In this document: one piece after another, positions 1 through 64,000 of the stretch
Layout: each line of letters starts with the position of its first letter
How positions within the stretch are numbered: the stretch's first letter is position 1
Assembly (NCBI GenBank): GCA_009829735.1
Contig: CM020618.1
Span: 24,971,346-25,035,345, forward strand
Reading direction: 5' to 3'
Length of the DNA: 64,000 nt
DNA from: Pyropia yezoensis
Lineage: Eukaryota; Rhodophyta; Bangiophyceae; Bangiales; Bangiaceae
Translations under genes and position numbers: made by a program
The notes under the pieces: model-generated
The model's input: only the letters and a program-made list of their open reading frames with translations
Databases searched by the model: none
Told to the model about the DNA's origin: nothing

Positions 1-446
1 TGCGGCCCCGCCGCATCCCCCTCTACCCGCCGTCCACACCGGTGCCGTCGCCGCCGCGCCGCCGCCAGCGCCAGCTCCATCCCCGCCACCGCCCCCTTGC
101 ACCGTCACTACGCGAGGCAATGTTGACGCCGCCGCCCACATCGACCCCCGCGTCCCCCCGATGGGGTGTCGACCAGATGACGGAGTGGTGGCGGCACGCC
201 GCCGCCGTGGCTGCCACTGCGCCACCAACGATGTATGTCCTGTACATGCACGCTCCTCACCGCACGCAACGGGACTCTGAGAGAGCCTGCATGGTCGCCC
301 CGCCCGCACTGCCGTCGACTGCTCCCGCCGTCGCCGGCGCCCTTAACCCCCCCAACCCCTCGCCCACTGCCGCCCGACCGCCACTCCCGCGTCGCCCCCT
401 TCCCGTCCACCCCGCCACTCAAGCCGGCGGCCGGCGTGCAGACGCC

Positions 447-1799
447 ATGGCCATGGCCACCACCGCCGCCGCCACCTCCACTGCGGGGCGAACCGCCTTC
501 TCCCTTCTCCCTGCTCCCCCCGCGGCGGCCGCCGCTGACGATGCTCTTTCGGCCGGCGACGCGATCAGCGACGCGTGGACGCGGCTATTACACGAGACGC
601 TGCTCGCCCCCCCCGGCGGCGGTGGCGGCATCGGCCCCGCCACCTCGGCGGCGGTGCGCGCGCCCGCGGTGGGGCTGCTGTCGCCGCTGACGTCGGGCCC
701 GGTCGGCGGCGCCGACGGGCGTACGTCGCCGCTGCTGCTGTCGTCGTCTGCGGTCGCCACCGCCGCGGCCGCGGCGCCCACCCCGTCACTGCTGTCACTG
801 CTATCTGACCCGGGGGACCTGCCCGAGATGGCCGCCGCCGCCGAGGCGGCCGTTGCCGCCGTGGCCGCGTCGCCGGCAGTGGCGGCGTCGACGGGCGGCG
901 CGGCGGCGGCGTGGCCATTACCCCCTACCCCCGCGCCGGTGGTGCCGTCGTCGCCGGGGATGACGACCAGCCCTTGTGTGAGCGCCTGCTCAACCACCAC
1001 GGGAGCAGCGTGGCCGCCGCCTGCCGCGGCGTCCGTGCCCGCCGCGTCTGCTGCCGTCACCGCCCTGGACGGCGACACGTCGGCAGCGCGACGTCCGGAT
1101 GGCAACGGTGGCCGCCCAATCAAGCGCCCCCGCTACGCGGCGGGGGCTTCAGATGTGCCCTCCCCCTCTGTCGCCGCCGCCTCCCCTGCTGCTGACGCAC
1201 CTGCCGATGCTGCTGCTGCCGCGCCCGCAGCGCCCGCCTCGGCCACCACGCCTGCCGCCGCGCCCACTCCCGGGCCAGCGGTCGTCAACGTCGACGACGA
1301 CGTGGCGGCGGCGGTGGCACCCAAGATCCGGCAGCACAAGAACGCCGCGCCCAGCCGCTACTGCCATGTGTGTGCGCGGTCCACGTCGTCGGCGGCGGCG
1401 GTGGCGGCGGCGGCGACGGCGGCGGCGGCGGCGGGCGGGCGGGCGGCTCCCGGTGTGGCCGAGGCGGTCACGGCGGTGACGTGCAAAAACATTGCGTACG
1501 GGGTGTGCCGCAAAACCACCTGCGCCGCGTGCTTTGCCACCCACGGGTGGGACTGGGCGGCGGCCACTGGCGCCGGCGGGGGCGCTGCCGCCGGCCGCGG
1601 TGGCTACGTGTGCAGCCACTGCCGCAAGGCGTGCCCGCCAGGCGCCAGCTGTGCCACGTACGCACGCACTAACCGGCGGCGGCGGGCGGTGGGGGTGGAG
1701 CGGCGGCGGGCCATCCAGGCGGCGCTCGCCGTGGGGGGTGACGTGACCGCCCTTCTCGGTGGGGGGGGGGGGGCACCATCGTCCCCGCCGTCCAGTTGA
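447..1799 (+). CDS. CDCA7-like protein with C-terminal zf-4CXXC_R1 type zinc finger
   Basis: The product is 450 aa. The frame is open to the left edge of the window, so an earlier start (ATG at 120) or an upstream exon is possible; the ATG at 447 was chosen for its strong context (GCCATGG). Residues 1 to about 300 are Ala/Pro/Ser-rich and low in complexity. A cysteine-rich block at about residues 306-405 holds CHVC, a lone Cys (TCKN), CRKTTCAAC and CSHCRKAC followed by another Cys and a basic tail NRRRR. This spacing resembles the zf-4CXXC_R1 domain of CDCA7 and its plant relatives, which bind DNA and help heterochromatin remodelling and methylation maintenance. The W between the Cys groups (HGWDW) also fits. 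The family call rests on motif resemblance. The low-complexity N-terminus is not conserved in the family. Nuclear location is inferred. Confidence 0.58.
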   Translation: MAMATTAAATSTAGRTAFSLLPAPPAAAAADDALSAGDAISDAWTRLLHETLLAPPGGGGGIGPATSAAVRAPAVGLLSPLTSGPVGGADGRTSPLLLSSSAVATAAAAAPTPSLLSLLSDPGDLPEMAAAAEAAVAAVAASPAVAASTGGAAAAWPLPPTPAPVVPSSPGMTTSPCVSACSTTTGAAWPPPAAASVPAASAAVTALDGDTSAARRPDGNGGRPIKRPRYAAGASDVPSPSVAAASPAADAPADAAAAAPAAPASATTPAAAPTPGPAVVNVDDDVAAAVAPKIRQHKNAAPSRYCHVCARSTSSAAAVAAAATAAAAAGGRAAPGVAEAVTAVTCKNIAYGVCRKTTCAACFATHGWDWAAATGAGGGAAAGRGGYVCSHCRKACPPGASCATYARTNRRRRAVGVERRRAIQAALAVGGDVTALLGGGGGAPSSPPSS

Positions 1800-3636
1800 G
1801 CCGCGCGGCGCCGTGCGCAATCGACGGGGGGGTCCGGCGGCTGCGTGGGCCGTCGGGGCCGGCGGTGAGGGGGTGGGGGGGCATGTGGGGATTGGGGGTT
1901 GGTGGGGCGGCAGGATGGCCGGCGCCGCGGAGAAGGAGAAGAGGAAACAAGTGAACGACTCTTTTCTCTCAGCGGGTGCGTCGTACCCCCTCCTCGCCGT
2001 CGGCGACCGCCGTCGGCGGAAGGGGTGCGCATGGCCATCGACTGCTGCCGCGACCTGCAGAGGGTCCTCCAGTTTGGCAGCGGCCCCCTTTGCGGGGAGC
2101 CACCCCCCCCAGTCGCTCAGCGACATGGACCGACCAAAACCGCCGCCCGCTGCGGCGACGGCCTGTGGAGAGCGCAGTGCAGTCGCCACCATCAGAGGCG
2201 GTACTTTGTGGAAGAGGGGGGGGGGGGGGGGGTCCCGCCTCGGCCGTGGGACCTTCGTCCCGCCAGGCGGCGCCAGGTGGCCCACAGGGTGCCCCCACGG
2301 GCGGGCGTTATTTGCCAGCAACCCTGACCGTCTGCTGCGCGCGGCACGTGTGGCGGCGGCGGCCGCGGCGGCCGCCCCGAGGGGTGCGCGGTGGCGACAC
2401 GGCCGTGCTACCGACGCGCCCGTAGAGAGGCGGTAGCGGCTGCCGGTCCTCCCTGCCGCCCCCGCCGCGGCCGCCGCCGGGCAAGGCTACGGCAGCCGCC
2501 ATCGCGCCTCGCCGGCCACGGCGGCGGCGCCCGCTGTGCCCGACGCGGGCGGCGACGGCTCAGGAGGGCGTCGACGGGGCCCGCGGCGACGGCCGGGCGA
2601 GGGATGGCTGCGACAGCCGCAGTGAGAGCAACGTCTCTCCACCCTCCCCCCCCCCGCGCGCGCGCGGGTCAACCCCCCTCGGCCAATGGCTGTCCGGGGC
2701 GGGATGGGGCGGAACGGGGCCGAAAAGGACGGGACCAGGCGGGCGTGCCACTACACCGAGTGGGGGGGGTGGCGGCCCCGCCGGGTGGGCAGCGTCCACG
2801 ACACATACCCGCAAAGGACGAGCCCGCCCATCCCCCCCCCCCCCCCCCCGCGGACGGTGTCAGAAACAGGAAGCCCGCCCCCATGACTGGTCCATCTCCC
2901 CCGCGGGCGACTACTACATTCATCGTCCCGCGACGGGGGGCGGGTGCGGCGCCAGAGATGCTGTGTCCAACCAGCCGCCGCAGCCACGAAGGAGGGTCGC
3001 GGTCGCGACGGCCGTCACGGCCACCACCCCCGCCGCCATTGGCACCACCTCTGCCGCCACTGGCGCTGACGCCGACGCCAATGCGGTCGCCAACACCGAC
3101 GCCGCCGGGGCTGCGCTCCCCGCGCTTGCCGCGGCAGCAAACAACCCCCCCCCCCCCCCCCACCGACCACTGCCCGTCATCCGCCCGCCGCTCGCCGCTC
3201 GCGCGTAAAGGCGGCGACTGCACGGCCCTAGCACGCCAGCCACTCTTCGCTTGCCGTCAGCTGACAGCAGCGGCCGACCAGCAGAGAGGCCTGCCCCACC
3301 ACCCACCCGCCCCCCCTCCTCCCCCGTCCTTTCCTCCCCCACACCCCTCCTATCCACCCCGCCTATTTGTCAAGATCACCACAAGGCGCACATGCCGCCG
3401 CAGCGGGCTGGGCGGCCGCCCCCACGACTCCCACCGCGGTGGCGGCCGCCCCCTCCCCTTCCACCCAGGGTCGCTCGCACCCGGCGGCTGCGGCGACTGT
3501 GGCTGCGGGTCACGGCTGGGGGTGCCGCCGTCGGGGTCGTGGCGCCTGTGGAGGCGGCGGCTGCGGCGGCTGCGGCGTCAGCGGCGGTGGCGCTCGCGGC
3601 CGCTGGATGGGGTTGGCGCCCACTGTGAAAGGGGCA

Positions 3637-3667
<31 letters not shown>

Positions 3668-5124
3668 AGCAGCGGCAAAGCCGCCGTCCCCCCCGCTAGT
3701 GCGGCCGGCGGGTTGGCCGCCCCCCTCGTACCCGCCCGGTGCGGGTGGGAGCGTGCTGCCGCTGGCCGCCGACCCGCACGGCCGGCTGGACGTCGACACG
3801 GACAGCCGTGCAGAGCCGGCCGCCGGCGCTGCCACAGCCGCCGCCGCCGCTGCCGCCGCCACCGCTGCCACCGCCGCCACCGCCACTGCCACCGCCGCCA
3901 CCGCCACCGCTGCCGCCGCCGCCGCCGCCACCACCGCATCGTGTTGCCACCGCGCGCTCCGCCGCCCGCCGCGGCGGCAGCGGCAGCAGCGCCGGGCGTC
4001 CGCGTCGCACACGCACAAAGACAAGCAGCTCAAGATATTGCACGCACCGGCACGCGCCCTGCTGCTGCGCGTCTCCCGCCCCCCCCCCCCCTCCCGCCTG
4101 TGGACAGTCGGCCGCGCAGTGGAGGACTGCGGTGAGGGTGTGCGTGTCGCCGCAACCAGGCAGGCAGTATCCACCGACTGTTTCCCTCTTTCGTGGGGCC
4201 GTGGGGGAGGGGCGGGCGGACAGCCTTGGCCTGCCCTCGGGTGGACCGCCGCCCAAACCCTCCCCCCCCTCCCCCGTCAGGGCGGAGCGGGCGGCAGGGG
4301 TGGGCGACTGGCTGCGCCGCCGCGCCGCCGCTGACGCGCAGCGCTACCGCCCGGCGCGGGAAGGCCGCGCCGCGCGCGCGCGCGCGCGGGGGGGGGGCAC
4401 TGCAGGCCACAACTGGCGGGCAAACGGGGCGGTGGGTGGCCCGCCCGTCGTCAGGAGCCCTGGATGGCCGCCACGTGAGCAGGGGCTGACCGGCCACTGG
4501 CGGGGCTGCGGTCGCCGGCAGGCCGAGTTGCCCTGCTCTTCCTCACCCAGCCCACCCCCTGCTCGCGCTCATGCCGAGGCCAACGACGAGGCTTGCGCTC
4601 ACCGAGGGTACCAAGGACAAGAGGGGCGATGGGCGCGCGGGTCGGGCGCACGGGGCGCCCGGGGAGGTCCCACGGCCGCTCCAGTGAGGAGTAGGTACGA
4701 GGACCGACGTGGCACGGGCGAACCAAACGGGTCGACCGAATGCATACAGGCGAGGGAGCCCAGCCACGCAAGACCAAGAAAACCTATTTAGCTAAAGCTG
4801 TTAGCTATACGTATGGAAGCCACCTTTAGGTACTGTACATACAAACATCCTGCCAAGAAAAGAAACAAGAAGAGCGGCACACATGACATGCGTCTGGCCC
4901 CTCGTGTCACCCAAGACCAACATCTTCCCTGCCAACAACAGCCACGCGTACGCGTAGCCAACGACCACGCAGGCCCGCCTGAGACCCAACAGCCCATGCG
5001 CACCCCTTACTCGCCGGGTCTGGACCCCCCAGCACCAACCCACAGTACAGGGCAACCCTCAGAGAAAACTATGAGAGTTGTCTCTTGAGAGGTTTCTTTG
5101 GTACATAGACAACTCTCCAAGGAC
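1800..5124. other. GC-rich low-complexity region without a supportable gene
   Basis: This stretch is dominated by CCG/CGG trinucleotide tracts (strongest near 3830-3950) and C or G homopolymers (for example near 2217-2232, 2836-2850 and 3146-3160). Long open frames occur in several phases and on both strands, but their translations are Arg/Pro/Ala-rich without motifs, as expected from composition. From about 4780 the DNA becomes AT-richer (TAGCTAAAGCTGTTAGCTA) and probably holds the 3' flank of RAD50. Confidence 0.6.
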
Positions 5125-8100
5125 CTACAGGATGGAAGCAATGTCCTCCTGCCGCAGTTTGGAAAAGCCCCGCTCATCGCGGTAGACACGCCAGTACTTG
5201 TCACAGACCTCACGGCTGGAGAGCAGCTCAATGAACTTCTCGTCGTGAGTAATCAGCAGCAGCTGAAAGTTGCTTTGCTCGGAGCGGCTCTTGATGATGC
5301 TCTCAAGCGCGCTCGCCAAGCTCTCAATGTTCTCCGCGTCCAGGTTCGTCGTCGGCTCGTCCAACGCAAGCATCCCACAGTCAAGGCAAAAGGACTCGGC
5401 CAATGCCAGTCGGATGACCAAACAGGCCAGCACTTTTTGACCAGCAGAGCAGCGCCCACGCATATCCAGCGTGGCGTCACCGCGCTTCATAACCACCCGG
5501 TAGTTGTAGTTGCGACGGGGTGCTTTGCCAGTGGCAGTCGCCGCCGCACCGGCGCTGCCCATGTCCGTGTCAGACAGGATCTCAATGCCATCAATGTCCG
5601 AGCCGCGGTACGTCTGCTGCCACAACTCCCGAATGGTCTTGTTGATGTGTTTCATCTTGAGCGTGTGGAAGGCCATCAAGGCCTGGTCAAGCGCCCGGTG
5701 GTACCGATCCAAATCGGTGTAAGCTAGTCGAAGGGTCTGCTGCCGCACACGCTGCTCCTGCTGAAGCTCCTCAGACTTCTCCTTCGCAGCCCGCTTGAGG
5801 TCTTTGCTCAGGACGGCAAGCCGGCCGGCGAGGGCCTCTCGCTTACCGCGGGTACCGTGCATCACTCCGCTTTTCGCGTTGAAGCGCTCGTCTGCTTCCT
5901 TCACATGAGACCCCAAGTCTCGACCGGCACGCATCCGGTCAAGCTCCGCCTCCCGACTGACAAGCTGGGCGTCCAGAGCGGCCAGCTGAGCCTTCACACT
6001 GACGTACTTGAGGTTGTCTTCCAGGTTGCGGAGCTTCGCGTTGAGGGTCACAGTTCGGGAGGACGTTTGAGACTCAGACGTCTCGAGCTCCGAGATGGCC
6101 TCGCGGATGCCGCTGACCGCCACCGCCTCCGCCTGCAGTTGGGCGGCCTTGTCTGCGAGCTGTGCGTCTCCTCCCTTGGAGAGGTAACCTTCCAGTAGGC
6201 GCACCGTCTCTACGGCCACGTTGTAGTCCTTCTCCGCGCGCCGAACAAGTACATCCGCCTCGCGCTGCGCACGATCGTTATCAACACGCACGGCCGCGCG
6301 CTCCTCCATCGCAAGTTGCAGCGCCTCCTGCCTTGCGAGGCGGGTGCTCTCCGCCGCGGCAACTTCTGCTTCCAGCTTTGTCGCGCCAGCATTCAGCTCA
6401 TCTGCCTCTGCATTCATTCGGGTGACGTCGCTGACCTCGGACACCAGCTTGAGCGCCACTTCTCGTGCCTTGCGATACCGCGTCTCCCGGTCGTGCAGAA
6501 TGGTAATGGCAGTGTCACGAGCCGTCCCAGCCTCCTCGTACTCGACGCCCAGCCGTTCTGCAGAGCGCGTGGCGGTGGCCAGTTCCTCGTCGAGCTGCTC
6601 CACACTCTTTCCATCCGACGTGGTGGTCAGTTGGGAGCGTTCCTGCTCCAAAGCGGACTGCGCTTTGGAAGCCTCGAGATCAAGCCCCTCCAGCAGGCGC
6701 TGCTCCCGTTGGAGCGCAGCCAGCGATTCCGATGCCCGGTCTTTTGCAATAGCAAGAGCAGCTTGGGCGGCAGCGACGCTGCGCTGCACTTCCGCTAGCC
6801 GCGCCTCAGCATCGGAGTTGGATGACTGCACCGATGGAAGCTCCTTCTCCAACGCGTCGATGACGCGCCACTGGGACTCTTGCAAGCGCAGAGCAGTCAA
6901 CTCCGCTTCAGCCCGGACACGCTCCGCAGCGAGTTCAGTCTGCCATTCAGTGGTGGACATCTTGACCATCTGAGCAGTCATCTTATCGGTCATCGCCTGA
7001 AGCTCCGAGTCGTCAAGCTTACGGCGGCACGTAGGGCACTTGTGTTTTGCCTGCGCCTTCTCAAGCAAGCCGCGGTTGAACTCCACGACGTTGTGTCGTT
7101 CGGACTCATCCTTCTTAATTGCCTCACATGCCTTGGCCTTGGCTGCCACCATTGCTTCGAAGGCACTGAGACTCTGGATGTTTCCAGCCGCCACGGCCGC
7201 ACCATCCGCACCCGAGGGAGCCGCGAGTGCAACAGAGTCAGCCCCGCGTTGGAGCTCGGCAAGGCGCCCTCGCGCAGCGGAGAGACGTGCATGCAACGCG
7301 CTCAGAGCTGCAGAGGAAGACCCTGACAACGCGCGTGCGGCAGACAGGTCCCGCTCCACTGCGGCCAGCGCGGCCGACTTCTCAACAATCTCCTCGTCCA
7401 CGTACAAGGTGTAGCGTTCCAGCTTCGATCGCGCGTCCGCCACGGGTGTAGAGCGACCAAGGGGAAGCTCCCCAGCAGGACCCATCCCCCCTGGACAACT
7501 ACCCCAGAGGGAGGCTAGAGCGCTGACAAACGCGCTAGCTGCTGCCGTACGGGTGCGCTCCCGCTCAGCCGCATTCTCGGCCGCCACTGTCACGCGTGCC
7601 TTCTCCTCCTCCACACGAGACAGTACACCGCGCTGGCCCTTGAGGCGTCTCTCCGTTGCCCTCATCTCGGAAAGGGCCGTCCGCTTGACGTCGACCGCCT
7701 CACTGAGGGCCCCCAAGTCCCGCGACGCCTTCTCCGCATCCCACTGACGCAGAGCCTTCTCCTCCATATTCTTTGCGTCTTGCAACACCGCGGCCAGGTT
7801 GCGTCCACCCGCAATGACACGAGTCCTTTCGACCCGATCATGAGCACCATCGCGCTTCTTCTTCGCTTCCTCCTTGGCACCTCTTATCCGCTCCTTGTGA
7901 GAATCGAGGTCAACGGTGGCTCTGTTGACAGCGTCGCTGGCCAGCTCAGCCTTTTCACGGTGCTCCTTAACGAGCGTGTCAGTCACAGACCGCCGCCACC
8001 GCTGCACGGCGTTCATCTGGCGTGTCCAGTCTCCGTTGGGTGCCTCAATGGCCGGCAACGACGGCTGCCCTGGCGGGCCGCTGGCCGAGCCGCCGACGCC

Positions 8101-9249
8101 AGGCGTCGCGTAGCGGGACAGCAGCGCCGTCTTGAGGTCTGACCATGACGACTGCCGTTGCGCGTGCTTTGTCGCTTCTGCCTCGAGCAGCGCCCGCTGC
8201 GTGCTCAGCGACGTGTGGCGCTCCACACGAGATGCCAACTCATCCCGCTTGGTCTCTAGCAGCACCCGGTTGCGGCCCACGGCATGACCCAGCTCCTCAA
8301 TCGCCACACGGGTGTCACTGATGTGTTTTCGAAGAGATATCTCGGTCTCGTCCGGCAGCTCCCGTGCCATGGTCGTCAATGCCTCCTGGCGAGTGGAAAG
8401 GACGGCAGCCCGCTGGGCGCGAAGGGCGACAAGCTGGTTCTCTTCGCGGGCAAACAAAGCCAACTCCTCGCGTGCCGCCTTTGCCGCGTCGCTCAGCTCT
8501 TGCATCTCCACGCGGATGCTGTCGAGCGCCGCTCTCAAGAGAGCATCTTCTCGCGCAAGCGCCTCGTGCTCGGAGCGGATGCGGTTGAACTCGTCCACCT
8601 TGACCTGCGTCATCGCAATGTCCGTGGCAATCTTGCGCAGTTCCAAAGACTGCTCCTTTCGGTATTTCCGAATGGCCTCGAGCGCCTTCGTGTAGCGGGT
8701 CGCAGCAAAGATGTCATCAAACTTCTCCTTGAGCTTCTTGGGGTCGCCCAGTGGCCACAGAGAGTCCTCCTGATGCACAAAGATGACATTCTCGAGAATG
8801 GGCTTGGTCACCTGCATAACCTGTGGCACCAGCTTGTTGATGTCTGCGCAACGGTGGGCAGTGGTCTCCCGCTCCCCCGCGGCAGTGGTCTTTTGGAGGC
8901 TCTGCTCCACGGTCTTGAATTCCTGCTTGCCATTGGTCTTGCATGTGAGCACGAACTGCCGGTTCACCACAAACCGATCGCCAACGGTGTTACCAAACTG
9001 TAGCCGGATTTTGGCGCGTGTCTCCGTCTCAGAACCAATCTTTGGGTCATGGATGAAGGCACCGCCCTTGTCAACCAGAGGCGGCATGTCACCCGTCGCA
9101 GCCATCTTGATGCACTCAATAAGGGTGGTCTTTCCAGAGCCATTGGAGCCTAGAATAATGGTCAGCGGCTTGAAAAAGTGGATGATGCATTCCTCACGAG
9201 GCGCGAACGAACGAATGCCAATAATGCCCAGCTTGTTGATGGTCGTCAT
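5125..9249 (-). CDS. RAD50: RAD50, DNA double-strand-break repair ATPase
   Basis: Single uninterrupted reading frame of 1374 aa, close to the usual 1300 or so for the family. It starts MTTINKLGIIGIRSF. Walker A is GSNGSGKTT (residues 34-42). A long coiled-coil region (about 170-1230) is split by the zinc hook CPTC at residues 738-741. The ABC signature CSAGQK lies at 1267-1272 and Walker B MLALDEP with D1297/E1298 follows, then the D-loop TTNLD. RAD50 dimerises through the hook and works with MRE11 and NBS1 in break sensing, end resection and ATM activation in the nucleus. Every diagnostic motif is present, so the copy looks functional. No intron was found, which is striking for a gene that is intron-rich in plants and animals. 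It diverges from the mS35-like gene. Confidence 0.97.
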   Translation of the reverse strand: MTTINKLGIIGIRSFAPREECIIHFFKPLTIILGSNGSGKTTLIECIKMAATGDMPPLVDKGGAFIHDPKIGSETETRAKIRLQFGNTVGDRFVVNRQFVLTCKTNGKQEFKTVEQSLQKTTAAGERETTAHRCADINKLVPQVMQVTKPILENVIFVHQEDSLWPLGDPKKLKEKFDDIFAATRYTKALEAIRKYRKEQSLELRKIATDIAMTQVKVDEFNRIRSEHEALAREDALLRAALDSIRVEMQELSDAAKAAREELALFAREENQLVALRAQRAAVLSTRQEALTTMARELPDETEISLRKHISDTRVAIEELGHAVGRNRVLLETKRDELASRVERHTSLSTQRALLEAEATKHAQRQSSWSDLKTALLSRYATPGVGGSASGPPGQPSLPAIEAPNGDWTRQMNAVQRWRRSVTDTLVKEHREKAELASDAVNRATVDLDSHKERIRGAKEEAKKKRDGAHDRVERTRVIAGGRNLAAVLQDAKNMEEKALRQWDAEKASRDLGALSEAVDVKRTALSEMRATERRLKGQRGVLSRVEEEKARVTVAAENAAERERTRTAAASAFVSALASLWGSCPGGMGPAGELPLGRSTPVADARSKLERYTLYVDEEIVEKSAALAAVERDLSAARALSGSSSAALSALHARLSAARGRLAELQRGADSVALAAPSGADGAAVAAGNIQSLSAFEAMVAAKAKACEAIKKDESERHNVVEFNRGLLEKAQAKHKCPTCRRKLDDSELQAMTDKMTAQMVKMSTTEWQTELAAERVRAEAELTALRLQESQWRVIDALEKELPSVQSSNSDAEARLAEVQRSVAAAQAALAIAKDRASESLAALQREQRLLEGLDLEASKAQSALEQERSQLTTTSDGKSVEQLDEELATATRSAERLGVEYEEAGTARDTAITILHDRETRYRKAREVALKLVSEVSDVTRMNAEADELNAGATKLEAEVAAAESTRLARQEALQLAMEERAAVRVDNDRAQREADVLVRRAEKDYNVAVETVRLLEGYLSKGGDAQLADKAAQLQAEAVAVSGIREAISELETSESQTSSRTVTLNAKLRNLEDNLKYVSVKAQLAALDAQLVSREAELDRMRAGRDLGSHVKEADERFNAKSGVMHGTRGKREALAGRLAVLSKDLKRAAKEKSEELQQEQRVRQQTLRLAYTDLDRYHRALDQALMAFHTLKMKHINKTIRELWQQTYRGSDIDGIEILSDTDMGSAGAAATATGKAPRRNYNYRVVMKRGDATLDMRGRCSAGQKVLACLVIRLALAESFCLDCGMLALDEPTTNLDAENIESLASALESIIKSRSEQSNFQLLLITHDEKFIELLSSREVCDKYWRVYRDERGFSKLRQEDIASIL

Positions 9250-9836
9250 GCTGACGTCCGGAACAGCTTCATGCCAGGATCAGAACCGTGTCACGAACGG
9301 CACGCAGATGCGTGAACATCCGTCGCGACGGTGGGCCACACCACAGGGCTACCGCAATGGCAGAGGGCCCACCTGAGGGGAACCGCACAGCGCCAGCAAA
9401 ACGAAAACACGCCTTCACGCGGTGGATAAGATACAGCAGCGGGCCGAGTGGTCGCGCCACGTGCCGTGCTGCAGACGTGAGCGCGTTAGGCACGCGATAC
9501 AGCGACCAACAGTGGGCCGACGAGTGCCACGAAAAGCAAGCGTCTGTTATGCGGCTGGCCCATGCACCACGCGTTACATCGGATGCACGCTTGCGTAGTA
9601 CTTTGACTGATCCGATAAGGAACGTGTCACTATACTTCTTATGGACAATAGTTAGGGGCGATATGTATTTAACACAGTCTCGCCGCATTCGCAAGTTGAT
9701 CAGGCTTGTGCCGGCTCGGCATCATGCACCACCGTAGCCACGACGAGGTGTTTCGCCGCCGGCACCGCCCTCGAAGACGACGCGATTCCTGAACCCCCCC
9801 ACTTCCCCAGTTGTTTTGGTCTGCTGCTGGGTCGTC
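9250..9836. promoter_or_regulatory. Divergent intergenic region between RAD50 and the mS35-like gene
   Basis: These 587 bp separate two head-to-head start codons and must hold both promoters. No TATA box or repeat was recognised with confidence; the middle (9595-9680) is relatively AT-rich. Confidence 0.5.
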
Positions 9837-10967
9837 ATGTCGTTCCATCGTTTCTTGCTTCCGCTGGCGCGGCGATCGTTGCTGCCGTCTTTCCGGAGCC
9901 CCTCTGTTGGGGCGGTTGGTGCGGCGGGTTCGAATGGCGCATCTTGTTGGCCAGTGCCTCGGCACTGCTTGTCCGACTGGCGTGGCGGGCTATCCACCGA
10001 CGCAGCTTCTAGCTCCAGTTCTGTGCCGCGCCTATGCCCTATGGCGCCCCCTGCTCCCTATTCGCACAGTTCTCGTCTCAGCGTGACGCCCTCTTACCTC
10101 CGCCGGCTTGTTTCTTCCCCGACCACTTCGGCCAGCCCGCCTGCTTCGGGCGATAGTGGTGTGGGCGATTACGATGAGGAGGACGAGTTCGCGGAGATTG
10201 GTTTCGAGGACGATGAAGAGGTCGACCTGACCGTAGATGTCACCCCGGCCGTGTCGCTCACCCCCGCCGAGCTGGATGACGCCGCGTCTCTCACGCCTGA
10301 GCTGGCCGCCGAAGTTGTAGCGCGGATGGTACAGGCTGCAACGATGGGTACTGATGGCGGCGGCGGCGGCGGTGCCTCCCCGTCATCGCCGGTAGCGACC
10401 ATTGCGGATGGCGACCAAGGTAGCGTGACCGCTCCCCTTGGCGAAGAGGCGACACCAGCTGGTGTCGCCCGCGGCACACGCCCCCGCCCTGCCCTCACTG
10501 CCGAGGCGGTGACAATGCTCCGCGCCGCTACCCTCCAATCCCACACTGTTTTTCAGGCGGGGCGGCTTCCCATGCCCGTAACTCGGAAGGTCACCGCTTT
10601 TGTTTCGGTCGAGCAGCTCCGCCGTGCTCTGTCTGCTCCCGCTCTGGCCGCCGTGCTGGCACTGGCAGGCCTGCGGCACCGCCCCGCGGAGGGGATGATC
10701 AAGCTCCCTGTCGACCGTCACCCGACGGCCGACGCCAACCGGGCGGCTGCAGTGCTGCTGATGGGTCAGCTGCTGCGAGCGGCGAAGGCGAGTGTTGGGG
10801 AGCCCCTTGCCGATGAGGGCGGTATCCAGGGCGGTTGGGCTGGCCTGGCCGCAGAAGTGGGGCAGCAGGCTGAAAGGGACGAGGACGATGTCAGCGTTGG
10901 GCTGCTGGCGTTGGCGGCGGACGATTGGCGGGAAATCCAGGCTTCGAGGAGGGCAAAGCGGGGGTAG
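9837..10967 (+). CDS. Probable mitochondrial ribosomal protein mS35 (MRP-S28/S35 domain)
   Basis: The product is 376 aa from the ATG at 9837. The N-terminus (MSFHRFLLPLARRSLLPSF) is basic, hydroxylated and lacks acidic residues, like a mitochondrial presequence. An acidic linker follows (DYDEEDEFAEIGFEDDEEVD). The recognisable part is at about residues 240-325: a beta-strand/helix segment (KVTAFVSVEQLRRAL), then KLPVDRHPTADANRAAAVLL and a helix MGQLLRAAK. This matches the pattern of the mitoribosomal small-subunit S35/S28 domain, in which a short strand with a Lys-x-x-x-Asp pattern is followed by an Asn-Arg helix. The family assignment is a pattern match, not a search result. Alternative: an unrelated mitochondrial protein. 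No intron. Confidence 0.5.
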   Translation: MSFHRFLLPLARRSLLPSFRSPSVGAVGAAGSNGASCWPVPRHCLSDWRGGLSTDAASSSSSVPRLCPMAPPAPYSHSSRLSVTPSYLRRLVSSPTTSASPPASGDSGVGDYDEEDEFAEIGFEDDEEVDLTVDVTPAVSLTPAELDDAASLTPELAAEVVARMVQAATMGTDGGGGGGASPSSPVATIADGDQGSVTAPLGEEATPAGVARGTRPRPALTAEAVTMLRAATLQSHTVFQAGRLPMPVTRKVTAFVSVEQLRRALSAPALAAVLALAGLRHRPAEGMIKLPVDRHPTADANRAAAVLLMGQLLRAAKASVGEPLADEGGIQGGWAGLAAEVGQQAERDEDDVSVGLLALAADDWREIQASRRAKRG

Positions 10968-11584
10968 GGCTGTGCCTGTTGGCGAACTACTGTGCAACGC
11001 GTCTGTTTGCTTCTCGCGAGTGGTTGATGGGCAGGTTGCTAGAATGAGGCCACTCGCCTCGGTTACGGCCTACCGTGTTGTGGACAGATATGCGCCCTCC
11101 CCCCCCCCCCCCCACCCCCCAGGATGGTCGGCTCCCTGTCGTTTTTTAGTGGGCTGCCGTGGGACGCCTGCCTGTACGCCGGCGGGGCAGACTGGCACGC
11201 AGAGAACCTTGCTTTCAGCTGCCCGCGTCAAAAACCCCGACTGGCGTTAACAACCCCGGCTGGTGTTCACCCTCTTACAGGTGGCGTGAAGACACGCCCG
11301 CCCCCCCGCTCTTCCCCCCTCCCCGACCGGCTGGCGGCTGTGCTGCGGCTGGCGGCGGCAAGGAAACGGCACGTAGCACACCAGCTGAGTGTCGCGCATT
11401 GCGGGTGTCGTTCGGTGCGGGCGTTGGCACCTGGTATTTGGCAGCACAAAGAGCTACGAGCTCCAGATTAAATTGTGAAACATGGCAAAAGCGGCAAGGT
11501 ACTGCCCGTGGGCGCTATCTCAAGGAACCGCTCTCGGCACGTACACAAATGACTCGTGCGAGCCGATGCTCGCCCACCCCTCCA
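10968..11584. other. Intergenic, convergent 3' flanks
   Basis: This lies between the stops of the mS35-like gene and the kinase. It holds a C-run (11098-11118) and no supportable coding region. Confidence 0.5.
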
Positions 11585-13109
11585 CTAACCGCACGATGGT
11601 GCTGCAGGCGGGGGTGCTAGCGCGACGTCGGACAACTGGGACTCCAAAACCGCCACGTCCCGTCGGACACGTCGCTTGTCCTCTTGTTGCTCATAGTGTT
11701 TCTCAAACGTGCGGTAGCACTCGCGCTCCAGCGAGTGCTCCGATGCCGCCAACTTGCGCTTGAGCACGGACGACTCCCCCCAGCCAAGCGCTCGCAGGTG
11801 GCCCAAGTAGACAGGGTTGGGGTTAAGCACTGGCAGGGAATTCGCTGCCGATTCGGCGCTCATGAAAGGGTCAGGTACGTCATAGCAGGCTGACAGCCGC
11901 GGGCGACGGGAGGTAAACCACGGGTGCGCCATGACGTCTTCGAGAGAAAAACGAGAGCGCGGGTCGGCCGTCAGCATCCCCAGCAGCAGCGACCGGACCT
12001 CGTTCGGAATGGAGGACGGAAGCGTAAATCTGGCAGCCTGCACCTTTGCCAGCAGACGTGAAAAGTTGTCATCGTCAAACGGCAAGGAGCCCGTCAGAAG
12101 TGCGAACAGCAACACCCCACACGACCACACGTCCGACAAGTATCCGTCGTAGGACTCGCCCGAAATGATCTCGGGCGATGCGTAGTGGGCGCTGCCACAG
12201 GCCGTCTCAAGCAGGTTGCCGACGGCCATAGTGGCCAGCCCAAAGTCCACCAGCTTCACCACGTTGTCCGGCGCGAGCAGCAAGTTTTCTGGCTTGATGT
12301 CTCGGTGACAAATGAGCCGCTTGTGGCAGTACTTGAGGCCGTGAATGACCTGTTGGAAAATGTCCAGCGCCTCGTCGGGAGGGAAAAAGCCACGGGTGAT
12401 GAGGCGGTCAAAGAGCTCCCCGTGGGGGCAGTACTCAACGACCAACAGCAGGTGGCCATCCGTCTCGTACAGCTCGTAAAAGTCGATGACATTGGGGTGG
12501 GAGCGCATCATCTTCATCACCGCAATCTCCCGCTGGATCTTCCTCCTTAACGAAGGCTTCTTCCTCAGGAGCTCCTTGCTGATGATTTTGATGGCAACAA
12601 CCTCCCCGGTAGTCTCATTGACAGCGCGCTTCACCTTGCCTGTACCATGACCAAAGTGAGCGCGGCGGCAAACAGATGCGAGAGTCAGGCGATGCGGACA
12701 CAAGACGAAAAGACTATTTTCGTTAGCGACAGGAACAAAAAATGCAACCTACCAGACTGACACACATCCCTCCTGCGATTAACAACAAGCCTATCGTCAA
12801 CAAGCAGACGACGAGAACTGCAATGCATCTCTCCCGACGAGAAAGGGTTACACTACAACAGCCCCACCGTCCACCACATGAACAAATTAGAAGCAGCAGC
12901 ACCAACGTACAGGTAGAGCCCGTCCCCAGCGTACGCCCCAGCGTGTACGGTCCAATGCGGGCATGTCCTTCTCGGCCACCATCCCCAGCAGGTACCGTGG
13001 GCGCTGCTGTTGCAGACGGCGGCTCGCCCCCACCCCCCACTTCGACCGCAGCTCCCGACACCGCCTCCACCGCAGCGGCGTCGGGGGTGGGCGTCGGCAC
13101 GTCCGCCAT
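11585..13109 (-). CDS. Ser/Thr protein kinase of the CAMKL group, BRSK/Gin4-like
   Basis: Two exons: 13109-12911 and 12639-11585, with a 271-bp intron (donor GTACGT, acceptor ACAG). The spliced product is 417 aa. Residues 1-50 are a Pro/Ala/Gly-rich leader. The kinase domain starts at GPYTLGRTLGTGST. The intron falls inside the P-loop, which reads LGTGSTCKVK, so the third glycine position is Cys67. Catalytic Lys is K84 (VAIK), HRDIKPEN has D180, the DFG motif is D198 and the T-loop reads LLETACGSAHYASPE with T212 as the likely activating threonine. DVWSCGVLLFALLTGSLPFDDDN is diagnostic of the AMPK-related BRSK/SAD/Gin4 branch, which acts in polarity and the cell cycle. Exon boundaries were set by homology and phase (1/1). 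The C-terminal 100 residues are basic and helical, without a clear KA1 domain. Confidence 0.9.
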
Positions 13110-15671
13110 TCCGCAGGTCTTCCTCAGAGCGGGCGAGCACGCCGCAGCGAGCGCCGCGAGCGCGAGTGCGAAGGGGGCGGTCTGGTACGAGCACGGGGGG
13201 ACGATGGTACTCGCCCGTGTCTGAGAGGGACGACAAGGTCCTGAGAAGAAGCAGGCTCAACCATTGGCTACAGCATAGTGTCAGGGAAAAAAGAATTTCC
13301 CCAAGGTTCATACAACGTGGCCAGCCAGACAAAGCCATTAATATTATTATAACTTCAACTTTTGATTGAACAACAATCAAAGATAATCATTTTGCGGATT
13401 TGCTGTGGTTAAGCGCTCGAAGAAGTTCGTGCAGTCGCTCGCGCTCTGTCCTGTACGTCGAGCGGATGCGCGTGCTTGTCCGGGGTTGAAGCATCGTCCG
13501 ACACTGGCAGAGCTGCGTCGCCATCACAAAACAGGTCCACGCCGACGGCTGGCACTGGTCTGTGCTACTGTTCAGGTGCCGAGTTGCATGCTTGTTTTCA
13601 TCAGGTTCTTGTTGTCTTCCTCGTGACGCGCTGCAAATGAGAGCATGTTTGCGAAAGCACCATGGCCTTCTGTCTCCTTCTTTTCATGTTGCTCTCTCTC
13701 TGATGGCGTTCACTCCGACAAGCGACGAGAGTCTCCGCCTAATGAGAAGCGCACCTCCTTGCTTGGCTCCGTCCCCTCGCTGGCGTATCCCCCCCTGTCC
13801 CTCCGAAACCTTTCCCCACCTTCATCCTCACCCCAGCCCCCATGGCGGCCATGTGACAGCGATGCAGACGCAACTCTGGAAGCTGGCGCAAGAGGCTGGG
13901 GCGTACATCGGTTAAGGGCAACGTACAGTAGAAGTGGAGAACATTTCGGACGAGATTCTTGTCAGACCTCGCGCCACTCTTCCCCGTCGCCCGCGATTCA
14001 AACAAGGACTATATCTTGACTTATTTGACATTGCGACCATTGAACGTGTTGGCTGTAATGTGGAGAAAAAGTGGGTGTTCTAACGTCCGCGCCTCACGAA
14101 GGCAGAGCCAGCGAGACCCAGCTTGCCAACCCCCAGCGCAGGGACCTATACGCGGCCCACCCCCTGCGCGGGGTCTCGCTTGACGCGCGTGCCACATGGT
14201 TGATGCTGGAGAGGCAGTGCCGAACCTTTGGCTGGCCCGAGGCCCGACCACGCCCGCATCTCTGCGTGGCTCCAGTGAATCTTCATCGTGGGCCCGGCGA
14301 GATTGCCGCTATGACGGCTGCATGAACGCACGAGGCGGCAGAAGAAGCTGTGGTCATCGGGTGGCCCAAACGTTGCCGAGCTCCTCTCTGTGTGGTCTAA
14401 CGCCGCCGTCGCTCATATGCAAGGCGGTTGCATCGGTGGACCATGTGCACCATGCAACGTCCAGTCCATTCTTCACTAATTACTAGTAGATTTAATATCC
14501 GTTCTCACCGCCATTGAGTCAGCGACTGGATCGACGCTCAGATGGAGTGACGGCAGCGTCCACCACCACCGAGTACATCGGCGTCAGTGGCAGCGGCAGC
14601 GGCGGTGGTGGCCGCGGTTGCGGTTGCAGCGGATGTCAAGATCAAGAGGCGGGGGGATGGTGGAGGAGGGGTGGGGGTGTGTGCTCGAGCGTGTGTGTGC
14701 GAGGGCGGAGTGTGGGTGGGGGGGGAGGGTAAGGGAGGGTGGGCGAGGGGTGGGGCAGTTACAGCGGGATGAGTGACGGTGGCCATCGTGGCATCTGCGC
14801 CGTCGCGGCGGTCGCCCGCCGGGCGGCCGACGCCGCGGTCGCGCCGCCGCCGTCGCCGTCGCCGCCGCCGTCGTTGCCGTCGGGTGCGCCCGCGGACCGG
14901 CCGCGCCGTTGGTGGGGTGGCCCGCCGAGCTTGCGGACCGCGTTGGCGGCCGACCCAGTGGCGGCCGCGAAGGCCGTGTTCGCGACCGCGGCCCCGGGGG
15001 CAGGGGGAAAAAACATAGTTGTCAGGGGAAAACATGGCCAATCTTCGGAAAAGGACCCGAAGTCAGGAGGTCAGAGCGTGCACCACCACCTCGGTCGCGA
15101 GCGGCAACATGAAATCATCCTCGGGAGAGGGAAGTACTATGCGCTTCAATTGCAGCAAGCGCATCCACTTCTTCAGCTGACAGACTGCCGCCGTTGTTTC
15201 TCCTTCCGCCGCCTCTCCTAGGCGAGCACGTCAGGCGCGTCCAGAGCATGCACAGCTGTGGACCGGTCTGGCTTGCTGCCGCATTAACACCCTACTCTGC
15301 CCGGCCATGTGCTGCTCGGGGTGCCACTGTGGGGCGGCGGCGTTCTGACCGCGGGTTTGGTTTGGGTGGTGTCCAGGTGACTGCCCTCACCCTGGTGGGG
15401 GTGGTGCGTGACCGCCCTCAGACTGACGGAGGTGACGCGTGCCCGCCGACGTGGGGGTGGGGGTGTTGTGCGTGCGCGTATTTTCCTCATCCGCGGCAGC
15501 AGCGCCCCTTGTGCCGATTCCAAGACGTTGCGACCGTCGTCTGTGAGAGCCCGTAGAGCGCCCGAGTGAAAGGGCATCCGTCTGAGGAGGGGGGTGCGGG
15601 GACCTACTGCTGGAAGAGCGCCCGCCTGTCGCGGGGCTCGACCCAGCGGCGGCGAGGAGTTGGGGCAGACC
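13110..15671. other. Long intergenic region between kinase and the 708-aa gene
   Basis: About 2.5 kb with no supportable gene. The kinase promoter should lie at the left. 14,460-14,520 is AT-rich. From about 14,590 to 15,000 there are GGC/CGG repeats and a GT/GGG-rich tract (14,650-14,760). An open frame at 14,739-15,221 (+) has a Pro/Ala composition and no motif. A hexamer GTACGT at 13,451 (+) could be a donor of an unrecognised gene, but no coding exon could be supported. Confidence 0.4.
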
Positions 15672-17798
15672 ATGCGTCAGCGGCCCTCTGGGGATTGTCA
15701 TTTCGGCCCCCGGCACGACGTCACCAACGGCGGCAGCGGAGGTTGGGTCGTGGTCTCTGGCGTCGACCGCAGCGAGAGCTGCAGGTGCTGCGGTACTTGC
15801 TCCTCTGTTGCCGCGCATTCCCGGTTGTGTGCAGGCACCTGTGGCCGCCACGACACGACCGCTGCGCTGCTTGGACTCTCGGACGGCGGGCGCCGCACCC
15901 CTCCCGTCGCAGTGACTGGCGGTGTCCTTGTGGAGGGGGCGGTGGCGGCGGTTACCACCGGCACCCCCGCACACTGGGCTGAAGGCCCTCCCCAGGGCCC
16001 GCCGTGGCCGCGACCACTCGAAGCAGAGGACGTGGTGGTGGAAATGGTAGAGGGCGCGGTGGGGCGGCGGCGGGAGCGGAGCGCTATCAATCCCGTCAAT
16101 GCCGTCAACGGGTGGGCGTTGGCACCTTTGGATGGAGCGGTACTGCTCCGCCGCGGTACTACCCTCCCGTCGTCTGCTCTTGCGACGTTGCCGACGGGCC
16201 GACCCAGGGGGCTACTCGCTAGCGCGGCAGGGGCGGCTGTGGGGGTCGTCGGTGATGCGGCAAGCGACGCTACGAATGTGGGAGGCGGTCGGGCGACTGG
16301 GACCGCGGGAGAGGCAGCTTGGGGTCGCGTGGCCCTCAAGTGGGCCTCCCTCGCAGACCTTGGGCTGTCGGTGATCTGTGGAGAGCGGGAGCGCCACTTC
16401 CACTCCCGCCATGTCCTCACTTCTGTGCAGGTGGACGAAGTGGGCGCCTGGTTGGTTGAGGCAGTCCCCCTGGCTGCCCTACAGCGCGTGAGTGCGGCGC
16501 TCATGCACGAGGCAGACGTGGTGGCCGCCGACGCTCTCGCGAGCGGCGTGCTTCCCGCTGCCCCTGGTCGTCGCCCGTCACGGCTGCAGGCGGCTCTGGA
16601 CCAACGGATTATGATGGTGGCCGAGGCCACTGGCAAGCGCGCAATGGCCGAAGCCGAGGCAGACGCGGGTGGCCCACCAAGTGCCGCTGCTGTGCCCTTG
16701 GCCGACTCTCGACGGGGGGGGCCCGTGGATTGGGAGGCTGCGGTGCGACTTGCCACGATGCGGACACGCCCGGCTGACCGACGAGGTGTAGGCGCTGGTG
16801 AAGGCGGCCACGGGGACAGCAGTGGCGACGGCAGGAGATTATCAGCCCAGCCACGTCGGCCTCTTGCCGAGCTGCTTGTCGAGCGGGTCACGTTGCAAGA
16901 GACACTCAGTCGGTTTGAGGCACAGCTCGAGTCGTATGATGGGGCCGACGGGGAGGACCTCGCTGAAATGCTGCGGCCTGCCATGCGGGAGCTCGCTGAG
17001 CAACTGCGGCTGCTGAATGCACAGGTGGTTGCGGCAGGAGAGGACGCCACAAGCGGGCGGGAAGGCTGTGTGGCCGTTGACAAGGATGGGAGTAAGGCGA
17101 GCGTATCCGGGGAGGGCTCTTCCAGGGCCAGCAGCAGCAGCCGTGACGGCCGCCCTCGCTGCACATCGAGCAGTGGCGCTCCCAATACGAGGCAGGACGA
17201 CGATGGTGACGTATCGACCGACGGCCGCAACCGCGGTGGCGACGCGGCCAGCATGGGCAGCGGCGGCAGCGATGGCTCGGGTGGGCTGGTGGTGGTGGTG
17301 GGCACTTCGGCGTCGAACAGCGGCGGTATGGGCACTTTCGAGGGCGACATTGACGCCTTTTTCACCGACGACTCTGGGTCTGACTCGGACAGAGACTACA
17401 GCCTCGCCACCTCCATCCACGACGGATCCGTAGGCCGCGCATGTGACGTGCCGTCCGCGCCGCCGCCCCTGTCGTACGACACCTCCTCATCTGATGATGG
17501 TGGGGGGCGCCGCTCGGTTCCCCCGCCAAGACGGCGACGGACGTCAGCGGGCAGAGGCGTCAGTGCTGGTGGCGGTGGAGGAGGCAACGGCGGTGGGGAG
17601 CCACCACCGATGTCGCCGCTGACCCCCGAGGGCGCGCTCTACTCGGACTTTGAGACCGCTCCGTCTGCGGCGTTGAGTCTGCTTGATGACGCCGACGCGG
17701 GCGTAAGCTCCGACCTTGAGATTCGTACCGAGGAAGTCAGGCGCAACCGTCGGCGACGGATAGCGGCGTCGTTGGACCAGAAGCGAGAGGAAGGCTGA
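15672..17798 (+). CDS. Hypothetical protein, 708 aa, unrecognised
   Basis: I do not recognise this protein. The frame is open from before 15,594, and 15,672 is its first ATG. It is Gly/Ser/Asp-rich overall. A better-structured stretch at about residues 240-350 includes LADLGLSVICGERERHFHSR and several amphipathic helices. A second helical segment at about 425-475 (LVERVTLQETLSRFEAQL, then LRPAMRELAEQLRLL) faintly recalls the helical motif of FAM13-type proteins, but not enough to name it. The tail is acidic and serine-rich (FFTDDSGSDSDRDYS, PLTPEGALYSDFE) and ends with a basic helix. The opposite strand is also open over much of this length, so the coding call rests on amino-acid composition and the helical blocks. 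Confidence 0.5.
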   Translation: MRQRPSGDCHFGPRHDVTNGGSGGWVVVSGVDRSESCRCCGTCSSVAAHSRLCAGTCGRHDTTAALLGLSDGGRRTPPVAVTGGVLVEGAVAAVTTGTPAHWAEGPPQGPPWPRPLEAEDVVVEMVEGAVGRRRERSAINPVNAVNGWALAPLDGAVLLRRGTTLPSSALATLPTGRPRGLLASAAGAAVGVVGDAASDATNVGGGRATGTAGEAAWGRVALKWASLADLGLSVICGERERHFHSRHVLTSVQVDEVGAWLVEAVPLAALQRVSAALMHEADVVAADALASGVLPAAPGRRPSRLQAALDQRIMMVAEATGKRAMAEAEADAGGPPSAAAVPLADSRRGGPVDWEAAVRLATMRTRPADRRGVGAGEGGHGDSSGDGRRLSAQPRRPLAELLVERVTLQETLSRFEAQLESYDGADGEDLAEMLRPAMRELAEQLRLLNAQVVAAGEDATSGREGCVAVDKDGSKASVSGEGSSRASSSSRDGRPRCTSSSGAPNTRQDDDGDVSTDGRNRGGDAASMGSGGSDGSGGLVVVVGTSASNSGGMGTFEGDIDAFFTDDSGSDSDRDYSLATSIHDGSVGRACDVPSAPPPLSYDTSSSDDGGGRRSVPPPRRRRTSAGRGVSAGGGGGGNGGGEPPPMSPLTPEGALYSDFETAPSAALSLLDDADAGVSSDLEIRTEEVRRNRRRRIAASLDQKREEG

Positions 17799-18046
17799 TG
17801 TTGCGCGACGCTAGAAGTGGCGAGCCACGAGGGAGGTCCTCCACACCGTCTCGTGATGACCCTGCCTCCTCTGTGTGCATCTCGATTTCACTTCTTTTGC
17901 GTGCGCCGACATGTCAGCAGATGAATGTCGGTGAGCAGAGGGATGCACAAGGGAGTAAGCGAGAGGCTGTCCAGGGCTTTAGGAGCGGATAACTATGGCT
18001 CCAGAGAGAAAAATGAAAACAACCGAACCCTGGCGCTCCTGCACCC

Positions 18047-19165
18047 TCACTTCTTGTCCGTCACCATCGCAAATGTAAATTCCCCCTCCACCGCAAGCTG
18101 GCCGTCCACGTACGCCCGGCCAGACATCTTGCTAATACCAAAGCGCGCCTTATACGACTTGAGCACCATCTCCATGACAAGCACGTCGCCCGGTACGACT
18201 GGGCGCCGCCACTTGACTTTGTCCAGGCCAGCAAAGAAGAACTCCCCCTTGCCGTCCGTCATGGGCTGCTGGAGCATCACAATGCCTCCCGTTTGGGCCA
18301 TCGCTTCCACCATCAGTACACCCGGCATGATGGGCCGCCCAGGAAAGTGGCCGGTAAACTGCGGCTCGTTCATGGTAACGGCCTTGACCGCCACCGCCGA
18401 CTCACCAGGTGTGAACGCAACGACCTTGTCAATGAGGAGGAAGGGGTAGCGGTGGGGAAGCACGTCCAGAATGGCAACGGTATCCATCAGCGTAGGCATG
18501 CCTAGTGACAGCGCCAATTAACGGGGGGGAACAAGCAAACGAAAACACAATAAGCGATACAGGCAGGACGGCGGCAGCCGCCGAGAGCCAAAAAAAAAGA
18601 AAAAAAAAAGCACAACAACAATCAAGTCAGGGGAAGCTCCCTGGGATGCATGCGCGGAAACAAGAAAGGTGCACCTACACGCCAAGGCGAATAAAATAGC
18701 ACAGAGACAAAAACAACACCCTATGCGCGCCCCACCCACCGCCCTCCTCCTCCCAGTGACGTTTCCCAGTTCCGCAGAATGCAACACCACTCGCGCGGCG
18801 CCCCACCTGAGCACCCAAACAAAGAACGCAGAAATACACGCCCCTCGAGCGATGCCCAAAGCCCCCCCCCGCGCCGCGCCCACGAATACACAGCGCCCAC
18901 CAGGACCGCGCACGATCCACTCTTTTCGTGCACACGTACCCGCCATGCCCAGGGAGATGGCCTTGGCGTCGGCCGGGGCGTCCACTTTGGTCGCCGCCGC
19001 CTCCGCCTCTGGCGCCGCATCCGACAAGGCTGCCGCACGCAGCGCTGACCGCCCGCGGGTAGCCGTCACGGCCGCCCCCCGGGGCCGGCCGCCCGCCACG
19101 GGGCGCGTGCGGCGGGCAAACGACCCGCCGGGCAGCGCCGCAGCCGCAGGACCGATAAACGCCAT
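18047..19165 (-). CDS. FABZ: 3-hydroxyacyl-[acyl-carrier-protein] dehydratase FabZ, plastid-targeted
   Basis: Two exons: 19165-18940 and 18501-18047, with a 438-bp intron (donor GTACGT, acceptor CTAG). The spliced product is 226 aa. Residues 1-68 are rich in Ala/Arg/Ser ([20 protein letters not shown]) and behave like a plastid transit peptide. The mature part is a standard hot-dog-fold Fab[14 protein letters not shown] with catalytic H92, then [19 protein letters not shown] with catalytic E141. The enzyme dehydrates 3-hydroxyacyl-ACP in each cycle of plastid type II fatty-acid synthesis. The splice junction gives SLGMAG joined to [12 protein letters not shown] in frame (phase 1/1). The intron contains A- and C-runs on the plus strand (18,590-18,610), which read as a pyrimidine-rich tract in the sense direction. 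Confidence 0.93.
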
Positions 19166-19800
19166 GGCGGTAGGGAGGGGGGGCCGGAGAGGGAGGCGGT
19201 GGCACAGGGTGGTAGGCGGGACTACCGCTGTCGCCCGCGATAAAGAGAAGGGAATCCTCAGCCTCCCGACTTCCCTGACGGCGTCTTCACCAGAAGTGGC
19301 GGGGCGTCACGGCGATACCGTACGAGGCCATGCCTCTGACCTGCACCAGACGGCGATGGGGCAAGCCACCACGCCATTGGCCGCGAGCAATCTCGCGCGG
19401 GCATGATCGTTCCGAATACATATCTTCGTGGCCGAATTTTGAGGCTTCAATGAAGCTGGCTTCACCAAGGAATAGAGTCGGTGCCTTGGGCGCACACGGG
19501 CGCATCTGCACAGGTTGAGCGCAGAGGAAACACGACAAGGAGGGCGAGTGTTTGAAGGTACTCACTGTCGGGGGGGGGGAAACTACAGCCATAGAGCGGC
19601 TGCAATGGGCGCAAGGCCTGCGCAAACAACAAACAAAAAAATGTGCCGCAGAGTCACTCGAGTCCGAGGTAGAACGGATTGCGATGGCAAACCCACGTAC
19701 AGGACGGCACAGAGCATGCGTGTCTAGGGACACACACCTCCTGTAGGCAGTAAAGGCGTTAAAAAGGTGCTGACGACAGCAGCACCTTCACGCAGTGAAC
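19166..19800. other. Intergenic between FabZ start and MGST3-like stop
   Basis: The FabZ promoter is expected at the left. Small open frames on both strands have no recognisable motif. A perfect tandem CTCACGCAGTGAA-like repeat straddles the MGST3-like stop (about 19,790-19,812). Confidence 0.4.
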
Positions 19801-20881
19801 TCACGCAGTGAAAGTCTTGTAGGCAGTGAAGACTGTCGCACCGAGGAGGTAAAACAGCCCGTACACTGTACTGACGAAGCGCAACCAGGTCAAGCACCGT
19901 TCAAAGAGAAAGGAGCATGCACAGATGTCAGGCACGCCAAGTGAAAAAGGGGCGCTCGGGTGTGTCCAGAGGCCACACACAGTACGCACAGCGAGACACA
20001 AGCCGCGCACGCACGCGGGACGGAACAGGCACGCTCACTGCCGCTCAGGCGGAAACGTACACCCCCAAAGACCCTTGTGTGGGTTCCCCGAGTAGTAGCC
20101 CTTGGCATAAAAAACGCGCCCGACGTTGTAGACTGTGCCGGCCACAGCGCATGAGAGGGGAAGGCTCAGTCCGCCGAGAAGAAGAAACACACTGCTCAGC
20201 AACGTACACACAAGGAAGGTGCAGAACGAGAGGCCAAAGAGGCGGATGACACGAACCTAAAAGTGAAAAGGGGTGAGTACGACACAGTGAAAAGGGTGAG
20301 CCGGCCGATGGAGCGGCCCAGCACAATAATTAATAGCGCACTGCCCCGCTGGCAATGTAGACAGTGAGGCCGACGTAGGCTAGAGAAGGAACGCCAGACC
20401 AGACAAGGCCCACAAGCACCCCCGGGCTGCCACTCATCGGGTCTCCCACAACGTACAGGAAGGATGTGTTCCACTCCAACGAATTCTGGTGCGCACGTTG
20501 CACACTGCAACAGCAAACCAAACGCCACCGAGGTGAACAGGGAGGGGACGAAAAGGGATGAGACCCTCTGGCCGGAACGTTAGCAAAGCGCTGTCCCCGT
20601 GCTGCCACGCAGTGCGCCAGAAGCCACACCCAGTTAGCAAGAGTCAATACAAAAAGTGCGTCCCACCCTCAGGAGCAAGTCATGGTGACGCCCCTTAGTA
20701 CAACGTACAGGTCAAATTGGCTCGTAACCTTGTTCTCGTACAGCAGCGGATACTTGACACCGTGTTCCTTGCGTGCAGACCCTACCATCAGCGCCATCCA
20801 CATCAATACAAACCAGTTGACCACTGCGGTCAAAATAACTGCTCCATACAGGCCGGGAAGAGGGACAAAAGCCGACGTCAT
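19801..20881 (-). CDS. MGST3: Microsomal glutathione S-transferase 3-like MAPEG protein
   Basis: Four exons: 20881-20709, 20504-20457, 20191-20061 and 19865-19801. All three introns start GTACGT and end AG. The spliced product is 138 aa, against about 150 for human MGST3. Exon 1 gives a first membrane helix (YGAVILTAVVNWFVLMWMAL) and ARKEHGVKYPLLYENK. The 48-nt exon 2 gives VQRAHQNSLEWNTSFL, the signature loop of MGST3-type enzymes. Exon 3 gives FLLLGGLSLPLSCAVAGTVY and GRVFYAKGYYSGNPHKG. Exon 4 gives the last helix YGLFYLLGATVFTAY. MAPEG proteins conjugate glutathione or reduce lipid hydroperoxides in ER or plastid-type membranes. Boundaries follow from homology and matching phases (2, 2, 1). 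It is head to head with calmodulin. Confidence 0.88.
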
Positions 20882-21565
20882 GGCGCCTGCACGGGTGTTG
20901 GGCAGCGGAAGCGGCGGCAACAAGCTACGTTGGCTCTGTCGCTCGATCGTCTGCGAGCAACAAGCTCTCGCAAGCCGCTCTCAAGGTGTCACCAATCACT
21001 GCACCTGTGAGTGAAGACTCATTCTTCTTGAAGAGCTCATCCAGGTTGTTCAACTCCTGTGACTCAATTAATTACGAACAATTATTGAACTGTGGGGCCG
21101 AAAGTGGACGCTCGGCTCATGTTCTTTGACGCGCCCCTCTGGCACGACACCCCTCTCTCCGCACGAGGGCCACCTGCAGAGAACACCGTGCAGCAGGGGG
21201 CGCGACCGCGTGGCCGTGGGGGGGGGGGGGCGTGCTGCTGCTCTCGGCCTGCGCGCGCTGACACACTGCAGCCCGGCTGCAGCGCCGTGTGTTGGTTGGC
21301 CCCGACCTCGTGTCGCGTGCGCACGTGGCCGGCCCTCCGATTCGTGGCCGGTCTTCAGCCTACTGCCTCGCATGCAGCGGCGCCTATCATACCCGTGCGC
21401 CCACTAGCTTGCCTCCTCCACCGGACATCGTAGCTTCTCCGTCACCTACCCGCTCATCCCCCACTACCCCGCGCGGGTGTCCGCCGCTGTCCGCAGTCCA
21501 TTGCTGGCTGTGCGTGGCGGGTTTTGTCAGTGTGACTCGTGCCGTGTCCCCCCGCGCCCTGCGCC
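20882..21565. promoter_or_regulatory. Divergent intergenic region between MGST3-like gene and calmodulin
   Basis: 684 bp between two start codons. An AT-rich patch at 21,062-21,085 (CAATTAATTACGAACAATTA) and a G-run at 21,219-21,230 are the only notable landmarks. Confidence 0.5.
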
Positions 21566-22649
21566 ATGCGGAGCGCTACCCAGGATCTGTCGGAGGAGAC
21601 CATCAGGGAATTCAAGGAGGCCTTTGCTCTCTTCGTACGTTTTAGTGCGTGGGCAAGCGTGTTGTTCTGTTCGTACTGTGTGCCCTCTACGCTGCGGAGC
21701 GTCGACGGTTGTGCTCGCGGTTTGGGGCTATCCTCCCACGGGGTTTGGGGCTGTCCGTGTGGTGGGTAGCCCCGTCTGCTTTGCATCGCATGGTTGCCGT
21801 GTCGCGCGCGCTCGTATTGATATGCGCTTGCTGTGTCTGTCCTTTGGCCCGTGCGGATGGCAGGGTGCGAGGAGACGGAGACCCGCCTTGGTCATGGCGG
21901 TTTACTTCATGCGCATGGTACTGCGACAGGGTGTGAAGCCTCTTCGAGGCGCTTCCCTGCAGGTACCTGCGTAGCAGTCTCGTGGTCGCAGCATACCTGC
22001 GTTCCTGGCGTTCGGGACACAAGGCCCGCTTGTTCCTTGGCGCTTCACCTTCGTCGCCTGTACTGTTTCATTGCGCGTAACTGTCAACTGAAGCTGCCGA
22101 TTGCTGCTTGTCTTTTTCTTTTGGCTCGTCGCATTCTTGGCTGTCCGGTTGGCCCTGCCATTGATGTTGTTTGTGTGTCGCCGTAACATCAATTTCTTTA
22201 CGACGGGAATGTCGATGCTTATGTCTTATTTCTTTTCTTTTTCTTTTTGTCTCATCTGTCAGGACAAGGATGGGGACGGCACCATCACATCGACGGAGCT
22301 CGGCGCGGTGATGCGCTCGCTGGGCCAGCAGCCGACTGAGGCGGCGCTGAAGCAGATGATTTCGGAGGTGGACGCGGATGGGTCGGGCACTATTGATTTT
22401 GCCGAGTTCCTCACCCTCATGTCACGCAAGATGAAGTCTGCTGACTCGCAGGCGGAGATCCTTGAGGCCTTCAAGGTGTTTGACAAGGACGGCAGCGGGA
22501 AGATCAGCGCTGATGAGTTGCGGCAGGTGATGAACAACCTGGGCGAGAAGCTGTCGGATGAGGAGGTGAGCGAGATGATCCGGGAGGCGGACACCAATGG
22601 GGACGGGGAGATTGACGTCAAGGAGTTTGTGAAGATGATGCGGCTTTGA
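21566..22649 (+). CDS. CaM: Calmodulin
   Basis: Two exons: 21566-21634 and 22263-22649, with a 628-bp intron (donor GTACGT, acceptor TCAG, phase 0). The spliced product is 151 aa, two longer than canonical calmodulin because of the N-terminus [16 protein letters not shown]. The intron falls exactly before the first calcium loop. Four EF-hand loops are complete: [12 protein letters not shown] (24-35), [12 protein letters not shown] (60-71), [12 protein letters not shown] (97-108) and [12 protein letters not shown] (133-144). All have acidic residues at loop positions 1, 3 and 12 except Asn at position 3 of loop 4. Calmodulin is the general cytosolic calcium sensor that activates kinases and other targets. 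Loop 4 and the C-terminus (MMRL) depart somewhat from the animal/plant consensus, but the protein is clearly calmodulin rather than a distant CML. Confidence 0.96.
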
Positions 22650-23099
22650 GTTGGACTCGGCTCGGTTACTCTGCGTAGCCGCTACTTGCTCCCTGCGCGC
22701 TTTGCATACAGGGGGGGCAAGAGAGCGGATGTAAGGACTGGCTGCTCTTGGTACACTATATTTTTTGTTTAGCGCGGTATCACAGGGACAGCTGGTTTTG
22801 GATGCGTGCGCCGGCTTTGGTCTGTCAAGGGTGAAGCAGTGTGGTCCCGTTCCGGAGAGCGCGTCCGGGCTAACCCCACTGGCTGCAGGTTTTGAGGCCT
22901 ACGTGGGGAACCCACCTGGGGTCGCGTCCGTCCATGCTGAGTCCGTACCTTGCACCGGTGCCTTTTGAACAAAACAGTGGGGCTGATGCGCAGCCCAAGC
23001 GCGTCGCCTTGCCAAGGCGACTGCCGCGCACTGCATCAAGAAGTGTAGGGGTGTCTTCTCAGCTCTGCTTGAGACATGGATGCGCCATCAACGCGCTCC
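22650..23099. other. Intergenic, convergent 3' flanks of calmodulin and MOCS3
   Basis: 450 bp without a supportable gene. AT-rich TATATTTTTTGTTT at 22,758-22,771 may serve calmodulin 3'-end formation; that is a guess. Confidence 0.4.
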
Positions 23100-24950
23100 T
23101 CAATAGGCAGGAAAGCCTGGCCAGGCAGAAAGCCCGCCGACCACGTCAACGGCCGGAACCCCCGCACCTCGCGCAGCTGCTACCGCCACGCGCGACGAGT
23201 TGCCGCGCCGACAAACAACGACCATCTGACGGCGCACGCTACCCTCACTGACCTGGGCAGCCAGCCCCGGCAAGACCGCCTCGAAGTCACCCAATGGAAC
23301 GCTCACTGACCCAGGTACCGCACACAGCGCGTACTGCGCCGCCGGTCGCACATCCACCAGCAGTGTCCCCGCCGTGCCAGCTGGCGTGAAGTAGGTGCGC
23401 GCAAAGGTGGCCGCGGAGAGACGCCATTCGGGGGGGAGGTGGGGAGGCGAGCCAGACGGCGCAAAGGGGACCACCGAGCACAACTCTTCCGCAGATGCGT
23501 CCGCGGCATCCCCTGCTCCATTGGGTGCTCTGGCGGTCTCCGCCGAGGAGTCCATCATGTCTGCTGTGGCGGTGACGAGAGTGGCGGGCAGGCTCGCGGC
23601 CAACGCACACGACTCACCACGTGCCCAGGCGGCGTAATCAACGTCTGCCGTGGACGTGACCGTCCGCGCCGGCGAGCAGACGGCACAGTCGGAGCGGGCC
23701 GGCCGCAGCGTAATGGTTCTAAAGACGCCATCGGCGCCGTCAAAGATCAGCATCCGGCGAGCGAGGACGGCAAAGCCAGTCGACGCTGCGCCTGCAGGGG
23801 AGGGCGGCTCCGACGCGGGCAAAGCGACCGGCGTAGACGGGCCCGCGGAAGGGACCAACGCGGCCGCGCGGGGACCTCCAGAGGAGAGCACCTTGATGGC
23901 TTCAAGCGCCTGCAGCACCCCAATCACACCAGGCACGGGGCCGAGTACGCCGGCCGTGTCGCATGAGCCCACGCACGACGGCGGCGGTGGGGACGGGAAA
24001 ATGCATCGTAAGCACACGCGACTGCTCTTGCGCGGGCGGGAGGTGCTCTCGTCGGACTTGCCCGAAGCCGCCAAAGAACGCATGTGGGTGTCCGCCGTCG
24101 ACGACACCGCCGCCACGGCAGGGTCCTCCCAATTGTACACGGTCAGTTGGCCGTCGGTACCGACGGCGGCACCCACCACGAGCGGCACGCCGCCCAAAAC
24201 ACACGCGTCATTGATGAGGTACCGTGCGGCCACATTGTCAGTGCAGTCAAGCACCACGTCAAAGGAGGAAACGAGCACTTCGGCAGCGGCCCCGCCCGGC
24301 CGTCGGCCGCCGACAAAGGCGCTTCCATCCACGACCGTCACGGCAACCAGGGGGTTGATAGCGCGCACAGCCGTGGCCAGAGATTCCGCCTTGTTGCTGC
24401 CAACACGGTCCGTCGTGTGGCCGACCTGCCGGTGAAGGTTGGTCAGCTCGACGACATCCCCAGGGCGGTCCGCCAGGGCCAGGTGGCCGACACCCGAGGC
24501 GCCGAGGTAGAGGGCAGCGGGGCAGCCCAGGCCGCCGCACCCAACGATGAGGGCGCGGGCAGAAGAGAGCGCCACTTGCCGGGCAGGGCCAAAGGAGGGG
24601 AGAAGCAGCTGCCGTGAGTAGCGAGATATAGCCTCGGCTGGGAGGTTGGGTGGGGTGTACGCGTCGGGGGGAGGGAGGCCTGCCGCTAGTGCCCCATTGA
24701 AAGGGCCGCGGGAGATGATGGGACGCACCCGAGGGCCCGTCTCGGTGAAAGACATACGCACACCACGGGGGCGTGCCCTCATAAGTTTCGCGCGGCGCTG
24801 AGGGGTGAGGGGGATAGCGTCGCTTGGAAAGGACACGCTCTTGCCCACTGGTTCGTTTGCAACGGGTGTATCATCACCCCATGCGCCGGCGTGAAACGTC
24901 ATTGAATTGTCTCCAATGAACGAGAATAGCAGTGTAGACATTTTCATCAT
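23100..24950 (-). CDS. MOCS3: MOCS3/UBA4-type adenylyltransferase-sulfurtransferase
   Basis: Single exon, 616 aa. An unusual leader of about 105 residues precedes the E1 (ThiF) domain, which starts at ISRYSRQLLLPSFG. The nucleotide motif GCGGLG is at 137-142 and CTDN at 236-239. Zinc-binding pairs are CLRC (313-316) and CAVC (422-425). Cys330 in SCDTAGVLG is at the position of the E1 thioester cysteine. The C-terminal rhodanese domain (about 510-616) has its active Cys580 in VVCRRGNSS. The enzyme activates URM1 and/or MOCS2A by adenylation and transfers sulfur for tRNA thiolation and molybdopterin synthesis, in the cytosol. A Ser/Arg-rich insert (about 283-311) sits before the first CxxC, and a Ser/Ala-rich linker of about 80 residues joins the domains. 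All catalytic residues are kept. Confidence 0.95.
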   Translation of the reverse strand: MMKMSTLLFSFIGDNSMTFHAGAWGDDTPVANEPVGKSVSFPSDAIPLTPQRRAKLMRARPRGVRMSFTETGPRVRPIISRGPFNGALAAGLPPPDAYTPPNLPAEAISRYSRQLLLPSFGPARQVALSSARALIVGCGGLGCPAALYLGASGVGHLALADRPGDVVELTNLHRQVGHTTDRVGSNKAESLATAVRAINPLVAVTVVDGSAFVGGRRPGGAAAEVLVSSFDVVLDCTDNVAARYLINDACVLGGVPLVVGAAVGTDGQLTVYNWEDPAVAAVSSTADTHMRSLAASGKSDESTSRPRKSSRVCLRCIFPSPPPPSCVGSCDTAGVLGPVPGVIGVLQALEAIKVLSSGGPRAAALVPSAGPSTPVALPASEPPSPAGAASTGFAVLARRMLIFDGADGVFRTITLRPARSDCAVCSPARTVTSTADVDYAAWARGESCALAASLPATLVTATADMMDSSAETARAPNGAGDAADASAEELCSVVPFAPSGSPPHLPPEWRLSAATFARTYFTPAGTAGTLLVDVRPAAQYALCAVPGSVSVPLGDFEAVLPGLAAQVSEGSVRRQMVVVCRRGNSSRVAVAAARGAGVPAVDVVGGLSAWPGFPAY

Positions 24951-25408
24951 GTTTCAAACAGAGTAACAATTCTGTTAGCCACGAGACTAATTATTTGCAA
25001 ATTCAATGAGATCCGGCCGTATTCTACATAAATACAACAGCTGTAATGTCAGCACGTGTGTGGGTGGTGAGAAGGCCCTGCATCCAGCCACAGGCCGCCG
25101 CACGGTGGGCCAGATCGTCCACTCCATTCAGTGTGTGGGTGGTCCAGGTCAGTCGAACTCGCTCTCATCCCGGCGGGCGATGGGGTAGGTCGGCTGGGCC
25201 ACCCGAGGCCCCATCCTGCTCGTCACCTCTATCACCCTCCCTCCCAAGGCATCGCTGTGGGCGGTCAGTGCGCGTGCCGCTTGACGTGCCTCTACGCTCC
25301 CGGTTCGGTGCTCGGGTGCCCGCTACTCAGCTGCTGCTGCGCAGCTGGGTCGGCAGCGCATCGACCCCTCACCCCCCCCCCTCCGGCTCGCCGCCATCCG
25401 ACGCGGCC
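24951..25408. promoter_or_regulatory. Divergent intergenic region between MOCS3 and the DUF3493 gene
   Basis: 458 bp between start codons. 24,950-25,035 is AT-rich compared with the surroundings (TTCTACATAAATACAACAG near 25,020), a plausible core promoter patch. Confidence 0.5.
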
Positions 25409-26938
25409 ATGGCGGCCCGGTGCCCTGCGTTTGCTGCCGCTGCTGCTTCCCCCGCCATGTGTGCAGGTGGCCGGCGGCTGCTCCCGCATGCGCCACCACT
25501 GGGGCCCTGTCGGTCGCCACCGCACGTCGCCGGTGGCGCGCGGCGGCGGCCGGCGCTCCTGCTGCGGCCGGCTCTGGCGCCCATGCCCGTCCGGGCAGCT
25601 GTGCCTTCCCCCACTCGTGGCTCGCGCATGGCAGCTGAGGGCGGCGGCGGCGCCAATGGCGGCACCGACGGTACGGAGGATCCCCCAGGTGTGGTCACGA
25701 CGTCGTCGACAGCGGATGCCGCGGCGCCGGCGCCAGCGCCGGCGCCCCCCTCCCCGAGGCCCGCAAAGCCCACCTACTCGCAGGCCACCCGCCTGCGCGA
25801 GGAGACTGAGGCGCCCTTCCGCAAGGCTCGCATGTTTGTGTTTGGCGCCTCGGCCGCGTCTGCGGGCGTTGGGGGTCTGGTGGCTGCCAGCCGCGTAATT
25901 GCCGCGGCAGTTGGTGTCCGTGGGGTGCAGCCGCTGGATGAGACCTTGCCGAATGTACGTTTTTTGGGGGGGGAGGGTGCCCATATAAAGGGGCACCACT
26001 CGAGAGGGATGCGTGGACTTGCTGTGCCAGTGTCTCTATGTGTGGGCTTGCTGCGTATAGGGTGTCTGGCAGCTTTGCTGAGGTGGCATGCCGAGGGAGC
26101 ACCCGTCTCAGCTTCACACGATTTCAATGTGCGGACGTGGGAGGCACCTCGACCTGTGTTGAGTTTGGCTGTACTCACACCCACTTGGTGTCTGCGTTCT
26201 GTGTGGGGTGTTGCCCTGGCTGTTTGTGTTTTCTCGATACCCACCACATCCGATTTCCCCTGATTTTCATCAAACATGTCGCCTCCTCAGCTGGCTGTCA
26301 ACCTGGGCGTCCTTGGTGCCTGCGCTTTTCTCCTCCGGCAAGAGGTACGCACCGGCGAGCGGCGGCTGTCCCGGCTAGCGCGGGGCGCCTCTCTCGCGCG
26401 CCTCAAAGTGTCTGTCCCCGGGACCGGGCGGGTGACCAAGCTGGGCGCCCTCCGCTCGAAGCGGCGGATGATCATTCTGGCTGGCCGCGCCCCCGCTCTC
26501 ACCGCCGCCGTCTCGTCGGCTGAGCCCTATGCGCAGGCGCTGTACGACCGCCGCATTTTGGTCGTGCCGCTGCTGTTGCCATCGGTGGCGGACGCCGCCG
26601 GCTCAGCTGGCGCCGAGGCGGCCGCTGTGGCTGCGGCCGACGGGTCGGCCTTCCCTTCGGGCAACTGGATTGCCACCCCCGTCCTGGGTGGGGAGTGGCT
26701 CGACTGGTTTGCGTCGGAGAAGAAAGCAGCGGGGGTGGATGAGGCCAAGGCGGCGGACGAGGTGCTGGTGGTGATTGTCAAGTTCAATGGAAAAGTTGGT
26801 GGTCGGTCAATGGGCAACCCTACTTGGAAAAAACTGGTGGGGGATATTGACGCCATTGTCGATGGAGAGGGGCCGCCCACCCGCACCCGCGAGGGCGGCG
26901 GGGACGGGGATATCCCGAGTGACAGTCGGGAGGTGTAG
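25409..26938 (+). CDS. DUF3493 / LPA1 (REP27)-type low-PSII-accumulation protein
   Basis: Two exons: 25409-25954 and 26291-26938, with a 336-bp intron (donor GTACGT, acceptor TCAG, phase 0). The product is 397 aa. Residues 1 to about 75 are Ala/Arg/Pro-rich and look like a plastid transit peptide, followed by an Ala/Pro linker. The family core is clear: YSQATRLREETEAPFRKARM, a membrane helix (FVFGASAASAGVGGLVAASR), the link GVQPLDETLPN, then after the intron a second helix LAVNLGVLGACAFLLRQEV and RTGERRLSRLARGASLARL. Family members help assemble or stabilise photosystem II (D1) in the thylakoid. Unlike REP27/LPA1 of green plants, no TPR repeats are visible, so it resembles the shorter cyanobacterial-type form. 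The C-terminal domain ends in an acidic tail. Confidence 0.85.
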
Positions 26939-27930
26939 AGTTGGCAGCCCGCCGTCAACGGCGGATGGGTGAGGCGAGGGTAGGAGGTGGTCCCAGGCTC
27001 CACGTGTGGGTGGAGGAGAGCGTGTGCAAGCGCCGCCGCGGGGGCAGCGTTGCCCAACACTTGGAACTTATGTCATGTTCTTTCGACAACCCGCCTTTAC
27101 AAGTCCGTTGCCTCACCACCTCGCTCGACCCCGTCCGCTGTTGAAGCGCACGCTCACGCACGCGCAAGCACCCCATTCGGAATGCACGCCGCCCCAATGG
27201 TGGAGTCGTCTCGCGGCCGGCCAGCGATAGCAAGCGGTCATCCGACGCAGCCTCCCACACCCCCTCCCCCCTTCCACCGCCTGCAGCCCGCCGCCCCCAC
27301 CGACACGGCCCTTCCCAGTTGCACCGCCGCCGCCACCGCCCACGCCACGGGTGTTCCCACAGCAACAAACACACCTCCCCTCCCCCCCGACTGCCCCCTC
27401 AACGTGGCGCGCCCGCACAGCAACCACCCCTTGCGGAGCGGCTTGGACGCCGGGTCTCCCCATCGTCGCAGGCACAAAGATTTCAACATCCCCACGACAC
27501 AAACCGCGGCGGGGCTGGCGACACCATCCCGAGGGGGCAACAATTGTCGCAACGGGTCCGGCACATGACTGCCAGGGACAGACCAGCCGATTACAGGAGG
27601 GTGCCGTGCCAACGCAGGCTGCATGTGAGGGCGTAACATGCCAACACCACCGCCGTAGTTCCCGCCCCAATTCGCCCCCTATCCTCCTCGCTGCCGGTTT
27701 CTCCCCGTTCCCAGAGTCCTCCCCTCAACATTGCCTGCCGAGGCAGCTGCTATGAAAGTCAGCCAAGCCATAGGCGACTCGACCCCAGCAGAAGAGGTAT
27801 CCCGCATCGAATTGCCGCCAAGCGCTCTGGTCTCCACTCGCGGTCCAGCCCATCGCCCCTTGAGTCCTACATCCCCCTTCTTGCCCATTCCTCCCCCTTT
27901 CCCCCACCCCCTTCCCCGTTCCCAAACCGA
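26939..27930. other. Intergenic between convergent DUF3493 and LYR genes
   Basis: About 1 kb that is C-rich on the plus strand. Open frames here have no recognisable motif. Confidence 0.45.
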
Positions 27931-28200
27931 TCAAAGCTGGATAGTAAAATCCCGCTCCCGCGTCATCCGCGTGGGTGAGACCGAGTCCCGGCTGGGTGAG
28001 TATACGTTCAGGCGCCGCAGCTCCATCATTGCCAGCTTAAGGCGATAGTCGAGGTCCGACCCCACGGAGGTGCGGCCGTCGCGGAACTCCGCCTTCAGTG
28101 CATTGACGTACGAAGCACGTCTCACGGACGGATACCGGGCTGCTGCGCGGAGGAGGTCTCGATACAAGCGTAGAACATTGGGAGCCGCTGCACCAGCCAT
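27931..28200 (-). CDS. LYR-motif (Complex1_LYR) protein
   Basis: A small protein of 89 aa from the ATG at 28200. The frame continues upstream into a tandem repeat, which argues for the internal ATG. It starts MAGAAAPNVLRLYRDLLRAA, containing the LYR tripeptide with the downstream Arg helix. It then has ALKAEFRDGRTS, the conserved Phe-Arg of the family, and a third helix RLKLAMMELRRLN. LYR proteins are small mitochondrial factors that bind acyl-ACP and support Fe-S cluster handover or assembly of respiratory complexes (LYRM4/ISD11, SDHAF, complex I subunits). Which family member this is cannot be told from the sequence. Its size matches the single-domain LYRM class. It is head to head with PGRL1. 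Confidence 0.75.
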   Translation of the reverse strand: MAGAAAPNVLRLYRDLLRAAARYPSVRRASYVNALKAEFRDGRTSVGSDLDYRLKLAMMELRRLNVYSPSRDSVSPTRMTRERDFTIQL

Positions 28201-28984
28201 GGTCCTTGATGCGGCAGGGTCGGGGACGTTGCGTAGGGCCCCAATGATGCGCGGCTGAAGGTGAGTGTCACAACCGAGCTTCCGAGCGTATGCGTGACGC
28301 AACCGGGGTTTTGACAGCACCGGGGTTTTGACGGCACCGGGGTTTTGACGGCACAGGGGTTTTGACGGCACAGGGGTTTTGACGGCACAGGGGTTTTGAC
28401 GGCACAGGGGTTTTGACGGCTCCGGCAACGAGATGCACACCAACAGAAGGCACTCGTTTGAATGTACTTACAAAACGTTAGTCTCGTTCGATGATTTACA
28501 TTAATTTATATTAAAAACTTATGTACTTGCCGCAAAGGCAGAAAAATTCGTGGAGGTCAACGCAAGCTGCATTCATTGGCCCAGAGAGCGCCTTCGAGAT
28601 CTTTCAACTGCGTCCACCCAGGCACCCCCCTCAGCCAGCTGGAATGAAAGCGTGCTCTGGTCCGCCATTTTCGAGCAGATGGCGCTGCAGACCAGAATCT
28701 CGCGGCGCACGCTTCTCGCGGCCTTCGGTCTTTCGTCCTCTGCAGCAGCGGAGCAGTGCGCCCTGACCTTTGGAAGCCTCTGCATAACCGAGTGGTGCGC
28801 TCGTCGCTCAACTGCCACCATCACCGCGATCGCTATTCAAGTTTGGGTCTGGACGCGTTCCCCTCGTCCTCCCCGCTCCTCGCGCATCTGGTCTCTTTTG
28901 GGGGGCATCCTTCTGTCGGACATTGCCGTTTCCCCCACTCCTTCCCCCGTGCCCCCTTCTCCTCCGACCGTCAACGCGGTCACC
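28201..28984. promoter_or_regulatory. Divergent intergenic region between the LYR gene and PGRL1
   Basis: 784 bp. It contains the 17-bp minisatellite and, at 28,470-28,530, the most AT-rich patch of the neighbourhood (ACATTAATTTATATTAAAAA), a likely core promoter region. The PGRL1 frame is open upstream of its ATG through 28,550, but that part lacks family similarity. Confidence 0.5.
28304..28422. repeat. 17-bp minisatellite, seven tandem copies
   Basis: The unit is AGGGGTTTTGACGGCAC. Copies start at 28304, 28321, 28338, 28355, 28372, 28389 and 28406. The first three begin with C instead of A, the first has ACAGC for ACGGC, and the last ends CTC. The array lies about 100 bp upstream of the LYR gene start. 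Confidence 0.95.
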
Positions 28985-29971
28985 ATGGCCTCCTCCCTCA
29001 CCGCGCCGGCGACGGCCTGCTCCCCACGGCGTGCGGTGGCCTCGGCCTTTCTCGGTGCGCCTCTCGTGGGCAGCGCTGGCGCGGCTGTCTTCGGTCGGGC
29101 CCCGAGTGTCACTGGCCGCCGGCCGGCCGTGCGGGTGCCGGCCGGCCGCCCCGCCGCGGCGACGCGCATGGTTGCCGAGCCCGAGACATCCACGATCGTC
29201 ATTGATGAAAACATCGCGGACTTCTGCTCTGTCGACAGCCGCACGGGGAAGCGGGTTGAGATGTCGGTCCCCGAGAAGGAGGCTCTCTTCCTGTCGGCGA
29301 TGAACGCGTACTTCAACAAAGAGCCTGCCCTGCTGTCTGACTCGGAGTTTGATGCGTTGAAAGAGGAGCTCACCTGGCAGGGCTCGGATGTGGTGACTCT
29401 GTCCCGTGATGAGTTCCGCTTTCTCGATGCGGCCAAGTCGTTTGACAAGGGCAAGTCTGTCATGTCGGACGAGGAGTTTGATGAGCTGAAGATGTCCCTT
29501 CGCCGGCAGGGGTCGGTTGTGGCTGTTGCCCGCGGTCCCCGCTGCTCCATTGAGCGGCAAATCACCTTTTCCGAGGTGATCCCGGACACGAAGCGCATTA
29601 TCGCGCTCTACCTGCCGGCCGCCGCTCTGGGCTGCCTGCTGTGGCTGTCGGGCTCCTATGAGTTGACGCCCCTCCGCAACGTGGACCCGGTTCTGTCTCT
29701 TCTGTTGGGCACCCCGCTTATCTATCTTTTTTCGCGCACCGTCACCCAGCTTGTGGTCCCTTCGCCGCTGATTCTTGTGGGTGATTGCCCCAGCTGTGGC
29801 CGTCAGACTCGCACCTTTTTTGGCAAGGTTCTCTCGGTTGACGGCTTCCAAGAGGAGGCCACTGTCAAGTGCGACAAGTGCTCGGCCAAGCTGAAGGTGG
29901 AGAAGGATTCGCTGCGGATGGTGCTTTTGGAAGAGGGCAAGGAGAAGGCCGCCGCCCGCGCGGGGCGCTGA
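28985..29971 (+). CDS. PGRL1: PGRL1, PGR5-like protein of cyclic electron flow
   Basis: 328 aa from the ATG at 28985 (context CACCATGG). Residues 1 to about 62 are an Ala/Arg/Ser-rich plastid transit peptide. The stromal N-domain holds DFCSVDSRTGKR (Cys81) and two related acidic repeats, LLSDSEFDALKEELTWQGS and VMSDEEFDELKMSLRRQGS, a hallmark of PGRL1. GPRCSIE carries Cys187. Two membrane helices follow (about 204-223 and 235-256). The C-domain has two CxxC pairs, CPSC (268-271) and CDKC (296-299), with the conserved TFFGKVLS between them. PGRL1 associates with PGR5 in the thylakoid and supports antimycin-sensitive cyclic electron flow from ferredoxin to plastoquinone. No intron. All the cysteines expected for redox function appear to be present. 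Confidence 0.94.
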   Translation: MASSLTAPATACSPRRAVASAFLGAPLVGSAGAAVFGRAPSVTGRRPAVRVPAGRPAAATRMVAEPETSTIVIDENIADFCSVDSRTGKRVEMSVPEKEALFLSAMNAYFNKEPALLSDSEFDALKEELTWQGSDVVTLSRDEFRFLDAAKSFDKGKSVMSDEEFDELKMSLRRQGSVVAVARGPRCSIERQITFSEVIPDTKRIIALYLPAAALGCLLWLSGSYELTPLRNVDPVLSLLLGTPLIYLFSRTVTQLVVPSPLILVGDCPSCGRQTRTFFGKVLSVDGFQEEATVKCDKCSAKLKVEKDSLRMVLLEEGKEKAAARAGR

Positions 29972-31341
29972 GCCTACACTGCGTCTCCGCCCCCATTGAA
30001 CGTCCCTTGCCGCGCAGCCCGTGCAGCCTCTGCACATTGGCGGAGCGACCCGTGTCACCCGCTTGTATTTCGTGTGGACGCTTCTATTCCTTCAGCATAT
30101 ATCGTGTCGAGTGAGTAATATCTTCTTTCTTTGGCTTTTTTCTTGTCCTTTGCCATGCGCGTGCCTGGTTTGTGAGTGTGTGTGTGGAGTTCTCGGCGCC
30201 AACTGTGTTGGTTGTCATGGCGGGGTTGGTCGCGCAAGCCCTCGCGGTCTTTCCTTCCTACAACGCGGCTTTTGAGCTGCGCCGCTGCGTCTACACGATG
30301 CTCATCCGCTGCAGCCGCGGGCCGGTCGAGGAGCTGTTTGCTGCCGCCGCACGCCCCGCAGGGTGGCCATGGAGCGCCTGCGCCCAGTCCTGGTGTGCAT
30401 GGTGCATTGTACCCCTCGGTCACAGCGGCATCGCCCACTGTTCTGCCTTCTTCCTTTCCCCACTCGCGTCGTTCATTCACCTCTCGTTACGATGCTGTCC
30501 TCCACCTACGCACACTTCACACATACATACATACGATGCGACGCTGACGGCCGCCGCTTGCAGTACAATGACCACTGCCGCTTGCTTGCCACGCGGTGTC
30601 CTGCTCAGTTTCTCCCATCTGCACCTCAATGTTGCTGTGGTTCTCTCGCCTGTACTCTCTGTAACTGAGGGCAATTGCCCCTCCCGCGCCGCGGGTACTT
30701 CCCGGCGGCGTGGATCGGATCTATCCAGATGTGGCGGGCGGGCTTCATCTTCTTTGTGACGGCGCAGCGGTGGGAGCCGGGCAGGCGGTTGGGCAGCACG
30801 TCCGACCTCTTGCCGGGGCTGAGAGGCACCACCGCTATGGCCATCGACCCCCAGGGGAGGGAGACTTGCCCGCCACCCCTGCAACGATGAGGGCCGAGGT
30901 GCTTGTCACCCTCGGTTCGGCGGCTATCACCACCGGTTCTGCCATGGCTACACGCCGCTGCCGTCGCTGGCGTTCCTGCGGTGGGGGACCGGCGGCGTTG
31001 CTCCAACGGGCACCGCTGCGTTGGGAGTTACCCCAGCACTGGGGGTGGCTTACCCCCACGGGCTGGCCGTGGCCCTCCCCACCGCGACGACCGACTTGGA
31101 GAGACGCCGGCGTCGGTGGCGGGTTTGGCCTTTAAGCCCGCCCCACCAGCGCCCGCTGCCGCCCGACTTGGGGCGGCAGAGTCCACCTCTTCTCGCGCGT
31201 CGCCCCTTCCCCCCACCCGGGATGCGGCCGCTGGCGCGGAGAACGTGGGAGAGGATTGCGGCCTATTTCTATTGTTTATGCGGCCCGTGCTCCTGTGCCG
31301 GCACGGACCGCTGCTTGTTACACGCATCGTGTGTTCTTACT
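29972..31341. other. Intergenic between PGRL1 and the Harbinger element
   Basis: Open frames at 30,172-30,759 and 30,675-31,135 have no recognisable domain. 30,700-30,880 reads in one frame as YFPAAWIGSIQMWRAGFIFF and could be a decayed coding fragment. No firm gene. Confidence 0.35.
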
Positions 31342-31344
31342 TTA

Positions 31345-31359
31345 GGGCACGTCTTGACG
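31345..31359 (+). repeat. Left terminal inverted repeat of the Harbinger element
   Basis: GGGCACGTCTTGACG, directly preceded by TTA. Confidence 0.9.
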
Positions 31360-31516
31360 GCGGAACTCGGGCGTGTCTCAGACAAAAAACAGAGGCAGAG
31401 AGCTTTCTTATTGGTTAGAAGAGGAAACATGCTTCGCGCACTCGATGAGCCGGGCGTCTGGGGCACAAGAACTTACTCAGACATTTTCAAGTAAAACGAG
31501 TTGCAGACATGCCTCG

Positions 31517-31555
31517 TTTGTGGTCGGAAACGCAGTGTGCTTTTCCGACCACAAA
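31517..31555. other. Subterminal hairpin of the Harbinger element
   Basis: Two perfect 14-bp arms, TTTGTGGTCGGAAA (31517-31530) and TTTCCGACCACAAA (31542-31555), with an 11-nt loop, about 170 bp inside the left end. Confidence 0.85.
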
Positions 31556-31893
31556 AAAACACGCCGTCGCCGCAAAACAAGATCCGCAAGGGCGGACGAG
31601 AGAATCCATTTGGGGCTCTCCGAGCCTCCAGCCTCCTGCCGTCCACAGACAGATCACGATCTGCGAGGCGCGCTGCAGCCCGTGGTCTCGCCCCTCCAGC
31701 CCACTCGAAGCGCGAGAGCGGTCCGGGCTCCCAACAGTGTGGCTCCGTTTCGAGGTGCCCCCAACCATCCAGGCGTGACCCCCGTCATCACTCCCAGCTT
31801 CACGTCCCAGTCATCATCCTCCCTTCTCATTCTCTTCTGTTGCGTTGCTGTTTTGTTGTGCACCGCCACCACCGCCCTAACCCCCCACCAACG

Positions 31894-33375
31894 ATGAACT
31901 CTACCACTTCTCCTGGCTTGGCGGCGCAAGCTCCAACACCTACTGCGCCCGCCAACGAGGCTGCGGCGACCACGGGCCTCCCTGGGATTCCGGCGCTACC
32001 GGTCGATTCCGGTCCCGACACTCTCCCGGCGCCGAGGCCAGGTTTTGAATTCGCTAAGGCCGAGCTCTACCTATCGCGGCTCTCGTCCATGGACCTTCGC
32101 CAAGTGCTACGTGTCCTCAGGATCAAGGGCAAGATGGGCGCCCCTGTCAAAGAGAAGCGATCCAGTGCCCTGGAGATGATGCGCGCAAGGGACATGGGCG
32201 ACGAGGAGGTCGAGGCGTTGGTGGACGACTTGGACATCGAGTCGGCCAGCGCGCACTCTGGCCTGGCTCCGAGGACCTTGAGCAGCCTGCTCACGGTGGT
32301 CCCTGCAGCCTCCTCACCCGCCCCGCCGCCGACTGCGGACGGTGCTGTCCCTGCTGTCAGCAACGTCCTCGCGGTGGGGACCAGATGGGCGGCTGACACA
32401 GCATCCAGCAGTATGGCGATTGGCGGGGCGTCTGGAGCGCAAGGAGGCTCGGCCAATCCGTTAGGGCGGCCCCCACAAATTCCCCGGGGCTCTACAACGG
32501 GGATTCGTGGGGCGAACCCTGGCCCGAGCAGGCGGGCTTCCCAATCCCCGTCAGTTCCGGCCGCAGCCGAGCCCGGGCGCGCGGCTGGCGCGAGGGAGCC
32601 CGAATTTACGGCAAATGACGTCGCACGACTTTTTCACGTTGTGTGTGATCCAATGCACAAGGACGCTTTGCGAAAGGCTAACCAGCCCATGTCAAGGGCG
32701 GACCTCGACAGGGAGCATGTGAGCTTTTGGACCTCCGTTCTCGGCCCCCTCTACAACCGCGAGTCCTACCGCCCTGAGCCCCCCGCACTGATTGACGGAA
32801 TGATGGACGTCGACCTGCGGGGGATGGACCCGAGCAAGCACTCCGGCCAACGTGACCCCTCCAAGCTGGAGGGTCATTATCGCACCTTGCGGTCGCTGTA
32901 CACCGTCGCAGTTGCAAACTACACGAGGTCGGGCCAGAACGAGCCCGTTTTCAAGAGCTTTGTCAGAGGCGACCACCGGCTACTTTATATTCACTGTTTG
33001 CTGAAAGGGAGTGACGCGGCCGACTTTGTTCTCCGCACAGTTCCTACCGGTGCGCAGTGCGAGGTTGGCTTGCCCAACCGCACCCGCGTCGAAGACACGG
33101 AGCCAACCCCTGCCAAACGCGCCAAGGTCGCCCACGTCGCTGTCCAAGGACTGAGCGGTCTGACCAGCGCGCTGGCTGGCTTCGCAAAGGCTATGGCGCC
33201 GGCAAGCTCTGCCGGTACGACAGCCGCAGAGATATATGACAACGCCGAGTCCATTGGGGCGGTCACGAAGCAGCTACGGGCCGCTCGCCAAGATCTTCTT
33301 GCCGACCCGACGGATGAGATTGCCGCCCGCGTTGTGAAGCACTTAGAGTTGCAAGTGTCAAAGCTGCTTGGGTGA
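31894..33375 (+). CDS. Harbinger-associated accessory protein (second ORF)
   Basis: 493 aa from the ATG at 31894; the frame is open well upstream without an obvious domain. PIF/Harbinger elements normally encode a second, often Myb/SANT-like, DNA-binding protein that imports the transposase and helps it bind the ends. This ORF sits in that position, convergent with the transposase, 274 bp apart. An N-terminal helix-rich part (LSSMDLRQVLRVLRIKGKMG) loosely resembles a SAP fold. The central part (ANDVARLFHVVCDPMHKDAL, FWTSVLGPLYNRESY, LYTVAVANYTRSGQNEPVF) has the Trp/Tyr-Asn pattern of transposon-borne SANT-like domains. A nuclear-type basic patch (PAKRAKV) follows, and the C-terminus is helical. 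The role is inferred from context. Confidence 0.72.
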   Translation: MNSTTSPGLAAQAPTPTAPANEAAATTGLPGIPALPVDSGPDTLPAPRPGFEFAKAELYLSRLSSMDLRQVLRVLRIKGKMGAPVKEKRSSALEMMRARDMGDEEVEALVDDLDIESASAHSGLAPRTLSSLLTVVPAASSPAPPPTADGAVPAVSNVLAVGTRWAADTASSSMAIGGASGAQGGSANPLGRPPQIPRGSTTGIRGANPGPSRRASQSPSVPAAAEPGRAAGAREPEFTANDVARLFHVVCDPMHKDALRKANQPMSRADLDREHVSFWTSVLGPLYNRESYRPEPPALIDGMMDVDLRGMDPSKHSGQRDPSKLEGHYRTLRSLYTVAVANYTRSGQNEPVFKSFVRGDHRLLYIHCLLKGSDAADFVLRTVPTGAQCEVGLPNRTRVEDTEPTPAKRAKVAHVAVQGLSGLTSALAGFAKAMAPASSAGTTAAEIYDNAESIGAVTKQLRAARQDLLADPTDEIAARVVKHLELQVSKLLG

Positions 33376-33649
33376 GAGTAAAGTTGGAGCCTAATATATT
33401 TTTTCCACGCTCGAGTCGAGGTGGGACAGGGAGCGAGCCGTCGCGCACGGCGCCCGACGTCCATGATGCATGATAAACCAGCACACCGTGTGCTGGTAGC
33501 TTCCCCAAGAAGACGGGCGAGCGACCATATTGTCAACTGTTTGTTTACTATTTCTCATCGCGGCAGATGATGTGGTCTCCGTGCTTCACTCAAAAAAAAA
33601 GAGCTTCATTAGGCAGGCCTACGGACCTGGTTCACCTTAAGAAACCTGG

Positions 33650-35067
33650 TCATAGCCTCGCGGAGAGGGCACTTCTCTCCATCCCTACGACGATGTCGCA
33701 GTCTTGTGTCGTTGTCATGTCGATCCTGGAACAGCACTTCCCCAGACCCGCCAACCGTGTCATCTTGTAAGACCGGTGGAACAGCGCTGCTCCGGTCAAT
33801 GAGAAAGTTATGGAGCTTGGCACAAACGCGAATCGATCGGGCGTGGGAAGAGAGAAGAGAATAGGCTTCCACAGGATGCCCCACCGGCCCACGAGCTGCC
33901 CAAATGTCTGCTCGACAAAAATCCGAGCAGATGACTGGTAGTAGTTAAAAGAGTCTCGCTCCCACGGCAGGTTGCGTCCCGGCCACGGTGCCAATACTCT
34001 CCTCCCAGCCACGTACGCGTCGTCTGCAGCTACCCAGTATCCGTCGGGCAGTGAACCGTCCTCAGCCAGGTGCCTGGAGAGACCGCTCGCGGAAAAGGCG
34101 ACGCTGTCGTGGCATGATCCCGTTGCAATCGCCGACAAAAACTGCACCTTAAAGTCTGCACCGACAGCGGCCTGCACGTTCACAGCGAAAAAGCCCTTCC
34201 TGTTGTAGTACGCAATCGGATTGGGTGCATCGCGTACAGATGGCCGCCGGATGCGGACAGCCAGGCCATCGATGGCGGACACGCAGCCGCGCAGTGGGTT
34301 GCGCCCGTCACGTGCGAAAAGATGACTCTGTCGGTCAAAGTCCGATTGGGTTGTGGGGAATAAAATGTTGTTTAGCTCAGGTGTGCAATCCAACACGTTG
34401 AGAACCTTCGCATAGTAGCAAGATAAATGAAAACGTCGACTAGTTAGAACATCCTCCATGATACCTGCCTCAGGGTACTACTCGCGCAGCACAGCTTGTA
34501 AGCCCCACATATGAAAGACACACGCATACCGATGCAGCACAGCACATTCCGTGCACCATCCCCCCCACGCCACCGCACGGCATACCCGGACACGCATACC
34601 TGATGAAACACATCAAAGACGGTGCACCGTCCCAACCAAAAGGCCAGCATGCAGTCCAGGTACGACGCCCCAGCCAGCAATCGAAGCGCCAGCGCCAGTC
34701 GACAGTCGGCGGGGATAGGCTGGCCCGCCGCCAGTATAGCCATAGCATGATTAGTCCGCAACCCATCTCTCACCAGCTCCAGTAATGCATTAAAGTCGTT
34801 GCGCTCCATCCGGAAGAGAAGACGAAAGTCGTTGTCTGATAGGGCCTTGAGAGTGTCTGACATGCCCAGACGTGACCGCCGGCCGATCCCAGTATTGCGG
34901 GGACGCGGCACCGCCATCGCAACAGCATTGCTAAGAACATCAACTGCAGCTGTCACGGTCACCAGCGCAGCAAACCTGGCAGCGGCTGACGGTCGCATCC
35001 GAGCGTTGCGGCCGATCGTTTTCCGGGGCACGCCCCGAAGGGAACCAGGTCCAGAGCCAGGAGGCAT
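33650..35067 (-). CDS. PIF/Harbinger DDE transposase (DDE_Tnp_4)
   Basis: Two exons: 35067-34600 and 34405-33650, with a 194-bp intron (donor GTATGC, acceptor GAAG, phase 0), joining TVFDVFHQ to VLNVLDCTPELN. The product is 407 aa. The N-terminal helical region (FRMERNDFNALLELVRDGL, LALALRLLAGASYLDCMLAF) is the usual Harbinger helix-turn-helix part. The catalytic core shows the DDE triad in AIDGLAVRI, AADDAYVAG and FVEQTFGQLVGRWG, along with YYNRKGFFAVNVQAAV and TGSCHDSVAF. No stop or frameshift. The intron donor differs from the GTACGT used in host genes. It cuts and pastes the surrounding element. Confidence 0.92.
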
Positions 35068-35530
35068 ACTCCAAAAAGAAAGAGCTTTTCTGTTGAGTCA
35101 TAAGTGGACGAGCACAGAGAGACACGCGAGCAGATATGAGTTGAAGAGGACACACAAAACATCAGCAAAATTAGAGTTCGAGAAAGATTCACGGCGTGGC
35201 GGTACGCGTCGGTATGAACACGCTAGGTCGTCTCCAGCCCAACATGACGCAACGGCGGCGGTCAAGAACACGCCAAGCACCTAAATAAGGCATGGAGAAC
35301 GTACACTGGTGCTGAGTTGCGAAGAAAAAAAGCTCGTGGCTTGACGCAGCAGAGAGTCTTGACGAGACGCGTGCTCGGGCAGGGCACGGGTGGTAGATCA
35401 CCGTGGGAGCAGGCTTGACAGCACGTCCGAGGGAGAGGGAAAGAGCACGCAATGACCAACGGCGCGGTGACTGTGGGGGGGGAAAAACGGAGTCGATCGG
35501 TGGGGTAGAAGTGATCAATCAGTGAGAGGG

Positions 35531-35640
35531 ATCGGGGAGGTGGGGGCGGGGGGCGGGGGAGGGGGGGGGGGGGGGTGGGGGGGATCGGGGAGGTGGGGGA
35601 GGGGGGGGGGGGACGGGGGGGGACGGGGGGGGGGAGGGAG
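35531..35640 (+). repeat. G-tract inside the Harbinger element, quadruplex-capable
   Basis: About 110 bp almost entirely of G with interspersed A, T and C (runs of 4 to 17 G), upstream of the transposase start. It reads as C-rich on the transposase sense strand. Confidence 0.85.
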
Positions 35641-36057
35641 TGCCACGCGGGGGTGGACCTGGGGCTGCGGAAGTACGCCAAGGTGACAGGAGAGACGGTC
35701 CGGCCGTGGGAGGATTGTCCCTCGCGTAGATCACCAGCGGCTACACACTGACGTGGAAGAATACCGGTCCGAGGAGAAGAACGAGCTCGTCGTGAGGGGC
35801 GAGCACGGGCACCGGACCGGACGGTGTGGTGTCCCTCGTTGTGGACCCGTGATGTGTGCGCGCGGCCGCAGGCACGCCGTCTCTCCTCGCGCAATCGTGG
35901 TCTGCAAGAAGGTAGCCCACCCCTCGCCGTCGTATCTCCCAGTCACCAACGATTGCTCGTGCACGTTGTCTAGTCGTCAAGACAGGGCGTGTCTGGCTGC
36001 GTGCGCCCACGGAATTACAGCCTGTGTTTTGTGCATTCGCAGACACTTTCCAGATGT

Positions 36058-36072
36058 CGTCAAGACACGCCC
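36058..36072 (-). repeat. Right terminal inverted repeat of the Harbinger element
   Basis: CGTCAAGACACGCCC on the plus strand, directly followed by TTA. Confidence 0.9.
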
Positions 36073-36075
36073 TTA

Positions 36076-37888
36076 CCAAGAACCGCCATCCATAGCGGTA
36101 AACCGGGGGACTACTACTACTTTTGGGGTCCCGGTCAAGTCTTGAATTGTAGAACTACATAAACCCCCCTCTCTGTCACGTACGCCGTATGGCCTAGGCC
36201 TGATCAAGGGTACCATCTGTATAGTATTAAGCAGGGGTTGTCAAGTGTACCAATTTTGGTTCAGCGTATGGTATTGGGAGTCGTGGCTGGGGCACGAGTA
36301 TCTCTTGTCAGCCAGCCGACTTCTCGGCAAGCGTTGTGGCGCCTGTGACCGGAGTCACGAGTATTCACAAGCGTACTAGCCACTAGTATATTTCGGCAAC
36401 AGTACGAGTACTGCAACAGTAACCAGAGCATAAAAAAAAGGTCAATTTACGAATTTGTACCGCACTTTGCATTTCCGTGTGACTAGATTCCCTTCTCTGA
36501 TGGCTCTTCTGCATGCTTGACAAGCGAAGGGAGCACGGGATCCTGCGCTGGGCCTATCTCTTGTCACGACTCCTGGGGACATTCCAGAGCCAGGTGGTGC
36601 ACGGGCGCTGGCAAGAGTGGATGTCATTGGCTTCGGCTTGCCCGAGAGCACTGCCTGACCTTCCATCGCATCAGCAGGCTGCAAAGAAGTTTGTCAGCCC
36701 CTCACCCGCCCCACCCTGGGGACCACCCCGAGGGCCCGTGGGACCTCGTGGGCGCATCCAGGGTTGTTGTCGCAGGTGCGCCTGGGAGGCGTCGGTTCGA
36801 CGAGCGAAAACACAATAGAATCCGAGTCGACAGGGTCGTGCTGCGCCTGAGTTTTCGAACTTCGCGTATCACGAGCTGAGAAAATAGAGGGTTTTTGTCG
36901 ATCCGTTTGGTGGATATCTCGTGGATATCTCGTGGACAGTTTGCGCTCCAGCACCACGGTTGTTACGAGGTTCAATGAATTCATTTTACTTTTTATCAAT
37001 GTATCAATTAATTAATACATTAATGAAAGGGTCCCAGAGACCCACCGTTCATTGAATGTCTACTTATGTGACAGGCGACACTTGCCGCAGTTTTAGAGAT
37101 GACTTGCTAGCGGAGTCCCGCTCGTCTGCTTGTCCTGCACCAGCTTGTCACAAAGGCGACAAACGGCCCCGACTCCTGGCAGCAAATCAAACTCCAACAT
37201 CGTGTCACTCGCCCTGCGGCCCGAGCCAATACTGGGGCGCGAGGTCGGGAGCCTTGAGCCTCCAGCACCATCATCCGCACTTGGTTTGATTCCCGCCGTG
37301 CACTCTTCTCCAGCCGCAACCCTCGCTGAAGTGTCGATCCTACCGCTATCTCCCAGAATCGCTAGAAGCTCGTGCGCCGGCGCCGACCTCAGGAGCTGTG
37401 CGAGAGTCCTTCATGCGTCACCACGCGGAGCCTTCAGACCGTCATCCGCACCCTGTTTGAATTCCGCCGTACACTCTTCTCCAGCCGCAGCCCTTGCTGA
37501 CGTGTCGATCCAACCGCTACCCCCAGATTCGCTAGATGCTCGTGCACCGGCGCCGACCTTAGGAGCTGTGCGAGAGTCCTCCTTGCGTCACCACGCCAAG
37601 CAAAGTGCACAATAGGGGCAAGTGCGAAGGGGACCGCGCGGGGCTTTCTGAGGAAAGGGAGGGCCGGGTCGCAACCAGCACCACAGGCACGAAGCACGTG
37701 TCACCCACGGGGTGCAACAGAGCAAACTCGGCGAAACCGTGAACAGCAATCAAAGGCAGAACAGCACACCTCAAAACGACATGTATAGTGTAAATACTCA
37801 CACCAATAAAAAGAATGAATAATGAAAAATGAAAATGAAGGCAATTAATTAGTGCATTAATGAACTTTGCAACAAAAATGATTCATTT
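36076..37888. other. Repeat-bearing intergenic region
   Basis: No gene supported. It holds an 11-bp tandem (TGGATATCTCG twice, 36911-36932), a 23-bp sequence shared with 37941-37963, an AT-rich 23-bp motif at 37005-37027 that recurs at 37842-37864, and the 171-bp tandem repeat. Confidence 0.5.
37271..37611. repeat. 171-bp tandem direct repeat, two diverged copies
   Basis: Copies run 37271-37441 and 37442-37611. They align along their length with scattered substitutions and small indels, for example CACTCTTCTCCAGCCGCA in both and AGGAGCTGTGCGAGAGTCCT in both. Confidence 0.85.
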
Positions 37889-38680
37889 CTAACGACCCTG
37901 TCCAGCACCGCTGCCAGCGGATCGGAAAACTCCTGCGCTCAGAGGGTTTTTGTCGATCCGTTTTGATGGAGTTAGCGGTTGTGGGTTTTGATTCCAATGC
38001 AGTACTCGTCGGGTTGCCCCCGCTGTCACCGCCCCCGTCATCGTCCCAGTCTTTGCCCTCACCCTCTCGTCCCCGCCCTTGCCCTCGTCCCCGCGCTCCT
38101 CCCCTCTCTCGTCCCCGTACCCTTTGCCGTCCCAGTCCCCGTCCCGCTTGAGCGGCCCGCTCTTGTCCTCAAAAGCACACCGGTTCTTCAGCAGGTAGAA
38201 ATGGTGCCGCAGCTTCTTGCCGTCCGTGAGCCGCGTCGCCTGAGGGTGCTTGTTGAAGCTATACACGGCAGCAGCGAAGCGCTTGGTGGCCTCGCCCAAC
38301 GGAGCGACGAGTGCACCTGCGCCAACAACGGCTTTCACAGCCAGGTAATCGCCCTGCCCCGTCCACCGAGGGCAGGCGTACTTTACTTGGCTAGATAGTA
38401 TCTCTTCCACGCTCTCGTTCTGAAGACTGCCCTCATGTTGGGAGGGGCGCACATCTCCAGTATCCTCAATGCCTTCCACAGCCTCTGAGAGCACGGACAC
38501 TGGACGCCGAGCCGACCGGCATGGAGCCCTCGAAAGTGGCGCAGGCATCAGACGCTGCGTCTGTGCCGATGACGACCCCCAGAGAGGGCAGCGTCCTCGC
38601 GGGTATGGCGCGTAGGTATACCTTTGACCCGTCCAGGCCCAAAAGCATTCGACAAGAGTGATGAATACGTAAGTGCATCA
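37889..38680 (-). pseudogene. Transposon-derived SANT-like protein fragment
   Basis: The frame 38548-37889 encodes WTGQGDYLAVKAVVGAGALV, then KRFAAAVYSFNKHPQ and KLRHHFYLLKNR. This Val-Ala-x-Gly, Phe-Asn, Tyr-x-x-Leu-Leu layout is that of the Myb/SANT-like ORFs carried by DNA transposons. An upstream block (LPSLGVVIGTDAASDACATF, to about 38680) is in another frame, so a frameshift is likely. The tail is Asp/Gly/Lys repeat. No transposase was seen next to it. The call is by pattern only. Confidence 0.4.
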
Positions 38681-38791
38681 GTACATGGGTATGGGACGTG
38701 GGTTACGTGCGGAAGTTGCATAACTCGATGTTTCTCGCAAGTACAGACGTCCTCGGCACGCCGCTCACGAACTTCAACCGCGAGAGAAGCG

Positions 38792-39501
38792 GCCGGCGCA
38801 AGCGGCGGCAGCGGCACAGGCGGCAGCTGGGACGGTCACCGCGGTGGCAGTGGCGGCGGCAGCGGCGGTGGTGTCGGCGGCGACGGGGGCAACGGCGGTC
38901 AACCTGCCAGCAGGAGGTACTATACATCGTCACAACCCTTCTTGGCGCGACGGCGGCGCTGGCGATGGACGGCGCCGCTGGTGGATGGGCGGCGCGTCGC
39001 GGGATGCTTGCCGCGTCCGCGGTATGTGCCGCCGCGGAAGCGGCGGTGCTGGGCGCGCGGTCTTGTGTGGCGAGGCATGTGGGTGCTAGCTGCGGCACTG
39101 GGCTGGTGGTTTTTGACGATGGCCGCACTCATAGACGGAGATGGGCGCCGGCGCAAGCGGCGGCAGCGGCACAGGCGGCAGCTGGGACGGTCACCGCGGT
39201 GGCAGTGGCGGCGGCAGCGGCGGTGGTGTCGGCGGCGACGGGGGCAACGGCGGTCAACCTGCCAGCAGGAGGTACTATACATCGTCACAACCCTTCTTGG
39301 CGCGACGGCGGCGCTGGCGATGGACGGCGCCGCTGGTGGATGGGCGGCGCGTCGCGGGATGCTTGCCGCGTCCGCGGTATGTGCCGCCGCGGAAGCGGCG
39401 GTGCTGGGCGCGCGGTCTTGTGTGGCGAGGCATGTGGGTGCTAGCTGCGGCACTGGGCTGGTGGTTTTTGACGATGGCCGCACTCATAGACGGAGATGGG
39501 C
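38792..39501. repeat. Exact 355-bp tandem duplication
   Basis: Copy 1 is 38792-39146 and copy 2 is 39147-39501. They read identically as far as I could compare. 355 is not a multiple of 3, so any frame shifts between copies. Both copies encode hydrophobic Ala-rich segments (LGATAALAMDGAAGGWAARR) in one frame. Confidence 0.93.
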
Positions 39502-40608
39502 GTGCCTCGTCGCATTCCTCCCCGTCGAAGTCGCCCTCCCACTTCTTGGCGATTGTTATGCCGATGGATGCTATCACGGGTGCCGAGATGGTGCGCGTCC
39601 AGGACACATGGACATGTGCACGCGTGGCAGCAGCTGCGAGCACTCGTGGTGGACCTGTCAGGGGTACTGCTGCTGGCTGGCTATGAATGGTTGCTGGGCC
39701 CTGTGGACCCTTCTACCACTGACGCAGCGGCGACGGCCCAGTCGGCCGTCAACGTGCTGCTCGCGTCGTTTGCATTTCGGACCTCGGCGGCTGCGGCACT
39801 GCCGCCTGGGGGTGCACCCAACGCCTGGGCGGCTGCCGCTCTGTCGGCTGCTACCCGTGGTGGCACCACCGGCGGCAGTGGCAACGACAGCGTCAGCAGT
39901 AGCACCGGCGCTGCCGGCGCTGCCAGTTCCAGTGACAGCAACAGCAGCGGTGACGGCAGCGGTGGGGTAGCCGGAGGTAGCGCGGCGGTCGACAAGAGCC
40001 CCGCGACTGGCGGTGACAGCGGCGGCAATGGTGGCCGTCTGCACCCCGCCGTGGCGCGGCGTCGCGTACGGTCCTCCCCGCCCTTCTCGCATCCCCGCCC
40101 CTCCCCCCCCATCCCCCCGACATGCCCTCCTCGCCGGGGGGGGGGCAGAGGGGGGGGGGGGGGGGGGGGGGGGAGCGTGGAAAGCGGCGGTGCGTTTATA
40201 AAGAGGGAAGGGCCGGGCGGGCAGGGACGCTTCCTCCGCTCCCGGGCATGTCCCGGCACCGCCCTCGTAGCTTGCGCCGCCCCTGCCGCCACCCCCTTCC
40301 CCCCCCCCCCACCCTGCCGGCCGCCCCCCCCCCTTGACTTGACCGGGGGCGACGCGGGGGCGCTCCAACGGGGCAACGCCGCGCCGGCGCCCGGCACCCG
40401 ACTCCCCCTCGCGCGGCGCCCCCGCGACAGGGAGGGACACCGCCCCGCCGGCAAGTCACCCCCGCCCACGGCTGGTGGGCAGGGCCGGTCGGCACGCGCC
40501 CCACCCCCCTCTTCCTCATCCCTCCCCTTGTCCCTCTGGCGTAAGGCGCGGCAGGTTGGGGAGTTGCTTGGGGTCGTGTGGCCGCGCCGCATCGCGCCCT
40601 GTCCCCGC
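39502..40608 (+). other. Possible decayed or partial host membrane-protein coding region, then low-complexity DNA
   Basis: Protein-like segments occur in more than one frame: CLVAFLPVEVALPLLGDCY (about 39,510-39,570) and, shifted, LRALVVDLSGVLLLAGYEWL (about 39,635-39,695) followed by a Ser/Gly/Asp linker. 40,080-40,340 consists of C and G homopolymers (a G-run at 40,150-40,173). I cannot assemble a gene. It ends at the first gypsy insertion. Confidence 0.3.
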
Positions 40609-41077
40609 TGTGGCAAAAACCACTAGCACACACGGCACCCAAGTTGGGGCGGTGTGCTAGGGCTGCCTCCCGTGTCGGGGGAACCGGAAGAAGTGCAAGT
40701 CGCACACACTCTGTCCCTGTTGTGGGGCAAACCCCCCACGGACAAACAAGAGGATGGTGTGTGGTCCAACAGTTTCTTGGTCGGGACGGGGACGCAGGGC
40801 CAAGCCCCGCTGTCCCTCCCCTTATCCCCCCAGGGTCCACTCAGAATCTCGCCACTCAGAATCTCCCACCCCAGCACCTGCCCACCGGGCCACACGAAAA
40901 TTCAAGACGATAAATGCAGAAAACCCTCAAATCCAAGTTGGATTTACTACTAAGCTAACTATCCCAAACTTAGGGAATATGGACCCAAATGCAGGGGGAG
41001 GAACGGATCAGGCTAGTGGCCTGCCGCCCCTTGCATGGCACGTGTTGCCCCCCTACCTGGGGGTCAATACTGCCACA
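40609..41077 (-). repeat. LTR (3' LTR) of gypsy copy 1
   Basis: 469 bp, TG to CA ends, same as 49513-49981. It contains the stem CTAGCACAC/GTGTGCTAG (40623-40631 with 40652-40660) and a 17-bp near-palindrome centred on CCAAGTTGG (40929-40945). Confidence 0.96.
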
Positions 41078-41090
41078 CTCCCCTCTCCTC
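41078..41090 (-). other. Polypurine tract of gypsy copy 1
   Basis: In element orientation it reads GAGGAGAGGGGAG, directly abutting the 3' LTR, where plus-strand DNA synthesis is primed. Confidence 0.8.
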
Positions 41091-41415
41091 AGTTCCGACC
41101 GACCCGGTCGGCCCTGTGAGGGGGTGCGTAAACGCACGTCTCGGCGTTGGGGGCGCGACTTGCTGTCCCCCATCGAGTACGTAACACGGATGAGGAGGCG
41201 GTCACGTTGACCGCCCCTCTCCTCAAGCTTGCCCACTCGGCAGCTTGCTCTCCTCAGTTCACACTTCACCATCACCACCACCTCCCCTTCACCTTCCACT
41301 GGGCCGCCCCACGCTGGGGAGGCCACCCGTATACCCACGATCCGAGTCCCCCTCAACTCGAGGCGGGTCTCGTGCTGCGATAGCCAGAGCGTCTCTCCCC
41401 AACTTGGGGAGAGCC

Positions 41416-43359
41416 ATGGCGACTCCGGGAGTGGAGACGGACTCTCTTGACGAGCACATGGAGGACACCTCCTACGGGGTAGCACCCGCCGGGACTTCCG
41501 GCGGGGGCTCCGCGATCGCTCCGGGGGACGGGACTCCCGCGTCACCCGGCTTTGGGTTGACGGCGGGGTCTCCCCCGGAGGCGGGACAAGTTGTCCCGCG
41601 TGAGGCCTTGGGGCAGTGGTTTTACCCCGCTTGGCCTCTCTATGAAGAGGGGCTGACTGCTCTTCGCTGTGGCCGACTTGGCGCAGCGATGGGCCGGGTA
41701 TGGGACCGCCTACGGGAGAAGTATCCCCGTAGGGTCGGATTCCCTGCAGGCTTCAGGACGGACCAGTTTGCCTTCCTGGACGATGAGGAGGTTGAGGACG
41801 TTCAGCGTGCCAAGGCCATGGTGGACCGCGGGGGAACTATCCCGGGTCCCTGCGACTTGCCGACCTTCACGTAGGACGCTGTGGCCACTCGCCCACCGTA
41901 CCTCCACGAGGCCGATCCGCACACTCATCACTTTGATGTGCGGATGGAGAAAGACTTCCGGCGAGGTCCCTACTTGGTGACCTCGGCTCAACTTGAGTTT
42001 CCTCAACAGTCTGCTGCCAGTAAGGAGCAGTACTATCCGAAGAAGCCCGAGTGGTGGCCTCAAGTTGAGGTCCCCTACGGGTTCCCGGCGTTGTTGCCAC
42101 GGTTGCTTGACCACTTCGGCTCCGTCATGTTGACGGCTGCCCCTGATCACCTGGTGTGGGCCATGTTGGCCACCCAGTGGCTCCTCGAGGTCATGTCGAC
42201 CTGGGTGTCCTGTGTTCAGCGGCGGGGGATGCTCTGGCATCTCCCCCTCCGGCTCCTCCAAGGTTTGGAACAGCTCACCCCTCAGCTAGTTGCTGAGGGG
42301 TGCTCATCAGGACAACTCACTCTACTTGAGGAGATGCTCCGGCTCCATAAGTTTATCGAGTGGGAGAGCATTGAGCACAAGTTGCGCCGCCCCACTCGTG
42401 GGCCCAAGGACGATGGCGCACTTCGCCAGTTCGTGTGGGTCGCTCGTGAACTTCACGACGGCCGTGTGGTCCTACGAGAGGGGTTGGGCATCGAGGACTA
42501 CCCGTATGCCCCGGGGGTTGATCGCCACACTGCGCCACCCCCGGACAAGCCCATAGTTATGGCCGTGCCGTCCTATGATGACCATATGACTCAACCCACT
42601 GCGGGGGCCCCAAGTCGGGGTCGCAGTTACACCCGGGTACCGCCACCTCGGCGGGCCCCTCCGCTTCCTCCTGTTCCTTTCCAACCTCACAGGAACATCC
42701 CGATCAGCGTGGCCGTGGAGTCTTCCACCCCGGTGTCCCCCCACTTGGGGGCCACCCTCCTGACGGTATACCCCAAGTTGGTGTTGCCGCCCACGCCTCT
42801 AACCTCAGAGATGATGATCACCACGTTGGTGCGCACCATTTCCTGGTTGGCCGCGTCGACCGGAACCCTACAGAGTTCCGAGACTCCTCAACTTGAGGAG
42901 CGCGTTCGTACTGCAGTGGCGACCGCGAGTTGCGAGTCGGTGGCGGAGTTTATGACAGCCGAGTTGGCTCGCATTGGGGCTATTATGCCCCAGCCAGCCC
43001 CACTTGGGCGTGGCAAACGTCGCGCGAGCCGGGCATACTCGCCTCCTCGCCGTCGTCGCCGACACTCGCGGCGCTCTCCTTCCGTATCGGAAGACGAGTT
43101 GTCTTACTCCGTTTCGGAGTCCTCTACCCCGTCGGAGACGAAGTCTGTCCAGCGTCTGCGTCGCAAACTTGCGCGCAAGACCAGGCAGAAGAGTGGCCAC
43201 GGTCGGCGCCACTTGCGCGACCGTGAGGGGCGCGACGGTTCCGACTTGGAGCCGCCGCCCCCTCCAACAAGTGGAGACCGTTATCGGCGTGGGTCTCGCC
43301 GCTCGCCTCCACGTGAGGGCGAGGGCCGTGGAGTGGGAGAGTCTAGCATGCATGCCTAG
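41416..43359 (+). pseudogene. Antisense-oriented extra ORF of gypsy copy 1, interrupted by one stop
   Basis: Same 647-codon frame as in copy 2, with the Trp codon at position 153 changed to TAG (41872-41874). Otherwise it is open to 43359. Seventeen further amino-acid differences separate the copies. The ATG is 2 nt after a 21-bp near-perfect palindrome (arms CTCTCCCCAA, 41393-41402 and 41404-41413). See copy 2 for the description. Confidence 0.88.
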
Positions 43360-43470
43360 TTGGCAGCTGCCTTTGTTGTGAGAGTGTGAGGGTTAGGGCT
43401 TTAGTTGAAAGCCACTCTGCGTACCACTTCGACTTGAAGCACTCTCTTGGCACTGTTGCTCGGCCTTCCC

Positions 43471-46400
43471 TCACGTTGAGGGAGGGCTGTTAGGGTCTAT
43501 CTCATTCCGGGCACAGTACGCCCGGACCTTCTCAGCGGGAAGGTCCTCCACATACTCCCACGTATCATCCTTGGCTTTGTAGCCAAACCAACGCACCCTC
43601 AACATGAGGCGGTCAGTGTCTTCATCCCATCCGTGGTCGATGAACTTATCGAACACGTACTCCTGCGGGCCCTGTTTGGCCGCAGGCAGTGAGGGGAGGC
43701 GCCACGCTTCCAAAGCACGCGCCCAAGCTGGGTCGCCTGCAGGCGGTGGTGCAACTTTGACCACGTCCTGTCCGTTCACTGTGCGGACCCCATCGTCACT
43801 TTCGATGGTGAAGCGCCGCCCATCAGTACGAAGGACCTGGTACGGTCCCTTCTTCTGGAATACCAGCTTACCCCCAGTTGGGGTGTGCGAGTGTACCAGC
43901 ACCCAGTCACCCAGCTCGGGGACATGTTTAGCATTGCGCACCTTTTTGTCAAAGGTACGCTTGTAGCGCTTTTGTGCTTTGTCCATCTCAGCCCTGACTT
44001 TAGGGATGAGGTTTTCAAGCCTAGCTGCGAACTCCGCCTTACTCTCAGTAGGAGTAGGCGTACTGCCACCATCCTCCCTAGTTGGGAGCGACCGCCGCAC
44101 GGCAATAGACCGCACGCGACGGGGGGTCACAAAAGCGAGGGGTACTTCCTGTAGATGAGTGAACCTGCGAATTGTAGGCAGTAGTAAGGATAGAAATGTA
44201 TTGGTCCCACGTCTTCACGTGCTCACTCACATAGTGGCGCAGCTGCCTAACAATAGTTTTGTTGAAGCGCTCCACCTGCCCATTAGTTTGTGGGTGGTAG
44301 GGGGTGGCATAGTTTGCCTTAACCCCCAACATATCCAGCACTCCCTGAAACAGTACAGACGCAAATTGCGGTCCATTGTCCGATAGTGTACTATCTGGGA
44401 TGCCATACGCGGCAACCCAGTGATCTAGGAAGGCTGACACGACCGACATGGCCGTGATCTCTGCCAGTGGGATCGCTCGCGTAAGTTTCGTGAAGCGGTC
44501 ACAGATGACCAGGAGGCACTGGTTGCCCTCCTCGGTCACGGGCAGTGGCCCAAGGATGTCCATCGCCAACGCGGCGAAGGGCTCTTTGGCCGGGAACAAT
44601 AGCATAGCCGTAGTAGGCCGCCGTTCCATCAGACGATTCTGTGCACAACTTGTGCAGGCAGCCACCCAACTGTGGATGTCCACCACCATGGACGGCCAGT
44701 AGTACCTGGTCCTCAGGGTCTGGTACAGTTTACTAGACCCCAGGTGTCCACCCGTGGGAGCGTTGTGCTCCCTCTCAAGGATACTGTCCTTGAGGGATGC
44801 GGGGACGACAAGTTGTTCGGTCCCCTGGAATACCTCCTCCTCATGAGGAGGCCATCGTCTCCCAGAAAGAAACGCGTCTCTACTACTGTATCCAGTATAT
44901 CCCTCTGCGACTTGCAGAAGGGATCCTCCGCCTGGGCCTTCACCACCTCGTCCAGGGACAGGGGCAAGTACTTCTTGTTCCCTGGCGCCTCGGGGTTCAA
45001 CGCTTGACCCGAGCGCGTGACTACCCCCACGATGGGGATGTCCTCATCGACTGGGTTAGTGTCCAGCCCCTCGGTAGGTACCCGAGAGAGGCCGTCGGCA
45101 AGGGCATGTTGCCTGCCAGGTCGGTATTCAATGTCAAAGTTGAAGGGTGCCAGTCGCACCCTCCACCGGTTGAGACGAGTGTTCGTACAGTCCGTCTTAA
45201 AGATGAACTGCAACGCGCGGTGGTCACAGCGGATGAGGAACTTCTCACCCTCCAGGTAGTGACGAAGTGACGTCACCGCCCACACCACTGCGAGTCCTTC
45301 CAACTCGGTGACTCCGTAGTTCTTCTCGGCCGAGTTCAGCCCCTTACTAAAGTATCCCACCGGCAAGTACTCCTTGTCCGGCTGCTGCTGAAGCAACACA
45401 CAACCAAGTTCGTCGTAGCTAGCGTCCACATCCAGGATGTAGTGGCCTCCCGACCTGGGAATAGCCAAGATTGGGGGCTTCAGCAGAAGGTCCCGAAGAG
45501 TCTCAAAGGATTCCTGCTCCACCCGACTTGGGGGAGGCAGGTTCTTCGGTAGCGTTGAGCTCACTAGCTCATTCAACGGCTTCGCCACCTTGGCGAAGCC
45601 CTTGGTGAAACGTCGGTACACGTTACACATCCCGAGGAAGCTCCTCATCTGGGTCTGGGTCCGGGGGTACTGAGCCTTACGAATGGCCCTCAAGTTCTTC
45701 TCGTTAACACTGAGACGCCCCGGATGGACAACATGTCCCAAGTACTCCACCTCTTGAGTAAAGAGGTGGCACTTACTCGCCTTCAGTGACACACCGGCGT
45801 CAGCAAGTAGCTTGAACACCTGGCCAAGATGGCCAATGTGTTCCTCCGGACTTCGGGAGAACACAATGATATCGTCTAGGTACACAAGACAGATCTGCCA
45901 CCGTACTCCGGCCAGAATCATGTCCATAGCGCGCTGGAAAGTTGCCGGCGCGTTACACAGACGAAACGGTAGACGCTTGCACTGGTAGGTACCACAGTGA
46001 CAGGTAAAGGTAGTTTTATGCCTGTCCTCCGGGGCAATGGGAATTTGCCAGTACCCCGCGTTACAGTCCAGGGTAGAGAACACGTTTGCCTCCCCCAGAG
46101 AGTCCAGACAGTCATCCATCCTAGGTAGGGGATAACTGTCCTTCACCGTGCTCTCGTTGAGCTTACGGTAGTCGATACAAAACCGGGGGGTCCCATCAAC
46201 TTTGGGGACGATAACCACCGGACTCGCCCATTCGGCGTTGCTGGCCTCGATCACATCGAGGGCCTCCATGCGAGCAGCTTGCTCCTTCACGAGGGCCCTT
46301 GAACGAGGTCCTCCCCTATACGGTTGTTGGCGTATAGGGGGTGCACCGGGCTTCAACTCGATCCGGTGTTGGGTGGCTCTCATGAGTCCCAATTGACCAT

Positions 46401-47450
46401 CCCACAACTTGTGATATTGTCCAAGAGGCGTTCAACTTGAACCCTCAACCTGGGGGGGACACCCTCCATGTTCACATGGGGTCGAGGAGAGGCGGCCGAC
46501 TTGGCTTGATGCTTCTCCTTTCCGGACTTCGGGTCGCTACTTGCGCCCGCGTTGAGGGTGACCGCTACTACCGGTCCCTCGTGTTGGTCGATATAGCCGA
46601 ACTTGGCTCCCGACTTGAAGTACTTGGGCGTCGGGCTCAGGTTCATCACCTGGATCCTCCACGGGACTCCGGCTTTGGAGTCCATCGTGCCAAGGGCAAC
46701 ATGCACTTGGTGCTTGCGAGCTAGACGGGGGTGAGGGTGCACCAACCCGTTCCCCGTAAAATCAGTTACAACATAAACGTGCGCCACCGAGTTGGGGGGC
46801 AACGTGACTTTGCGGGCTAAACGCAGGGTAGCAGGAAACCCTTCCCTCACCGAACAAACAGGCTTCGACTGTGAGACTGTCACAGGGGCCACAGACTTTC
46901 CCTTACCAAGGATGGGGATAGTCTCCCCATTCATCAACTTGACCCAGTACTCAGGGCCACAAATCAAAGGCACTTGTGTAACAACATAAGGGGTACCCAG
47001 AAGCAGGGGTACCGATATATTCTCAACTACGCCATAGGTCACGTCGACCTCATGGGTCCCCAACCTAGTTGGTAGGGTCACGGCACCAACGATGGGAAGT
47101 ACCCCACCATTGATGTCAATCATATGGTCAGCTTTGGACCTCCAGCGTTGGAGCTTCATCTCCTTTGGTAATAGCGACTTGCGTATCAAGGAGGCTCCTG
47201 ACCCGGTATCAAACACGATACGGGTACAGCATGCACGGCCGGGGGCAAGTTGCACCCGTCCAGCCACCTGGAAGTTCTCACCCGTCAGCACCGCGATGAC
47301 CCGACGTGGGTTTACGTTCTTGGGGAGTCCTACCCGAGGTGGGCGGACTCCCTTAGGTCGCCGCAGTATCCGGCACGGTTGGTTCGTCCTCCTGGCCCAC
47401 TTGGCCGAGGCTGCCGTTGTGAGCTTCGGACGACCAGCCCCAACGGTCAT
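43471..47450 (-). pseudogene. Pol of gypsy copy 1, three frameshifts
   Basis: It encodes protease (DTGSGASLI), reverse transcriptase (YLDD), RNase H, integrase and chromodomain as in copy 2. Relative to copy 2 there is a 1-bp deletion at about 46419, a 1-bp deletion in the CCTCCTCCT run at about 44833 and a 2-bp deletion at about 44150. The frame is therefore broken after the protease, after RNase H and inside integrase. Confidence 0.93.
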
Positions 47451-49417
47451 TCGTTTCCCGCCGACTTGGCGTCCGAATCTGAGGGCGGGGAGGAAGACGA
47501 CGAGTCCGAGGACGACGTGTCCGCCTCCTCCGCCGAGGGTGTGGCGACCGCAACGACCGGTCGAGACCCACCCTCGCGGCGTGAACGTACTTCGTTCGTA
47601 GCCGACTTTTTACTCGCATTCCTAACAAGCTGTTGGATGCGTTTACTCAACTTGGGGCAATCATATGCCCAGTGACCATCGGAGTTGCAGTTCCAACACC
47701 GATGGTCCGTTCCGGGAGGGGTCTTCCCAACTGGGGAAGACGAAGGGATACCCTGAGAAGCTCCCACGGCAGCTACCACCCTCTCCTTGCGGATTCGGCG
47801 TGCCTCTCTCAACTCTCTGGCCTGGCGCGCCTCCTCCCGCTCCTTGGCCAACTCGGCCTGACGCTCCTCGCGTTGTTCCTCCCGCAACTTGCGGTAGGCC
47901 TCGCCTCTGCGATAGGCGAACCTGGCCAACTCGGCCAGGGTCGCCCGGGCAGTGTTATGCTCCCGGGTCTCCATCCGGACTAACCAATGGAGTCCCTCCA
48001 CAAACCGACTCTTCACCACAGCTTGTGGATGAAGAAACCCACAAAGATTGTTGAGCTTACGGACTCGCTCCGCAAAAGACAACTCGTCCTCCGCCTCTTC
48101 CTGATGGGCTTGCGCAAACTCCTCGACTTGAGAAGCCAACGCTGCCTCATCAACCATGGCTCTCAACAACCAGTTGACGAGCTCCAAATAGGACGTCACC
48201 TCCCCAGCGCCTCCACTTGAGGAGCTGGGCATGACGGACATAAGTTCTGTCCGCAGGTCGCCCTTCGTAAACTCCTGTAGCATATAGAAAGCCATGCCTT
48301 CACTTATGGCATTGTCGTCACAGGCTTTTGTGAAACGACGTAGGAACTCAAAGACACGGAGGGGGGGAGTTCCGTCCCACTCCGCTTTGTGCCCAAAAGA
48401 ATGAAGTGCATTCTTCTGGGCACGGCCCATGGCTCGGGCCTGGTCAGGACCATACGCCACCGACTTGTTGTGGAGGGCGTAGGTCTCACAGTCAAAGATC
48501 CTCTGGTAGACCGGGTTGGCTACCTGGACCTTGGGCGGCACCTCACGTTGAGGGAACAGCCGCTGTGGCACTGGGGTAAGTTCACTCTCAGTGCCTGTAG
48601 TCCGGCGCGGCGCGCTTGGTGTAGCCGCCGGCGTTTCCGGGGGGAACTCCCCCGTGAAGGGCGTACGCCCCACCGAGTATGGTGTGGCTCCCTCGTTGGG
48701 AGTCACAGGTGTCGCCCCCAGTTCGGGGCGACCAGAGATAGGCGTAAGGGGGGATTCCCCCTGCGCCTGCGGGCTCGAAAGCCCCAATCCGGTTTGGACA
48801 TTAAGGCCATCTGGCAAACTCGCCACAATCTGATTCAGAATAGTATTCGTCATCGTGACCACCAGGTCCGGCAAAGTCTGCCGCAACACATTGGTCGCCT
48901 CCCGACGGACAGTTTCCGCGAGGAGTGGATTGACGACCCCAGTTGAGTCTCGGTCCGCCTCCGGGAGTCCACCTGAGGGGTAACCACGTTGCTCAGGGGT
49001 CTCAACCGGGGGCATGGGCGCGAGCCCATCGCCGACCAACGGAGGTCCACCGTCCTCCGAAAGCCTAGTTGGCGACGACTCCAAGCCAAAGTTGGCTCCA
49101 ACCCGAGTGGAACCCGCGGGGACAGTCCTCACCCCTTGGGACGTTCCCGTTGAGTATACCACACGGTGGCCAGACTTCGGCCCACCCACATCAGAAGTGT
49201 CACCCGAGTGAACTCCCGACTGAGTCGGGGTGGCCTGTTGCCCGCCCGTACTTCCAGTCCTGCTGGCTTGAGGGACCTCTAGTCCCTCTGCGACCCCAGG
49301 TAAACCCACCTGTGTCTCACCAGTATTCAAAGGCACTGAAGTACGTGCGTCACCCGTGTACTCCCCGGACGACGGGGGGTCCGAGCTAGCCATGTTGGCT
49401 GACGATCCGTATGACAC
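47447..49417 (-). CDS. Gag of gypsy copy 1
   Basis: 656 aa, intact. A Gly/Pro/Thr-rich N-terminus is followed by a helical capsid-like region (FEFLRRFTKACDDNAISEGM, FAQAHQEEAEDELSFAERV) and one CCHC zinc knuckle, CWNCNSDGHWAYDC. The tail is Ser/Asp-rich. It overlaps the pol start by the sequence ATGA. Confidence 0.94.
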   Translation of the reverse strand: MSYGSSANMASSDPPSSGEYTGDARTSVPLNTGETQVGLPGVAEGLEVPQASRTGSTGGQQATPTQSGVHSGDTSDVGGPKSGHRVVYSTGTSQGVRTVPAGSTRVGANFGLESSPTRLSEDGGPPLVGDGLAPMPPVETPEQRGYPSGGLPEADRDSTGVVNPLLAETVRREATNVLRQTLPDLVVTMTNTILNQIVASLPDGLNVQTGLGLSSPQAQGESPLTPISGRPELGATPVTPNEGATPYSVGRTPFTGEFPPETPAATPSAPRRTTGTESELTPVPQRLFPQREVPPKVQVANPVYQRIFDCETYALHNKSVAYGPDQARAMGRAQKNALHSFGHKAEWDGTPPLRVFEFLRRFTKACDDNAISEGMAFYMLQEFTKGDLRTELMSVMPSSSSGGAGEVTSYLELVNWLLRAMVDEAALASQVEEFAQAHQEEAEDELSFAERVRKLNNLCGFLHPQAVVKSRFVEGLHWLVRMETREHNTARATLAELARFAYRRGEAYRKLREEQREERQAELAKEREEARQARELREARRIRKERVVAAVGASQGIPSSSPVGKTPPGTDHRCWNCNSDGHWAYDCPKLSKRIQQLVRNASKKSATNEVRSRREGGSRPVVAVATPSAEEADTSSSDSSSSSPPSDSDAKSAGNE

Positions 49418-49494
49418 GGTCCAAGACCACCGTTCCTCTGAGACAGAGGGCCCCCTACACCCGGGTGCACCCGGAGGTAAAGTTTACCTCTATC

Positions 49495-49510
49495 CCCTGC
49501 TGCTCCACCA
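49495..49510 (-). other. Candidate primer binding site of gypsy copy 1
   Basis: In element orientation TGGTGGAGCAGCAGGG, 2 nt from the 5' LTR. It begins TGG, complementary to a tRNA CCA end. Which tRNA is not known. An 8-bp-arm hairpin (GAGGTAAA/TTTACCTC, 49474-49490) follows in the leader. Confidence 0.65.
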
Positions 49511-49512
49511 AA

Positions 49513-49981
49513 TGTGGCAAAAACCACTAGCACACACGGCACCCAAGTTGGGGCGGTGTGCTAGGGCTGCCTCCCGTGTCGGGGGAACCGGAAGAAGTGC
49601 AAGTCGCACACACTCTGTCCCTGTTGTGGGGCAAACCCCCCACGGACAAACAAGAGGATGGTGTGTGGTCCAACAGTTTCTTGGTCGGGACGGGGACGCA
49701 GGGCCAAGCCCCGCTGTCCCTCCCCTTATCCCCCCAGGGTCCACTCAGAATCTCGCCACTCAGAATCTCCCACCCCAGCACCTGCCCACCGGGCCACACG
49801 AAAATTCAAGACGATAAATGCAGAAAACCCTCAAATCCAAGTTGGATTTACTACTAAGCTAACTATCCCAAACTTAGGGAATATGGACCCAAATGCAGGG
49901 GGAGGAACGGATCAGGCTAGTGGCCTGCCGCCCCTTGCATGGCACGTGTTGCCCCCCTACCTGGGGGTCAATACTGCCACA
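49513..49981 (-). repeat. LTR (5' LTR) of gypsy copy 1
   Basis: 469 bp, reads identical to 40609-41077. Confidence 0.96.
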
Positions 49982-50039
49982 CCCGCTGTCCCCCATCCCC
50001 CTGCTGCTGCCCCCGCCCCTCCCCCCCCGCTCCCGCCCC

Positions 50040-50560
50040 ATGAACTGTGACGCGGAAATGGGCGGCGGGGACATGTACTACCCGCCGGGGACCCCCCCCC
50101 CGCCCCCCGCCCACGGCGGCGGCCGGCGGTGCCCGAACTCGACTGGCACACCACCCCCCGGGGGGCCCCCCCCGACCGCCCCTGCCCGCCCGCCCGGGAC
50201 GGCACCTGGACGACCGACTCCTCGGCGGCCGTGTCGTCGCCGGTCACGCCACTGGGCGATGGCCACGGCAAGGTCACCCGCTTTGCCGACGCCTACAAGC
50301 AGCACGACGGCGACGGGGCGGGGGTTACGCCCTCCCCGGCGGTGGACTTTGCCCTCCTGGTGGGGAGGGAGGAGGAGGAGGAGGAGGGCGCCGCTGGGGG
50401 CGGGGCCGCGTGGGCGGGCGAGCTCCTTACCGAGGTGTGCACGCTACGAAGCAGCGGCGGCGGCGGCCGGCGAGGGAGCACCGCCAGCCATGGCGGCAGG
50501 GCCGACGGCCCGCCGTCGCGGCGGTCCATGTCGGTGGAGCTCCCGCTTGACGACGGGGAC
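50040..50560 (+). pseudogene. Host gene fragment between the two gypsy elements
   Basis: Unrecognised host coding sequence. An ATG at 50040 opens a short Pro-rich frame. A different frame from about 50,051 encodes GTWTTDSSAAVSSPVTPLGD, KVTRFADAYKQHDGDGAGV, AVDFALLVGREEEEEE and ends SMSVELPLDDGD at the copy 2 insertion point. The two frames could be one gene if the C-run near 50091-50106 has a length error or change. Removing copy 2 and one target duplication leaves the frame open into 59,945-60,226. Confidence 0.5.
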
Positions 50561-51028
50561 TGTGGCAAAAACCACTCGCACACACAGTACCCAAGTTGGG
50601 GCGGTGTGCGAGGGCTGCCTCCCGTGTCGGGGGAACCGGAAGAAGTGCAAGTCGCACACACTCTATCCCTGTTGTGGGGCAATCCCCCCACGGACAAACA
50701 AGATGATGGTGTGTGGTCCAACAGTTTCTTGGTCGGGACGGGGACGCAGGGCCAAGCCCCGCTGTCCCTCCCCTTATCCCCCCAGGGTCCACTCAGAATC
50801 TCGCCACTCAGAATCTCCCACCCCAGCACCTGCCCACCGGGCCACACGAAAATTCAAGACGATAAATGCAGAAAACCCTCAAATCCAAGTTGGATTTACT
50901 ACTAAGCTAACTATCCCGAACTTAGGGAATATGGACCCAAATGCAGGGGGAGGAACGGACCAGGCTAGTGGCCTGCCGCCCCTTGCATGGCACGTGTTGC
51001 CCCCTACCTGGGGGTCAATACTGCCACA
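50561..51028 (-). repeat. LTR (3' LTR) of gypsy copy 2
   Basis: 468 bp, same as 59472-59939. The terminal stem reads CTCGCACAC/GTGTGCGAG (50575-50583 with 50604-50612). Confidence 0.96.
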
Positions 51029-51041
51029 CTCCCCTCTCCTC
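51029..51041 (-). other. Polypurine tract of gypsy copy 2
   Basis: GAGGAGAGGGGAG in element orientation, abutting the 3' LTR. Confidence 0.8.
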
Positions 51042-51370
51042 AGTTCCGACCGACCCGGTCGGCCCTGTGAGGGGGTGCGTAAACGCACGTCTCGGCGTTG
51101 GGGGGGGACGCGACTTGCTGTCCCCCCTTGAGTACGTAACGCGGATGTGGAGGCGGTCACGTTGGCCGCCCCTCTCCTCAAGCTTGCCCACTTGGCAGCT
51201 TGCTCTCCCCGGTTCACACCTCACCACCACCACCACTTCTCCTTCACCTTACACGGGGCCACCCCACGCTGGGGAGGCCACCCGTTTACCCACGATCCGA
51301 GTCCCCCTCAACTCGAGGCGGGTCTCGTGCCGCGATAGCCAGGACGTCTCTCCCCAACTTGGGGAGAGCC

Positions 51371-53314
51371 ATGGCGACCCCGGGGGTGGAGACGGACTCT
51401 CTCGACGAACGTATGGAGGACACCTCCTACGGTGCAGCGCCCGCCGGGACTTCCGGCGGGGGCTCCGCGATCGCTCCGGGGGGTGGGACTCCCGCGTCAC
51501 CCGGCTTTGGGTTGACGGCAGGATCTCCCCCGGAGGCGGGACAAGTTGTCCCGCGTGAGGCCTTGGGGCGGTGGTTTTACCCCGCTTGGCCTCTGTATGA
51601 GGAGGGGTTGACTGTTCTTCGCTGTGGCCGACTCGGCGCAGCGATGGGTCGGGTATGGGACCGCCTACGGGAGAAGTATCCCCGTAGGGTCGGGTTCCCT
51701 GCCGGCTTCAGGACGGACCAGTTTGCCTTCCTGGACGACGAGGAGGTCGAGGACGTGCAGCGGGCCAAGGCCATGGTGGACCGCGGGGGAACTATCCCGG
51801 GTCCCGGCGACTTGCCGACCTTCACTTGGGACGCGGTGGCAACTCGCCCCCCGTACCTTCACGAGGCCGATCCGCACACTCATCACTTTGATGTGCGGAT
51901 GGAGAAGGACTTCCGGCGAGGTCCCTACTTGGTGACCTCGGCTCAACTTGAGTTTCCTCAGCAGTCTGCTGCCAGTAAGGAGCAATACTACCCGAAGAAG
52001 CCCGAGTGGTGGCCTCAAGTTGAGGTCCCCTACGGGTTCCCGGCATTGTTGCCACGGTTGCTTGACCACTTCGGCTCCGTCATGTTGACGGCTGGCCCTG
52101 ATCATCTGGTGTGGGCCATGTTGGCCACCCAGTGGCTCCTCGAGGTCATGTCGACCTGGGTGTCATGTGTTCAGCGGCGGGGGATGCTCTGGCATCTCCC
52201 CCTCCGGCTCATCCAGGGTTTGGAACAGCTCACCCCTCAGCTAGTTGCTGAGGGGTGCTCGTCAGGACAACTCACTCTACTTGAGGAGATGCTCCGCCTC
52301 CACAAGTTTATCGAGTGGGAGAGCATTGAGCACAAGTTGCGCCGCCCCACTCGGGGGCCCAAGGACGATGGCGCACTTCGCCAGTTCGTGTGGGTCGCTC
52401 GTGAACTTCACGACGGCCGTGTGGTCCTACGAGAGGGGTTGGGCATCGGGGACTACCCGTATGCCCCGGGGGTGGATCGTCACACTGCGCCACCCCCGGA
52501 CAAGCCCATAGTTATGGCTGTGCCCTCATATGATGACCATATGACTCAACCTACTGCGGGAGCCCCAAGTCGGGGTCGCAGTTACACCCGGGTACCGCCA
52601 CCTCGGCGTGCCCCTCCGCTTCCTCCTGTTCCTTTCCAGCCTCACGGGAACATCCCGATCAGCGTGGCCGTAGAGTCATCCACACCGGTGTCTCCCAACT
52701 TGGGGGCCACCCTCCTGACGGTATACCCCAAGTTGGTGTTACCGCCCACGCCTCTAACCTCAGAGATGATGATCACCACGTTGGTGCGCACCATTTCCTG
52801 GTTGGCCGCGTCGACCGCAACCCTCCAAAGTTCCGAGACTCCTCAACTTGAGGAGCGCGTTCGTACTGCAGTGGCGACCGCGAGTTGCGAGTCGGTGGCG
52901 GAGTTTATGACGGCCGAGTTGGCTCGCATTGGGGCTATTATGCCCCAGCCAACCCCACTTGGGCGTGGCAAGCGTCGTGCGAGCCGGGCATACTCGCCTC
53001 CTCGCCGTCGTCGCCGTCACTCGCGGCGCTCTCCCTCCGTGTCGGAAGACGAGTTGTCTTACTCCGTCTCGGAGTCCTCTACCCCATCGGAGACGGAGTC
53101 TGTCCAGCGTCTGCGTCGCAAACTTGCGCGCAAGACCAGGCAGAAGAGTAGCCACGGTCGGCGCCACTTGCGCGACCGTGAGGGGCGCGACGGTTCCGAC
53201 TTGGAGCCGCCGCCCCTTCCAACGAGTGGAGACCGTTATCGGCGTGGGTCTCGCCGCTCGCCTCCACGTGAGGGCGAGGGCCGTGGAGTGGGAGAGTCTA
53301 GCATGCGTGCCTAG
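51371..53314 (+). CDS. Extra ORF of the gypsy element, opposite in orientation to gag-pol
   Basis: 647 aa. I recognise no known domain. The N-terminal third is Gly/Ala/Ser-rich, leading to WFYPAWPLYEEGL and VWDRLREKYPRRVGF. The middle is structured and hydrophobic/aromatic: YLHEADPHTHHFDVRMEKDF, FPALLPRLLDHFGSVML, WAMLATQWLLEVMSTWVSCV, LTLLEEMLRLHKFIEWESIE. A Pro/Arg-rich hinge follows (TRVPPPRRAPPLPPVPFQP). The C-terminus is Arg/Ser-rich (SPPRRRRRHSRRSPSVSEDE, LRRKLARKTRQKS), like an RS domain or a nuclear/RNA-binding tail. No signal peptide or Env-like membrane pattern is visible. It lies convergent to pol with 111 bp between the stops and is probably transcribed from the 3' LTR side. In 51591-51785 versus copy 1, 11 differences are synonymous and 1 is not, so the protein appears to be selected. 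Confidence 0.9.
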   Translation: MATPGVETDSLDERMEDTSYGAAPAGTSGGGSAIAPGGGTPASPGFGLTAGSPPEAGQVVPREALGRWFYPAWPLYEEGLTVLRCGRLGAAMGRVWDRLREKYPRRVGFPAGFRTDQFAFLDDEEVEDVQRAKAMVDRGGTIPGPGDLPTFTWDAVATRPPYLHEADPHTHHFDVRMEKDFRRGPYLVTSAQLEFPQQSAASKEQYYPKKPEWWPQVEVPYGFPALLPRLLDHFGSVMLTAGPDHLVWAMLATQWLLEVMSTWVSCVQRRGMLWHLPLRLIQGLEQLTPQLVAEGCSSGQLTLLEEMLRLHKFIEWESIEHKLRRPTRGPKDDGALRQFVWVARELHDGRVVLREGLGIGDYPYAPGVDRHTAPPPDKPIVMAVPSYDDHMTQPTAGAPSRGRSYTRVPPPRRAPPLPPVPFQPHGNIPISVAVESSTPVSPNLGATLLTVYPKLVLPPTPLTSEMMITTLVRTISWLAASTATLQSSETPQLEERVRTAVATASCESVAEFMTAELARIGAIMPQPTPLGRGKRRASRAYSPPRRRRRHSRRSPSVSEDELSYSVSESSTPSETESVQRLRRKLARKTRQKSSHGRRHLRDREGRDGSDLEPPPLPTSGDRYRRGSRRSPPREGEGRGVGESSMRA

Positions 53315-53425
53315 TTGGCAGCTGCCTTTGTTGTGAGAGTGTGAGGGTTAGGGCTGTAGTTTAAAGCCACTCTGCGTACCACTTCGACTTGAAGCACTCT
53401 CTTGGCACTGTTGCTCGGCCTTCCC

Positions 53426-56400
53426 TCACGTTGAGGGAGGGCTGTTAGGGTCTATCTCGTTCCGGGCACAGTACGCCCGGACCTTCTCAGCAGGAAGGTC
53501 CTCCACATACTCCCACGTATCGTCCTTGGCTTTGTAGCCAAACCAACGCACCCTCAACATGAGGCGGTCAGTATCCTCATCCCAGCCGTGGTCGATGAAC
53601 TTGTCGAACACGTACTCCTGCGGGCCCTGTTTGGCTGCAGGCAGCGAGGGCAGGCGCCACGTTTTCAAGGCACGCGCCCAAGCTGGGTCGCCTGCAGGCG
53701 GTGGTGCAACTTTGACCACGTCCTGTCCGTTCACTGTGCGGACCCCATCGTCACTTTCGATGGTGAAGCGCCGCCCATCAGTACGAAGGACCTGGTACGG
53801 CCCCTTCGTCTGGAACACCAACTTACCCCCAGTTGGGGTGTGTGAGTGGACCAATACCCAGTCACCCTGCTCGGGGACATGCTTGGCGTTGCGCACCTTT
53901 TTGTCAAAGGTACGCTTGTAGCGCTTTTGTGCTTTGTCCATCTCAGCCCTGACTTTAGGGATGAGGTTTTCAAGCCTAGCAGCGAACTCCGCCTTACTCT
54001 CAGTAGGAGTGGGCGTACTGCCACCATCCTCCCTAGTTGGGAGCGGCCGCCGCACGGCAATAGACCGCACGCGACGGGGGGTCACAAAAGCGAGGGGTAC
54101 TTCCCCGGTAGATGAGTGAACCTGCGAATTGTAGGCAGTGGTCAGAATAGAAATGTATTGGTCCCACGTCTTCACGTGCTCACTCACATAATGGCGCAGC
54201 TGCCTAACAATAGTTTTGTTGAAGCGCTCCACCTGCCCATTAGTTTGTGGGTGGTAGGGGGTGGCATAGTTTGCCTTAACCCCCAACATATCCAGCACTC
54301 CTTGAAACAGTACAGACGCAAATTGCGGTCCATTGTCCGATAGTGTACTATCCGGAATGCCATACGCGGCAACCCAGTGATCTAGGAAGGCTGACACGAC
54401 CGACATGGCCGTGATCTCTGCCAGTGGGATCGCTCGCGTAAGTTTCGTGAAGCGGTCACAGATGACCAGGAGGTACTGGTTGCCCTCCTCGGTCACTGGC
54501 AGTGGCCCAAGGATGTCCATCGCCAACGCGGCGAAGGGCTCCTTGGCCGGGAACAATAGCATAGCCGTAGTAGGCCGCCGTTCCATCAGACGGTTCTGTG
54601 CACAACTTGTGCAGGCAGCCACCCAACTGTAGATGTCCACCACCATGGACGGCCAGTAGTACCTGGTCCTCAGGGTCTGGTACAGTTTACTAGACCCCAG
54701 GTGTCCACCCGTGGGAGCGTTATGCTCCCTCTCAAGGATACTGTCCTTGAGGGATGCGGGGACGACAAGTTGTTCGGTCCCCTGGAATACCCCCCTCCTC
54801 ATGAGGAGGCCATCGTCTCCCAGGAAGAACCGCGTCTCCGCCACTGTATCCAGGGTATCCCTCTGCGACTTGCAGAAGGGATCCTCGGCCTGGGCCTTCA
54901 CTACTTCGTCCAGGGACAGGGGCAAGTACTTCTTGTTCCCTGGCGCCTCGGGATTCAACGCCTGACCCGAGCGCGTGACTACCCCCACGATGGGGATGTC
55001 CTCATCGACTGGGGTGGTGTCCAGTCCCTCGGTAGGTACCCGAGAGAGGCCGTCGGCAAGGGCATGTTGCCTGCCAGGTCGGTACTCAATATCAAAGTTG
55101 AAGGGTGCAAGTCGCACCCTCCACCGGTTGAGACGAGTGTTCGTACAGTCCGTCTTGAAGATGAACTGCAACGCGCGGTGGTCGCAGCGGATGAGGAACT
55201 TCTCACCCTCTAGGTAGTGACGAAGTGACGTCACCGCCCATACCACTGCGAGTCCTTCCAACTCGGTGACTCCGTAGTTCTTCTCGGCCGAGTTTAGCCC
55301 CTTGCTGAAGTATCCCACCGGCAAGTACTCCTTGTCCGGCTGTTGCTGAAGCAACACACAACCAAGTTGGTCGTAGCTAGCGTCCACATCCAGGATGTAG
55401 TGGCCTCCCAACCTGGGAATAGCCAGGATAGGGGGCTTCAGCAGAAGGTCCCGAAGAGTCTCAAAGGATTCCTGCTCCACCCGACTTGGGGGAGGCAGGT
55501 TCTTCGGTAGCGTTGAGCTCACTAACTCATTCAACGGCTTCGCCACTTTGGCGAAGCCCTTAGTGAAACGTCGGTACACGTTACACATCCCGAGGAAGCT
55601 CCTCATCTGGGTCTGGGTCCGGGGGTACTGAGCCTTGCGGATGGCCCTCAAGTTTTTCTCGTTGACACTGAGACGCCCCGGACGGACAACATGTCCCAAG
55701 TACTCCACCTCTTGAGTGAAGAGGTGGCACTTACTCGCCTTCAGTGACACTCCGGCGTCAGCAAGTAGCTTGAACACCTGGCCAAGATGGCCAATGTGTT
55801 CCTCCGGACTTCGGGAGAACACAATGATATCGTCTAGGTACACGAGACAGATCTGCCACCGTACTCCGGCCAGAATCATGTCCATAGCGCGCTGGAAAGT
55901 TGCCGGCGCGTTACACAGGCCAAACGGTAGGCGCTTGCACTGGTAGGTACCACAGTGACAGGTAAAGGTAGTTTTATGCCTGTCCTCCGGGGCAATGGGA
56001 ATTTGCCAGTACCCCGCGTTACAGTCCAGGGTAGAGAACACGTTTGCCTCCCCCAGAGAGTCCAGACAGTCATCCATCCGAGGTAGGGGATAACTATCCT
56101 TCACCGTGCTCTCGTTGAGCTTACGGTAGTCGATACAGAACCGGGGGGTCCCATCAACTTTGGGGACGATCACCACCGGACTCGCCCACTCGGCGTTGCT
56201 GGCCTCGATCACATCGAGGGCCTCCATGCGAGCAACTTGCTCCTTAACGAGGGCCCTTGAACGGGGTCCCCTCCTATACGGTTGTTGGCGTATAGGGGGC
56301 GCACCGGGTTTCAACTCGATCCGGTGTTGGGTAGCTCTCATGAGTCCCAATTGACCATCCCACAACTTGTGATATTGGTCCAAGAGGCGTTCAACTTGAA

Positions 56401-57409
56401 CCCTCAACCTGGGTGGAACACCCTCCATGTTTACCTGGGGCCGAGGAGAGGCGGCCGACTTGGCTTGATGCTTCTCCTTTCCGGACTGCGGGTCGCTACT
56501 TGCGCCCGCGCTGAGGGTGACCGCTACTACCGGTCCCTCGTGTTGGTCGATATAGCCGAACTTGGCCCCCGACTTGAAGAACTTGGGCGACGAGCTCAGG
56601 TTCATCACCTGGATCCTCCACGGGACTCCGGCTTTGGAGTCCATCGTGCCAAGGGCAACATGCACTTGGTGCTTGCGAGCAAGACGGGGGTTAGGGTGCA
56701 CCAACCCGTTCCCCGCATAATCAGTTACAACATCCACGTGCGCCACCGAGTTGGGGGGCAACATGACTTTACGGGCTAAACGCAGAGTAGCAGTAAACCC
56801 TTCCCTCACAGAACAAACAGGCTTCGACTGTGAAACTGTCACAGGAGCCACAGACTTTCCCTTACCAAGGATGGGGATAGTCTCCCCATTCATCAACTTG
56901 ACCCAGTACTCAGGGCCACAAATCAAAGGCACTTGTGTTACGACATAAGGGGTACCCAGAAGCAGGGGTACCGATATATTCTCAACTACACCATAGGTCA
57001 CGTCGACCTCATGGGTCCCCAACCGAGTTGGTAGGGTCACGGCACCAACGATGGGAAGTACCCCACCATTGATATCGATCAGATGGTCAGCTTTAGACTT
57101 CCAGCGTTGGAGCCTCATCCCCTTTGGTAATAGCGACTTGCGTATCAAGGAGGCTCCTGACCCGGTATCAAGTACGATACGGGCACAACAGGCGCGGCCG
57201 GGGGCAAGTTGCACCCGTCCAGCCACCTGGAAGTTCTCACCCGTCAGCACCGCGATGACCCGACGTGGGTTTACGTTCTTGGGAAGTCCCACCCGAGGTG
57301 GGCGGACTCCCTTAGGTCGCCGCAGTATCCGACACGATTGGTTCGTCCTCTTGGCCCACTTGGCCGAGGCTGCCGTTGTGAGCTTCGGACGACCAGCTCC
57401 AACGGTCAT
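53426..57409 (-). CDS. Pol polyprotein of gypsy copy 2 (PR-RT-RH-INT-chromodomain)
   Basis: 1327 aa, uninterrupted. In order: retropepsin-type protease with DTG (81-83); reverse transcriptase with YPLPRMDD, FSTLDCNAGYWQIPI and the catalytic YLDD (524-527); RNase H (HYILDVDASYDQLGCVLLQQ); integrase with a zinc-binding HHCC segment (ending CTSCAQ) and the core motifs MDILGPLPV, LSDNGPQFAS and NGQVERFNKT; and a C-terminal chromodomain (DHGWDEDTDRLMLRVRW, WEYVEDLP) that likely steers integration to particular chromatin. That domain order defines the chromovirus branch of Metaviridae. The start codon overlaps the gag stop in ATGA. Confidence 0.97.
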   Translation of the reverse strand: MTVGAGRPKLTTAASAKWAKRTNQSCRILRRPKGVRPPRVGLPKNVNPRRVIAVLTGENFQVAGRVQLAPGRACCARIVLDTGSGASLIRKSLLPKGMRLQRWKSKADHLIDINGGVLPIVGAVTLPTRLGTHEVDVTYGVVENISVPLLLGTPYVVTQVPLICGPEYWVKLMNGETIPILGKGKSVAPVTVSQSKPVCSVREGFTATLRLARKVMLPPNSVAHVDVVTDYAGNGLVHPNPRLARKHQVHVALGTMDSKAGVPWRIQVMNLSSSPKFFKSGAKFGYIDQHEGPVVAVTLSAGASSDPQSGKEKHQAKSAASPRPQVNMEGVPPRLRVQVERLLDQYHKLWDGQLGLMRATQHRIELKPGAPPIRQQPYRRGPRSRALVKEQVARMEALDVIEASNAEWASPVVIVPKVDGTPRFCIDYRKLNESTVKDSYPLPRMDDCLDSLGEANVFSTLDCNAGYWQIPIAPEDRHKTTFTCHCGTYQCKRLPFGLCNAPATFQRAMDMILAGVRWQICLVYLDDIIVFSRSPEEHIGHLGQVFKLLADAGVSLKASKCHLFTQEVEYLGHVVRPGRLSVNEKNLRAIRKAQYPRTQTQMRSFLGMCNVYRRFTKGFAKVAKPLNELVSSTLPKNLPPPSRVEQESFETLRDLLLKPPILAIPRLGGHYILDVDASYDQLGCVLLQQQPDKEYLPVGYFSKGLNSAEKNYGVTELEGLAVVWAVTSLRHYLEGEKFLIRCDHRALQFIFKTDCTNTRLNRWRVRLAPFNFDIEYRPGRQHALADGLSRVPTEGLDTTPVDEDIPIVGVVTRSGQALNPEAPGNKKYLPLSLDEVVKAQAEDPFCKSQRDTLDTVAETRFFLGDDGLLMRRGVFQGTEQLVVPASLKDSILEREHNAPTGGHLGSSKLYQTLRTRYYWPSMVVDIYSWVAACTSCAQNRLMERRPTTAMLLFPAKEPFAALAMDILGPLPVTEEGNQYLLVICDRFTKLTRAIPLAEITAMSVVSAFLDHWVAAYGIPDSTLSDNGPQFASVLFQGVLDMLGVKANYATPYHPQTNGQVERFNKTIVRQLRHYVSEHVKTWDQYISILTTAYNSQVHSSTGEVPLAFVTPRRVRSIAVRRPLPTREDGGSTPTPTESKAEFAARLENLIPKVRAEMDKAQKRYKRTFDKKVRNAKHVPEQGDWVLVHSHTPTGGKLVFQTKGPYQVLRTDGRRFTIESDDGVRTVNGQDVVKVAPPPAGDPAWARALKTWRLPSLPAAKQGPQEYVFDKFIDHGWDEDTDRLMLRVRWFGYKAKDDTWEYVEDLPAEKVRAYCARNEIDPNSPPST

Positions 57410-59376
57410 TCGTTTCCCGCCGACTTGGCGTCCGAATCTGAGGGCGAAGGGGACGACGACGAGTCCGAGGACGACGTGTCCGCCCCCTCCGTCGAGGGTG
57501 TGGCGACCGCCACCACTGGTCGAGACCCACCCTCGCGGCGTGAACGCACTTCGTTCGTAGCCGACTTCTTACTCGCATTCCTAACAAGCTGTTGGATGCG
57601 TTTACTCAACTTGGGGCAATCATATGCCCAGTGACCATCGGAGTTGCAGTTCCAACACCGATGATCAGTTCCCGGAGGGGTCTTCCCAACTGGGGAAGAC
57701 GACGAGGTACCTTGGGAAGTTCCCACGGCAGCTACCACCCTCTCCTTGCGGATTCGGCGTGCCTCTCGCAACTCTCTGGCCTGGCGCGCCTCTTCCCGTT
57801 CCTTGGCCAACTCGGCCTGACGCTCCTGGCGTTGTTCCTCCCGCAACTTGCGGTAGGCCTCGCCTCTGCGGTAGGCGAACCTAGCCAACTCGGCCAGGGT
57901 CGCCCGGGCAGTGTTATGCTCCCGGGTCTCCATCCGGACTGACCAGTGGAGTCCTTCCACAAACCGACTCTTCACCACAGCTTGTGGATGAAGAAACCCA
58001 CAAAGATTGTTGAGCTTACGGACTCGCTCCGCAAAGGACAACTCGTCCTCCGCCTCTTCCTGATGGGCTTGCGTAAACTCCTCGACTTGAGAAGCCAACG
58101 CCGCTTCATCAACCATGGCCCTCAACAACCAGTTGACGAGCTCCAAATAGGACGTCACCTCCCCAGCGCCTCCACTTGAGGAGCTGGGCATGACGGACAT
58201 AAGTTCTGTCCGCAGGTCTCCCTTCGTAAACTCCTGTAGCATGTAAAAAGCCATGCCTTCACTTATGGCATTGTCGTCACAGGCTTTTGTGAAACGACGT
58301 AGGAACTCAAAGACACGGAGGGGGGGAGTTCCATCCCACTCCGCTTTGTGCCCAAAAGAGTGAAGTGCATTCTTCTTGGCACGGCCCATGGCTCGGGCCT
58401 GGTCAGGACCATACGCCACCGACTTGTTGTGGAGGGCGTAGGTCTCACAGTCAAAGATCCTCTGGTAGACCGGGTTGGCTACCTGGATCTTGGGCGGCAC
58501 CTCACGTTGAGGGAACAGCCGCTGTGGCACTGGGGTAAGTCCACCCTCAGTGCCTGTAGTCTGATACGGCGAGCTTGGTGTAGCCGCCGGCGTTTCCGAG
58601 GGGAACTCCCCCGTGAAGGGCGTACGCCCCACCGCGTATGGTGTGGCTCCCTCGTTGGGAGTCACAGGTGTCGCCCCCAGTTCGGGGCGACCCGAGATAG
58701 GCGTGGGGAGGGATTCCCCCTGCGCCTGTGGGCTCGAAAGCCCCAATCCGGTCTGGACATTCAGGCCATCTGGCAAACTCGCTACAATCTGATTCAGAAT
58801 AGTATTCGTCATCGTGACCACCAGGTCCGGCAAAGTCTGCCGCAACACAGTGGTCGCCTCCCGACGGACAGTTTCCGCGAGGAGTGGATTGACGACTCCA
58901 GTTGAGTCTCGGTCCACCTCCGGGAGTCCACCTGAGGGGTAACCACGTTCCTCAGGGGTCTCAACCGGGGGCATGGGCGCGAGCCCATCGCCGACCAACG
59001 GAGGTCCGCCGTCCTCCGAAAGCCTAGTTGGCGATGGCTCCATGCCAAAGTTGGCTCCAACCCGAGTGGAACTCGCGGGGACAGTCCTCACCCCTTGGGA
59101 CGTTCCCGTTGAGTATACCACGCGGTGGCCAGACTTCGGCCCACCCACGTCAGAAGTGTCACCCGAGTGAACTCCCGACTGAGTCGGGGTGGCCTGTTGC
59201 CCGCCCGCACTTCCAGTCCTGCTGGCTTGAGGGACCTCTAGTCCCTCTGCGACCCCAGGTAAACCCACCTGTGTCTCACCAGTATTCAAAGGCACTGAAG
59301 TACGTGCGTCACCCGTGTACTCCCCGGACGACGGGGGGTCCGAGCTAGCCATGTTGGCTAACGATCCGTATGACAC
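57406..59376 (-). CDS. Gag of gypsy copy 2
   Basis: 656 aa, intact, with the same layout as copy 1: Thr/Gly/Pro-rich N-terminus, helical capsid-like middle, an Arg/Glu-rich coiled-coil (REEQRQERQAELAKEREEAR), the CCHC knuckle CWNCNSDGHWAYDC and a Ser/Asp tail. It packages element RNA. Confidence 0.95.
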   Translation of the reverse strand: MSYGSLANMASSDPPSSGEYTGDARTSVPLNTGETQVGLPGVAEGLEVPQASRTGSAGGQQATPTQSGVHSGDTSDVGGPKSGHRVVYSTGTSQGVRTVPASSTRVGANFGMEPSPTRLSEDGGPPLVGDGLAPMPPVETPEERGYPSGGLPEVDRDSTGVVNPLLAETVRREATTVLRQTLPDLVVTMTNTILNQIVASLPDGLNVQTGLGLSSPQAQGESLPTPISGRPELGATPVTPNEGATPYAVGRTPFTGEFPSETPAATPSSPYQTTGTEGGLTPVPQRLFPQREVPPKIQVANPVYQRIFDCETYALHNKSVAYGPDQARAMGRAKKNALHSFGHKAEWDGTPPLRVFEFLRRFTKACDDNAISEGMAFYMLQEFTKGDLRTELMSVMPSSSSGGAGEVTSYLELVNWLLRAMVDEAALASQVEEFTQAHQEEAEDELSFAERVRKLNNLCGFLHPQAVVKSRFVEGLHWSVRMETREHNTARATLAELARFAYRRGEAYRKLREEQRQERQAELAKEREEARQARELREARRIRKERVVAAVGTSQGTSSSSPVGKTPPGTDHRCWNCNSDGHWAYDCPKLSKRIQQLVRNASKKSATNEVRSRREGGSRPVVAVATPSTEGADTSSSDSSSSPSPSDSDAKSAGNE

Positions 59377-59453
59377 GGTCCAAGTCCACCGTTCCTCTGA
59401 GACAGAGGGCCCCCTACACCCGGGTGCACCCGGAGGTAAAGTTTACCTCTGTC

Positions 59454-59469
59454 CCCTGCTGCTCCACCA
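59454..59469 (-). other. Candidate primer binding site of gypsy copy 2
   Basis: TGGTGGAGCAGCAGGG in element orientation, 2 nt from the 5' LTR, identical to copy 1. Confidence 0.65.
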
Positions 59470-59471
59470 AA

Positions 59472-59939
59472 TGTGGCAAAAACCACTCGCACACACAGTA
59501 CCCAAGTTGGGGCGGTGTGCGAGGGCTGCCTCCCGTGTCGGGGGAACCGGAAGAAGTGCAAGTCGCACACACTCTATCCCTGTTGTGGGGCAATCCCCCC
59601 ACGGACAAACAAGATGATGGTGTGTGGTCCAACAGTTTCTTGGTCGGGACGGGGACGCAGGGCCAAGCCCCGCTGTCCCTCCCCTTATCCCCCCAGGGTC
59701 CACTCAGAATCTCGCCACTCAGAATCTCCCACCCCAGCACCTGCCCACCGGGCCACACGAAAATTCAAGACGATAAATGCAGAAAACCCTCAAATCCAAG
59801 TTGGATTTACTACTAAGCTAACTATCCCGAACTTAGGGAATATGGACCCAAATGCAGGGGGAGGAACGGACCAGGCTAGTGGCCTGCCGCCCCTTGCATG
59901 GCACGTGTTGCCCCCTACCTGGGGGTCAATACTGCCACA
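59472..59939 (-). repeat. LTR (5' LTR) of gypsy copy 2
   Basis: 468 bp, reads identical to 50561-51028. Confidence 0.96.
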
Positions 59940-59944
59940 GGGAC

Positions 59945-60226
59945 GGCGGGGAGGGGTGGGCGAACCGCGCGGCGTCGGTCGGTCTGCCCCGGGCGGCGGC
60001 GGCGGCGGCGGCCGCCTTTCTCCGCCGCCACTGGGGCATCCTGGCGTTTCTGGCGGCCGCCGCGGCCGGGCTTGGGGCGCTGGGCGTCCTCGTCTTCGCC
60101 CCGCGCCCGTGGCGCGCGTGGGTGGCGCTTGAGGTGCTCTTGGCGCTGCTCGCCGGCCTCGTGGCGGGGGTGCTGCCGACGGCAACGTGCATGGTGCTGG
60201 CGCTGTTGTCGTGGGAGGGTGTATAG
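59945..60226 (+). pseudogene. Host gene fragment downstream of gypsy copy 2, multi-pass membrane segment
   Basis: It continues, in the same phase, the frame that stops at 50,560 once the element and one GGGAC are disregarded. It encodes an Ala-rich stretch and then hydrophobic helices: HWGILAFLAAAAAGLGALGV, AWVALEVLLALLAGLVAGVL and TATCMVLALLSWE, before a TAG at 60224-60226. Family not recognised. A related-looking hydrophobic frame resumes at about 60,700-60,800 (YVSLCALFGVAFADGPAVRV). Confidence 0.5.
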
Positions 60227-60802
60227 GCGCATGTGGCCGCGTTTCTTGCTTTCGCTTCCCCGCTGCTCCCTCTTGAAGGCACCCCGGCCCCCCCCCCCCC
60301 CCCCCCCTCCGTCTCCTCCCAACGCCCATCCCCCCCTCCCCCCCCCCCCCCCCCCTTTTTCAATACGGGCTTCGCGCATGTTCTCCCCTGCACAGCCTCT
60401 TTTTTTTTTTTTTTTTTTTGGTGGAGGCCGCCCCGCTGCTTGCCCATGGGGAGGGCGCGCCGCGTGGCGGCCTGCCACCCACCACCCACCCCGCCCGCCG
60501 CGACGGCGGCCACCAGCCAAGATGCACACGCGCCACCACCTCCTCCCACCAACCCCGCCATTGGCTGGCCCCGGCACCCCCCCTCCCCCCCCTCCCCCCC
60601 CCAGCAACCCCGCCATCGGCTGGCGCCGGCCCCCCCCCCCCCCCCCCCCCCCCCCGTCGCGGTCTTTGTGGACGACGGCGGGGCGGGGAGGGGCGGCAAC
60701 CGCGTATGTCTCGCTCTGCGCCTTGTTTGGGGTGGCGTTTGCGGATGGGCCCGCGGTGAGGGTGGCCTTCGTGGGGCGCTGGGGGCACGCGTTGCTGATT
60801 TG
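60227..60802. other. Low-complexity DNA with possible host coding tail
   Basis: C-runs (60,289-60,307; 60,338-60,355; 60,631-60,654) and a run of 20 T (60,400-60,419). 60,700-60,802 encodes a membrane-like segment that ends at the probable copia LTR. Confidence 0.4.
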
Positions 60803-61372
60803 TGTGGCAGTATTGGCAGAAATCGTATCAGACTCACGACCTGCTACCGACCGCGGATCCGTGTAGATGGGGCAGCCGACGTCCGTGCACGCCCCAGACA
60901 CAGCAATCCAAGAGTCCTTCTTTTTCGTCGTTCGATGTGTCCCCCCTCGCAATCGTCCCCTCGGCGCGCTGTGCCCGCCCTCATGTAGGGCCGGCGCAGC
61001 CCCCCACGCCAGGGCACGCACACGGGCCCGCACGGGAACCCCCCCCACGCATGGCCCCCTCAGGCATGCGGTTGCACACACACTCACGGGCCAAGCCCCC
61101 TCCTCGTGCACGAACAAAGAACGCAGGTGCGCGCACGCAACGGGCCTGGGATACGCACGGGCGACACCCTCCACACACGTCGACGACAGGCCAGCAGGGG
61201 CACGGCCAGCACACCGTCGACGCAGGGAATCTCGCCCCGGAGGCGCCAATCAGCCACCCCCGCGTGACACGCAATCACCGACGTCGTGCAATCTCGGCCA
61301 ACCATTGGCCATCATCGGACAGCCCATAGCCGCGGCCGAAAGCACACTGCAGCCACGTTGGAATCAGCCACA
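60803..61372 (-). repeat. Probable 3' LTR of the copia element
   Basis: In element orientation it starts TGTGGCTGATTC right after the polypurine tract. The proposed end is AATACTGCCACA, giving 6-bp inverted termini TGTGGC/GCCACA and a 570-bp length. The left end is inferred from the termini only, because the second LTR is not in the window. Confidence 0.5.
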
Positions 61373-61390
61373 CTCCCCCCTTTCCTCCTC
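61373..61390 (-). other. Polypurine tract of the copia element
   Basis: 18 purines in element orientation, GAGGAGGAAAGGGGGGAG, abutting TGTGG. Confidence 0.75.
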
Positions 61391-61426
61391 AGAGGGCTTG
61401 GGGGCCGCGGCAGCACGGATGATCCA

Positions 61427-64000
61427 CTACTGCACCGGGTTGTTGTCCTCGCCAGTGCTTATGATGCGCTCGAGCGCAGTGCAGTGGTGTGGTTTTGTCA
61501 GCCCGTCCGCGGCGTTGTGCTCGGACTTGAGCAGGCCGACGTTGGAAATCTCCTGGTTGTTGTACGCCTCTCGAGCCGCCGCCACATCATTCATAAGTCG
61601 CTTCTCCGTCGGATGCGACGCGCGCGTGATGACGTCAAACAGCTGCTTGGAGTCCGTCAGCATTATGAGCGGGACATGCTGGTCGTAGATACGCTCCAAG
61701 CCGTGCTTGATGACGAACGCTTCGTCAAAAGCGTTGGCAAACGCGTACACCTCGCCGGCCATGATGGAGCGCACCACTCGGCGTGACTTCTTGCTCGAGT
61801 AGGACAGCACGTGACAGGCGCCGCGGTTGTCGCACAGCAAGATAATGTAGCCCAGCTGGGAGGACCCGTCATCGTTGGACGCAAATGACGCATCGGCGTA
61901 CACCTTGAGCCGCAGCGATCTACGTCGGAGGGGGCGGTAAATCAGCGCCCAATCACTGGTACTCTTAGCTCGCTTGATGGCCTTATTAAGATCTCGGATA
62001 TGCCGCTTACAGTACGACTTGGGGGTAGCCTGGGCCGCGCGGTTGATCGCGCAGCACAAGTCCGGCCGGGTGTGCGAGAGCCAAGCGACAGCGGCACGCA
62101 CGGACGCAAACTCCTCGTATTTCGCTGACAGATTCATGGGGTTCAGGGCGGCGATGTAGTTCGTCTGCGTCAGCTCGATGCACCAACCAGGGCCACGGGT
62201 GGAGGCGATGGTGACGCCGAGCAACTCGAAGTTGTCCCACTGCCGAGGCTTGGCGTCAAACTGACATAGAGTTGCCTCCGTCAGCACCTGGAAGGTCTCA
62301 ATGCCGCCGAGTATGCTGTCGTCGACATAGGTGCCCAGGAGTCCTTCCACACCATCCACTTCGTCCCGCACATACAGCGCAGGGTCCCCCGTTGTGGGTG
62401 CCATGCCCAAGTCGTTCTCCACATGTGCGGTGAATGTCGCGGCCCAGTAGTCCCCAGCGTCGCAGATCCCATACAGCGGCCGCACCAGCTGCAGCACCTC
62501 GTCCTCACCGATCCCAAAGTACTCCCTGTCCGCCGCCCGCGGCTGCAGGTAGACGTCACGGGTCATTTTCTCCATGCTCTGGAGGTAGGACTGGTTCACG
62601 TCGTGCGCGAAAAGGCGATAACCACGCACCGCGCTGGTAGACATCACCATCTTGGTGGACCGTTGCCGCAAGGTCGACAGATTGTGTACTAAGAACCGCT
62701 TGTCTCGGTCCTTGGACCCCTGCGCAACGTAGCGCGACTTTGGCTGCTCCTCGGGGGAGCCGACGTGCTTCAGGGTGTGGACGAATCGGCCTCCGACAAT
62801 ATTTGCCCCCTTTGACAAGGATCGCTTCTTGACGACCTCCATCGTGCCTCGCCCCAATAGGCCGTCCACCTCCCGCTGATTCGACGCTCGAAACGGCTCA
62901 GATTGGATACGCACGTCACCCTCCGTGAGAACTTCCGTTATCAGCACGCCCGACGGTGAAAAGATGTGCTCAGAGCGCGGGGCAGTCTCCGAGAAGGTGT
63001 GCAGTCCAATACAGAGGTCGGAAAGCAGTTGGTCGCCGGTGCGCTTGGCGTCCTTAAGCTGGTCCAGCTCCTCGTCTCCGACCTCGCGCACAGAGAGCTC
63101 CCCGTCCTCAGGTCGAGGCGGTGCTGCGTTGTCAGATCCGTCTGGAGAGATTTGGTCGCTCTCACCCTCCTTAGCACCAGGCACGGCGCTGTGACGGTAC
63201 TGCTTCACCTTATCAACGGAGAACAGCTTTGCAGTACCGTCCACGTCGATCCAGACGAGCTTGCCGTCCGCCTTGATAACCGTGTAGGGCCCCACCCAGC
63301 TGTTGACCGGTTTCTCGCGAAACACAAGCACGTCCATTCCCGCGGCGACGTCCGCGTCGGCGGCGCGCGGTACACGCATGCGGAGAGCTGCCCGCAATCG
63401 GGCGCGCGCGACGGTCCGCCTCATCTCGTCGCGTGCCGTTCTCATCGCCTCCAGTCGCACCTTTTGTGCCGGCAGGTCCACAGGGCTGATAGGTGTGCGT
63501 GGGACAATGCCAAACACAAGCAGGGTCGGCACGAGCCCAGCAGGTCCGGCGGTGTTGTTCATCGCGGAGACGGCGATGGAGAGCGCGTGCTCGGCGGCGA
63601 GCGTTGGATGGTTGGCCCGCACGCGACGGTAGATCTGCCGCAAAGATGCGTTGTAGCGCTCGCCAGATCCCAACGCGTTGTGCGACTCGATGCCCGACTC
63701 AATATGCTTCGTGCCCACGGCTTGCAGCAGTGCCCACCACTTGGCCGACGTCAGCTGCGGCCCCTGTTCCGTGTGCATCGCGTCCGGGTGCCCATCATAG
63801 GGGTACACCCAGATGCGGAGGTACAGGCTCCAGGCAGCGTCGGCCATCTCACCGTCGCGCATAAAGGTACCCGCGTTAAAGCCCGTGTCCTTGTCCACCA
63901 CATGGAGAACCGGCTCACTCTCCGGCCACATGAGGTCGACCAGGACGGTCCTGTTGAACACGATGTCCTCCGCGGGCAGCGCTACGCGGAAGCGGGTCGG
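61427..64000 (-). CDS. Copia-type pol (integrase-RT-RNase H), partial at the 5' end
   Basis: 858 codons open from the window edge to the stop at 61427. The integrase core is present (RTVLVDLMW, MHTEQGPQLTS, GSGERYNASLRQIY). At the second catalytic position the sequence has Glu (HTEQG) where Asp is usual. A C-terminal SH3-like part (MDVLVFREKPVNSWVGPYTV) follows, then copia reverse transcriptase (YRLFAHDVNQSYLQS, LYGICDAGDYW, TYVDDS) and RNase H (KVYADASFASNDDGSSQLGY, AGEVYAFANAFDEAF). The order integrase before RT marks Pseudoviridae. There is no internal stop. The upstream gag/protease part is outside. Confidence 0.93.
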   Translation of the reverse strand, partial: PTRFRVALPAEDIVFNRTVLVDLMWPESEPVLHVVDKDTGFNAGTFMRDGEMADAAWSLYLRIWVYPYDGHPDAMHTEQGPQLTSAKWWALLQAVGTKHIESGIESHNALGSGERYNASLRQIYRRVRANHPTLAAEHALSIAVSAMNNTAGPAGLVPTLLVFGIVPRTPISPVDLPAQKVRLEAMRTARDEMRRTVARARLRAALRMRVPRAADADVAAGMDVLVFREKPVNSWVGPYTVIKADGKLVWIDVDGTAKLFSVDKVKQYRHSAVPGAKEGESDQISPDGSDNAAPPRPEDGELSVREVGDEELDQLKDAKRTGDQLLSDLCIGLHTFSETAPRSEHIFSPSGVLITEVLTEGDVRIQSEPFRASNQREVDGLLGRGTMEVVKKRSLSKGANIVGGRFVHTLKHVGSPEEQPKSRYVAQGSKDRDKRFLVHNLSTLRQRSTKMVMSTSAVRGYRLFAHDVNQSYLQSMEKMTRDVYLQPRAADREYFGIGEDEVLQLVRPLYGICDAGDYWAATFTAHVENDLGMAPTTGDPALYVRDEVDGVEGLLGTYVDDSILGGIETFQVLTEATLCQFDAKPRQWDNFELLGVTIASTRGPGWCIELTQTNYIAALNPMNLSAKYEEFASVRAAVAWLSHTRPDLCCAINRAAQATPKSYCKRHIRDLNKAIKRAKSTSDWALIYRPLRRRSLRLKVYADASFASNDDGSSQLGYIILLCDNRGACHVLSYSSKKSRRVVRSIMAGEVYAFANAFDEAFVIKHGLERIYDQHVPLIMLTDSKQLFDVITRASHPTEKRLMNDVAAAREAYNNQEISNVGLLKSEHNAADGLTKPHHCTALERIISTGEDNNPVQ

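What the first reader, a model, noticed from the sequence alone, without database searches (positions are those of the whole stretch)
51371..53314. Gypsy chromovirus with a long, selectively constrained gene in the opposite orientation to gag-pol
Both gypsy copies carry a 647-codon ORF between pol and the 3' LTR on the opposite strand. In the stretch compared (41636-41830 versus 51591-51785) there are 11 synonymous changes and 1 replacement; over the whole ORF there are 17 replacements plus one nonsense change. It has aromatic/hydrophobic helices and an RS-like tail, with no Env features. Antisense-oriented ORFs are known in a few plant LTR elements, but I cannot match this one to any of them. 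It may be a regulator, a silencing counter-factor or an RNA-binding accessory protein.
Basis: partly seen in the sequence, partly recalled or inferred. Interest (0 to 1): 0.78.

Follow-up and report, generated by a model that had tools for sequence, protein, structure and literature searches.

The report
Conserved antisense gene in seaweed retrotransposon
A jumping gene that is common in the nori seaweed genome carries, on its opposite strand, an extra gene for an unknown protein that evolution protects about as strongly as the jumping gene's own enzymes; opposite-strand extra genes of this kind are known from plants and fungi, but what they do is not known.

Summary
51371-53314 (+) is a 647-codon ORF between pol and the 3' LTR of a complete Ty3/gypsy element, antisense to gag-pol. 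The second element (41416-43359) carries the same ORF with a stop at codon 153. Contig sizes identify the host as the red alga Pyropia yezoensis. The ORF codes for protein: between two subfamilies 44 of 47 diagnostic differences are synonymous, against 59 of 167 changes seen in single B copies (p = 1e-13). Omega between the window copies is 0.085 (pol 0.10, gag 0.24). At least 228 places carry it; 131 of the 150 listed pol 3' ends have it at the expected spot. Copies about 20% diverged still align along it. No Pfam or PDB match; the 5.8-billion-protein search gave one near-identical sequence, although it holds pol relatives at 60-69% identity. No transmembrane stretch; the tail is Arg/Ser-rich without RS-dipeptide enrichment. 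Most likely an accessory gene of the aORF-3R kind (maize Grande, Retand, fungal Boty), probably a nuclear nucleic-acid-binding regulator; that function is inferred, and transcription is untested. New member of a known kind, in a new host group, with an orphan protein.

The parts
51371..53314 (+). antisense additional ORF (aORF), 647 aa, orphan protein; helices in a very low-confidence model about 73-137, 223-347 and 443-519; proline-rich linker, Arg/Ser-rich basic tail 531-647
41416..43359 (+). aORF of the second element (subfamily B), 95.8% identical, stop at codon 153
50561..51028 (-). 3' LTR of element A (468 bp, TGTGGCA...TGCCACA)
59472..59939 (-). 5' LTR of element A, identical to the 3' LTR
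50556..50560 (.). target-site duplication GGGAC (left)
59940..59944 (.). target-site duplication GGGAC (right)
51029..51041 (-). polypurine tract next to the 3' LTR (assigned by position and composition)
   Evidence: sequence
51042..51370 (+). spacer upstream of the aORF, the room for a promoter of its own apart from the 3' LTR; not specially conserved between subfamilies
53315..53425 (.). 111-bp spacer between the convergent 3' ends of aORF and pol; 0 of 111 columns differ diagnostically between A and B, but the adjoining pol stretch also has few (3 of 475)
53426..57409 (-). pol: RT, RNase H, integrase; weak aspartyl-protease and chromodomain matches below cut-off
57406..59376 (-). gag with CCHC zinc knuckle (ORF as listed, from GTG); ATGA stop/start overlap with pol
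59453..59469 (-). putative primer-binding site (begins TGG, 2 nt from the LTR); tRNA not identified
   Evidence: sequence
40609..41077 (-). 3' LTR of element B; target-site duplication CCCGC at 40604-40608
49513..49981 (-). 5' LTR of element B, identical to its 3' LTR; target-site duplication CCCGC at 49982-49986

Best explanation
A protein-coding accessory gene of a young, multi-copy Ty3/gypsy family of the red alga Pyropia yezoensis, of the aORF-3R kind (between pol and the 3' LTR, antisense to gag-pol). Shown: the frame is under strong purifying selection at the protein level; it was found at 131 of 150 listed pol 3' ends, and in an older, about 20%-diverged sister family, so it was in place before these families split. 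Inferred: it is read from its own plus-strand transcript that starts in the 3' LTR or in the spacer 51029-51370 and ends near the 111-bp gap before pol. Inferred: its product enters the nucleus through the Arg-rich tail and binds the element's nucleic acid or the chromatin at it, helping expression, RNA handling or integration, much as proposed for maize Grande GENE23 or viral HBZ.
For: A|B diagnostic differences (at least 90% in each group) 44 synonymous: 3 replacement, 43 of 47 at codon position 3, against 59: 108 for changes seen in one B copy; neutral expectation 28% synonymous. Omega 0.085 between the window copies, pol 0.101, gag 0.237; 0.038 between A and an open B copy, L040. 29 of 29 A copies and 26 of 30 B copies open (the copies were fetched by sequence likeness, so this is biased upward). 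At least 228 distinct places (lower bound); 131 of 150 listed pol 3' ends have the aORF at the expected distance and strand. Older copies L071, L072 and L073: omega 0.22-0.25 against A, 0.15-0.27 with the two partial pieces and B included; L073 is open along 606 aligned codons. An older copy continues past the aORF into the end of pol at 82% identity (L069), so the arrangement is old. The block RRRRRHSRRSPSVSEDE is unchanged in the five rows of A3 that reach it, L072 and L073 among them. Known parallels: PMC7264820 (main text read), PMC11963269 (passages).
Against: No transcript, protein or localisation was examined. The structure model is worthless (mean pLDDT 33.9), and no family or fold match exists (one search gave only two NCBIfam matches, to one older copy, far below cut-off), so nucleic-acid binding rests on composition alone. 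RS dipeptides are not enriched. The presumed promoter spacer holds the most diverged 200-bp bin between A and B (net 0.061). The contrast of shared against private changes among the older copies was not significant (p = 0.33). Omega is higher between older copies (0.26-0.38), as expected of decaying copies but also weaker evidence. 19 of the 150 pol ends were not shown to have the ORF.
Confidence: 0.55

Rival explanations
1. The protein is a second structural or particle protein (a Gag-like or chaperone factor) that acts in the cytoplasmic particle rather than in the nucleus.
For: Gag-like size, possible helical blocks (very low-confidence model), basic tail that could bind genomic RNA; constraint as strong as pol.
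Against: No similarity to the element's own gag (best E 0.27 over 11 residues), no zinc knuckle or other Pfam match; it is encoded on the opposite strand, so it would need its own transcript.
Confidence: 0.15
2. The protein counters host silencing of the element (RNA-silencing or chromatin-silencing suppressor).
For: High copy number and very young insertions (identical LTRs in both window elements; at least 228 places) suggest that the family escapes control; extra genes of unknown function are plausible places for such factors (inference).
Against: No positive sequence evidence; few replacements between subfamilies are unlike the fast change expected of an arms-race protein, although the N-terminal 60 residues change fast between A and L073 (omega 0.62).
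Confidence: 0.15
3. The antisense RNA, not the protein, is what matters, as an antisense regulator of gag-pol expression.
For: Antisense transcripts with possible regulatory effects are described for LTR elements (PMC7264820).
Against: The substitution pattern is that of a protein-coding frame: 43 of 47 diagnostic differences at third positions. An RNA function alone would not give this.
Confidence: 0.04
4. A host gene was captured by the element.
For: The RAD50-like host gene in the window is also one uninterrupted frame with similar GC3 (0.717, against 0.694 for the aORF).
Against: No match in Pfam, PDB or the protein collection beyond P0002, none above cut-off in NCBIfam; present in an older sister family, hence not recent. 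A single-copy host relative that scores below the hundreds of element copies could not have been seen with the capped search.
Confidence: 0.08
5. A chance open frame in GC-rich DNA.
For: The genome is GC-rich and long ORFs are frequent (57 ORFs of 200 aa or more in 64 kb).
Against: 0 of 2000 simulations reach 647; third-position bias and omega 0.085.
Confidence: 0.01

Closest known systems
Maize Grande gene23 (aORF-3R)
   Same: Antisense ORF between pol and 3' LTR of an LTR element; such ORFs are in most copies and conserved like the other element proteins (PMC7264820).
   Different: Grande's protein is reported nuclear and its gene has its own promoter (as cited there); neither was tested here. 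Different host group; no direct sequence comparison was made.
Retand lineage antisense ORFs with the TRP28 domain (PF04195)
   Same: Position and orientation; in nearly all young clusters (PMC11963269, passages).
   Different: No TRP28 match here at E up to 1 or 5. Retand is a non-chromovirus lineage of flowering plants; this element is in a red alga and has a weak chromodomain match. [quoted passage not shown]
Fungal Boty antisense ORF (Botrytis, Sclerotinia)
   Same: Antisense ORF in a non-plant LTR element (named in PMC7264820).
   Different: Sequence not compared.
Antisense genes of retroviruses (HBZ of HTLV-1)
   Same: Antisense gene with a nuclear product; named as a parallel in PMC11963269.
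   Different: Analogy only; no homology tested or expected.

Membership tests
aORF-3R-bearing LTR retrotransposons | ORF between pol and 3' LTR, antisense to gag-pol | tested here: met
aORF-3R-bearing LTR retrotransposons | present in all or most copies of the family | tested here: met
   131 of the 150 listed (best-scoring) pol 3' ends; 19 undecided; less similar pol ends were not examined
aORF-3R-bearing LTR retrotransposons | conservation similar to gag and pol | tested here: met
   omega 0.085 against 0.101 (pol) and 0.237 (gag)
aORF-3R-bearing LTR retrotransposons | antisense transcript, own promoter | not testable with these tools
   no RNA data; upstream spacer not specially conserved
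Retand-type (TRP28) aORF | Transposase_28 domain PF04195 | tested here: not met
   no Pfam match at E up to 1 for P0001, or up to 5 for P0002 and three older copies or pieces
Ty3/gypsy | pol order RT - RNase H - integrase, LTRs with 5-bp target-site duplication | tested here: met
chromovirus | chromodomain C-terminal to integrase | tested here: inconclusive
   PF00385 at residues 1269-1313, E 0.00096, 19.5 bits, below cut-off 25.1; of the six pol relatives P0006-P0011 (60-69% identical) two carry a precomputed PF00385
chromovirus | RT tree placement in the chromovirus branch | not tested
   no tree made
Env-like aORF | transmembrane segment | tested here: not met
   highest 19-residue hydropathy mean 1.23; a simple hydropathy scan, no dedicated predictor
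RS-domain (SR) protein | enrichment in RS/SR dipeptides | tested here: not met
   5 in the 117-residue tail; 9932 of 10000 shuffles have as many

The most novel reading that the evidence does not exclude
The antisense gene encodes a new protein family, peculiar to red-algal gypsy elements, that is as necessary for the element's spread as reverse transcriptase: a nuclear nucleic-acid-binding factor made from a separate antisense transcript. Because that transcript is not the RNA that is packaged, its upkeep would have to be explained by something other than a protein acting on its own message.
Probability: 0.3. Interest if true: 0.72.

Novelty: new member of a known kind. Interest (0 to 1): 0.5.

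Why it matters
Antisense extra genes of LTR elements have been listed for years without a known function (PMC7264820), and a large survey of green plants raised the question whether such extra ORFs have any function (PMC6317226, passages). Here a young family with hundreds of similar copies, two subfamilies and an older sister family gives a population-style test, and it shows protein-level selection about as strong as on pol. It takes the kind into red algae and names one concrete protein to express and localise.

Tried and rejected
Homology: Pfam, NCBIfam (nothing for P0001; two matches for the older copy L073 at E 0.015 and 0.062, far below cut-off, taken as chance), PDB by sequence and by profile, two searches of the 5.8-billion-protein collection (whole protein, with the candidate list cut at 7998; residues 58-395, E up to 1): one hit each time, the same P0002 at 97-98%, from source 'lgn' (which I take to be Logan). 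IMG/VR by aORF: no pattern match; by pol alignment A2: 23 pattern matches, none confirmed. Comparison with the element's gag: nothing. Structure prediction: mean pLDDT 33.9, so no fold search was made; the second job was not used because the diverged copies that would help are not among the sequences that tool says it accepts.

Selection tests that did not help: changes shared by all older rows against changes private to one (78 S: 84 N+X against 128: 168, p = 0.33). The 'fixed' count printed (1645) is a bug of my script and is not used; one search repeats it correctly (13 strictly fixed: 12 S, 1 N). Single-copy changes in A (67 S: 34 N) are biased because the A copies were fetched by protein likeness; B copies were fetched by DNA likeness, and their single-copy changes are slightly more synonymous than neutral (59 of 167 against 28%, p = 0.048). 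Rows: 72 loci were at hand; 57 gave a full-length ungapped aORF and the two window copies make 59. Left out were 15: L001-L008 and L019 (incomplete), L031 and L039 (the window's own places), L069-L072 (older family or no match). One row put with A, L017, is as far from A (76 differences) as from B (92-105) and is really a third lineage. Six replacements separate winA from at least 28 of the other 29 B rows; only three pass the 90% rule in both groups.

I first thought the 111-bp spacer and a promoter region might be conserved; the upstream spacer holds the most diverged bin and the pol stretch next to the 111-bp spacer also has few diagnostic differences, so I make no claim on either. A mosaic of subfamilies at the aORF edge was looked for and not clearly seen. 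Finding other gypsy families in this genome with P0015 did not complete.

Full report
What is there. The window holds two Ty3/gypsy elements on the minus strand, both complete at their ends. Element A runs from its 5' LTR (59472-59939) to its 3' LTR (50561-51028); the LTRs are identical over 468 bp and are flanked by GGGAC on both sides. Element B has LTRs 49513-49981 and 40609-41077, 0 differences in 469, flanked by CCCGC. In A, gag (57406-59376, zinc knuckle) and pol (53426-57409; RT, RNase H, integrase, weak chromodomain match) are open and overlap as ATGA. Between pol and the 3' LTR, on the plus strand, lies a 647-codon ORF, 51371-53314, starting in the context GCCATGG. It ends 111 bp before the end of pol, so the two genes converge. 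B has the same ORF at 41416-43359 with a stop at codon 153, and its pol differs from A's by three small deletions, four bases in all.

Host. The window lies in a 107.5-Mb genome with contigs of 43.59, 34.33 and 29.39 Mb. The Pyropia yezoensis genome paper gives three chromosome scaffolds of 43.6, 34.3 and 29.4 Mb, 65% GC and 48% repeats, mostly LTR retrotransposons (PMC7423979, passages). So this is very probably that red alga, not a land plant.

Is it a gene? Chance is excluded: 0 of 2000 simulated stretches of the same first-order composition have an open run of 647 codons in any frame, maximum 491. I compared 59 full-length copies of the ORF (29 grouped with A, 30 with B; two are the window's). 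At 47 positions at least 90% of A differ from at least 90% of B: 44 synonymous, 3 replacement, 43 of them at codon position 3. Changes seen in a single B copy are 59 synonymous, 106 replacement, 2 nonsense, near the 28% synonymous expected without selection (p = 0.048). Fisher's exact test between the two: p = 1.2e-13. This is the pattern of a working gene in the active lineages and decay in inserted copies. Between the two window elements omega is 0.085 for the ORF, 0.101 for pol and 0.237 for gag; between A and the open B copy L040 it is 0.038 (59 synonymous, 7 replacements).

How common and how old? Of the 150 best-matching pol 3' ends, 113 have an ORF place at the expected distance on the opposite strand, and a further search raises this to 131; the other 19 are undecided, not shown to lack it. 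An older family is about 20% diverged in DNA. Its copies L071 and L072 carry stops or frameshifts; L073 is open along 606 aligned codons. Against A their omega is 0.22-0.25; the two partial pieces give 0.17 and 0.25; older copies against each other give 0.26-0.38. In the protein search with an older piece, 13 of 122 matches belong to this older group and 8 of those 13 contain stops in the piece; of the other 109, two do. One older copy continues from the ORF across the spacer into the end of pol at 82% identity (L069), so the arrangement predates the split.

What does the protein look like? In the comparison of A with L073, residues 151-385 change least (omega 0.12-0.16), then 441-530 (0.20) and the basic part 531-606 (0.30); the N-terminal 60 residues change fast (0.62). 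A basic Arg/Ser-rich block in the tail is identical in the five rows that reach it. The tail has a net charge of +18 but no excess of RS dipeptides, and there is no transmembrane-like stretch by hydropathy. Pfam and PDB show nothing; NCBIfam shows nothing above cut-off. The protein collection gave one near-identical relative (97%, P0002), while the same collection holds relatives of this pol at 60-69% identity. The search finds relatives that share short exact words, so an aORF relative below roughly 40-45% identity could be missed (my estimate). The structure model is too poor to use.

Mechanism. Shown: coding, constraint, presence in the family, orientation. Inferred: own antisense transcript, nuclear entry through the Arg-rich block, binding to the element's nucleic acid or chromatin, help to expression, RNA handling or integration. 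The parallels are Grande gene23, whose product is reported nuclear and has its own promoter, and Retand antisense ORFs, for which DNA binding was predicted (PMC7264820, main text read; PMC11963269, passages). I found no sequence support for a conserved promoter: the bin just upstream of the ORF is the most diverged of those compared between subfamilies.

Comparison with the known. Antisense ORFs between pol and the 3' LTR are a known kind, in flowering plants and in the fungi Botrytis and Sclerotinia. In a survey of green plants the extra ORFs of Ty3/gypsy elements fell into 314 groups by similarity (PMC6317226, passages). I did not see a red-algal case in print; the searches were those, in a library of open-licence papers, seen as listings and not all rows shown, so this is weak evidence. 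A red-alga paper (Bostrychia) is cited in PMC12477816 for giant DNA transposons with accessory genes (passages); I did not read it. I file the gene as a new member of a known kind, with an orphan protein and a new host group.

Noticed in passing
window 40609-49981: Element B has identical LTRs (0 of 469 differences) but a stop in the aORF, three small deletions in pol, and 11 of its 17 aORF replacements are in at most 1 of the other 29 B copies. Either the copy was already defective and was moved with the help of other copies, or some changes are assembly errors.
   Followed up: partly
window 57406-57409: gag stop and pol start overlap as ATGA in different frames, so pol may be made by termination-reinitiation or frameshifting.
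   Followed up: no
window 5125-9249 (-): 1374-codon uninterrupted RAD50-like host gene (AAA_23, SMC_N, Rad50 zinc hook matches).
   Followed up: no
window 2391-4334 (+): An ORF that is also exactly 647 aa long but has no similarity to the aORF by blastn: coincidence of length.
   Followed up: yes
window 38792-39502: Exact tandem duplication of about 355 bp, some 1.1 kb left of element B.
   Followed up: no
L027 (G000:C1:18319544-18323413): A subfamily-A element next to, apparently inserted into, the aORF of an older-family element; the older copy continues on L069, but its other half was not found in L070.
   Followed up: partly
L017 (G000:C1:15166428-15170297): An aORF copy that differs from both A (76) and B (92-105) by about 4-5%, so a third young lineage exists.
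   Followed up: no
G000:C1 near 38323921, 38331782 and 38337364: Three aORF C-terminal pieces within about 14 kb, each in a 384-codon open frame, one inverted: perhaps a rearranged or truncated cluster.
   Followed up: no
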